Shown one piece after another: positions 1-34,917 of a stretch of 34,917 nucleotides of DNA. The stretch covers positions 1 through 34,917 of the forward strand of contig CAMYMF010000027.1 of the NCBI GenBank assembly GCA_947259355.1, in the 5' to 3' direction. How positions within the stretch are numbered: position 1 is the stretch's first letter; every line of letters begins with the position of its first letter. The translations under genes were made by a program, and so were the position numbers. Source of the DNA: an uncultured Nitrospirota bacterium (lineage in GTDB: Bacteria; CG2-30-53-67). The notes under the pieces are model-generated. The model did not search any database. It saw nothing but the letters and a program-made list of their open reading frames with translations, and was not told the DNA's origin.

Positions 1-363
1 GATCATGAAGCAGAACATGTAACCCTTGCGGCCGTTGAAGCCCTGGACCTGGTTCTGCCCCTTGTTGTAGGGCTGGCTGCTCATCCAGACGAATTTTTCT
101 TTCGGCGTCAGATTGACGACGAAGTCCTTCTTCTCATCGATACCGCCGCCAGGTCCGTGGGTGATCATGTAGCACTCCACGACCTCTCGGGTGGTGCAGG
201 TGTTGGCGATGTTGACGATGGTGATGCCGTTGATGTTGTCAATGAGCGGGTAGGCCAGCAGGCTGCCCGGCTCGTTGAGGTTGTTGAGACTTCCTGCATA
301 ACTCGGTGCGGCGAAGAGACCGAGCGTCATGCAGACAACCAGTGCGAGTATCAGTTTTCTCAT
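1..363 (-). CDS. Exported protein of unknown function, paralog A (partial, C-terminus outside window)
   Basis: Only the first 121 codons are visible; the gene runs off the left edge of the window. The ATG at 361-363 is preceded by a strong ribosome binding site (AAGGAGGT, complement of 371-380). The protein starts with a Sec signal peptide (MRKLILALVVCMT, cleavage near residue 23). It then has the same core as the genes at 883 and 2533: LNEPGSLLAYPLIDNI, TIVNIAN, ECYMITHGP, KEKFVWM and GRKGYMFCF. It is the first of three tandem paralogs. The family is not one I recognise. Its location is probably periplasmic or extracellular, and conserved cysteines suggest disulfides or a bound cofactor. The upstream gap carries a 44-bp element also found before paralog B. 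Confidence 0.85.
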   Translation of the reverse strand, partial: MRKLILALVVCMTLGLFAAPSYAGSLNNLNEPGSLLAYPLIDNINGITIVNIANTCTTREVVECYMITHGPGGGIDEKKDFVVNLTPKEKFVWMSSQPYNKGQNQVQGFNGRKGYMFCFMI

Positions 364-569
364 GGCTCATTTACCTCCTTCAAAGGTTTGCAGATTCTCT
401 GCGTTTTGTGCGTGACTGCCTTGTTCCGGAAAGACTCCCATTGCCCCCTTTGCGTACTTGATTGCACCTTCTTTCATGCGAAAAACAATTAAAAAAAGAT
501 TATTCTACAGATATACAAAGATAATAGGGTAAATAAAATATTATACAGTCGTATTTTGTCTGATTTTAA

Positions 570-613
570 TGTAGAAATTCCCAGATTTTTTTTGTGGGAA
601 ATTCTCCTACAAG
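570..613. promoter_or_regulatory. 44-bp inverted-repeat element upstream of paralog A
   Basis: The element starts TGTAG, has a run of eight T in the middle and ends TGTGGGA-AATTC-TCCTACA. The last 19 bases form a 7-5-7 inverted repeat (half sites TGTNGGA and TCCTACA). The same 44-bp layout, with T run and half sites at the same offsets, occurs at 2084-2127 before paralog B. It lies about 210 bp upstream of the paralog A start, the same distance as for paralog B. A regulator-binding site is the natural reading; the NarL-type regulator encoded at 3497-4153 is the nearest candidate. Confidence 0.55.
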
Positions 614-850
614 TCCGTTTTGTGGGTGGCAGGGCCAGGGGGAAGGCTTTGGTTGGAATTAAAGAATTGACGGTCTGTCAATCGTTAGGATGGCTCAAAA
701 CAAAGGGTTTGCCGTGTCTGAGGCGCCCCGGCATTCGCCCGGGATCCGGCCGGTTGCATCGTGAATTCGCCGTGGGAGCAGCTTTTTGATTCACAGGTGC
801 GTCGCGGAGAGGTGGCCGAATGCGCCGGGCTGATGCCGGGGCGTCATCTA

Positions 851-875
851 TTGTTCGCCGGTGCACGGCGAACAA
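851..875 (-). terminator. Hairpin directly behind paralog B
   Basis: There is a perfect inverted repeat with 10-base arms, TTGTTCGCCG and CGGCGAACAA, separated by 5 bases. It begins 8 bp beyond the stop codon of the gene at 883-1893. No long T run follows, so it may act as a transcript-end stabiliser or a weak terminator rather than a classic intrinsic terminator. Confidence 0.5.
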
Positions 876-882
876 AGCTCAA

Positions 883-1893
883 CTACTGCACAGGAACGTC
901 GGGCAGGACGATCTTGGCCGCCACGCCCGAGTCCGGATGCTGGAAGACGTTGCCGCCCCAGGCGAAAACCCGGCCCAGATTCTGGTGGAAGACCGCCCAG
1001 AGAGGATGGGTGCTCGTGGTGGCGCAATGAAATCCGAGGGTGAAAATGCTTGCGATATCGAGCTGCAAGTCGTCGGTCAGATCATACTGCTCGAAATCCT
1101 TGAACTCGAGATGCCGGCTGAACTTGGTCTCGACTTCGTTCCAGCAGTAGACGTTGATATCGAAGTCGGGCTGTCTCGATTCGACGAAATCGTAATCGGA
1201 AACCCCGGGTTTAATACCATCCTTACTGCCGGGGCTGGCCACGGCCAGGGTCCCATAAATGGAGCCCGTAACCTCGGCCAGACCTTCGAACATGATCTGG
1301 CTCGGTGCCGCGCTGTACTCGAGGCCGTCCAGGTTGAGTTCGCGGTCAGCGGTGGTAATCGCGATCTCGACCTGATGGGGGAGGGCGTTGTAGTTGAAGG
1401 AGCGGGCGTTGCCCAGGTCGATGAGGGTGGCGTCGCCTTTGAAGACGTTGCACTCGGGACCGAAGGCAGGGTTGCCGTTTGCCTTACACCCTTCGTTCTG
1501 CGTGTACTGATCGACGATGGTGTAGCAGAACATGTAGCCCTTGCGTTTGTCAAAATCCTGGATCTGGGTTCGGCTCCCTTTGAGGGTCTTGTCCATGGGG
1601 TTGTTGGTCATCCAGACGAACTTCTCCTTGGGTGATAGAAAGATGAGGAAGTCCTTCTTTTCATCGATGCCGCCGTCGGGGCCGTGGGTGACCATGTAGC
1701 ACTCCAGGATCTGGGCGTCAGAGCTGGTGTTGGCGATGTTGACGATGGTGACGCCGTGGATGTTGTCAATCAAGGGATAGACAAGGATTGCGCCCGGCTC
1801 ATTGAGATCGCTAAGAGCCGGCTGCGCATGGCTCGGTGCAGCAAAAAGACCGATCGTCATGCAAAGGATGAGTAGGAAAATCAGTTTTCTCAT
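883..1893 (-). CDS. Exported protein of unknown function, paralog B
   Basis: This 336-residue protein has a Sec signal peptide (MRKLIFLLILCMTIGLFAAPSHA, cleavage about residue 23-24). The mature part begins with the family core LNEPGAILVYPLIDNI, then TIVNIAN, ECYMVTHGP and KEKFVWM. Near the middle it has KGYMFCYTI, and near the C-terminus NVYCWNEVETKFSRHLEFKD and GFHCATT. The end, LPDVPVQ, matches LPQLPVQ in paralog C. The start is firm: AAGGAGGT lies 7 bases upstream of the ATG. There are no membrane segments after the signal. Function is unknown; secreted multi-copy proteins next to a two-component system suggest an environmentally regulated periplasmic or surface role. It differs from paralog C by an insert of about 28 residues spread over the middle. 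Confidence 0.85.
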   Translation of the reverse strand: MRKLIFLLILCMTIGLFAAPSHAQPALSDLNEPGAILVYPLIDNIHGVTIVNIANTSSDAQILECYMVTHGPDGGIDEKKDFLIFLSPKEKFVWMTNNPMDKTLKGSRTQIQDFDKRKGYMFCYTIVDQYTQNEGCKANGNPAFGPECNVFKGDATLIDLGNARSFNYNALPHQVEIAITTADRELNLDGLEYSAAPSQIMFEGLAEVTGSIYGTLAVASPGSKDGIKPGVSDYDFVESRQPDFDINVYCWNEVETKFSRHLEFKDFEQYDLTDDLQLDIASIFTLGFHCATTSTHPLWAVFHQNLGRVFAWGGNVFQHPDSGVAAKIVLPDVPVQ

Positions 1894-2532
1894 GAGTGTT
1901 ACCTCCTTGGGTTCTCTTGGGTGTTCATCCGACCGCCTGGTGAGACGGATTTGGGAGATGTTTTACCCGGTTGTTGTGATACGTCCTCTCCAGCGAAATC
2001 CGTTCGAGCTCTTGAAAAGCCCGAATATTGGCTAATAATAGCCTAAAATCGGCAAATTGAAATAGGACTGCGGCTTTTTTTTGTGTAGGACGGACCTGTC
2101 TTTTTTTGTCGGATTTGGTCCTACAGGGGGGGCGTAATCCACGGGTCCCTGCGTCTCGCGGCGCTTTCGAACGGGCCCCGTCATTGAGCAATAACTTATT
2201 GATAATTTGTAATATTATGCCGCCAGGCCTGCACCGTGTGCGTCTATTGATGGTTGACTTGCTTTGTCAGACGGCCTGTCGCCAGCTGTCGTCATGCAGA
2301 TTCTCTCCGGGGGCCGCACCACGGTTGTGCCGGTATGGGCGATAAGACTTATCTGAAGAAAAGCAGAGATATAAAACGATTCATTCAGAAAGGGGAGATT
2401 TCAACCAATGCGTAAGGGATCGGTTTACCGCAATGTCAGCCGCCCTACGCTCCAAGTGGGCGGGTTTTGCGGCGGGGCATGACAAGGCCGAAAAGGGTGT
2501 CGGTGGTTCCTAGATGCCGGCGGAGGGACGAT
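1894..2532. other. Intergenic region upstream of paralog B
   Basis: No confident gene is seen. The region contains the 44-bp element at 2084-2127, a small inverted repeat GGCTA-AATA-TAGCC near 2034-2047, and a perfect inverted repeat GATAAG-A-CTTATC at 2341-2353. A 24-codon plus-strand reading frame starts at 2408 behind a ribosome-binding-site-like AAAGGGGAG, but I cannot show it is translated. CCGCCC (2440) and GGGCGGGTTTT (2458) could pair as a weak plus-strand hairpin. Confidence 0.55.
2084..2127. promoter_or_regulatory. 44-bp inverted-repeat element upstream of paralog B
   Basis: This is the second copy of the 44-bp layout at 570-613. It starts TGTAGGAC, has seven T in the middle and ends TGTCGGA-TTTGG-TCCTACA. 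The outer arms TGTAGGAC and GTCCTACA are perfectly complementary across the element. It lies about 190 bp upstream of the paralog B start. The bases between the conserved blocks differ from the first copy, so conservation seems to be of the half sites, T run and spacing. Confidence 0.6.
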
Positions 2533-3459
2533 CTACTGGACCGGCAGCTGTGGCAGCACGATCATGGCGGGGACACCGGCCAGGGGCTCCTGGTGGACGT
2601 TGCCGCCCCAGCCATAGACCCGCCCCAGATCCTGGCGGAAGACGGCCCAGAGCGGCTTGGTGGCTGTGGTGGCACAGTGCCAGCCCAGGGTGAAGATGCT
2701 GTAGATGTCGAGGTGCAGGTCCTCCGTGAGGTCGTACTGTTCAAAATCCTTGAAGGCAAGGAGCCGGCTGAACTTGGTCTCCACCTCGTTCCAGCAGAAG
2801 AGATGGATGTCGAAGGCCGGCTGAATGGAGTTGATGAAATCGATACCGGGGCTGGCCACGGCCAGGGTGCCGTGAATGGAGCCCGGGAATTCCGCGAGGC
2901 CTTCGAACATGATCTGGCTCGACACCATGGTGTACTCGCTGCCGTCCAGGTTCAGGATGCGATCGCCGTTCGGCCCGACCGTTCCCACCTGATGGGCGAT
3001 GGCCATGTAATTGAAGGCGCGGGCATTGCCGAGGTCGAGCAGGGTGGCGTCGCCCTTGAGCTTGTCGTAGGCGATTTCGCGCTGGTCGTAGACATTGTCG
3101 ATGGCAAAGCAAAAGAGGTATCCCTTGCGGTTGGCGAAATCCCGGATCTGGTTGCCTCGCTGATTGTAGGCCTGCGTGGTGATCCAGACGAATTGCTCCT
3201 TCGGTGTCAGCTTGATCACGAAGTCCTGCTTGTCATCGATGGTGCCGTCAATACCGTGGGTGATCATGTAGCATTCCAGGATGGCGTCCACGCTGCCCCA
3301 GTTGGCTATATTGACGATGGTCGCACCATAGATGTTGTCGATGAGCGGGTAGGCGAGCAGGCTGCCGGGCTCATTGAGCCTGTTGAGTTGTGCAGCGCTT
3401 GGTGCGGTATAGAGCCCGACCATCATGCAAAGCACGAATGGAAAGATCAGTTTCCGCAT
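2533..3459 (-). CDS. Exported protein of unknown function, paralog C
   Basis: This is a 308-residue member of the three-gene family. I chose the ATG at 3457-3459 because it gives the same signal peptide as the paralogs (MRKLIFPFVLCMMVGLYTA); the frame is open further upstream but that part has no family similarity. The core blocks are LNEPGSLLAYPLIDNIYG, ECYMITHGIDG, KEQFVWI, KGYLFCF, HLFCWNEVETKFS and GWHCATT. The upstream ribosome binding site is weak. The start lies only 37 bp behind the response regulator gene, so it is probably the last gene of a kinase-regulator-paralog transcript. This places the family under, or within, that signalling system. Function is not recognised. Confidence 0.82.
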   Translation of the reverse strand: MRKLIFPFVLCMMVGLYTAPSAAQLNRLNEPGSLLAYPLIDNIYGATIVNIANWGSVDAILECYMITHGIDGTIDDKQDFVIKLTPKEQFVWITTQAYNQRGNQIRDFANRKGYLFCFAIDNVYDQREIAYDKLKGDATLLDLGNARAFNYMAIAHQVGTVGPNGDRILNLDGSEYTMVSSQIMFEGLAEFPGSIHGTLAVASPGIDFINSIQPAFDIHLFCWNEVETKFSRLLAFKDFEQYDLTEDLHLDIYSIFTLGWHCATTATKPLWAVFRQDLGRVYGWGGNVHQEPLAGVPAMIVLPQLPVQ

Positions 3460-3496
3460 CGTCTGTTCCCGCGTCCTGTTTGCTGGCCCGAGTGGC

Positions 3497-4153
3497 TCAA
3501 TCCCGGATTCTCCAGAAGACCGGTTCAATGAGCCGGTTTTGTATGGAATACTGGGTGATCTGAGCATTGTTGCTCAGGCCGAGTTTTTCCAAGAGGCGGG
3601 TGCGGTAAGTGCTGATGGTCTTGATGCTCAAGGTTAGCTCATCGGCGATCTCTTTGACCGTCTTGCCGGAAGCGATGAGACACATGACTTCGTACTCCCG
3701 GTCCGAGAGTCGTTCCAGGACTGGTCTTTCTTCCCGCCGGTCGAGGTGCGAGGCCAGTTTTTCCAGAAGCGATGAGCTGACATATTTCATGCCGGCCGAG
3801 ACCTTTCTGACTGCTTCGAGCAGTTCGTTCAGGGTGCACCGCTTCGTCAGATAGCCGGAAGCGCCGGCTTTGAGCATGCGAACGGCATACTGCTCTTCAG
3901 GGTGCATGCTGAGGACGAGGATGTTGAGATCGGGTCTTTCACTTTTGAGCTGTTTGATGATGTCCAGCCCGCTGCGGCCCGGCATGGCGATGTCCAGTAC
4001 CACCAGGTCATAATCCTTTTCCCAGACCTTGCCCAGAACGTCCTGGCCGTTGGCGGCCTCGTCGATTTCGACACCTTCGTCTATCTCCACGAGGACCTGC
4101 TTGAGCCCTTCCCTTACAATGGCGTGATCATCTGCAATGAGCATCCGTATCAT
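3497..4153 (-). CDS. NarL/FixJ-family response regulator
   Basis: The 218-residue DNA-binding response regulator has an N-terminal receiver domain (about 1-120). Acidic-pocket residues D8 and D9, phosphoacceptor D54 (in VVLDIAMPG), S82 and K104 are all in place. The C-terminal LuxR-type helix-turn-helix is about residues 148-210, with LSDREYEVMCLIASGKTVKE and the recognition-helix region SIKTISTYRTRLLEKLGL. The start has AAGGAGAG about 10 bases upstream. It lies downstream of a HisKA_3 kinase gene in the same direction, which is the normal partner class, and immediately upstream of paralog C. It is the likeliest binder of the TGTNGGA-N5-TCCTACA repeats, but that is inference. Confidence 0.93.
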   Translation of the reverse strand: MIRMLIADDHAIVREGLKQVLVEIDEGVEIDEAANGQDVLGKVWEKDYDLVVLDIAMPGRSGLDIIKQLKSERPDLNILVLSMHPEEQYAVRMLKAGASGYLTKRCTLNELLEAVRKVSAGMKYVSSSLLEKLASHLDRREERPVLERLSDREYEVMCLIASGKTVKEIADELTLSIKTISTYRTRLLEKLGLSNNAQITQYSIQNRLIEPVFWRIRD

Positions 4154-4269
4154 AACAACCGCTCTCCTTGGTTTCTATGTTTTCAAGACGTCCCGTCGGG
4201 AAAGGACCGTTTCACCGGCTTCCTGGGACGCCTCGTGCTGATTCTGCCCGGCGGGTCGATGAAGTCGCT

Positions 4270-5376
4270 CTACCGCAAAGCGAGAGGGATGCTGACCCTT
4301 ACCGTTGTTCCTTCATCGGATCTGCCCCGTATAGTGACAGTGCCTCCCCAACGGCGGATCCGCTCACGTATGCCGATCAATCCCAATGACTTGGGGTGGG
4401 TGATCTGCCTCTCGCGGATACCCTTTCCGTTGTCCTGCACCGACATCACCAGGTCGCCCTCCTGCTTTTCCAGCGTCACCTGAACCCGGGTTGCCTCGGC
4501 ATGGCGAATGACGTTGGTCAGTGTTTCCTGGAAGATCCTGAATACCGTTGTCGCCCGTTCCTGGTCGAGGCTGCCGTTGCCCGAGTAGAGGGAGACTTCG
4601 CATGGGATCCCGGTCCGCTCCTCGAACTCCTGGGCCTGCCATTCCATGGCCGCTTGAAGACCCAGATCATCCAGCAGCCCCGGGCGCAACTCGCAGGCAA
4701 TGCGCTGTACCGACCGGGCGGTTTCTTCAAGAAGATTCAGCATGGATCGGGTTTTGTCGTGGACAGCGGCATTCGCTTCGGGCAGTCGCTTGCCGAGCCA
4801 GAAGAGATCCATTTTCAGCGCGGTCAGGGCCTGGCCCAATTCGTCGTGAATCTCTCGGGCGATATGTTTTCTTTCCTCTTCCCGCACCGACTCGAGGTGC
4901 GCAGTGAGGTTGCGCAGCTGCTCGCCCGACGCCGCCAGCTTCTCCTCCGACGTTTTCCAGCGAGTGATATCCCGCACCACATGCAGGACGCCGCGAATCC
5001 GGCCAAGAGAATCTATATGAGGAATGGCCCTGATTTCAACGAACTTGTCCAGCTTGGGCTCGAAGCTTTCAAGCACTGCGGGCTGACCGGTTTGAAGGCA
5101 TTGATAGCCCGGACAGCCCTGCTTCATGCATTCGGTGCCATGGTAATATCGGTAGCATTTCATCCGAGAATGGCGTGTGGACGGGAGCTGGAGTTGGCGC
5201 TGTGCTGCTGCGTTGGCGGCCACGATGTTGAAAGATCGGTCATGGACCGTGATGACATCCGGGAGGGCATCGAAGACCTCTCGCCAGGCTGTTGATGAAA
5301 CACCGGAAATCGATATTTTTTGCAGTTTATCAAAGTTAGATGTAATAATAGAATGAAAAAGTGCCTTTTCGTCCAT
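4270..5376 (-). CDS. PAS-domain sensor histidine kinase, HisKA_3 (NarX/NreB-like) type
   Basis: This is a 368-residue soluble kinase with no transmembrane segment, so it senses a cytoplasmic signal. A PAS domain covers about 30-140 and carries four closely spaced cysteines at 74, 83, 88 and 93 (KCYRYYHGTEC, GCPGYQC). A coiled coil leads into the dimerisation H-box, REIHDELGQ, with the phosphorylated histidine at about 177. The HATPase domain shows an N-box near FQETLTNVIRHAEA, DNGKGI and GLIGIRERIRRWGG. It pairs with the NarL-type regulator 116 bp downstream. The cysteine cluster recalls the Fe-S oxygen sensor of NreB, although the spacing differs, so redox or metal sensing is plausible. The long AT-rich upstream gap contains a copy of the shared repeat. 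Confidence 0.92.
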   Translation of the reverse strand: MDEKALFHSIITSNFDKLQKISISGVSSTAWREVFDALPDVITVHDRSFNIVAANAAAQRQLQLPSTRHSRMKCYRYYHGTECMKQGCPGYQCLQTGQPAVLESFEPKLDKFVEIRAIPHIDSLGRIRGVLHVVRDITRWKTSEEKLAASGEQLRNLTAHLESVREEERKHIAREIHDELGQALTALKMDLFWLGKRLPEANAAVHDKTRSMLNLLEETARSVQRIACELRPGLLDDLGLQAAMEWQAQEFEERTGIPCEVSLYSGNGSLDQERATTVFRIFQETLTNVIRHAEATRVQVTLEKQEGDLVMSVQDNGKGIRERQITHPKSLGLIGIRERIRRWGGTVTIRGRSDEGTTVRVSIPLALR

Positions 5377-5779
5377 TTATCATCGATCTCCTGTCAGCTA
5401 ATTTCCTATAATCTCCAAGTGTCTGTTTCAAATTTGAAAAACTATCTAACAAATCTAGACCAAAAGAGCCTATAGTTACTTAATAAATAGTTTTTGAAAG
5501 TCTCTGATGCTCTTTAAAGGCTTTATCAAGGTTAAAGTTCATAATATTAATAAATATCTTTTTCTTATAACTGTTTAACATATAAATAATCCAAATATGG
5601 ACTAAAAAGCAGCTGATTTGAATATATTGACCTAATATTGTTTATTACTGGTCAAATTTCAAATACACAGCCAAATTATGCAATATGAATGCCACGTTTA
5701 TAAGGCCTTGTTTTCTATGATTTATAGCTATTTGTTCCGCAGAAATGCTGGCTCACGGAAGGAATAAATTATAAAGATA

Positions 5780-5808
5780 TCCTACACATCTGCAGGAATA
5801 CTCCTACA
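5780..5808. promoter_or_regulatory. Inverted-repeat element upstream of the histidine kinase
   Basis: TGCAGGA-ATAC-TCCTACA (5791-5808) is a 7-4-7 version of the repeat found before paralogs A and B. A second TCCTACA half site lies 22 bp upstream (5780-5786), two helical turns away, so both face the same side of the DNA. The site is about 400 bp upstream of the kinase start and about 170 bp upstream of the protease start, so either gene could be its target. Confidence 0.4.
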
Positions 5809-5943
5809 GAGCGGCTAAAAAACAATAAAAACAGCTACTTATGGCTGTAAGGAATTCCGACACGTCGCAATAGCCAACCTTTTCAATAGGTTGCGGCCGG
5901 CAGAAAGAACGGTTCCAAAGTAAGGGCCAGCCGGATAAACAGG

Positions 5944-5972
5944 TTGTGTCGTCCTGTCTGGGCCCCTATAAT
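5944..5972 (+). promoter_or_regulatory. Candidate promoter of the CPBP protease gene
   Basis: A perfect -10 hexamer, TATAAT (5967-5972), is spaced 17 bases from TTGTGT (5944-5949), which keeps the TTG of a -35 box. Transcription would begin near 5979, where an in-frame ATG lies, so the message could be leaderless. The -35 half is weak. Confidence 0.4.
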
Positions 5973-5978
5973 GCGGGG

Positions 5979-7373
5979 ATGGGCCGCCTCTCCAGATCCG
6001 CTAAGATGCTCCTGTCTGTTCTGATGACCCCTGTGCTCATTGGGTCGCTCTATGCTGCCTCGTCGGCCCCCCGTGACGCAGGCCGCCAAGAAAGGGCCGA
6101 CCCCCTAGCGGTTCGTCTCATTCTGCTCGATCTCTACACCCTGGAGCTCTCTTCCGTTATCGATCCGTCGTTGCTGCAGGAAAGACTACACCAACTGGCA
6201 GCGCGATTGAACGTCGAGGCGTCCCGAAGCCCTGGAGATGCTGTCCTGCAGGCGGAGAATGCAATCTTGCAGGTGGAAGCGGGTGGCTACGATCCCCCGG
6301 CGGGCGAAGAGGCAGAGGTCGCTCGACTTCTGGAAATACCCGATCCGGACCTCGCGAGGCTCATGCGGGCGATTTACCGCGATCATGATGGCAGCGAGCC
6401 GTTAGACCGTGCGCGTTTCATCGAAATAATGGGGGAGAGCTGGTTCAGTCTGAGGGCGCTCATCCATGACGAGGAACGCCGAAGCGATCCGAGCGGCGCG
6501 GCGGAATTGAAAGCCCGCCTGCGATCACACGCGTCTGCGGCCGTCACGAGGCTGGGGCGTCTTGGCCTGATTGTCGGGGGGGCTGCTGTAACGGGTCTTT
6601 TCCTGTGGGGTCGCTATTTCCTGGTTGTTCGCCCCCGGGGTGTTCCGCGGCGCGAACAGCTCCTCTCGCGGGCCGACTGGAACGGGCTGGACGGCTATTT
6701 TCTCTTTCTCCTGTTCTTCTGTCTGCTCTCGGGCGCCGCCTGGCTGCTGGCCCCGCTTGTGGCGGGTTCGGAAGGTCTGGGTCTTTCGCCGGGAAGTGCC
6801 GTCCCATTGCTCTATTTGTTGCAAGCCCTGGCGGGCCTTATCATTCTCCAGCGGTTCTTTTTCCCGGGGCGTCTTTTCGACTCTTTCCACCGAATGGGGG
6901 GCGCCTTGGGCGACGGGACGGCCCGGCACGCGGCCGCGTGGGGATTCGGCGGGTACGCGGCCACCCTGCCACTGGTGCTGGGGGTCCTCTCCCTGTCGTC
7001 TTGGGTCATGGGCAGACCCCCGGTGAGCAGTAACCCCTTGATTCCCCTTATCATGGAGGCGACCACAGCGGGTGAGAAGCTCTTGTTTTTCATGACCGTG
7101 GCGGTCCTGGCACCGGTCTTCGAGGAGATCTTCTTCCGGGGGTTTCTCTTCAACGCTTTTCGCGCAACGTTGGGTACGGCCGCCGGGATGGTACTGAGTT
7201 CTCTGCTCTTTAGCCTCATGCATTTCGACTTCGTCATGGTTCCCGGTCTCTTTGCCATCGGCATGATGCTCTGTTTCGTCTACTATCATACCCAGTCTCT
7301 GGCAGCGCCTATGCTGCTCCACGGTCTCTGGAACGCAACCACCCTGATCACAGTGCAGACTCTCTTTCCATGA
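5979..7373 (+). CDS. CPBP-family (CAAX/Abi-type) intramembrane metalloprotease
   Basis: This is a membrane protein of 464 residues from the ATG at 5979; a GTG at 5946 would add 11 residues and an ATG at 6006 would remove 9. No start has a clear ribosome binding site. It begins with a signal-like segment (MLLSVLMTPVLIGSLYAA). A hydrophilic, probably periplasmic region of about 160 residues follows, then several membrane helices. The C-terminal domain has the three CPBP motifs: EEIFFRG (the glutamate pair and arginine), a histidine in LMHFDF and the final HGLWN. These are the metal-binding and catalytic residues in the Rce1/CPBP family. The substrate is unknown; the family includes prenyl-protein proteases and bacteriocin self-immunity proteins. 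The extended N-terminal region is longer than in typical members. It stands alone with long gaps on both sides. Confidence 0.88.
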   Translation: MGRLSRSAKMLLSVLMTPVLIGSLYAASSAPRDAGRQERADPLAVRLILLDLYTLELSSVIDPSLLQERLHQLAARLNVEASRSPGDAVLQAENAILQVEAGGYDPPAGEEAEVARLLEIPDPDLARLMRAIYRDHDGSEPLDRARFIEIMGESWFSLRALIHDEERRSDPSGAAELKARLRSHASAAVTRLGRLGLIVGGAAVTGLFLWGRYFLVVRPRGVPRREQLLSRADWNGLDGYFLFLLFFCLLSGAAWLLAPLVAGSEGLGLSPGSAVPLLYLLQALAGLIILQRFFFPGRLFDSFHRMGGALGDGTARHAAAWGFGGYAATLPLVLGVLSLSSWVMGRPPVSSNPLIPLIMEATTAGEKLLFFMTVAVLAPVFEEIFFRGFLFNAFRATLGTAAGMVLSSLLFSLMHFDFVMVPGLFAIGMMLCFVYYHTQSLAAPMLLHGLWNATTLITVQTLFP

Positions 7374-8189
7374 CGGGGGCCGCTATTCCAATCGGCTCGT
7401 CCGCCTCATCATCGTTCTTTTTGCGGGAAATCGTGCATTTCATTGCATCGGCATTGCACTGTATGCACGATTGGTTGGGGTGGATGGAACGACGCCTCTC
7501 GGCGATGGTGCCGCTATTCTCGAAAAGCATGTAGTCTTTTTATGACACCCGTTTCCGTTTTTGCCGTATTGACACACTTATGCTTCACTCTTGTCTGTGT
7601 CCCAGACAATTCGGTGGGATTTTCCTGACAAACAGACATGAGCGCTGAATATGGGTCTCCCCTCGACCGTACCTGTTGCTGAATCGTTACATTCATTTGG
7701 GAAGTATAATGTAGCATATTTGTCCCAGATTCACCTGTGAATAACATTTATGTCACAAAAAAGTAACTCGCTGTTTTTTCTCCTTATATCGAACACCGTC
7801 GAAGAGGGCTCTGCCAGAGCGCCCCGAAGAACGAGCGTACTCAACGCCACGGCATGGGAAGCATTTCGCGAAAAGCATATTTAAAATCAATCTGTTATGA
7901 ATAGGAGGGGTGGTGAGCAGTGCTTTTCCTACTGATTTGGTATGGATCTTGCTTTAAGACTAATGACCATTCTTGTCCAGTGGATCCATGGACCCTCCGG
8001 GTGAGGCGCAGTCGAGCGTCACCGCTTAAGGGAAGTCGTGGAGCGACACAATTCGTTGTCATTTGTTTTGATTGACGGGTTTGACTCATTTTTGTATAAT
8101 CCCGCGGCTTATTTTGAAGCGTCCGGCAGGAGGGCCGGGGCGTTTTCCTGATTTCTTGACCCATTTTATCTGAACCAAGGGGGAGAAGC
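7374..8189. other. Long intergenic region before the cytochrome/copper cluster
   Basis: These 816 bases hold no gene I can support. The first 350 bases or so are of mixed composition without family-like open frames. A strong ribosome-binding-site-like AGGAGGGG at about 7903 precedes a 14-codon GTG frame that I do not count as a gene. The right end holds the promoter at 8072-8100 and an 80-base leader in front of the triheme cytochrome gene. The leader includes a short GC-rich potential stem (CCGGC with GCCGG near 8120-8140). Confidence 0.55.
8072..8100 (+). promoter_or_regulatory. Strong sigma70-type promoter of the cytochrome/copper cluster
   Basis: TTGACG (8072-8077), a 17-base spacer and a perfect TATAAT (8095-8100) make this the best housekeeping-type promoter seen in the window. 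The predicted start near 8107 leaves about 83 bases of leader before the cytochrome ATG. It may drive the whole plus-strand cluster to 20671, though longer gaps inside suggest extra starts. Confidence 0.7.
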
Positions 8190-8546
8190 ATGAAGGCAGC
8201 ACTCTTTTCGAAGGTATTGATGGTTACATTTGTTCTGGCGGCATTGGCATTCTGGGCCTTTCCCGATACATCGCAGAGCTCTTGCGGCGCGGCGGCCTCG
8301 TCCTGTAAGAAGTGCCACGAGATCAAGGGGGAGATGAAGGTCGAATCGAAGGGACTGCACCACACCCAGCATTCCTTTGCCGATTTTTGTGTCTTTTGCC
8401 ACGGGGGGAGTACCACGGCGACCACCAAGGAGCAGGCCCATGAGGGGATAATCAACCCGCTGGCCGATACCAAGAAGAGCTGCTCCGCGTGCCATCCCGA
8501 TGATTTCGAGAAGCGCTCCGCCGTTTATGGAGCCGCTAGCAAATAG
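8190..8546 (+). CDS. Small exported triheme c-type cytochrome
   Basis: This is a 118-residue protein with an N-terminal signal or anchor segment (about 8-24) and three heme-c sites: CKKCH (39-43), CVFCH (67-71) and CSACH (98-102). Histidines at 57, 58, 61 and 84 can act as distal ligands. The start has AAGGGGGAG about 6 bases upstream. It is an electron carrier in the periplasm or on the outer face of the membrane. As first gene of the cluster, next to a Rieske protein and a second cytochrome, it probably passes electrons between the quinone pool side and a periplasmic partner. I do not recognise a specific named family. Confidence 0.9.
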   Translation: MKAALFSKVLMVTFVLAALAFWAFPDTSQSSCGAAASSCKKCHEIKGEMKVESKGLHHTQHSFADFCVFCHGGSTTATTKEQAHEGIINPLADTKKSCSACHPDDFEKRSAVYGAASK

Positions 8547-8750
8547 GCGAGACTGTTCAACGAGATGTCCGCAACGCCCCCCCCGGGTCTTGCGAAAAAT
8601 AGGGTGGACGTGATCACACGGGCACGTCTTCGGGTGGGGGTTCGCGTTATCCAACCACCTCAAACGATTTGTTGATTGAAAGCCTGTGTTCCGCACCCCG
8701 GGGCCGAGGGGCCAGGGGGCCGGATGTGCCATGGCGCTTAGGCACGCCGC

Positions 8751-9371
8751 ATGGGGAACACGGGCGCCCCTTGGATGAGCCGATACCTCTCTCAGAATAT
8801 GCTCAAGGTGTCAGGCAAGCCTCGGACAGCATCGACGGAAGCCCTGCCGGGCGTGGCGACGGGGCGCTGCCGAAGCGGCTGTCGCCCCGGGGCGAGGCTG
8901 ACTGCTGGCGCGACGGACGCAACGGGTCTCACCCGGCGGCGTTTCATCCGTCTCAGCGGGATTTCGGCCGCTGTCCTGTCGGCAATCGGTCTTTCGGGCA
9001 TCGTGCGGTCCTATCTGTCGGCAGGTCCCGTTGAAACCATTCCGACCCGCTTTGTCTTGGGAACTCCCGCCGACTTTCCGCCGGGGAGTGTGACGCTGAG
9101 AGAAGGCATCTTCGTGCTCCGGGACAGCGCAGGGCTCTTTGCCGTGAAGGCCGAGTGCTCCCATCTGGGATGCAGGATTCGGTGGAATGCCGGCGAAGCG
9201 GTCTTTGACTGCCCCTGCCACGGGAGTCGCTATGACCAACGAGGCGGGTATCTCTCGGGTCCAGCCCGAAAACCGCTGACCCCCGTGCACTTGAGCCGAA
9301 ACGATGCCGGGCAGCTGGTGGCAGATCTGTCGAGAAAGACCCGGGCGTCGCGTCGCGTCCGGGAGGGTTGA
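8751..9371 (+). CDS. Rieske [2Fe-2S] protein with Tat signal
   Basis: The C-terminal half carries both Rieske cluster boxes, CSHLGC and CPCHGSRYDQ, giving two Cys and two His ligands and the disulfide cysteines found in bc1/b6f-type Rieske proteins. A twin-arginine motif, TRRRFIRLSG, followed by a hydrophobic stretch (ISAAVLSAIGLSGIV) predicts Tat export and membrane anchoring. The first 60 or so residues before it are Arg-, Gly- and Ala-rich and look non-native. No start has a good ribosome binding site, so the true start may lie later than 8751. No cytochrome b gene is in the window, so it is not part of a standard bc1 operon here. Rieske proteins also occur near clade II nos clusters. Confidence 0.87.
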   Translation: MGNTGAPWMSRYLSQNMLKVSGKPRTASTEALPGVATGRCRSGCRPGARLTAGATDATGLTRRRFIRLSGISAAVLSAIGLSGIVRSYLSAGPVETIPTRFVLGTPADFPPGSVTLREGIFVLRDSAGLFAVKAECSHLGCRIRWNAGEAVFDCPCHGSRYDQRGGYLSGPARKPLTPVHLSRNDAGQLVADLSRKTRASRRVREG

Positions 9372-9466
9372 ACGATCGATGCCATGACCGTCGCGCGCTC
9401 CTGAATAGGGACCCCCGGGGCAGACGTGTGAAGGTGATGGGATGTTTGAATGGGGAGGTTAACTAG

Positions 9467-10696
9467 ATGGCGTGGGTAAAATCACTGAAGAGCCATTATG
9501 ACAAGGTGTTCGTCGATGAATGGCCGGCGTATACGAGTGGGATCCTGCTGGGATTGCTGATCGTCGTGGTCTTTGCCTGGGGCAGGACCTGGGGCGTTCA
9601 AGGTGGTCTGGCCAACTGGGGCGATTGGCTCAATTACTTCACGGGGATCTCCAAACTCCTCGGGGTCTCGGACAAACCCGAGTCGCCGCTACACAACTCT
9701 ACGTCCCTCATGAGTCTGGGCCTCATCTTCGGCTCCTTCGCCGCCGCGCTCATGTCCCGGCAGTTTTCGTTCCGAATTCCGCCGCTGCTGGAGATGGTCA
9801 AGGGCGTCATTGGCGGCACACTCATGGGGATCGGTGCCACCATGGCCATGGGATGCAATGTGGGTGGGTTCATCTCACCGGTGACGGCCTTCAACTTTTC
9901 AGGTTGGGGCATGGCCGCCGGGATGATCGTCGGTGCGGCCATCGGGGTCAAGATTCTCTGGTGGGAGATGGAACATATCATGTGGGGCCGTAAGAACCTG
10001 CAGTCCTATTCGGGCTCCAGTAAAGGCACCTACAAGCCCTTTCTGGGATTGCTCGTCTATGCCGCCGCCATTTACTGGGCATACCGTTATCTTACCGGGG
10101 CGGAGGAAGGGATGAAGTTTCTCGGCGGGGTGATCCTCATCGGAATGGCCTTCGGTGTGGTGCTGCACCGGTCGCGATTCTGCTTTTCCCGGGTATTTCG
10201 GGATCCGCTCATGACGGGAGACGGGTCGATGACGAAGGCGGCCCTGCTGATGCTCCTCATCGGGATACTGGGAAACGCCCTGCTCATCTACAACGGTTCC
10301 AAGTCCTACTACGATGCCCTGACCCCCGTGTTCTGGTCCGGGTCACTCCTGGGGGGGATCATCTTCGGCATCGGCATGATCGCCGCCGGTGGGTGCGCGA
10401 GCGGCGCGCTCTGGCGAGCGGCCGAGGGGCATATTAAACTCTGGATCGCGCTCTTCTTTTTCGCCTGGACCAGTTCCTGGTGGAAGGCGCTGCTGATCAA
10501 GTGGGATATTCTACAGCTTCACATGGACATGTCCAAACCGGGAACCTACATGACGAAACTGGGCTCGCAATTCTATATGCCCAGAGAGATGGGGGGGTGG
10601 TTCTGGACCCTGGCGATCTCCCTGGGGTTGCTGGCTCTCTGGTTTGTGCTGGTGGTATATAACGAGACCACGGAGCGCTTCACCGTGGTCAAATAG
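9467..10696 (+). CDS. YeeE/YedE (TsuA-like) family transporter
   Basis: This 409-residue polytopic inner-membrane protein has about nine or ten helices. It shows the conserved cysteine motifs of the thiosulfate-transporter TsuA/YeeE group: MGCNVGG (C130), RSRFCFSR (C236) and AAGGCASG (C310). In TsuA such cysteines pass thiosulfate along the pore. GGGAGG lies upstream of the ATG. It sits between the Rieske gene and a heme protein, so it may import a sulfur compound linked to the redox reaction, or a sulfur ligand for metal-site assembly. No tusA or dsrE partner gene is adjacent, unlike many yedE loci. Substrate is inferred only at family level. Confidence 0.88.
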   Translation: MAWVKSLKSHYDKVFVDEWPAYTSGILLGLLIVVVFAWGRTWGVQGGLANWGDWLNYFTGISKLLGVSDKPESPLHNSTSLMSLGLIFGSFAAALMSRQFSFRIPPLLEMVKGVIGGTLMGIGATMAMGCNVGGFISPVTAFNFSGWGMAAGMIVGAAIGVKILWWEMEHIMWGRKNLQSYSGSSKGTYKPFLGLLVYAAAIYWAYRYLTGAEEGMKFLGGVILIGMAFGVVLHRSRFCFSRVFRDPLMTGDGSMTKAALLMLLIGILGNALLIYNGSKSYYDALTPVFWSGSLLGGIIFGIGMIAAGGCASGALWRAAEGHIKLWIALFFFAWTSSWWKALLIKWDILQLHMDMSKPGTYMTKLGSQFYMPREMGGWFWTLAISLGLLALWFVLVVYNETTERFTVVK

Positions 10697-10804
10697 TCGA
10701 CTTTGAGAAAAGAGGAGGAGTGAAAGGAGGTGATCAGGGGCATCGAATTATCGTTTGTTGCACGAAGGAATTTTGATCAATAACAAGTAACAAGGGGGTG
10801 TGTA

Positions 10805-11920
10805 ATGAAGAAAATGGGTCTTATTGCAGTACTGGCGATGCTCGTTATTGGTGCTTATCTCGCCTCGTCAACGGTCAGTACGAACACCGATGTGGTTGTG
10901 GCCGCCAAAGGCACGTATTCCGGCACGGTCTATGTGGCCGGCATGGGTGGACACTATGCCGCCGTGGATCTGACGATTGACCCCAATGACAGCGTTCATC
11001 CCATTAAGGTCAACGGGCTGGATCGCGTGGTGATCGGTCCGAAAAAGAGCCATCCCATTCACGATACGCGCATCGACGTGAATGACCGCGACGTGACCTA
11101 CTGGTCCACCTATAAACTAGATCCCGACGGAAACCTCCATTCGGGAAAAGCGAATCTGAAGACCGGTGAGGTCTTGATGGATGTGGCCTTCCCCATGCCG
11201 GACCGGGTCAACAAGGATCAGGCAGGGGCCAACTACTGTGGCTCCGGTCAGTCGAAGCATTCCTACATTCCTGTCTCCATGGCAAACGAAGGCTATATCG
11301 ACATTCGCGACAAGAAGACCATGGAGCTAAAACACCGCGTCTACATGAGCCAACTCGGTTACAAGCCCGGGACCTACACCTTCGTTCACGGGACCAATAA
11401 TCCGGACATGACCAAATTTCTGTTGACTTTCAACGTGACGCCTGCGGGTTACAAGGGCTGGAGCGGCAAGACCAAGATGATCATGCTGGACATGGCGGCA
11501 CTGGAGAATGGGCAGATCAAGCGGTTGGCCGAAGGCGAGCTGACCGGGACCCCGGGCAAGACCATTACCTTCCGACAGAGTTTTACGCCGGATGGCAAGC
11601 ACATCCTTCAGGCGGCCGCGGATCGGGCCTACTTGGTCGATGCAGCGACGCTGAAGCCGTTGGATGAGATTACCGACATCGCCGGCGCTAGCCACGATAT
11701 ACTTCCCACACCTGACGGCAAGTATGCTTTACTCACGCTGCGGGAGTCGGCCAAGGATAAGGATGGCAAGGACACCGTCGATGGGGTCCTCCAGCTCTAC
11801 GACATTGATAGTCGGAAAGTCGTTGGCAAGACCGCCTCGGTCTGCCAGGCCTGCCACGGCGGGATGGGTATGGGCTTCAAGAAGGCGGTGCTCTGCGGCC
11901 TGGACGCCAACTGGAACTAG
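10805..11920 (+). CDS. Exported protein with WD/YVTN-like repeats and one C-terminal heme-c site
   Basis: This 371-residue protein has an N-terminal signal or anchor (about 1-24), and AAGGGGG lies upstream of the ATG. The body has beta-propeller-like repeats, for example FTPDGKHILQAA and ASHDILPTPDGKYALLTL, which recall YVTN-type, NirF-like and NosZ propellers. The C-terminus has a single heme site, CQACH (347-351), followed by GGMGMGF, where a methionine could be the distal ligand. Histidines at KKSHPIHD, SKHSYIP, VHGTNN and ASHD could bind a metal. I do not recognise a named family, and it is not NosZ (length and CuA motif are wrong). It could be the catalytic or substrate-binding subunit of the cluster. 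Confidence 0.75.
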   Translation: MKKMGLIAVLAMLVIGAYLASSTVSTNTDVVVAAKGTYSGTVYVAGMGGHYAAVDLTIDPNDSVHPIKVNGLDRVVIGPKKSHPIHDTRIDVNDRDVTYWSTYKLDPDGNLHSGKANLKTGEVLMDVAFPMPDRVNKDQAGANYCGSGQSKHSYIPVSMANEGYIDIRDKKTMELKHRVYMSQLGYKPGTYTFVHGTNNPDMTKFLLTFNVTPAGYKGWSGKTKMIMLDMAALENGQIKRLAEGELTGTPGKTITFRQSFTPDGKHILQAAADRAYLVDAATLKPLDEITDIAGASHDILPTPDGKYALLTLRESAKDKDGKDTVDGVLQLYDIDSRKVVGKTASVCQACHGGMGMGFKKAVLCGLDANWN

Positions 11921-11977
11921 GAAACCACACGGCTACAACCTCCAGGGCTTCGCCCCTGAAGCGTTGCTTGTTTCTGC

Positions 11978-12005
11978 GAGCCACCCCCGGTAACGGGGGT
12001 GGCTC
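11978..12005. terminator. Perfect hairpin between heme protein and ABC permease genes
   Basis: The 12-base arms GAGCCACCCCCG and CGGGGGTGGCTC are separated by GTAA and can form a very stable stem. No T run follows. It may attenuate or stabilise the transcript between the redox genes and the ABC/copper genes. A smaller stem (CAGGG with CCCTG, near 11943-11958) lies just before it. Confidence 0.55.
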
Positions 12006-12067
12006 TGCCCGTTCCCGATGATCCGCTTCTGATCCTAGGGCCTGCTTTTGGGGGAATTCGCACAGAC

Positions 12068-13318
12068 ATGACTACAAAGACCCGTCCGACGAAATTCGGT
12101 AAACTGGCCGTCGCGCTCAGAAACCTTAAGCGGAACGCATTCCGTACGACGGTGCTGGTGTCGGCCATTGCCATCCTGGTGGCGCTGCTCATTTTTGCGA
12201 CCTTCTTTACCGTCAGCGTCAGCGCCACCATCGAAAAGGCCTCGGACCGACTCGGTGCCGATCTGCTCATTGTTCCAGTGGGGGCCAGAGATTTTGCACA
12301 GGAATTTCTTCTCGAGTCCAAGCAGAAGTCCTTTTATATGCCCAAGGAGATCCTTCCGCGGGTCCAGGAGATCGAAGGGATTGAGTCGGCCACCTATCAG
12401 ACCTATCTCGAGACTATCACCGGCCTCTGTTGTGATGTGGCCGAGGCCCAGATTATTGCCTTTGACCAGGACACGGACTTTATCGTGAAGCCGTGGCTTC
12501 AGAATTCCATCGGGCGGGCTCTCGGACCGGGGGAAGCCATTGCGGGCATCGAGACCTACGAGAATCTCGGTCTCGAGCTCTTGGAGGTGGAAAAAACCAT
12601 GTTCAACAAACGCTTCAAGATCGTCGGGGTCCTGGAGCGAACGGGGACGGGTCTGGACAATGCTATCTTCATGACCGAAACGGATCTGCAGGAGATCGTG
12701 GCGGGCGGCAGCTCACCCCTGAAGAAAGATCAGATCTCCATCATTTTTGCCAAGATCGGCCGCGATGTCGACCCCTATCACGTGGGGTTGGACGTGGAGG
12801 GGAACATCATCGAAGTCGATGTGGTGACACGGCGGGAAATGGGCTCGGAATTGTTGCGTAAACTGAGCGACATCAATAAGATCTTTGTTCTCTCAACGGT
12901 GATGGGGGCCATCCTGACGGTCTTTCTCGTCTGGGCTATTTTTTCGGCCATTGCCAACGAACGGGCCAGTGAAATCGGCATCATGCGGGCCGTGGGCGCC
13001 AGTGAGTCCCATATTGTGCGGCTCTTCATCCTCGAGGTGGTGCTGGTCGGTGTTTTGGGAAGCCTCATCGGCACGGCGCTGGGGACCTATCTCTTCATGT
13101 CCTTGACGAAGAGTTTCGCTCTACTTCGGGATCTGTCCGTGCCCGTCCTCTCCTTCCGACCGTTGCCGGCCTATCTGCTGCAGCAGAGTGTGATCGGTGT
13201 GGCCAGCATCCTCGTGGGGACCGGCATCTGCATTGCCGGGGCTCTCGGACCCATCAATCGGATCAAACGACTGGAGCCCCATGTGTCGATGAAAGGATCA
13301 CTCCTTTGTCGCAGGTAG
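12068..13318 (+). CDS. FtsX/MacB-type ABC transporter permease (first pair)
   Basis: This is a 416-residue permease with the FtsX layout. One N-terminal helix (about 28-50) is followed by a large periplasmic domain and three C-terminal helices in the segment with SEIGIMRAVGAS, a typical FtsX coupling region. The start at 12068 is chosen because it gives the standard short cytoplasmic N-terminus; the open frame begins further upstream. A vicinal CC pair (121-122, GLCCDVA) lies in the periplasmic domain and could bind a thiophilic metal. The 3' end overlaps the ATPase gene by 13 bp. MacB/LolCDE-type transporters move substrates from the membrane or periplasm rather than across the inner membrane. 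Confidence 0.87.
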   Translation: MTTKTRPTKFGKLAVALRNLKRNAFRTTVLVSAIAILVALLIFATFFTVSVSATIEKASDRLGADLLIVPVGARDFAQEFLLESKQKSFYMPKEILPRVQEIEGIESATYQTYLETITGLCCDVAEAQIIAFDQDTDFIVKPWLQNSIGRALGPGEAIAGIETYENLGLELLEVEKTMFNKRFKIVGVLERTGTGLDNAIFMTETDLQEIVAGGSSPLKKDQISIIFAKIGRDVDPYHVGLDVEGNIIEVDVVTRREMGSELLRKLSDINKIFVLSTVMGAILTVFLVWAIFSAIANERASEIGIMRAVGASESHIVRLFILEVVLVGVLGSLIGTALGTYLFMSLTKSFALLRDLSVPVLSFRPLPAYLLQQSVIGVASILVGTGICIAGALGPINRIKRLEPHVSMKGSLLCRR

Positions 13319-13983
13319 AGATATCGAACCTGAGCAAGGTCTACACGGTGGGAGGTGAAGAGATTATCGCGGTACAAAACCTCTCACTCACCATCGAAAA
13401 GGGGGATCTCCTCGCCGTCGTCGGACATTCGGGCTCCGGAAAGACCACGCTCATCTCCATGATCGGGGGCATTCTCAAACCGACGTCGGGCAGTATTGTC
13501 GTAGACGGCACGGACATCTGCAAGCTGGATGATGCGGATCTGTCGGAGTACCGCAACCGCAAGATCGGCTTCATGTTCCAATTTGCCAGCCTTCTGCCTG
13601 TCTTGACGGCCATGGAGAACGTCCTGCTGCCGCGTATCTTCGCCGCTGAGGGCGGGGCCAATCACCACCGGCGTGCCGAAGAGTATCTGGATGCTTTGGG
13701 CCTGGCCGACAAACGCCATGCATTTCCCGGGGAGCTCTCGGGTGGACAGCAGCGTCGGGTGGCCATTGCGAGAGCATTGATCAATGAACCGCGACTGATT
13801 CTCGCCGACGAGCCGACGGGGGATCTTGATGAGGAGACGGAGGCGGACATCCTCAAACTGTTTCACCAACTAAACCGGGAGAAGGGGATCAGTTTCGTCA
13901 TCGTCACCCACAGCTCGGAGATTGCAGCGGAGTGCAGAAAACGTTGCCGGATGAGCCACGGTGTTCTGGAACACGAAGTTTAG
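13306..13983 (+). CDS. ABC transporter ATP-binding protein (LolD/MacB type, first pair)
   Basis: This 225-residue ATPase has Walker A GHSGSGKT (40-47), the Q-loop region in [16 protein letters not shown], signature ELSGGQQRR (about 143-151) and Walker [13 protein letters not shown]. The start is TTG at 13306, with AAGGA 8 bases upstream. It overlaps the end of the permease gene, a sign of translational coupling. It powers the permease encoded by the preceding gene. Confidence 0.93.
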
Positions 13984-14018
13984 CGTGGATCCATCCGGGA
14001 ATTAAAAGGGACACGAAT

Positions 14019-14038
14019 TAGTTTCCATCCGGAAACTA
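14019..14038. terminator. Short perfect hairpin between ATPase and PCu(A)C genes
   Basis: TAGTTTCC and GGAAACTA form 8-base arms around an ATCC loop, 35 bp after the ATPase stop and 13 bp before the next start. No T run follows. It could be a processing or attenuation site, or a regulatory operator. Confidence 0.4.
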
Positions 14039-14051
14039 GCTTGGATCTGGC

Positions 14052-14495
14052 ATGCGTCACCATTTGAGAGGCCTGAGGGATGTACGACGGGTGCTCCCGT
14101 TGCTTCTGCTGCTCTGCGGGGGTGTCGCGTGCTCCGCGGACCGAACCCCGCGGCTTGTGGTCAAAGGGGCAACGGTGCAGGTCTCCGATGCCATCAAGGG
14201 AAGCGCTTCTTCCTTCATGTTCGTCATCAATGAAGGATCCGGCGACGACAGGCTGCTCGCCTGCCTGATCAAGGAGTACCCGTCGGTCTACGTGGAGTTG
14301 CACGATGTCGTCGGCGGCAAGATGACCATGGTCAAAGAGATTGCCATTCCCGCCCGTGAGACGACCGCCCTTAAACGGGGTGGACTGCATATCATGTTCA
14401 CCGGGTTTCCGGAAGAACACGAAACAAAGGTGACCCTGATTCTGACCTTCGAGAAAAGCGGACCCATCGAAGTCCGTGCAACGGTACTCTCATGA
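14052..14495 (+). CDS. PCu(A)C-family periplasmic copper chaperone
   Basis: This 147-residue protein has a signal peptide with a possible but weak lipobox ending at C27 (GGVAC). The mature part fits the PCu(A)C (DUF461) fold. Its copper-binding set is H84 (VELHD), M91/M93 (GGKMTMVK), H113 and M115 (GGLHIMF), matching the family pattern of H, M and HxM ligands. The surrounding family landmarks (IPARET, KRGGLHIMFTG, VTLILTFEKSG) are also present. PCu(A)C proteins hold Cu(I) in the periplasm and deliver it to cuproenzymes such as the CuA site of cytochrome oxidase. With two NosL-type genes nearby, this is the clearest sign that the cluster handles copper. Its end overlaps the next gene by 4 bp. 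Confidence 0.85.
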   Translation: MRHHLRGLRDVRRVLPLLLLLCGGVACSADRTPRLVVKGATVQVSDAIKGSASSFMFVINEGSGDDRLLACLIKEYPSVYVELHDVVGGKMTMVKEIAIPARETTALKRGGLHIMFTGFPEEHETKVTLILTFEKSGPIEVRATVLS

Positions 14496-14848
14496 AACGA
14501 TCCCGATGTACCGCCCGTAGGATGCACCCGAGATACCGTTGCAGACGGTTGGTCCGGCAATGCATTACCTGGCTGTTGGCTGTGACTCTCCTGTGCAGCT
14601 TCACGGAATCACTGCAATGGATCCCCGCCCAACAGGGAGATGCCGTCCTGGCCAGTATCAATATCTGCGATACCGGCAGTGCTACGGCCAAAGTGACCGG
14701 ACAGGCACCCTGCCTGCCGCAGACGGCCTACACAGTCGAGCCGCCGGGGCCCGAAACCCGGCTCCCGGAGCAGCCGCCCATCTGTCCTGGTAGCCTTTTT
14801 GTCCAGCTCTTTGAGAGACCACCTCAAACACCTCTCTTCTCTGCCTGA
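14492..14848 (+). CDS. Small secreted or membrane-anchored Cys-containing protein, unknown
   Basis: This is a 118-residue product starting at an ATGA overlap with the PCu(A)C gene, so translation is probably coupled. It has a very basic N-terminus (many Arg) and then one hydrophobic segment (CITWLLAVTLLCSFT, about 24-38). A periplasmic part with Cys at NIC, APC and PIC and Pro-rich sequence follows. It faintly resembles small DUF2946-type proteins seen near copper genes, but I cannot confirm that. Its existence rests mainly on position, overlap and signal segment. Confidence 0.6.
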   Translation: MKRSRCTARRMHPRYRCRRLVRQCITWLLAVTLLCSFTESLQWIPAQQGDAVLASINICDTGSATAKVTGQAPCLPQTAYTVEPPGPETRLPEQPPICPGSLFVQLFERPPQTPLFSA

Positions 14849-14971
14849 TTTTCATGTCGGGCGGTTCCTTGATTTGATTTGTCGATGATTAATATTGCCG
14901 GGGCGGCCCTGCGTGTGGATGGTTGCGGCGTCGTGGTTCCCCCGTCCGATCTTTCGGAAGAGGAGGGTTTT

Positions 14972-16315
14972 GTGAAGAGCGGCTTGATTCTTCTTGCGTT
15001 TATTTGGCTGCTCCTGCCGCATGCGGCTCTGGGAGACGATGGAGGTGCCCGCCACAGCTGTCAGGTCTGTGGTATGTATACCGATGACTACGCTACGACC
15101 GCCGCGCAACTGGTGCGCCGGGACGGTCGGCGTGCCCATACCTGCGGTGTGGCCTGCATGCTCCGTATCGTACAGGATGCGGGGGGGCCGGGGGCCTTCT
15201 TGACCCTGCAGGTCCATGACTGGCCCACCGGTGACTTTACGCCGGCGGCGCAGGCCACCTATGTCATCGGGAGTCGGGTGATTCCCGATATGATTCCCAA
15301 TATCATCGCTTTTGAAAGCCCCGAGGAGGCCCGGGCCTTCCGAGAGCAGGAAGGGGGCGAGGTGATTGATTTCACCCAGGCCCTCAGTATCATCTCCCCC
15401 ATGGGGATGACGAACCCGACGCGCATCAAACCCGCGGTGCTGCCGCCCCGGGGGGCCTTTGGCGTCGGTCTGGGATCCATGAAGATGGTCATGGATGATG
15501 TGCAGATCGGGTCCGACTCGGAGGATCCTCAAGACTTTGTGAGACGGCCCACGCAGATGATGGGGCCCCGAAAGATGACGTCCCGGGGTGAGATGCTGAT
15601 GCTGAACTATGGGCTGACTGATCGTCTGACACTCAGTCTGAACGGGGCCTATCTGGAAAAGGAAATGGAGATGTACCAGATGGGCGGCGCCGTGACACGG
15701 AAGCGCCGGCACTCGGGTCTCGCCGATACGGAGGTGTCTCTACGATACAACCTCTGGAAGGACAGTTACTACCGCAACTTCTTCTCGCTGCTGGGCGGCG
15801 TGACGGTACCGACGGGCGATTTCGATGGCGCGTTTCTCAGCATGCCCGGTCTCCAGCTTGGCACTGAGGCCTTCGGTTTTACCGGCGGCTTGCTCTACAC
15901 CCATCGTCATGGACATCTCTGGTTTCACTTCTTGACAAGCTATACCGCGAAATTGGAGAATGACTACGATTACCAGTTCGGTGATGTCGCGCGCGTCGGG
16001 GCGGCACTACATTACACGCCCAACTATAATCTGATGCTGGGATTGGAGGTGGATGGTGTGGACCGGGGAAAGAACGAACTGAACGGGTCCAAGATCGGCA
16101 ACACCGGCGGATTTCGCAGTGCCCTGACAGCCATTGCCGAGTGGCGGTTCCTGACAGCGCTGGGAGGCAACTTCAATCTCCGTCTCTCCGGCGGGATCCC
16201 GCTCTATGAGGATCTGAATCATGACCGGATGGGGAGCGGGGAGCGGGTCCAACTGGGGGGCGGCTATTTCGCCAGTGTGATGGTTAATTTCAAGAGACGC
16301 TTTCCACGCTATTAG
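14972..16315 (+). CDS. NosL-like copper-binding domain fused to an outer-membrane beta-barrel
   Basis: This is a 447-residue protein from the GTG at 14972, chosen because GAGGAGGG precedes it and it gives a clean signal peptide (GLILLAFIWLLLPHAALG). Residues of roughly 25-140 form a NosL domain with CQVCGMYTDD and a second cysteine box, HTCGVACML. NosL binds Cu(I) and supplies copper to NosZ. After a Met-rich linker (MKMVMDD, PTQMMGPRKM), the rest is alternating amphipathic beta strands with aromatic girdles, ending in Tyr (FKRRFPRY) as outer-membrane porins do. Such a barrel would place the copper domain at the inner face of the outer membrane. NosL proteins are normally about 170-200 residues, so this is an unusual fusion. 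Copper uptake or export is inferred. Confidence 0.8.
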   Translation: MKSGLILLAFIWLLLPHAALGDDGGARHSCQVCGMYTDDYATTAAQLVRRDGRRAHTCGVACMLRIVQDAGGPGAFLTLQVHDWPTGDFTPAAQATYVIGSRVIPDMIPNIIAFESPEEARAFREQEGGEVIDFTQALSIISPMGMTNPTRIKPAVLPPRGAFGVGLGSMKMVMDDVQIGSDSEDPQDFVRRPTQMMGPRKMTSRGEMLMLNYGLTDRLTLSLNGAYLEKEMEMYQMGGAVTRKRRHSGLADTEVSLRYNLWKDSYYRNFFSLLGGVTVPTGDFDGAFLSMPGLQLGTEAFGFTGGLLYTHRHGHLWFHFLTSYTAKLENDYDYQFGDVARVGAALHYTPNYNLMLGLEVDGVDRGKNELNGSKIGNTGGFRSALTAIAEWRFLTALGGNFNLRLSGGIPLYEDLNHDRMGSGERVQLGGGYFASVMVNFKRRFPRY

Positions 16316-16403
16316 CGCCGAGACGGTATGGATCGTGCTCCGGGAGGCTCGGAGAGGATGACCGGTCCGCGGCGCGCAGAAGAGAAGCACAAAGGAGTCT
16401 ATC

Positions 16404-16889
16404 ATGAAATCGAGACGATGGGTCGTCGCGACACTTGCGGCGGTGCTCACCCTGTGGCTTGGCACTCCCGTCTTCGGGCACGAGCCCGCAGCACCGGGGA
16501 AGAAGGACCGGTGTCCGGTCTGCGGCATGTTTGTGGCACCCTACCCCCACTGGGTGGCAGTCATTGAATTCTCCGACGGCAGCCAGGCTTTCTTTGACGG
16601 CCCGAAAGATCTCTTTCGCTATCTCTTTGAGATGCCAAAATACACCCGGCAGAAGACGAAGGCCGACGTGGCCCATGTTTACGTCACCGAATTCTACACC
16701 GCCCGCCTCATGGACGTTGCGGCGGTCACCTTCATTACGGGCAGCGACGTGCTCGGGCCCATGGGGCATGAACTGGTCCCCGTCGCCGGTGAGGCCCATG
16801 CCCAGACCTTCATGAAGGACCACGGCGGCAAAAGAATGATCTCCTTTGAGGAGATGACGCCGTCGGACATTCCTGGAAGGAAAAGGTAA
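16404..16889 (+). CDS. nosL: NosL-family copper chaperone
   Basis: This 161-residue exported protein has a signal peptide (WVVATLAAVLTLWLGTPVFG) and lacks a lipobox cysteine at the cleavage site. The mature protein opens with the NosL hallmark RCPVCGMFVA, followed by the family features FSDGSQAFFDGPKDLFRYL, a VTEFYTARLMD segment, FITGSDVLGPMG and a C-terminal FMKDHGG. NosL proteins bind Cu(I) through Cys and Met ligands and help assemble the copper sites of N2O reductase, yet no nosZ is present in the window. The start has AAAGGAG 7 bases upstream. It lies between the NosL-barrel fusion and a second ABC pair. Confidence 0.9.
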   Translation: MKSRRWVVATLAAVLTLWLGTPVFGHEPAAPGKKDRCPVCGMFVAPYPHWVAVIEFSDGSQAFFDGPKDLFRYLFEMPKYTRQKTKADVAHVYVTEFYTARLMDVAAVTFITGSDVLGPMGHELVPVAGEAHAQTFMKDHGGKRMISFEEMTPSDIPGRKR

Positions 16890-17011
16890 GGCGCGAAATA
16901 TCGGCAAGGGTCGATGGTAGCGCAGCGTCCCCGTGGCTCTCTTGCTGAGAAGGGCCCGTCTCGAAACGCGCGGGTCCATCGGACCCTGTCGGGCGCCCGA
17001 GGGGAATATCG

Positions 17012-17314
17012 ATGACCAAGTACCGTATCTTTCTGGCCCTTATTGCCGTGGAGTTGGCAACCCTGCTCTGTCTCTACGGGCTGGGGCTGTTCCGGTTCAA
17101 CCGGTCGGCTCCCGAAGTTGTCCTGCTGCAGGAGATGGCCGCAGAGTTGATGCTCACTGATCTGGCCATCTGGTCGGAGGCGACCTATGCCCGTCATCCC
17201 TCCCAGGCCGACCTCTTCAGCCCCTTTCAGGATTACCCGTCAGCCATCGAGCACTTTCCTTCGGGCTCCATTCTGGCGCCGCCCTTTGCCGAGCGGAGGG
17301 GCGCCCATGAGTAA
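17012..17314 (+). CDS. Small single-span membrane protein, unknown
   Basis: This 100-residue product has one N-terminal transmembrane segment (IFLALIAVELATLLCLYGLGLF, about 6-27) and a periplasmic tail rich in acidic and aromatic residues. GAGGGG lies upstream of the ATG. Its stop overlaps the start of the permease by 8 bp, so it is probably translated together with the second ABC pair and could be an accessory subunit. I recognise no domain. Confidence 0.65.
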   Translation: MTKYRIFLALIAVELATLLCLYGLGLFRFNRSAPEVVLLQEMAAELMLTDLAIWSEATYARHPSQADLFSPFQDYPSAIEHFPSGSILAPPFAERRGAHE

Positions 17315-18473
17315 ACATCTCAAGATACTGGAGTTTGTGCTTTCGTCCCTGCTCCGCCGCAAGTTTAAGAACCTCGGGATCGTGGCTGTCTTTTCTTTTG
17401 TCGTCTTTATCCTCGCCTCGATCCTCTTTCTGACCCACGCCTTCAAGGCGGAGTCCTTGGCGATCCTGGAGGGGGCGCCGGAGCTGATCGTCCATAAGAT
17501 TGCCGGCGGCCGTCATGACTTGACCGCGCTCCGGTACGGCGATGAAATCGCCGGGATTCCCGGCGTGGGTCGCGTGCTTCCCCGATACTGGGGCTATTAT
17601 TACGATGTCTCCACGGGCGCGAACTATACCATCATGGGCGCGACGGGCTCACCGCGCAGCACCCTGCAGCTGGTCCGGGGCGCGTTTATCGAGGCGGGGC
17701 AGCGGGGTGTTTGTGTCCTGGGCCAGGGCGTGGCCGAGGCGCGCCTCACAGGATTGAACGGCATCGTACCGATCATGGGTGCCAACGGGGAACTCTATCG
17801 CTTCCAGGTGGTCGGCGTGTTCACCGATCCATCCACGCTACTGACAAATGACCTCATGCTGATTGCACCGGAGGACATCCGGGAAATCTTCGACATACGC
17901 CCCGACATGGCCACCGATATCGTGGTGCAGGTCTTCAACCCGTCGGAGGTCGCCAATGTGGCGAAGAAGATCAAGTACCGCTTCCCCGAGTTGCGGCCCA
18001 TCACTCGCACGGAGATCCTGCGGACTTACGAGACCCTCTTCAGCTGGCGCAGCGGCCTGGTCATTCTCACATTCGTGGGGGCCCTGGTGGCCTTCGGAAT
18101 TCTCGCCTGGGACAAGGCCACCGGCCTGAGTGCGGAGGAAAAGAAGGAGATCGGGATTCTCAAGGCCATCGGGTGGGAGACGTCGGACATTCTGGCATTG
18201 AAGTTCTGGGAGGGGGCGGTGCTGTCACTGGTCTCTTTTCTGACCGGTCTCATTGCCGCCTACCTGCATGTCTTCTTTTTCGGGGCGTCGGTTTTTGCCC
18301 CTGCGCTCAAGGGGTGGTCCGTGATCTTCCCCGAGTTCCGCCTGCGGCCGACCATTGATCCTTATCAAATATTCGTACTGATCTTTTTAACAGTGCTTCC
18401 CTACATTGCGGCCACCATCGTGCCTTCGTGGAAGACGGCCATCACCGATCCAGACATTGTCATGAGAGGCTAG
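17307..18473 (+). CDS. FtsX-type ABC transporter permease (second pair)
   Basis: This is a 388-residue permease from the ATG at 17307, which follows GGAGGGG and overlaps the preceding gene. An N-terminal helix (about 22-45) is followed by a large periplasmic domain that starts with ELIVHKIAGGRHD, and then three C-terminal helices. The cytoplasmic loop has EEKKEIGILKAIGWETSDI, the usual FtsX coupling helix. It differs clearly in sequence from the permease at 12068, so the cluster holds two distinct transporters or one heterodimer. Two FtsX permeases with one or two ATPases and a DUF2318 gene also occur near the Campylobacter P19/FTR1 iron locus, a known parallel. Confidence 0.87.
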   Translation: MSKHLKILEFVLSSLLRRKFKNLGIVAVFSFVVFILASILFLTHAFKAESLAILEGAPELIVHKIAGGRHDLTALRYGDEIAGIPGVGRVLPRYWGYYYDVSTGANYTIMGATGSPRSTLQLVRGAFIEAGQRGVCVLGQGVAEARLTGLNGIVPIMGANGELYRFQVVGVFTDPSTLLTNDLMLIAPEDIREIFDIRPDMATDIVVQVFNPSEVANVAKKIKYRFPELRPITRTEILRTYETLFSWRSGLVILTFVGALVAFGILAWDKATGLSAEEKKEIGILKAIGWETSDILALKFWEGAVLSLVSFLTGLIAAYLHVFFFGASVFAPALKGWSVIFPEFRLRPTIDPYQIFVLIFLTVLPYIAATIVPSWKTAITDPDIVMRG

Positions 18474-18478
18474 ACGCG

Positions 18479-19153
18479 GTGCTGCACCTGGAGCAGGTCA
18501 CGAAGATTTTCAACAAGGGCAAACCGAATGAAGTGGTTGCCGTCCGGGATGTCTCCCTGGAGATCCCCCGGGGGAGTCTGTCGGTCCTCAAGGGCCCCAG
18601 CGGATCGGGTAAGACCTCGCTCCTCGGTCTGATGGGCTGCATGAGCCGTCCCACGGCGGGGCGGATTGTTGTGGGTGAGCGGGATGTGGCGAAATTGCCG
18701 GAACGCTTTCTCACCGAGGTGCGGCGCAAGACATTCGGCTTCATCTTTCAGCACTTTCACCTGATTGCCGGCATCAGTGTCCTGGAAAATGTCATGTTGC
18801 CGCTCTATCCGACACAGATGCCCCTCGGTGAAATCAGGCGACGGGCCGAGGGGGTCGTGGACGATCTCGGTTTGTCTGCACGGAAGCACTTTGCGGTCCA
18901 GGGGCTCTCCGGCGGGGAGCAGCAGCGGGTGGCCATCGGTCGGGCGTTGATCAACGATTGCGAGGTTGTGCTCGCCGATGAGCCCACGGCCCATCTCGAC
19001 ACGACCCTGTCTGAGGAACTCATCGGTATTTTGCGACGACTCCACGGAGAGGGCAAGACGGTCGTCATTGCCACCCATGATCCCCTGGTGTACGATCGGG
19101 CCTTTGTCCAGCAGGTGATCGAGATGCGGGACGGAAGGATTGTTCCCGCATAG
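18479..19153 (+). CDS. ABC transporter ATP-binding protein (second pair)
   Basis: This 224-residue ATPase uses a GTG start at 18479, 5 bp behind the permease stop, with GAGAGG upstream. It has Walker A GPSGSGKT (39-46), the Q-loop region in FQHFHLIAGISVLENV, signature LSGGEQQRV (about 142) and Walker B VVLADEPTAHLD. It powers the adjacent FtsX-type permease. It is related to, but not a recent copy of, the ATPase at 13306. Confidence 0.92.
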   Translation: MLHLEQVTKIFNKGKPNEVVAVRDVSLEIPRGSLSVLKGPSGSGKTSLLGLMGCMSRPTAGRIVVGERDVAKLPERFLTEVRRKTFGFIFQHFHLIAGISVLENVMLPLYPTQMPLGEIRRRAEGVVDDLGLSARKHFAVQGLSGGEQQRVAIGRALINDCEVVLADEPTAHLDTTLSEELIGILRRLHGEGKTVVIATHDPLVYDRAFVQQVIEMRDGRIVPA

Positions 19154-19222
19154 GAGGGGGCCTGGGGTACCTCTCATGACGGACATGGATGCCATAGTGG
19201 CGTTCGCGCAAAAGGGTCCTGT

Positions 19223-20233
19223 ATGATTCTCCATCCAGGTATTGTGGCTCTGATCATGGGCGCCTGCTTCGTCGCGGCCATGGTGCTCTACAGCGCCGTC
19301 ATGGGGGTGGCCGTGCTGCGCCGCTGGGATATGACGAGCAGCTCCGAGAGGCAGCTGCAGCTCGAGCGCAAAACCTATCTCACATCGACCCTCATGAATT
19401 ACGTCCTCGGTTTCGAGATTCTTTCGTCGCTTCTGTTCATTCACACGGTGGACAGCCTCCATGCGATCTTCGTGGGGGCCATGTGTGCAACGGGGTCGCT
19501 GAACGCCAACCCCGTCGGCTGGGCGGCGCTCTATGCGAAACTGGCCGTCCTCTTTCTCTCGGCCATCTGGATTGCCGTGAACGTGATCGACCAGCGGCAA
19601 GCCGATTATCCGCTGACCCGGTTCAAATTCGCCGGCGTGCTGTTTCTCCTGCCGCTGGTGTTTCTCAGCACAGGGCTGCAACTTCGCTATTTCCTCGGTT
19701 TGAAGCCGAACATCATCACGTCGCGCTGCGGCGCCCTGTTCAGCGAATCCGGCGGGGGACTGGCGAGCAGCCTCTCGTCCGTCGCCATTCGCCCCACCAT
19801 GATGGCCTTTTACGGGCTTTTGGCGCTCTTTCTGGCGGCGGGGATCTTCGCGCTTAGACGCCGCACCGGCACGTGGCGGTATCTGTTTGCCGGTCTGTCG
19901 CTCCTGGTGCTTCCGGTTTCCCTGACGGCGGTGGTCTCTTTCATCTCGCTGTACTTCTATGAGATACCGACCCACCATTGTCCCTTCGACATTTTTCAGG
20001 GCAACTATCACTACCTGGGGTATGCGCTTTACGGGACTCTTTTTGCGGGCAGCTTCTTTGGCACCATGACGGGCGTTTCGGAAATGCTTCGGGGAAAGGC
20101 GTCGGTGGGGACAACGATCGATGGGCTGCAGCGCAAATGGATTGTGCTGTCCGTGGCCGCGGTGGGGATCTTTGCGGCGATCGCCACGTGGCCCATCGTT
20201 TTTTCAAGCTTTACACTGGATGGTTATTTTTAG
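19223..20233 (+). CDS. Polytopic membrane protein of unknown function
   Basis: The 336-residue protein has about eight predicted membrane helices. The start has AAAGGG about 7 bases upstream, and the gene is followed without a gap by the DUF2318 gene. Landmarks are RCGALFSES after the fourth helix and EIPTHHCPFDIFQGNYHY, a His-His-Cys stretch at a membrane edge. Such residues could bind copper, iron or heme. I recognise no named family. In Campylobacter the DUF2318 domain is fused to a membrane domain, so this protein and the next may form an equivalent two-piece unit. Confidence 0.72.
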   Translation: MILHPGIVALIMGACFVAAMVLYSAVMGVAVLRRWDMTSSSERQLQLERKTYLTSTLMNYVLGFEILSSLLFIHTVDSLHAIFVGAMCATGSLNANPVGWAALYAKLAVLFLSAIWIAVNVIDQRQADYPLTRFKFAGVLFLLPLVFLSTGLQLRYFLGLKPNIITSRCGALFSESGGGLASSLSSVAIRPTMMAFYGLLALFLAAGIFALRRRTGTWRYLFAGLSLLVLPVSLTAVVSFISLYFYEIPTHHCPFDIFQGNYHYLGYALYGTLFAGSFFGTMTGVSEMLRGKASVGTTIDGLQRKWIVLSVAAVGIFAAIATWPIVFSSFTLDGYF

Positions 20234-20671
20234 ATGGCACAGACGGCAAGACTCTTGTGCATTTTGATGCTGCTCCTGCTGATGAGCGCCTGCCGACAGG
20301 CGCCGACCCATACGCTCGTTGCGGCCGAGGGCTCCCACGTGCGGATCCCCCTCGCGGGCGTGCGCGACGGCACGGCCCATTTTTTCACCTATCGACAGGG
20401 GGGGAAGAACATCAATTTCCTCATCCGGACGGACCGCACGGGAAAACTGCACGTCTCACTGGACGCATGCTATACGTGCAGCAAATACCGCAAAGGTTTT
20501 CGGGTGGACGGGGAGGAGATCTGCTGCGCGCACTGCGGGACGCGCTTCGGTCTTTCCGATCCGTCCTGGCAGCTCGGCGGCTGTACGCCCATCGACCTGC
20601 CCCACCGGATCAGCGAGAGCTTTCTGAGTGTCGCGGTTTCGGATTTGACGCGGAGCGCGAGGCTTTTTTGA
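20234..20671 (+). CDS. DUF2318-like Fe-S/metal-binding lipoprotein
   Basis: This is a 145-residue product whose signal peptide ends in a good lipobox (LMSAC, C20), so it is probably a lipoprotein. The mature domain has the DUF2318 layout: FFTYRQGGKNINFLI, then LDACYTCSKYRKGFRVDGEEICCAHCGTRF (positions about 77-106), then GGCTPIDLP. The paired CxxC motifs resemble a Rieske or rubredoxin-like site. DUF2318 proteins occur with FtsX-type ABC genes and metal uptake systems. The start codon directly follows the previous stop, so the pair is tightly coupled. It ends the plus-strand cluster. Confidence 0.82.
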   Translation: MAQTARLLCILMLLLLMSACRQAPTHTLVAAEGSHVRIPLAGVRDGTAHFFTYRQGGKNINFLIRTDRTGKLHVSLDACYTCSKYRKGFRVDGEEICCAHCGTRFGLSDPSWQLGGCTPIDLPHRISESFLSVAVSDLTRSARLF

Positions 20672-20702
20672 GACGTTGTGCTGAGGCGCGCCGGACGTTT
20701 CG

Positions 20703-21029
20703 TTAGCCCGGATTGGTTTGCCCTGAAGTGCCGTCGGAATGGCGGCTTGAGCTGTCTTCCCGGAAATCGGGACGGGGTCGTTGCACCACGGGGAGGATCC
20801 CCGCTTCTCCCGTGTCGGGTTGCACCATGTAACGGATCGAATCGAGCTGGCCATACTTCTCTGCCATGTTCGTCCAGCCGTTGATATAGAGAGGGCAGTC
20901 GTCGTTCATGCAGACCCAGAGAAAATCGAGACCCCAGTCGAGGCCGTGGGTGATGTAGGCCGGCAGAATCCGCTGCTCATCCATCGGTTTGCCGCAGTGC
21001 GAACAGAAAGGCCGCTTTTTGAGAAACAA
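20703..21029 (-). CDS. Small zinc-ribbon protein
   Basis: The 108-residue protein has two cysteine pairs, CSHCGK near residue 9 and CMNDDC near residue 41, which fit a zinc ribbon. The C-terminal third is polar and likely disordered. Translation most likely starts at TTG (21027-21029), since AAGGAG lies 6 bases upstream. It follows the P-loop ATPase gene by about 50 bp in the same direction, so they are probably one transcript. Function unknown. Confidence 0.72.
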   Translation of the reverse strand: MFLKKRPFCSHCGKPMDEQRILPAYITHGLDWGLDFLWVCMNDDCPLYINGWTNMAEKYGQLDSIRYMVQPDTGEAGILPVVQRPRPDFREDSSSRHSDGTSGQTNPG

Positions 21030-21081
21030 GAGGGTCTCCTTATGGCCCGAGTGACGGGCACTGGGAGCCGGGGCCCGGCAC

Positions 21082-21792
21082 TCACCCGTCCATCAGCAGC
21101 AGGGTGTTCGGATTGAGCCGAATAGGCAGATCCTGAGAGACTGCGTAGTCGTGGTCTTTGAGCAGTTTCAGATGGATCGATCCGTTCCGGGGCTCGAGAA
21201 AAATGATCACGGAGAAGAGATCGTCCACTTCGTGGCACGGCGCCGGGATGCCCCGCTCGTTGCGGACGTTCGATTCCCGGTGGGTCTGCGCCGAGAACCA
21301 GATCTCCAGCTGCTGTTCCTGAGCCAGATGGCGGAATGCGGCCAGCGTGTCCCAGGCGGCCTCTTCCTTTTCAAAATCGAATCCGTCGATGAGCAGGACC
21401 TGCGGAACGAAGCCGCCGCTGGTGGCCAGGTCGCCGAGATCCTTGGCGAGCTTCTTGACGGTGAAGGTCTCGGGCGTGTACGCCAGAATCACTCGACCTC
21501 TTTCGATCTCACCGCGCAGCTTGCGCGGATCATCTATCTTGAAGTCTTTGCAGAGATCGACCAGGATTTCATCGTACCAGACCTGAATCTTCTCCATCGA
21601 CTCGCCGATGCCCGCGTGGACCACCTTCTGCTTCTTGAAGAGGCTGTCCAGGGCCACGTGAATCAGGCAGGCCGTCTTGCCCACACCTGCACGGGCCATG
21701 AAGACCCCCAGATTGCCCACTCCCAGGCCGCCTTTGGTGGCTTTCTGCAATATTCTCATGGGACTTCTCAAGATGAATTCCTGTTTGAGCAT
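21082..21792 (-). CDS. P-loop (RecA-like) ATPase of unknown function
   Basis: This 236-residue soluble protein has Walker A ARAGVGKTA (about 33-41) and Walker B QVLLIDGFDF. Further strands include EIWFSAQTHRE, which resembles the sensor strand of RecA/KaiC/DnaB-type ATPases. The start at 21792 removes a non-conserved extension and has AAGGGG upstream. It lies between EF-G and the zinc-ribbon gene, all in one direction. I recognise no named family; a KaiC- or RadA-like regulatory ATPase is possible. Confidence 0.75.
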   Translation of the reverse strand: MLKQEFILRSPMRILQKATKGGLGVGNLGVFMARAGVGKTACLIHVALDSLFKKQKVVHAGIGESMEKIQVWYDEILVDLCKDFKIDDPRKLRGEIERGRVILAYTPETFTVKKLAKDLGDLATSGGFVPQVLLIDGFDFEKEEAAWDTLAAFRHLAQEQQLEIWFSAQTHRESNVRNERGIPAPCHEVDDLFSVIIFLEPRNGSIHLKLLKDHDYAVSQDLPIRLNPNTLLLMDG

Positions 21793-21877
21793 GACCCGGC
21801 TGCCCCTTCGACAGGTTCCCCTGAAGCAAGTCAATAGAGCGGCACCGAATTAGACTACCACAGAGCGCCCGTGGAAG

Positions 21878-23959
21878 CTATGCTGTTTTTTTCTGCTCCT
21901 CGTATTTCTTGATGAGCTCCTCGGATACACTCTGGGGCACGTCCCGGTACCTGGCAAACTCCATGGTGAATTCGGCTTTGCCCTGGGTGGCGGAACGGAG
22001 CGCTGTGGAGTATCCAAACATCTCCGCCAGCGGTACCTCCGCCTCCACCACGGAGAAATTGCCGTCTTCGCTTACGCCGGAGATCATACCCCGCCGCTGA
22101 TTCAGGGTGGCCAGGATCGCCCCCTGAAACTCAGACGGTCCCTCCACGGCCACCTTCATGATGGGCTCCAGAATGGCCGGTTTGGCCTTGCTGTACGCTT
22201 CCCGGAAGGCGCCGATGGCGGCCTGCTGGAAAGCGACGTCGGAGGAGTCGACGGAATGCGCGGTCCCATCGTTGATGGTGATCCGGATTCCGGTGATGGG
22301 AAAGCCGATGACACTGCCCTCGGCGAGACATGCCTTGAAGCCCTTGTCGCAGGACGGGATGAATTCGGTGGGGATGACACCGCCCTTGATCTCATCAACG
22401 AATTCGTAGTCTCCCTCAGCCAGGGGTTCCATAAAACCAGCCACCCGGCCGTACTGCCCGGAGCCGCCAGTCTGCTTCTTGTGGGTGTAATTAAATTCCG
22501 CCCGCCGGGAGATGGTTTCCCGATAGGCCACCTGGGGCATGCCCGTCTGCACGGTGGCGCCGTACTCCCGGCGCATCCGCTCTACGTAGACCTCCAGGTG
22601 CAGCTCTCCCATGCCGGAGATGACGGTTTCGCCGCTTTCCGCATCGACGTAGTTGCGGAAAGTCGGGTCTTCTTTGGTGAAGCGGTTCAGGGCCTTGGAC
22701 ATGTTGACCTGGGACTTGTTGTCCTCCGGTGTGACCGTGAGACTGATCACCGGGGCCGGGACATGCATGGATGTCATGGCGTAATTGAGATCGCCTGAGG
22801 TAAAGGTGTCGCCCGAGGCACACTCGACGCCGAAGAGGGCCACAATGTCACCGCTGGGGGCCTTTTCAATCTCTTCCATGTTGTCGGCATGCATCCGCAC
22901 CAAACGGCCCACTTTCAGTTTCTTGCCCGTTCGGGTGTTGTAGAGGGTATCGCCCTTGCCGAGGCTTCCCTGATAGATACGGATATAGGTGAGCTGCCCG
23001 TAGCGCCCATCCTCCAATTTGAATGCCAGGGCCACCGTCGGATCGTCCGGCGAATGGCTGAGGGTTATTTCCTTCTCTTCCTGGTCGAGGTCGAGCGCGA
23101 CGTTGGTGACGTCCTCCGGATCCGGAAGGTAGTGGACCACCGAATCGAGCAGGTTCTGCACGCCCTTGTTCTTGTAGGCCGATCCCATGAAAACGGGGGT
23201 CAGCTCCAGTGCAAGCGTGCCCCGTCGCACGGCATCATGAATGAGCGCTTCAGTCACGGTCTCTTCCAGAATGGCCTCGGTCAACTCGTCGGAGAACATG
23301 GAGACGGTATCAAGCATTACTTCCCGCCGCGCATGGGCTTCCGCTTTTAGCCCCTCGGGAATCTCCTCGACGCGCACGCTTTCACCGTTGGCGCCGTCGA
23401 AATAGTAGGCTTTCATGGTCACCAGGTCCACCACGCCTTTGAGGTCCGCCTCCAGTCCGATGGGCATCTGCATGGCCACGGCGTTGTGATTCAGTTTTTC
23501 CCGCAGTTGACGGATTACACGGTCGGGGTTGGCGCCGGAGCGATCGCACTTGTTAATGAAGGCAATGCGGGGCACATTGTAGCGGCGCATCTGGCGGTCG
23601 ACGGTGATGGACTGGGACTGCACGCCGCCGACGGAACAGAGCACCAGGACGGCGCCGTCGAGAACCCGCAGGGCACGCTCCACTTCGATGGTGAAGTCCA
23701 CGTGACCGGGGGTGTCGATGATATTGACGAAGCTGCCCTTCCACTCAAAGTAAGTTGCCGCCGAGGCAATGGTGATCCCGCGCTCCTTTTCCAGTTCCAT
23801 GGAATCCATGGTGGCGCCGACACCGTCCTTGCCCTTCACATCGTGGATGGCGTGAATGCGGTTGGTATAATAAAGGATGCGCTCTGTCAGCGTGGTTTTG
23901 CCCGAGTCAATGTGGGCACTGATGCCGATATTTCTCAATGTGCGTCCGTCTGGTTTCAT
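21878..23959 (-). CDS. fusA: Elongation factor G, divergent (spdEFG1/mitochondrial-like) type
   Basis: This is a 693-residue translational GTPase. The G1 motif AHIDSGKT lies at about 15-22; ordinary bacterial EF-G usually has AHVDAGKT. Also present are ERGITI, DTPGH (G3) and NKCD (G4), followed by domains II to V with [14 protein letters not shown] and a C-terminal [10 protein letters not shown] block. The [13 protein letters not shown] form and the [11 protein letters not shown] switch region are typical of the spdEFG1 and mitochondrial EFG1 subgroup, which in known cases performs translocation. The start at 23959 is the standard N-terminus ([12 protein letters not shown]) with GAGAGGG upstream. 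It is not beside ribosomal protein genes, so it may be a second EF-G in the genome. Confidence 0.93.
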
Positions 23960-24473
23960 GGTTCTTGACCCTCTCTCAATTCGTATCCCTTTGCACCCGA
24001 AACGGTCCATCGGAACAGGAACAGTCTCATCGATTGTTATGCGACTTGTGTGAGATGAATCCGAAAGAAAACGCGTGGCTCAGTGGCTCGGAAGGCGGGG
24101 GTTACGGTCTGCCTCGGATCATGCCTCTCTCATGATTTTCGTTTTCGCTCCGGATGCTCGCGCGAATCCGGATATTAAACTCTGCATGATAAACAGATTC
24201 TTTGGCCATGTCAAGAAGATTCTTCAATGAAGTGCTTTTTGCAAGTGCTCTTTGCTGCCGGAGGGCCGTGTCGCCTCCGCCGGGTGGCGCGAGCCCCCGC
24301 CGTGCGCCGCCCCTTGCCGGCGTTAACTGGTTGTAAATAATATGAAATTTTATCGAAAGGGGGCGGCGCCGTGGGGCAACGGACGCCCCCACCTTTCGGC
24401 GCAGGGCTCCGAGAGGGGGCCTGTTGCCGCCCATGGGGAATTGTGTTATTCTGCCCCGGAAAAAGGAGAACCA
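23960..24473. other. Divergent intergenic region between EF-G and helicase genes
   Basis: No gene is seen in these 514 bases. The left part (24118-24136) has a short inverted repeat, ATCATG-N7-CATGAT. The middle is GC-rich, and at 24320-24360 there is a sudden AT-rich patch with TTGCCG and TAATAT 18 bases apart, a weak promoter candidate for the helicase. AAGGAG precedes the helicase start. Confidence 0.5.
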
Positions 24474-26432
24474 ATGTCGGATACCGACGTGTTGAAGGAT
24501 ATTTTCGATGCGGGCGGATGTTTGTCCCGAATTCTGATCGGTTACGAACCGCGTGCCCAGCAGCGGGAGATGGGCGAGGCCGTCTTCCAGGGGCTTCGGG
24601 AGAAAACGCATCTGCTCGTGGAGGCGGGAACGGGGACAGGCAAGACCCTGGCCTACCTCACGCCGGCCGTTCTGTCCGGACAGCGGGTGGTCATCTCCAC
24701 CGGCACCAAGGCCCTTCAGGAGCAGCTCTTCCACAAAGATGTGCCGCTGCTTCGCCGTGCGCTCGAAGGGGATTTTCCCGTGGCTTGCATGAAGGGACGG
24801 TCCAACTACCTCTGCTGGAATCGTTTCGAAAACGTCCAGTCTCTGGGCCTCCTGGAGCAGGCCGATGACCCGGTGCGCCTGCGGGAGATTGCCCGTTGGG
24901 CTCAGGAGACCGACACGGGGGATGTGGCGGAACTCTCCGGCGTGAACGAATCCGCTTCCCTTTGGCGGCAAATCCATGCCGGCTCCGAGACCTGTGTCGG
25001 TGCCAAGTGTCCCGATTCGGGGCGCTGTTTTATCACCGCCATGCGGCGACAGGCTGCCAAGGCCGATATCGTCATCGTCAACCATCACCTCTTTTTTGCA
25101 GATCTGGCCCTGCGGGAGCGAGGCTACGGGGAAGTGATGCCGGATTACCGTGCGGTGGTCTTTGACGAGGCGCACATGGTGGAAGAGGTGGCCACCCATC
25201 ATTTCGGTTTTCGGGTGAGCACCTATCGGTTGGACGAGCTGGTGCGCGACACCCGTCACGGGTTACGGACTCAGGGCGAGTCGAAACAGCAGCGGGACAT
25301 TGTAAAGATATGCGCCCAGATCGAAGCCGCGACGGACGGCTTCTTTTCGCGCTTCGCGGGAGACGCGGAACGCTATCTTCTCGAAACGAAGCACCTCGAC
25401 GGTCTGGTCGGCTCCCAGGGGACGGCGCTGGTTCGGATGCTGGGCCAGCTCGCGAGCGTGTTGTCCGCGCTTCCGGCTGGACCGGAGGCGCTGACCGCTT
25501 GTGCGCGCCGCGCGGGGGAACTCAGCCGGGAGCTGCAGCTGATCCTCAGCGACGAGGACCCCACCTATGTACGCTGGTGTGAGATCAGGGGGCGGGGTGT
25601 TTTTCTCCATGCATCGCCCATCGACGTGTCCCAGCCGCTGGCGAGCGGGGTTTTTGCGCGCACTTCGAGCACGATACTCACGTCGGCCACACTGGCCACG
25701 GGCGGCAACTTCGCGTTCATCAAGAAACGCCTGGGGCTTGGGGCAGCCCGTGAACTGATGCTGTCCTCTCCCTTTGATACCCGGACCCAGGCGCTGCTCT
25801 ACCTCCCTGCCATGAAGCACGATCCAAACAATGCAGCCTTCGGTTTGGAAGCGGCCGCGGAAATTGGCCGCATTCTCCACAAGACACAGGGGCGGGCCTT
25901 AGTGCTCTTCACCAGCATTCGCCGATTGGAAGAGGTTCACGCCCTGCTCCGGCTTCATGGCGATTACGAGATTCTCAAACAAGGGGATGCTTCCAGGGAG
26001 GCGTTGCTCGCCCGGTTTCGGGAGGAGACCCATTCGGTGCTCTTGGCGACCCGTTCCTTCTGGCAGGGAATTGATGTGCCCGGGGAAGCGCTCTCCTGCG
26101 TGATCATCGACAAACTTCCCTTTGCCTCCCCTGCGGAGCCGGTGGTGGCGGCTCGGATCGAAGCCATTCGCCGGCAGGGAGGGAACCCCTTCTATGAGTT
26201 CCAGCTTCCGGAGGCTGCCATCGCTCTGAAACAGGGCTTCGGCCGCCTGATCCGAAGCAAAAAAGACCGCGGGGTTCTGTCCATCCTGGACCGGCGGATG
26301 ACCACCCGGTCTTACGGCCGCTATTTTCTGCAGAGTCTCCCGCCCTGTCCCGTGACGGGAGATCTCGAGCGGATTGCGGAGGTTCTTTCGGGCAAAGGCA
26401 CGACCCCAGCGCGATACCCGACCCCGCAATAG
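24474..26432 (+). CDS. dinG: DinG/XPD-family ATP-dependent DNA helicase
   Basis: This is a 652-residue superfamily 2 helicase. The ATG at 24474 has AAGGAG 6 bases upstream and is preferred to an upstream start that reads through the untranslated region. Walker A GTGTGKT is at 52-58 and the DEAH box (VVFDEAHMVEE) at about 231. Four cysteines between them (about 114 in YLCW, then TCVGAKCPDSGRCF at about 173-183) match the Fe-S cluster of XPD, DinG and YoaA. The C-terminal helicase half includes SFWQGIDVPGE and QGFGRLIRS. Such enzymes unwind DNA 5'-3' and help resolve R-loops or damage. YoaA is an equally possible name. Confidence 0.9.
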   Translation: MSDTDVLKDIFDAGGCLSRILIGYEPRAQQREMGEAVFQGLREKTHLLVEAGTGTGKTLAYLTPAVLSGQRVVISTGTKALQEQLFHKDVPLLRRALEGDFPVACMKGRSNYLCWNRFENVQSLGLLEQADDPVRLREIARWAQETDTGDVAELSGVNESASLWRQIHAGSETCVGAKCPDSGRCFITAMRRQAAKADIVIVNHHLFFADLALRERGYGEVMPDYRAVVFDEAHMVEEVATHHFGFRVSTYRLDELVRDTRHGLRTQGESKQQRDIVKICAQIEAATDGFFSRFAGDAERYLLETKHLDGLVGSQGTALVRMLGQLASVLSALPAGPEALTACARRAGELSRELQLILSDEDPTYVRWCEIRGRGVFLHASPIDVSQPLASGVFARTSSTILTSATLATGGNFAFIKKRLGLGAARELMLSSPFDTRTQALLYLPAMKHDPNNAAFGLEAAAEIGRILHKTQGRALVLFTSIRRLEEVHALLRLHGDYEILKQGDASREALLARFREETHSVLLATRSFWQGIDVPGEALSCVIIDKLPFASPAEPVVAARIEAIRRQGGNPFYEFQLPEAAIALKQGFGRLIRSKKDRGVLSILDRRMTTRSYGRYFLQSLPPCPVTGDLERIAEVLSGKGTTPARYPTPQ

Positions 26433-26463
26433 ATTGACTCATGCCATATCCGGGCGAAGCGAA

Positions 26464-27860
26464 CTAACCTTTTATGACACCGAGCGGTTTAAGTCGGGCC
26501 ACCTTGCGGGCGATGCCGGCATCGTGCATGACCTGCACGACGTTGTTGATGTCTTTATAGGCTTCGGGCATCTCTTCGGCCATGGTCTTTTTGCCACGGG
26601 ACCTGGCGATGATCCCCTGATCCTCCAGCTCCCGATAGATGGCCCGCCCCTTCGCGGCCTTGATGGCCTTGTGACGGGAAAGGACCCGGCCCGCACCGTG
26701 GCAGGTGGAGCCGAACGTTTCCTCCATGGCCGCCTGCGTACCGACTGACACGTAGGAGGCGCGCCCCATGTCGCCCGGGATCAGGACCGGTTGTCCCACC
26801 GCGCGGTACGCCCGGGGCACCAGGGGGTGTCCTGGAGGATAGGCCCGTGTGGCGCCCTTGCGGTGGACACAGACCATCCGGTTCTTTCCGTCCACGGTGT
26901 GTTCTTCGAACTTTGCGATGTTGTGGCAGACGTCGTAGACCAGTCTTGCCCCCAGGTCCCGAGGACTGATCTGCAGGGTTTTCAGAAAAGTTTCTGTGCT
27001 CAGGTGCATCATGATCTGCCGGTTGGCCCAGGCGAAATTCGCGGCGCAGGCCATGGCCCCGAAATAGTCTTGGCCTTCCGGGGACGTGACCGGCGCGCAG
27101 GCCAGCTGCCGGTCGGGCAGGGAGAATCCGTACTTTTCCGAGGCACGGGCCATGACCTTGAGGTAGTCGTCACAGACCTGATAGCCGAGCCCCCGGGAGC
27201 CCGAATGGATCATGATGGTGACGTGGCCCTCCCGGAGCCCAAACGCCTCGGCCACCGCGGCATCGAAGATCTCATCTACGCGCTGCACTTCCAGAAAGTG
27301 ATTGCCCGAGCCCAAGGTGCCGAGTTGGGCGCGTCCCCTTTCCCGCGCGCGCTCGCTGACCTTGTCGGGCCGCGCGCCCGGCAGTGCCCCCGACTCCTCG
27401 GTATGCTCCAGGTCGTCGGGGCTCCCGAATCCGTTCCGCACGGCCCAGGCCGCGCCTTCCACAAGAACCCGGTCCAGATCAGACAGGGACAATTTCTGAA
27501 TGGCGTTGCGGGATCCCACGCCGCAGGGAATGTTCGTAAAGAGGGCTCCCACGAGTTCCCGAATGCGATGTTGATATCGTAGCCCACGCCCCCCGGGGAG
27601 ATGACCCCCGTTTCGACGTCGGTGGCGGCGACCCCACCGATGGGAAAGCCGTAACCCCAGTGCATGTCCGGCATGGCCAGCGAGTAGGAAAGAATACCCG
27701 GGAGGGTCGCCACGTTGCGGACCTGCTCTGGGCTTTGATCGGAGAGAATGGTGCGAAGCAGCCCTTCGTCGGCAAAGATCCGGCCCGGCACTCTCATCTG
27801 GCCCGTCTTCGGTATTTCATAAAGGTTGTCGTGGATCTTCTTCAGCTCATGACGTTCCAT
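26464..27860 (-). pseudogene. rtcB: RtcB RNA ligase, apparently broken by a deletion/frameshift
   Basis: The reading frame shifts once. The N-terminal part (from the ATG at 27860, GGGGAG upstream) reads MERHELKKIHDNLYEIPK up to SPGGVGYDIN, ending near 27570. The rest, RIRELVGALFTNIPCGVGSR onward, continues in another frame to 26464. In the family, GGxGxDIN is followed by CGVR, whose Cys binds the catalytic metal, and about 13 more residues; these are missing here. The gap corresponds to about 49 bp. All later landmarks are intact: GSGNHFLEV, HSGSRGLG, VCHNIAKFEEH, RKGATRAYPPGHP and CHGAGRVLSR with the guanylylated His. RtcB joins 2',3'-cyclic phosphate and 5'-OH RNA ends. The fine state of the rest suggests a very recent mutation or a sequencing/assembly error. 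Confidence 0.85.
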
Positions 27861-27913
27861 AGGTGGAGGCTCCCCATAGCCCTCTGCATAGATGCTCGCG
27901 TACACCTTGGGGG

Positions 27914-28342
27914 CTATGTGTCAAACACGATCTGAGCATGCCAGCCGCCGGGCCCTTTTTCCACCCGGAGCTGGTGGTAGGTTGCCGCTTTGATTTCCGT
28001 CAGCACGGTGTGCCGCGTGTCGTCATACGTTTCGCCCCATGCGCGAGCGGTGAGGCGAGTGTCGCTCGGCCCGTTGACCTCAAATCGTTTGAAGAGCAAC
28101 AGCCGGGACTCCCAGAGAAAGAGAAGCTGATTCAACCAGGTCACCATCAGCTCCGCCAGGTCTGCACCCTCCACCTCGATCTGTGTCTCCTCGCTCTCCG
28201 CCACGCCATTGAGCTCCACCAGGGTGTCGAAGAGCGCAAAAGCTGCGCGTTCGAAGAGCTGCGCCAGGGTGTTGCCCCGGACGCGCACGGCAATATCGGC
28301 CGTATGATCGAGCGTTTCATAGATCTGCTCTTCTTTATTCAT
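27914..28342 (-). CDS. Archease, RtcB-activating protein
   Basis: The 142-residue protein starts at the ATG at 28342 (GACGGAG upstream); an open frame extends further but without family similarity. It has the archease opening YETLDHTADIAVRVRG, with the conserved D-H-T-A-D metal-site residues, plus LMVTWLNQLLFLWE and the C-terminal EIKAATYHQLRVEK. Archease speeds guanylylation and turnover of RtcB. It lies 53 bp from the rtcB start in the same direction, so the two form the classic pair, even though rtcB looks damaged in this sequence. Confidence 0.92.
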   Translation of the reverse strand: MNKEEQIYETLDHTADIAVRVRGNTLAQLFERAAFALFDTLVELNGVAESEETQIEVEGADLAELMVTWLNQLLFLWESRLLLFKRFEVNGPSDTRLTARAWGETYDDTRHTVLTEIKAATYHQLRVEKGPGGWHAQIVFDT

Positions 28343-28437
28343 CTCCGTCTGGCTCCGTCGGATACGCGACGCGGCGCACTTCCTACCTGGTAGTATATCG
28401 GCTGTCCCGGCGGGGGACAAGTTCGCCGGTGCCCTCG

Positions 28438-29097
28438 TCAGTGCCACTCCCAGCCCTGCACACCGATGAGAGGGACGAAGACACACCCGCCCAGATTCTC
28501 GGTGATGAAATCGTTTCCCCGCCGACGGATCCGGTTGAGTTCCTGGTAGCCCCGGCTGCCCACGGGGATGACCAGCCGGCCCCCGTCGGCCAGCTGTTCC
28601 TTCAGCGAGACCGGCACGCCGGGCGAGCCCGCGGTAACGATGATGGCGTCGAAGGGTGCGTGCTCTGCGCAGCCCCGCGTTCCATCACCCACGAGAACGG
28701 TCACGTTGGTGTAGCCGAGCTGTTGAAGCACCGCGCGCGCCCGTTCCGCCAGGGTACTGATTCGCTCGATGGAGACGACGCGCGTCGCCATTTCCGCTAG
28801 GACGGCTGTCTGATATCCCGATCCCGTCCCAATCTCCAGGACCGTTTCGCCGCCGCTGAGCTCCAGCGCCTCTGTCATCAGGGCCACCATGTAGGGCTGC
28901 GAGATCGTCTGGTCCTCTCCAATGGGCAGCGGACGATCGTCGTAGGCACTGTGCCGGTACTTCTCGGGGACGAAGGCCTCCCGGGGGACGCGTCCCATGG
29001 CGCCCAGGGTCCGCCCATCGCGAATCCTGCGCGGCATCAGCTGGGATTGGACCATCTGTTCCCGCAGAGAACGGTAATCGTTTCGCTTCGTCATCAT
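28438..29097 (-). CDS. pcm: Protein-L-isoaspartate O-methyltransferase
   Basis: This is a 219-residue SAM-dependent methyltransferase that repairs isoaspartyl residues in aged proteins. Family signatures are PREAFVP, DRPLPIGEDQTISQPYMVA, the SAM motif VLEIGTGSGYQTAVLA, VVSIERI and GDGTRG. The start at MMTKRNDY (29097) gives the standard length; GTG codons just upstream are alternatives, and the ribosome binding site is weak (GGAAG). It sits in a minus-strand run with archease and rtcB downstream and a radical SAM gene upstream. Confidence 0.93.
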   Translation of the reverse strand: MMTKRNDYRSLREQMVQSQLMPRRIRDGRTLGAMGRVPREAFVPEKYRHSAYDDRPLPIGEDQTISQPYMVALMTEALELSGGETVLEIGTGSGYQTAVLAEMATRVVSIERISTLAERARAVLQQLGYTNVTVLVGDGTRGCAEHAPFDAIIVTAGSPGVPVSLKEQLADGGRLVIPVGSRGYQELNRIRRRGNDFITENLGGCVFVPLIGVQGWEWH

Positions 29098-29167
29098 CGT
29101 CACCACTGCTTCCGGTTTGAGCCTTCCGTGTCGCGGCGTGCTGCGCCCCCCGAAGACGCAGCCCCTC

Positions 29168-30184
29168 CTATGCTGCAGGATGCCAGACGCCCGCGACGGG
29201 TGTTTCGCAATCCGGACAGTTGCCGTAAGCCACACGATTCCTGACAATATGGTACCCTGTCCGCTCGATTAGACAGGTGCCGCAGGCATGGCAGTAAGTG
29301 CTTTCTCCCTGTTCGCCGGGCAGGTTTCCCACGAAGACGTGACGCAGGCCCGCGGCGAGGCCAATCTCCCGGGTCCGCCGGATTGTTTCCGCCGGTGGTC
29401 GGGGCTTGTCGCGCATACGATAGGACGGATGAAAGGCGCTGATATGCCACGGAATGTCACAGCTGATGGCTGCGAGGGAGTCGGCCAAATGCTCCAGGGT
29501 CTTGGGGTCATCGTTCAGGGAAGGGATCACCAGTGTCGTGACCTCGACCCAGATGCCCTTGGCGTGTATCCGTCGGATATTCTCCATCACCGGCGCCAGA
29601 TGTGCGCCGCAGATCTCTCGGTAAAACGATTCAGAACCTTTCAGGTCGATGTTGATGGCGTGCAGCCACGGGGCCATCCGTTCGACGGCCTCTTCCGTCA
29701 TGTAGCCGTTGCTCACAAACACGTTCTGCAGCCCCGCTTCCTGTGCCAGCTGCGCCGTGTCATGGGCATACTCGAAGAAGATGGTGGGTTCAGTATAGGT
29801 ATACGAAATGCTCCCACAGCGCCGTCGAAGCGCGTCCGCGACGATCTCCGCGGGTGCCACGTCGTCGCCGACGATCAGATTGTGGTCCCGGGGCAACTGG
29901 GCAATCTCGGCATTTTGGCAGTGATGACAGTGAAAGTTGCATCCGACAGTGGCGACGGAGTAGGAGGTCGAGCCCGGCAGGAAATGAAAGAGTGGTTTCT
30001 TCTCGATGGGGTCGACGGCACGGGAGATGAGCTTTCCGTAGACCAGAGAGATGAGCCGACCGCCGCGGTTTTCCCGCACGGCACAGATGCCCCGTTTCGA
30101 TTCTTGAATACGACAGCGGTGATTGCAGAGGTTGCACAGGACCTGATAGTCCTTCAGCCTCTGATACAACATGGCCTCTTGCAA
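29168..30184 (-). CDS. amrS: AmmeMemoRadiSam-system radical SAM enzyme
   Basis: The 338-residue radical SAM protein has its cluster motif at C82, C86 and C89 (GCNFHCHHC), with the companion pattern SISYTYTEPTIFFEYAHDTA and FVSNGYM that marks the AmrS/PflA-like group. An N-terminal cysteine set (C17, C20, C24, C34 in LCNLCNHRC and RGICAV) probably binds zinc or a second cluster. The C-terminus has a CHACGTC pair. The start is taken as TTG at 30184 because AAAGGA lies 6 bases upstream; an ATG at 30172 is the alternative. Partner genes for the Memo and AMMECR1 proteins are not in the window. Its reaction is not established. Confidence 0.9.
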   Translation of the reverse strand: MQEAMLYQRLKDYQVLCNLCNHRCRIQESKRGICAVRENRGGRLISLVYGKLISRAVDPIEKKPLFHFLPGSTSYSVATVGCNFHCHHCQNAEIAQLPRDHNLIVGDDVAPAEIVADALRRRCGSISYTYTEPTIFFEYAHDTAQLAQEAGLQNVFVSNGYMTEEAVERMAPWLHAINIDLKGSESFYREICGAHLAPVMENIRRIHAKGIWVEVTTLVIPSLNDDPKTLEHLADSLAAISCDIPWHISAFHPSYRMRDKPRPPAETIRRTREIGLAAGLRHVFVGNLPGEQGESTYCHACGTCLIERTGYHIVRNRVAYGNCPDCETPVAGVWHPAA

Positions 30185-30257
30185 CGGTGGTCCTTTCGCA
30201 GGGCGGGATATGCCCGAGCCGGCAGGGCCGCGGGCTGGAGGGCTTGCGCATCAAGGA

Positions 30258-30617
30258 TCACGCGTTGAGTCCCCGATGGGAGTCCTTTCGAGCGCAGAAT
30301 TTGCAGATCTTGGTGTAGGGCAACGCCATGAGTCGGTCTTCGGAAATGTCGTTCCCGCACCCTACACAGATGCCGTAGGTCCCGATGCTGATTCTCCCCA
30401 GGGCCTGCTCAATTTCCGAAAGTTCTTTGCGCTGACGGTAATCGAGCCCGGCCAGGGTCTGGATGGCGGCCTCGTCGAGCCCCCGTTCATTGTATTCCAT
30501 CGGCTTTTCGTCGACGAGGGCGTGGATCTCACTGTCGATTTTCAACACCGATCGGATGAGGTGCTCGCGGTTTTTCAGAATCAGCGATTCGAACTTCTGC
30601 AGCCGTTCGGGCAACAT
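30258..30617 (-). CDS. DksA/TraR-family zinc-finger protein
   Basis: This is a 119-residue protein from the ATG at 30617, which has AAAGGA 8 bases upstream; the ATG at 30626 overlaps that site and is less likely. A long helical coiled coil (about 5-75) is followed by a four-cysteine zinc finger, CVGC and CKFC, in the classic TraR/DksA arrangement (ISIGTYGICVGCGNDISEDR). Such proteins enter the RNA polymerase secondary channel and adjust transcription initiation. It is shorter than E. coli DksA, and I do not see the exact DxxDxA tip motif, so its regulatory activity may differ. Confidence 0.9.
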   Translation of the reverse strand: MLPERLQKFESLILKNREHLIRSVLKIDSEIHALVDEKPMEYNERGLDEAAIQTLAGLDYRQRKELSEIEQALGRISIGTYGICVGCGNDISEDRLMALPYTKICKFCARKDSHRGLNA

Positions 30618-30759
30618 GCCTACCATCCTTTACATGGAACGTTCGTACAAGGCAGCTCTCTTTCGCCCTGCCGTTCCGACTATACCACAGGCGAAAGAAA
30701 TGGCAAGCACCGGCGGGCAGAGGCCCCGGGGCGGCGGGCACAGACGGGCGCGGCAGGGC

Positions 30760-31167
30760 TCAGGCGTCACCGCCCGTGGAGACCAGTGCCTTGCGGATGG
30801 AGTGGCGCAGGTCGCGCATCTTCAGAGGTTTGTTGATATAGTCGAAGGCACCGGCTCCGAGTGCTTCGAGGTAGGTCTGGATGTCGCCGAAGGCGGTGAT
30901 CAGAATCAGCGGTGTTTCGGGGGCGATCTTCTTCGCAGTGCGGATCAGTTCGATGCCTGAGATGCCGGGCATCCGGAGGTCGCTGATGATCAGGTCAAAG
31001 GATTGCCGTCGCAGCATCAGGATGCCCTCTTGGCCGCTGTGCGCCACCTGCACCCTGTAGTTCTCTCGACGGAGCACTTTACGGATCAGCGCTCCCATCT
31101 CCCGGTCGTCATCGATGATCAAAATGCTGCGACCGCTTCGTTTTGTGGGAGTGTATTCCTCACGCAT
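30760..31167 (-). CDS. Stand-alone response regulator receiver domain
   Basis: This 135-residue product is essentially one receiver domain: the acidic triad in LIIDDDREM (D20-22), phosphoacceptor D63 in ISDLRMPGISG, a conserved Thr in LILITAFGD and Lys in INKPL. There is no DNA-binding output domain and no kinase next to it, so it acts by protein-protein interaction or in a phosphorelay. The LRMPG and TAFGDIQTYLEALGAGAFDYINKPL phrasing is that of NtrC-type receivers, so it may have lost its AAA+ and HTH domains. A copy of the shared inverted repeat lies 47 bp upstream. Confidence 0.88.
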   Translation of the reverse strand: MREEYTPTKRSGRSILIIDDDREMGALIRKVLRRENYRVQVAHSGQEGILMLRRQSFDLIISDLRMPGISGIELIRTAKKIAPETPLILITAFGDIQTYLEALGAGAFDYINKPLKMRDLRHSIRKALVSTGGDA

Positions 31168-31580
31168 GGGTTCCGGAAAAATGGCGACTCCGTTTTCGGT
31201 TTACGCAGGCCCTTGTGGGCGCACGTCCTACACAGTTTCATAGCAAATGTGGTGCCATCCAGAGTCCGAGGGTATTTGATAGTGCAACCTGTTGATAAAT
31301 AAAGGTTCCGTGTGGGATTCAAGCGTTTGGGGGTGGACCCGTGTGAGGAGGTTTTGGGGCAATTTGGCACAAGAACTGCGCCATTTGCTCAACCCTTTGA
31401 TAATGCGGGCAATTCGATAGGTGACAAAAAGGCAGCTGTCGAGCTCGGCCTGAAGCAGTTCCCCGTCGGCCCCCATAGGGAATATTTCCATCTGCTATGC
31501 CGGCGGATCCTCGGCCCTCGGGCGCAGAGGTGCGCTGTCGTGCACCCAGCTCGGCTCAGCCGGGGATATTCAAGAAAAGC
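31168..31580. other. Intergenic region between receiver gene and dodecaheme cytochrome
   Basis: No gene is supported. An 87-codon frame exists on the minus strand but has no ribosome binding site and no domain-like composition. The region holds the inverted repeat at 31214-31232 and, just beyond the cytochrome stop, a small stem (CGGCT-C-AGCCG, about 31550) without a T run. The middle is more AT-rich than the flanking genes. Confidence 0.5.
31214..31232. promoter_or_regulatory. Inverted-repeat element upstream of the receiver gene
   Basis: TGTGGGC-GCACG-TCCTACA is a 7-5-7 match to the repeat found before exported paralogs A and B and, with a 4-base spacer, before the kinase, some 26 kb away. 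It lies 47-65 bp upstream of the receiver gene start, a position suited to activation or repression at a promoter. The left half site has one mismatch. Confidence 0.42.
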
Positions 31581-32804
31581 TTATTCCTTCCCCGCGAGGG
31601 CCTGCTGCATGGCGTGGATTCTCTCCACGGCTTGTGCTGCTTCGCCGACCAGTTGAGCGGCGTAGCCGGCGTTGTGAAAGCCGACGCTTCGGTCAGCTTT
31701 CAGCGTCGTGAGGATGCCCTCTGTCTTTTCCAGTAGCGGCAGCGCTTCCTGCCGGCCATCGGCTTCGAGTCCTTCCGCAATCCGGCGGCTTGTTTCGAGG
31801 CGGGCTTCCAAGTCGCGTATCTGCTCTCGCGTTCGCTTCTGCACCGCATCGACATGATCGGTGAAGCCCGGCTCTTCATGGCACAGGCTGCAGGATTCCA
31901 GAACGGCCGCCCGGGAATGACCGTCACCGATGCCCGAATGGCAGACATCACAGGAGACGATCTCGGCCATGGGGTCAGGCTCTCCCGGTACGGACGTCAG
32001 AGAGACGCCATGCCGGAAGCCGTCTTCAAAGTCGTGGCACGCGACACAGCCCCTGTCGTCGCGCTGGTGGTGACACTGCATGCACTCCTCCCGGCTCTTG
32101 ATGATTTGTCCGTGGATAACGGCATTGGAATGGCATTCCTGACAGTCCAGCCCCTGCTGCAGATGTTTTTCGTGCGGGTAGGCGACACCATAAAAGGTGA
32201 TCGGCTTTGCTGCAAAGCCTTCGTGGCACTGTTCGCAGGTGCTTCTTTCGATCCGCTTTGTCGTCGGCAGGGAGGCAAGCACTTCACTGGCACCCCGCTG
32301 ATGGCACTTGGAGCAGTTCGTGGTTTCCTCGTCATGGCATTCGAAACAGACTTCCATTCTCGGCCGGTTCGTGATGGGACGGAATTTGTCATGTTTGATA
32401 TTGAAGTGGCAATCCGTGCAGAGCGCGCCCACTTCCTGCAGATGAAATTTGTGCGGCATGTAGATGTTCATCACATTGTACTTGAAGCCTTCCATGTCTT
32501 CCTTCTTGAAGATCTCCTTGTGGCACCGGACGCAGTTGGGGTCGATCCGCTCACCATGGGCGGAATAATCCTTGGGAATAATCTCCTTATGGTCGGCATG
32601 GCATTCCGGGCAGCGGACCGAATCGGGGTGAATATTCGAGTGAACCAGGAAATCGCTGCCCCACATTTTATAGTGGCAGGTCATGCAGTAATCTTCGTCG
32701 GACGTGGTGTATCGCTCCAGCGAAAAGACGAAGAGCGACGGGATACTCATGAGCACCAGGGTTCCCAGGACAACTTTCCACGGTCTGATCTTCTTGATGT
32801 TCAT
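31581..32804 (-). CDS. Dodecaheme c-type cytochrome with membrane anchor
   Basis: This 407-residue protein has an N-terminal membrane anchor or signal (KVVLGTLVLMSIPSLFVF) and twelve CxxCH heme sites: CMTCH, CPECH, CVRCH, CTDCH, CFECH, CSKCH, CEQCH, CQECH, CMQCH, CVACH, CDVCH and CSLCH. The last 90 or so residues are helical and heme-free (TREQIRDLEARLETSRR), like the helical tail of NrfA and related multiheme reductases. AGGAGGAAG precedes the ATG, which overlaps the TorD stop by 4 bp. Its place behind a molybdopterin oxidoreductase gene suggests it carries electrons between the quinone pool and that enzyme. A NapC/NrfH-like opening (YCMTCH close to the anchor) supports quinol contact. Confidence 0.9.
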   Translation of the reverse strand: MNIKKIRPWKVVLGTLVLMSIPSLFVFSLERYTTSDEDYCMTCHYKMWGSDFLVHSNIHPDSVRCPECHADHKEIIPKDYSAHGERIDPNCVRCHKEIFKKEDMEGFKYNVMNIYMPHKFHLQEVGALCTDCHFNIKHDKFRPITNRPRMEVCFECHDEETTNCSKCHQRGASEVLASLPTTKRIERSTCEQCHEGFAAKPITFYGVAYPHEKHLQQGLDCQECHSNAVIHGQIIKSREECMQCHHQRDDRGCVACHDFEDGFRHGVSLTSVPGEPDPMAEIVSCDVCHSGIGDGHSRAAVLESCSLCHEEPGFTDHVDAVQKRTREQIRDLEARLETSRRIAEGLEADGRQEALPLLEKTEGILTTLKADRSVGFHNAGYAAQLVGEAAQAVERIHAMQQALAGKE

Positions 32805-33484
32805 GGACGCACTTCCTCCTGTGTTACATGGCAGGGCGTGAGTTCTTCAAGCTCCGATTCAATAAAAGCGCGTGTCAGCTGAGCCAGCACGACATAGAAG
32901 GGCGACGGGCTCTTCCCGAGAACGGCCTCACAGAAGGCCGGAACCCAGCGTAGGACGTGGTCTCTGAGAAAGGCTCCTGCCGTCTGTCGGCAACGCAACA
33001 CCTGTGCGCCCTCCCCCCGGGACGCCGCAGCGGCCTCCAACTCCGAGAGCCATCGCAGGGCCTCCAATTCGACGCCTATGTGGTCCGGGAAAGCGGTGCT
33101 GTGCTCCGGGAAGACCAGCCCGTGCTCGCGGTAAAAAGCCGCTACCTCCTGGGACGCCTTTCCCTGAAGGCGGGGCTCGAAAGTTTCCTCCGGTTCGTGC
33201 AGGCCGCCCACGAAGTATGACTGGTACGGCGGAATATGCTCCGGGGGTGCCAGGAACAGCTGTGCATAGTCGCGGGCCAGGGCCTCCCGCAGCGCGGCTT
33301 CGGGCTGCGTTAGGAAATCGCTCCCCAGCGAGAGGTCGAGGGTCGCCAGGATCTGCTGAACAGTATCGCTTCGGAAATAGCGAATCAGCGCGACGTCCGG
33401 CTCTTCCAGATATGCCCGGGAGAGCAGGGCGTAGACGGTGCTGCGTTCGGTGGCTTCGCCTCCCGACGGCGTTTCCTGGATCAT
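32801..33484 (-). CDS. TorD/DmsD-family molybdoenzyme maturation chaperone
   Basis: This is a 227-residue, all-helical cytoplasmic chaperone. Family landmarks are YALLSRAY near the N-terminus, RDYAQLFLAP with PPYQSYF, and the conserved FPDHIGVELEALRWL. These proteins bind the Tat leader of their molybdoenzyme and help insert the cofactor before export. The gene lies 3 bp behind the oxidoreductase gene and overlaps the cytochrome gene by 4 bp, so all three are translationally coupled. AAGAAGGTG precedes the start. Confidence 0.9.
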   Translation of the reverse strand: MIQETPSGGEATERSTVYALLSRAYLEEPDVALIRYFRSDTVQQILATLDLSLGSDFLTQPEAALREALARDYAQLFLAPPEHIPPYQSYFVGGLHEPEETFEPRLQGKASQEVAAFYREHGLVFPEHSTAFPDHIGVELEALRWLSELEAAAASRGEGAQVLRCRQTAGAFLRDHVLRWVPAFCEAVLGKSPSPFYVVLAQLTRAFIESELEELTPCHVTQEEVRP

Positions 33485-33487
33485 GAT

Positions 33488-34917
33488 CTACACCTTCTTG
33501 ATGCGGACCTTGGTATCCATCCAACACTGACCGCCCCCGATGGGATCACTCATGATGGGGATGATTGGTTTGGGATGGACGCCGTGGCCCGCCCCCGTCG
33601 CCTTGGCGAACCAGCCGTGTTTCCCTGTGCCCCACCACAGAAGCTTGCTGTTGGGATCCTGGCTCTTGAAACGCTTGGCCTGTGCGACGCGCCCGAATTG
33701 CCAGTGACCGCAGCTGTCCCCAATGGCGACCACCTTGGGATGGATTCCTTCAACGACCTGCACGTGGGTCTGAATCTCGCCGACCTTGGAGATGACCCTG
33801 ACGCGGTCCCGATTGCGCACGTTCAAACTTTTGGCCGTTTCGCTGTTGATGTAGATGGGATTGTCGTGAATAATTTCCGAGAGCCACATACAGTTGGCGG
33901 TCCGGTCATGGGTGTGCACCATCCACTGGTGTGTGACCAGGTGAAGCTCTCCCGCCCGCAGGGCTTGATGGGTCGGGATGGGGTCGTAGATGGGAAGGGG
34001 GTGAAACCCCTGCTCTTCCAGTTGCTTCGAATAGATCTCGATCTTACCGGAGGCCGTGTTAAATCCCTGGTTAATGTAGGCCTCGTATTGCGGCGGCGCA
34101 TCATGGTCGTAGAACACACCATGTTTCTTCAGATAGTCTAGACCGCCGGCTTTCTCGAGAGGGGCAATGCCCGTAATCCTGTGCCGCAGATACTCCTCGG
34201 AAGTGAAGTTAAAATACTTGGCCACATCCCCGCCGAGCCGGCGTGCCAGTTCGATCAGCATGTCCGTGATGGCAACCGACTCCCCGCGAGGTGGGATCAT
34301 CGGCTGGCGCAGCGAGACGAAGGGGACCATTTCAAAGGCGGGTGGCGATTCGAGTTCCGTCCGTTCCACGAAAGTCGAAGACGGAAGCACGAGATCGGCA
34401 AGATAGGCCGATTCGGTCATGGCAGAGTCAATGGCCACATGGAATGGAATGAGGTCCTCGTCTTTGAGAATCTGTTGGATCAGCATCCCCTCGGGATGTG
34501 AGTAGGCCGGATTGTGCTGGTAGGTCATGTAGACTCGGACCCGCTGATGGCCTTGCTTGATCATGGGCAAGACCATGTGGTGGAGCTCGGTCATGGCCAG
34601 AGGATAGTTGCCGAAGCCCGAGAGACGGCTCTTTCGCGGGGGGATGGGCGGCACCGGCTCGGGCTCGCTGAAGGTGTAAGCTTTGGGGAGGCAATAGCTC
34701 CCTTTGACGTCGATATTGCCGGTGATGATATTGAGCAAGGCCACACACCGTTCGGACTGGACGCCGTTGGCATGTTTCGTGACGCCGCCGGTGGAGATGG
34801 TCGTGGCCGGTTTGGTGGTGGCGAATTCCTTCGCAATACGCCGAATTTCCTCGGCGGGGACACCACTGATCTTCTCCGCGGCCTCCGGCGAGTAGTCCTC
34901 GCCGATCGTCAGCACCG
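33488..34917 (-). CDS. Molybdopterin oxidoreductase, DMSO reductase superfamily (partial, N-terminus outside window)
   Basis: The visible 476 codons cover the C-terminal half of a catalytic subunit. Landmarks are the central domain (STGGVTKHANGVQSERCVA, NIITGNIDVKGSYC, ADLVLPSSTFVER) and the molydopterin-binding domain (LVTHQWMVHTHDRTANCMW, RNRDRVRVISKVGEIQTHVQV). The end is GGGQCWMDTKVRI. The pattern fits the polysulfide, thiosulfate, tetrathionate or arsenate reductase side of the superfamily. The Tat signal, Fe-S motif and residue binding Mo are beyond the right edge, so the substrate cannot be assigned. The TorD chaperone and a dodecaheme cytochrome follow directly; an Fe-S subunit, if any, must lie upstream. 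Confidence 0.9.
   Translation of the reverse strand, partial: VLTIGEDYSPEAAEKISGVPAEEIRRIAKEFATTKPATTISTGGVTKHANGVQSERCVALLNIITGNIDVKGSYCLPKAYTFSEPEPVPPIPPRKSRLSGFGNYPLAMTELHHMVLPMIKQGHQRVRVYMTYQHNPAYSHPEGMLIQQILKDEDLIPFHVAIDSAMTESAYLADLVLPSSTFVERTELESPPAFEMVPFVSLRQPMIPPRGESVAITDMLIELARRLGGDVAKYFNFTSEEYLRHRITGIAPLEKAGGLDYLKKHGVFYDHDAPPQYEAYINQGFNTASGKIEIYSKQLEEQGFHPLPIYDPIPTHQALRAGELHLVTHQWMVHTHDRTANCMWLSEIIHDNPIYINSETAKSLNVRNRDRVRVISKVGEIQTHVQVVEGIHPKVVAIGDSCGHWQFGRVAQAKRFKSQDPNSKLLWWGTGKHGWFAKATGAGHGVHPKPIIPIMSDPIGGGQCWMDTKVRIKKV

Follow-up and report, generated by a model that had tools for sequence, protein, structure and literature searches.

The 34,917-nucleotide stretch of DNA analysed here (the window), from an uncultured Nitrospirota bacterium, carries a copper and redox gene cluster. 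With a probability of about 0.5, this cluster is proposed to encode an exported metalloenzyme, g04, together with its maturation genes, acting on a small reduced sulfur compound. The gene set is widely conserved in sulfur-cycling bacteria and archaea yet unrecognised, and it probably points to an undescribed enzyme. The analysis shows the gene content, a conserved gene order, invariant ligand-like residues, a predicted fold, His/Cys exchanges and ties to dsrA and to sulfur-transfer genes; the presence of copper, the type of substrate, the direction of the reaction and the roles of the ABC pairs are inferred.

Table 1 Features of the copper and redox cluster, in positions of the window
Feature	Position	Strand	Evidence or remark
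sigma-70-like promoter, TTGACG-17-TATAAT	8072-8100	+	11/12 matches; consensus match only
g01, triheme c-type cytochrome, exported	8190-8546	+	three CxxCH; Cytochrome_C7 marginally under cut-off
g02, Rieske [2Fe-2S] protein, N-terminal anchor	8751-9371	+	PF00355, E 9.6e-11
g03, YeeE/YedE sulfur transporter	9467-10696	+	PF04143 (Sulf_transp), E 2.8e-55
g04, exported monoheme protein, predicted six-bladed beta-propeller; proposed copper/heme enzyme	10805-11920	+	one CxxCH; model pLDDT 88
g05, FtsX/MacB-type ABC permease, conserved periplasmic Cys-Cys pair	11999-13318	+	PF02687, PF12704
g06, LolD-like ABC ATPase, partner of g05	13306-13983	+	PF00005; TIGR02211 E 3.5e-68, under equivalog cut-off
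g07, PCu(A)C copper chaperone	14052-14495	+	PF04314, E 1.8e-15
g08, small Cys-containing protein	14492-14848	+	no family match
g09, NosL domain fused to outer-membrane-barrel-like domain	14879-16315	+	PF05573 E 5.3e-17; PF13557 E 3.8e-07
g10, NosL Cu(I) chaperone	16404-16889	+	PF05573, E 8.3e-27
g11, small membrane-anchored protein, conserved His	17012-17314	+	16 relatives, sited between NosL and permease 2
g12, second FtsX/MacB-type permease	17307-18473	+	PF12704, PF02687
g13, second LolD/MacB-like ATPase	18428-19153 (start uncertain, perhaps about 18479)	+	PF00005
g14, polytopic membrane protein, conserved Cys/His	19223-20233	+	no family match
g15, FtrD-like (DUF2318) lipoprotein, four conserved Cys	20234-20671	+	PF10080, E 6.6e-20

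The cluster comprises 15 same-strand open reading frames rather than the 13 counted in the first-pass annotation, because two small frames (g08 and g11) have been added. The start given there coincides with the sigma-70-like promoter, and every domain it named was found at its given place by Pfam or CxxCH motifs. Pfam matches over the cut-off are Rieske, Sulf_transp, FtsX and MacB_PCD (in both permeases), ABC_tran (two), PCuAC, NosL (two) and FtrD-like, the present name for DUF2318. For g03, the closest NCBIfam models, YedE/FdhT and TsuA, are both under cut-off.

The gene order around g04 is conserved far beyond chance, and the two halves of the cluster are not an accidental assembly. The order recurs across phyla: a g05-type permease gene lies directly 3′ of g04 in 57/64 loci (45/52 plus 12/12 further loci), and the distances of g04 and g05 are correlated (Spearman 0.90; 0/1000 permutations). 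The full set, consisting of g04, two ABC pairs, NosL, g11 and g14, occurs in Desulfobulbia and Nitrospirota (loci L112 and L114 in the latter). At first pass, halves never conserved together had been named as a refutation; this does not apply, as the halves are also joined in the window's own genus and the Desulfobulbia loci extend to g14. The Rieske and triheme genes, found in the window's phylum only, are local additions, and g08 is otherwise seen only in L012, a locus of the same genus. A third of the sampled Desulfobulbia and a seventh of the sampled Nitrospirota carry g04, which is absent from the plasmid records searched. Two observations count against a copper-heme enzyme matured by these genes: NosL is within 7 kb of g04 in just 22/52 loci, many contigs ending early, and in one genome (G004) the second half of the cluster occurs without g04.

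The g04 protein has 371 residues and matches no Pfam or NCBIfam family; that it matches no copper-enzyme family also speaks against a copper-heme enzyme. Across 42 aligned sequences, residues H50, H86, H112, C145, M159, H195, H297 and C364 are invariant, as is the heme motif C347-C350-H351, which with one strand forms the C-terminus. A model predicted from 30 sequences (pLDDT 88, compared with only 49 from three sequences) has about 24 strands in six blades and one heme c, and among its fold matches the nidogen propeller 1npe, also six-bladed, ranks first (Z 26). In the strand list of this model, C364, H86, C145, H195 and H297 lie on the inner strands of blades 1, 2, 3, 4 and 6, respectively. 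The His, Cys and Met residues that would line the central channel would most likely form a copper site of several metal ions. Members of a remote subfamily, g04b, share 22-28% identity with g04, and in 8/8 loci they are accompanied by the same permease/ATPase pair. They retain H50, C145, H297, C364 and the heme, and have a Cys in place of H195 and a His at position 256.

It is quite unlikely that g04 is a heme-only electron-transfer protein or a heme-d1-like relative of cytochrome cd1 and NirN, with its His and Cys residues serving as heme ligands, in a disulfide or structurally, and with ABC pairs that move lipoproteins or heme. One g04b member (L096) does match Cytochrom_D1 (E 1.5e-9), NirN appears among the weak sequence matches and in the Foldseek list, and C145 and C364 could pair. 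However, g04 itself has no match to Cytochrom_D1 (PF02239), its invariant soft-metal ligands are too numerous for one heme, and His-to-Cys exchanges are observed between g04 and g04b. In addition, copper delivery is the function of NosL, PCu(A)C and TlpA.

The helper proteins retain their candidate metal and redox residues. Both g09 and g10 match PF05573 and carry the CxxCGM copper motif of the NosL family, which in g10 (C37xxC40-G41-M42) is invariant across 26 relatives; NosL-bearing proteins of a size comparable to g09 occur in loci L072 and L073. Residues H84, M91, H113 and M115 of g07 are conserved in 7/7 relatives, and the periplasmic Cys-Cys pair of g05 is kept in 47/49. In g14, a GAMCATG motif is invariant and C168, C169, H251 and C253 are conserved (16 relatives), whilst C79, C82, C98 and C101 of g15 are invariant. 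A TlpA thioredoxin is present in relatives of the cluster.

The first-pass annotation saw no recognisable nosZ or oxidase gene in the cluster, and Pfam searches of its 15 proteins likewise find none. Genome-wide, a profile search with TIGR04246, the NosZ model used after PF18764 was set aside for want of a working control, matched only a CuA domain, which belongs to a cytochrome oxidase encoded on contig C5; since the genome is 89.7% complete, the absence of nosZ is likely, not proven. NosZ-like genes are encoded by 2/27 g04-bearing genomes, distant from g04, so that neither nosZ nor an oxidase is tied to the cluster in relatives, and both were rejected as its client. An arrangement of chance neighbours, or of genes serving the host oxidase, can practically be dismissed. 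The host does have an aa3-type oxidase, but this lies on C5, away from the cluster, with its own SCO1/SenC gene, and a gene order conserved in unrelated phyla refutes chance. It is also highly improbable that g04 is an N-oxide (N2O or NO) reductase with a CuZ-like copper-sulfide site supplied with sulfide from YeeE/TusA. In known systems NosL, as a Cu(I) chaperone, serves specifically the assembly of CuZ in N2O reductase (PMC6530538), the g04 propeller is His-rich, and Cu-S chemistry would account for copper and sulfur genes together. Against this, g04 has neither a NosZ match nor a CuA domain, it has five invariant non-heme His residues and not seven, the true nosZ-like genes are few and elsewhere, and the g04 hosts are mostly dsr-bearing.

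The link to sulfur metabolism is strong. The dsrA gene is present in 40/43 g04-bearing Nitrospirota genomes compared with 93/252 other Nitrospirota (p 1e-12), an association that may partly reflect clade membership, and it is found at E 1e-99 or better in 24/27 g04 genomes. Sulfur-transfer genes stand beside g04 in a minority of loci: DsrE/DsrH, TusA and YeeE in L034, L036, L038 and L039, and TusA-YeeE in L014, L077 and L087. The genes next to g04 in archaea and Rokubacteria include DsrE/TusA genes. Cyanase, considered as support for a thiocyanate substrate, is encoded in none of 27 g04 genomes; thiocyanate itself therefore has no special support, and this absence neither favours nor excludes its oxidation by g04.

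From the parallels with thiocyanate dehydrogenase (TcDH) and SBP56, the dsrA association and the NosL and ABC genes, we infer that g04 may be an oxidoreductase with copper and heme that acts on a reduced sulfur compound. Cu(I) would reach g04 by way of NosL and PCu(A)C, with TlpA assisting in relatives, and energy-driven maturation, or the handling of metal or sulfur, would fall to FtrD, g14 and both FtsX-type ABC pairs. The enzyme would then oxidise, or reversibly convert, a small reduced sulfur compound, as TcDH or methanethiol oxidase does. The heme c, placed by the model between blade 6 and the strand that closes blade 1, could act as an electron wire to the triheme and Rieske proteins, and the sulfur product could pass through YeeE to the TusA/DsrE/Dsr system. 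At first pass the heme protein at 10805 had been suggested as the enzyme served; the joint conservation of the halves supports this, with copper as the presumed metal, and the sulfur and TcDH links are additions to that proposal. It is possible, at somewhat less than even odds, that g04 and g04b form a novel class of copper-heme oxidoreductases, periplasmic and of propeller fold, with dedicated NosL/FtsX-ABC maturation, catalysing an unrecognised dissimilatory sulfur step in Desulfobacterota, Nitrospirota, Rokubacteria and sulfite-reductase-bearing archaea. How dsr-bearing anaerobes begin sulfur disproportionation and the oxidation of sulfur compounds is understood only in part, and the search for candidate genes continues (PMC12998232); g04 would be a direct candidate, and NosL and FtsX-type ABC pairs would serve copper enzymes besides N2O reductase.

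Other known systems share parts of the cluster. The Campylobacter FetMP-FetABCDEF/P19 iron-uptake cluster (see PMC10783030, PMC6083913) comprises FtrD, FtsX-type permeases, an ATPase and thioredoxins. This set resembles the FtrD-like protein, two FtsX-type permeases and ATPases of the window and the TlpA of its relatives. Instead of an enzyme, g04 might be a propeller that chaperones or senses metal, like the zinc protein AztD, within a related copper/iron acquisition or homeostasis system. A g04b query matches AztD weakly (E 0.82), and the solitary second half in G004 would fit. This alternative is nevertheless unlikely, because every aligned member of g04 and g04b has the heme c motif, which fits redox work, because P19 and FTR1-type permease genes are absent among the 15 cluster proteins, and because of the tie to dsrA and sulfur-transfer genes. 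The window cluster has NosL, PCu(A)C and g04 in addition, and no literature on NosL with DUF2318 was found.

Returning to a copper-heme sulfur enzyme, sulfur-transfer genes like those of the YTD cluster of sulfur disproportionators (YedE, TusA, DsrE-like) flank g04 in one Desulfobulbaceae group as well as in archaea and Rokubacteria, and complete YTD-type sets adjoin g04 in L038 and L039; in contrast, the window's cluster has YeeE but no TusA or DsrE. The YTD descriptions searched mention neither NosL nor a propeller, and the literature searched on sulfur disproportionation and cable bacteria mentions no g04-type protein. The NosZ system likewise combines a His-rich propeller, NosL and an ABC transporter, but g04 lacks the CuA cupredoxin domain and carries heme c, and its ABC transporters are FtsX-type rather than the NosFY-type of nos systems (NosL/NosDFY). 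The SBP56/selenium-binding protein family, a copper-dependent methanethiol oxidase, is like g04 a propeller, and its substrate is a sulfur compound. SBP56 lacks heme c, and the likeness is confined to the remote subfamily: a g04b member matches PF05694 under the Pfam cut-off (E 2.2e-7; 30.5 bits against 34), and g04 itself does not match.

Together with SBP56, the best parallel is TcDH, a periplasmic copper propeller enzyme with a trinuclear copper site, which the predicted g04 model matches in fold with Z of about 21. A g04-only profile has no convincing match to any solved structure, whereas a joint g04/g04b profile reaches the TcDH of P. methylotrophicum (E 9e-6) along with many other propellers, a similarity no better than theirs (hydrazine synthase beta, E 1.6e-11). 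Active-site residues of TcDH are listed in PMC6504805. Because an H447Q mutant of TcDH scores 5.7 and 5.1 bits below the wild type in profile searches, H297 of g04 appears to be aligned with the active-site His (His447/482). The like spacing of H297-D298-x14-R313 and TcDH H528-D529-x14-R544 was dismissed as coincidence, since the profile alignment sets H297 on H482. TcDH has seven blades, compared with six in g04 (predicted model only), a difference that weighs against a copper-heme enzyme of this kind, and it has no heme whereas g04 has its own heme c. TcDH has a Tat signal, whereas the g04 N-terminus, MKKMGLIAVLAMLVIGAYLASS, has no RR (twin-arginine) motif, and the copper genes are CopC/D or Cus for TcDH but NosL/PCu(A)C/TlpA/FtrD for g04. 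Like the window (g05/g06 and g12/g13), the TcDH operon of Thioalkalivibrio encodes two permease/ATPase pairs, its permeases with one helix at the N-terminus and three at the C-terminus, together with copper genes and a c-type cytochrome (PMC5328954, PMC5744179). If g04 is such an enzyme, the unexplained ABC pairs of the TcDH operon would be tied to a general role in maturation.

The window is the entire contig C27 of a metagenome-assembled genome (3.1 Mb, 94 contigs, 89.7% complete); among named relatives, a MAG from the CG2-30-53-67 group stands closest to it, and eight genomes represent its phylum in the comparison. The content and position of the copper-handling and redox cluster described in the first-pass annotation are correct: 15 ORFs (g01–g15) lie there with their domains in place (see table). 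Ahead of the cluster, on the opposite strand, are a sensor kinase and a response regulator of NarL type that could control it. The NosL-barrel fusion g09, to which two NosL proteins of the same phylum (L072, L073) are similar in length, is possibly an outer-membrane copper route, which would be unusual for NosL. The polytopic protein g14 belongs to no family, and among 16 relatives its GAMCATG motif is invariant and Cys/His residues are conserved.

Features of the cluster and its upstream region
Feature	Position	Strand	Description
regulator pair	3497-5376	-	NarL-type response regulator, sensor kinase
promoter-like site	8072-8100		good match
cluster	8190-20671	+	15 ORFs, g01-g15
g01		+	triheme cytochrome
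g02		+	Rieske protein
g03		+	YeeE/YedE
g04	10805-11920	+	monoheme protein, unclassified
g05, g06		+	FtsX-type permease, LolD-like ATPase
g07		+	PCu(A)C
g08		+	small protein
g09	14879-16315	+	NosL domain fused to outer-membrane-barrel-like domain (PF13557)
g10		+	NosL
g11		+	small anchored protein
g12, g13		+	second permease, second ATPase
g14	19223-20233	+	polytopic membrane protein
g15		+	FtrD-like (DUF2318) lipoprotein

The likeliest interpretation makes g04 a copper-heme propeller oxidoreductase that acts on a reduced sulfur compound and has dedicated maturation genes (probability about 0.5). No match to g04 was found among Pfam, NCBIfam and PADLOC models, and by the membership tests applied it is not a thiocyanate dehydrogenase (TcDH), NosZ, SBP56 or cytochrome cd1. 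Its predicted structure is confident (pLDDT 88, 30 homologues used), with the six-bladed propeller 1npe as top fold match (Z 26) and TcDH next (Z about 21). Assigned from the strand list, g04 would have six blades of four strands each, the C-terminal strand closing the first; in the model, the CxxCH helix immediately precedes this closing strand. Besides the heme motif, H50, H86, H112, C145, M159, H195, H297 and C364 are invariant in 42 sequences. By the predicted strands, blades 1, 2, 3, 4 and 6 carry C364, H86, C145, H195 and H297, respectively, on their innermost strand and blade 5 carries R257 there, with H50, H112 and M159 on B–C loops. Such a channel ring of soft-metal ligands would be what a copper site needs.

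Across 84,980 genomes scanned, g04 turned up at 30 loci, in Nitrospirota, Desulfobacterota, Rokubacteria, Actinomycetota and archaea. Further searches found it in 43 of 295 Nitrospirota genomes, 85 of 258 genomes in the class of a Desulfurivibrio-like MAG and 5 of 23 in one archaeal class. The FtsX permease comes after g04, on its strand and no more than 400 bases away, at 45/52 loci and again at 12/12 additional ones; the correlation between g04 distances and permease distances is 0.90. The complete Desulfobulbia order, g14-g13-g12-g11-NosL-TlpA-ATPase with g04-permease divergent, occurs at L024, L027, L033, L040, L075, L079–L082, L086 and L088. Among Nitrospirota, L114 joins NosL-g11-g12-g13-g14-FtrD with ATPase-permease-g04, and L112 joins g14-g13-g12-g11-NosL with g04-permease-ATPase-PCu(A)C. 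The two halves of the cluster thus belong together across phyla, contrary to the refuting condition named in the first-pass annotation, that they are never found conserved jointly. The second half, g14 included, also occurs without g04 in genome G004 and is therefore a separable module; the window's phylum is the only one in which g01 and g02 occur. Two genomes (L083, 8647-11037; L084, 8279-10648) encode a tandem, circularly permuted double g04 propeller in one chain, each unit with its own heme motif, followed by two FtsX permeases with no ATPase adjacent.

In N2O reducers, NosL acts as a Cu(I) chaperone that specifically serves the CuZ site (PMC6530538). A search for nosZ in the window's own genome, 89.7% complete, found none; nosZ is rare in g04 genomes, and the genome's oxidase has its own SCO1. 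For these reasons g04 is probably the natural client of the cluster's NosL and PCu(A)C, as first guessed. A phylum mate bearing g04, G009, carries a NosZ-like gene (L042, contig C215, E 4e-143), so this genome combines N2O reduction with g04, the two lying on different contigs. A COX1-like fragment (L011, G000 contig C17:20900-21304; 201-aa frame, one TGA) may be a gene in decay or else encode a short membrane protein of heme-copper-like type.

The substrate is somewhat more likely a sulfur compound than not. dsrA exceeds the cut-off in 22 of 27 g04 genomes and is matched at E 1e-99 in two more, both Rokubacteria; among the 295 Nitrospirota, it is present in 40/43 g04 genomes versus 93/252 others (p 1e-12, kinship ignored). 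Downstream of g04 in archaea (L038, L039) come DsrH-like, DsrE-like, multiheme cytochrome, TusA and YeeE genes; at the Rokubacteria loci L034 and L036, two DsrE-like genes flank g04 with TusA nearby; and L014, L077 and L087 have a TusA-YeeE pair oriented divergently to g04. These gene sets are similar to the YTD cluster, for which a role in sulfur disproportionation has been proposed (PMC12998232); YeeE-like proteins are sulfur importers (PMC11582611).

A remote subfamily, g04b (L089–L096; 22–28% identity), retains H50, C145, H297-D298, R313, the heme motif and C364, with Cys in place of H195 and His at position 256. Swaps of this kind between His and Cys within the channel are typical of metal ligands. 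At 8/8 loci g04b, like g04, has the permease and ATPase genes downstream, and a periplasmic-domain Cys-Cys pair occurs in 47/49 first permeases of g04 and g04b loci. g04b has extra Cys, and TusA or YeeE lies nearby at L089 and L090. Below the cut-off, g04b matches SBP56, the family to which copper-dependent methanethiol oxidase belongs.

Finally, a joint g04 and g04b profile matches Pelomicrobium TcDH (E 9e-6) amid many other propellers. The H447Q mutant of TcDH scores 5.7 bits below wild type (5.1 bits in a shorter profile), and with a third profile the TcDH alignment runs from residue 417, giving a conserved His near 423, the expected place of His447 by an inferred offset. From this score loss and alignment start, H297 appears to correspond to an active-site His of TcDH; in the published list of active-site residues, numbered as in T. 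paradoxus, this is His482 (PMC6504805). Thioalkalivibrio TcDH operons contain two permease/ATPase pairs, in which the permease has a single helix at the N terminus and three at the C terminus, together with copCD and a gene for a c-type cytochrome (PMC5328954, PMC5744179). The arrangement of the window's cluster is alike, but it and its relatives have NosL, PCu(A)C or TlpA in place of CopCD, and the cytochrome is fused to g04 as its heme motif. g04 may work like TcDH.
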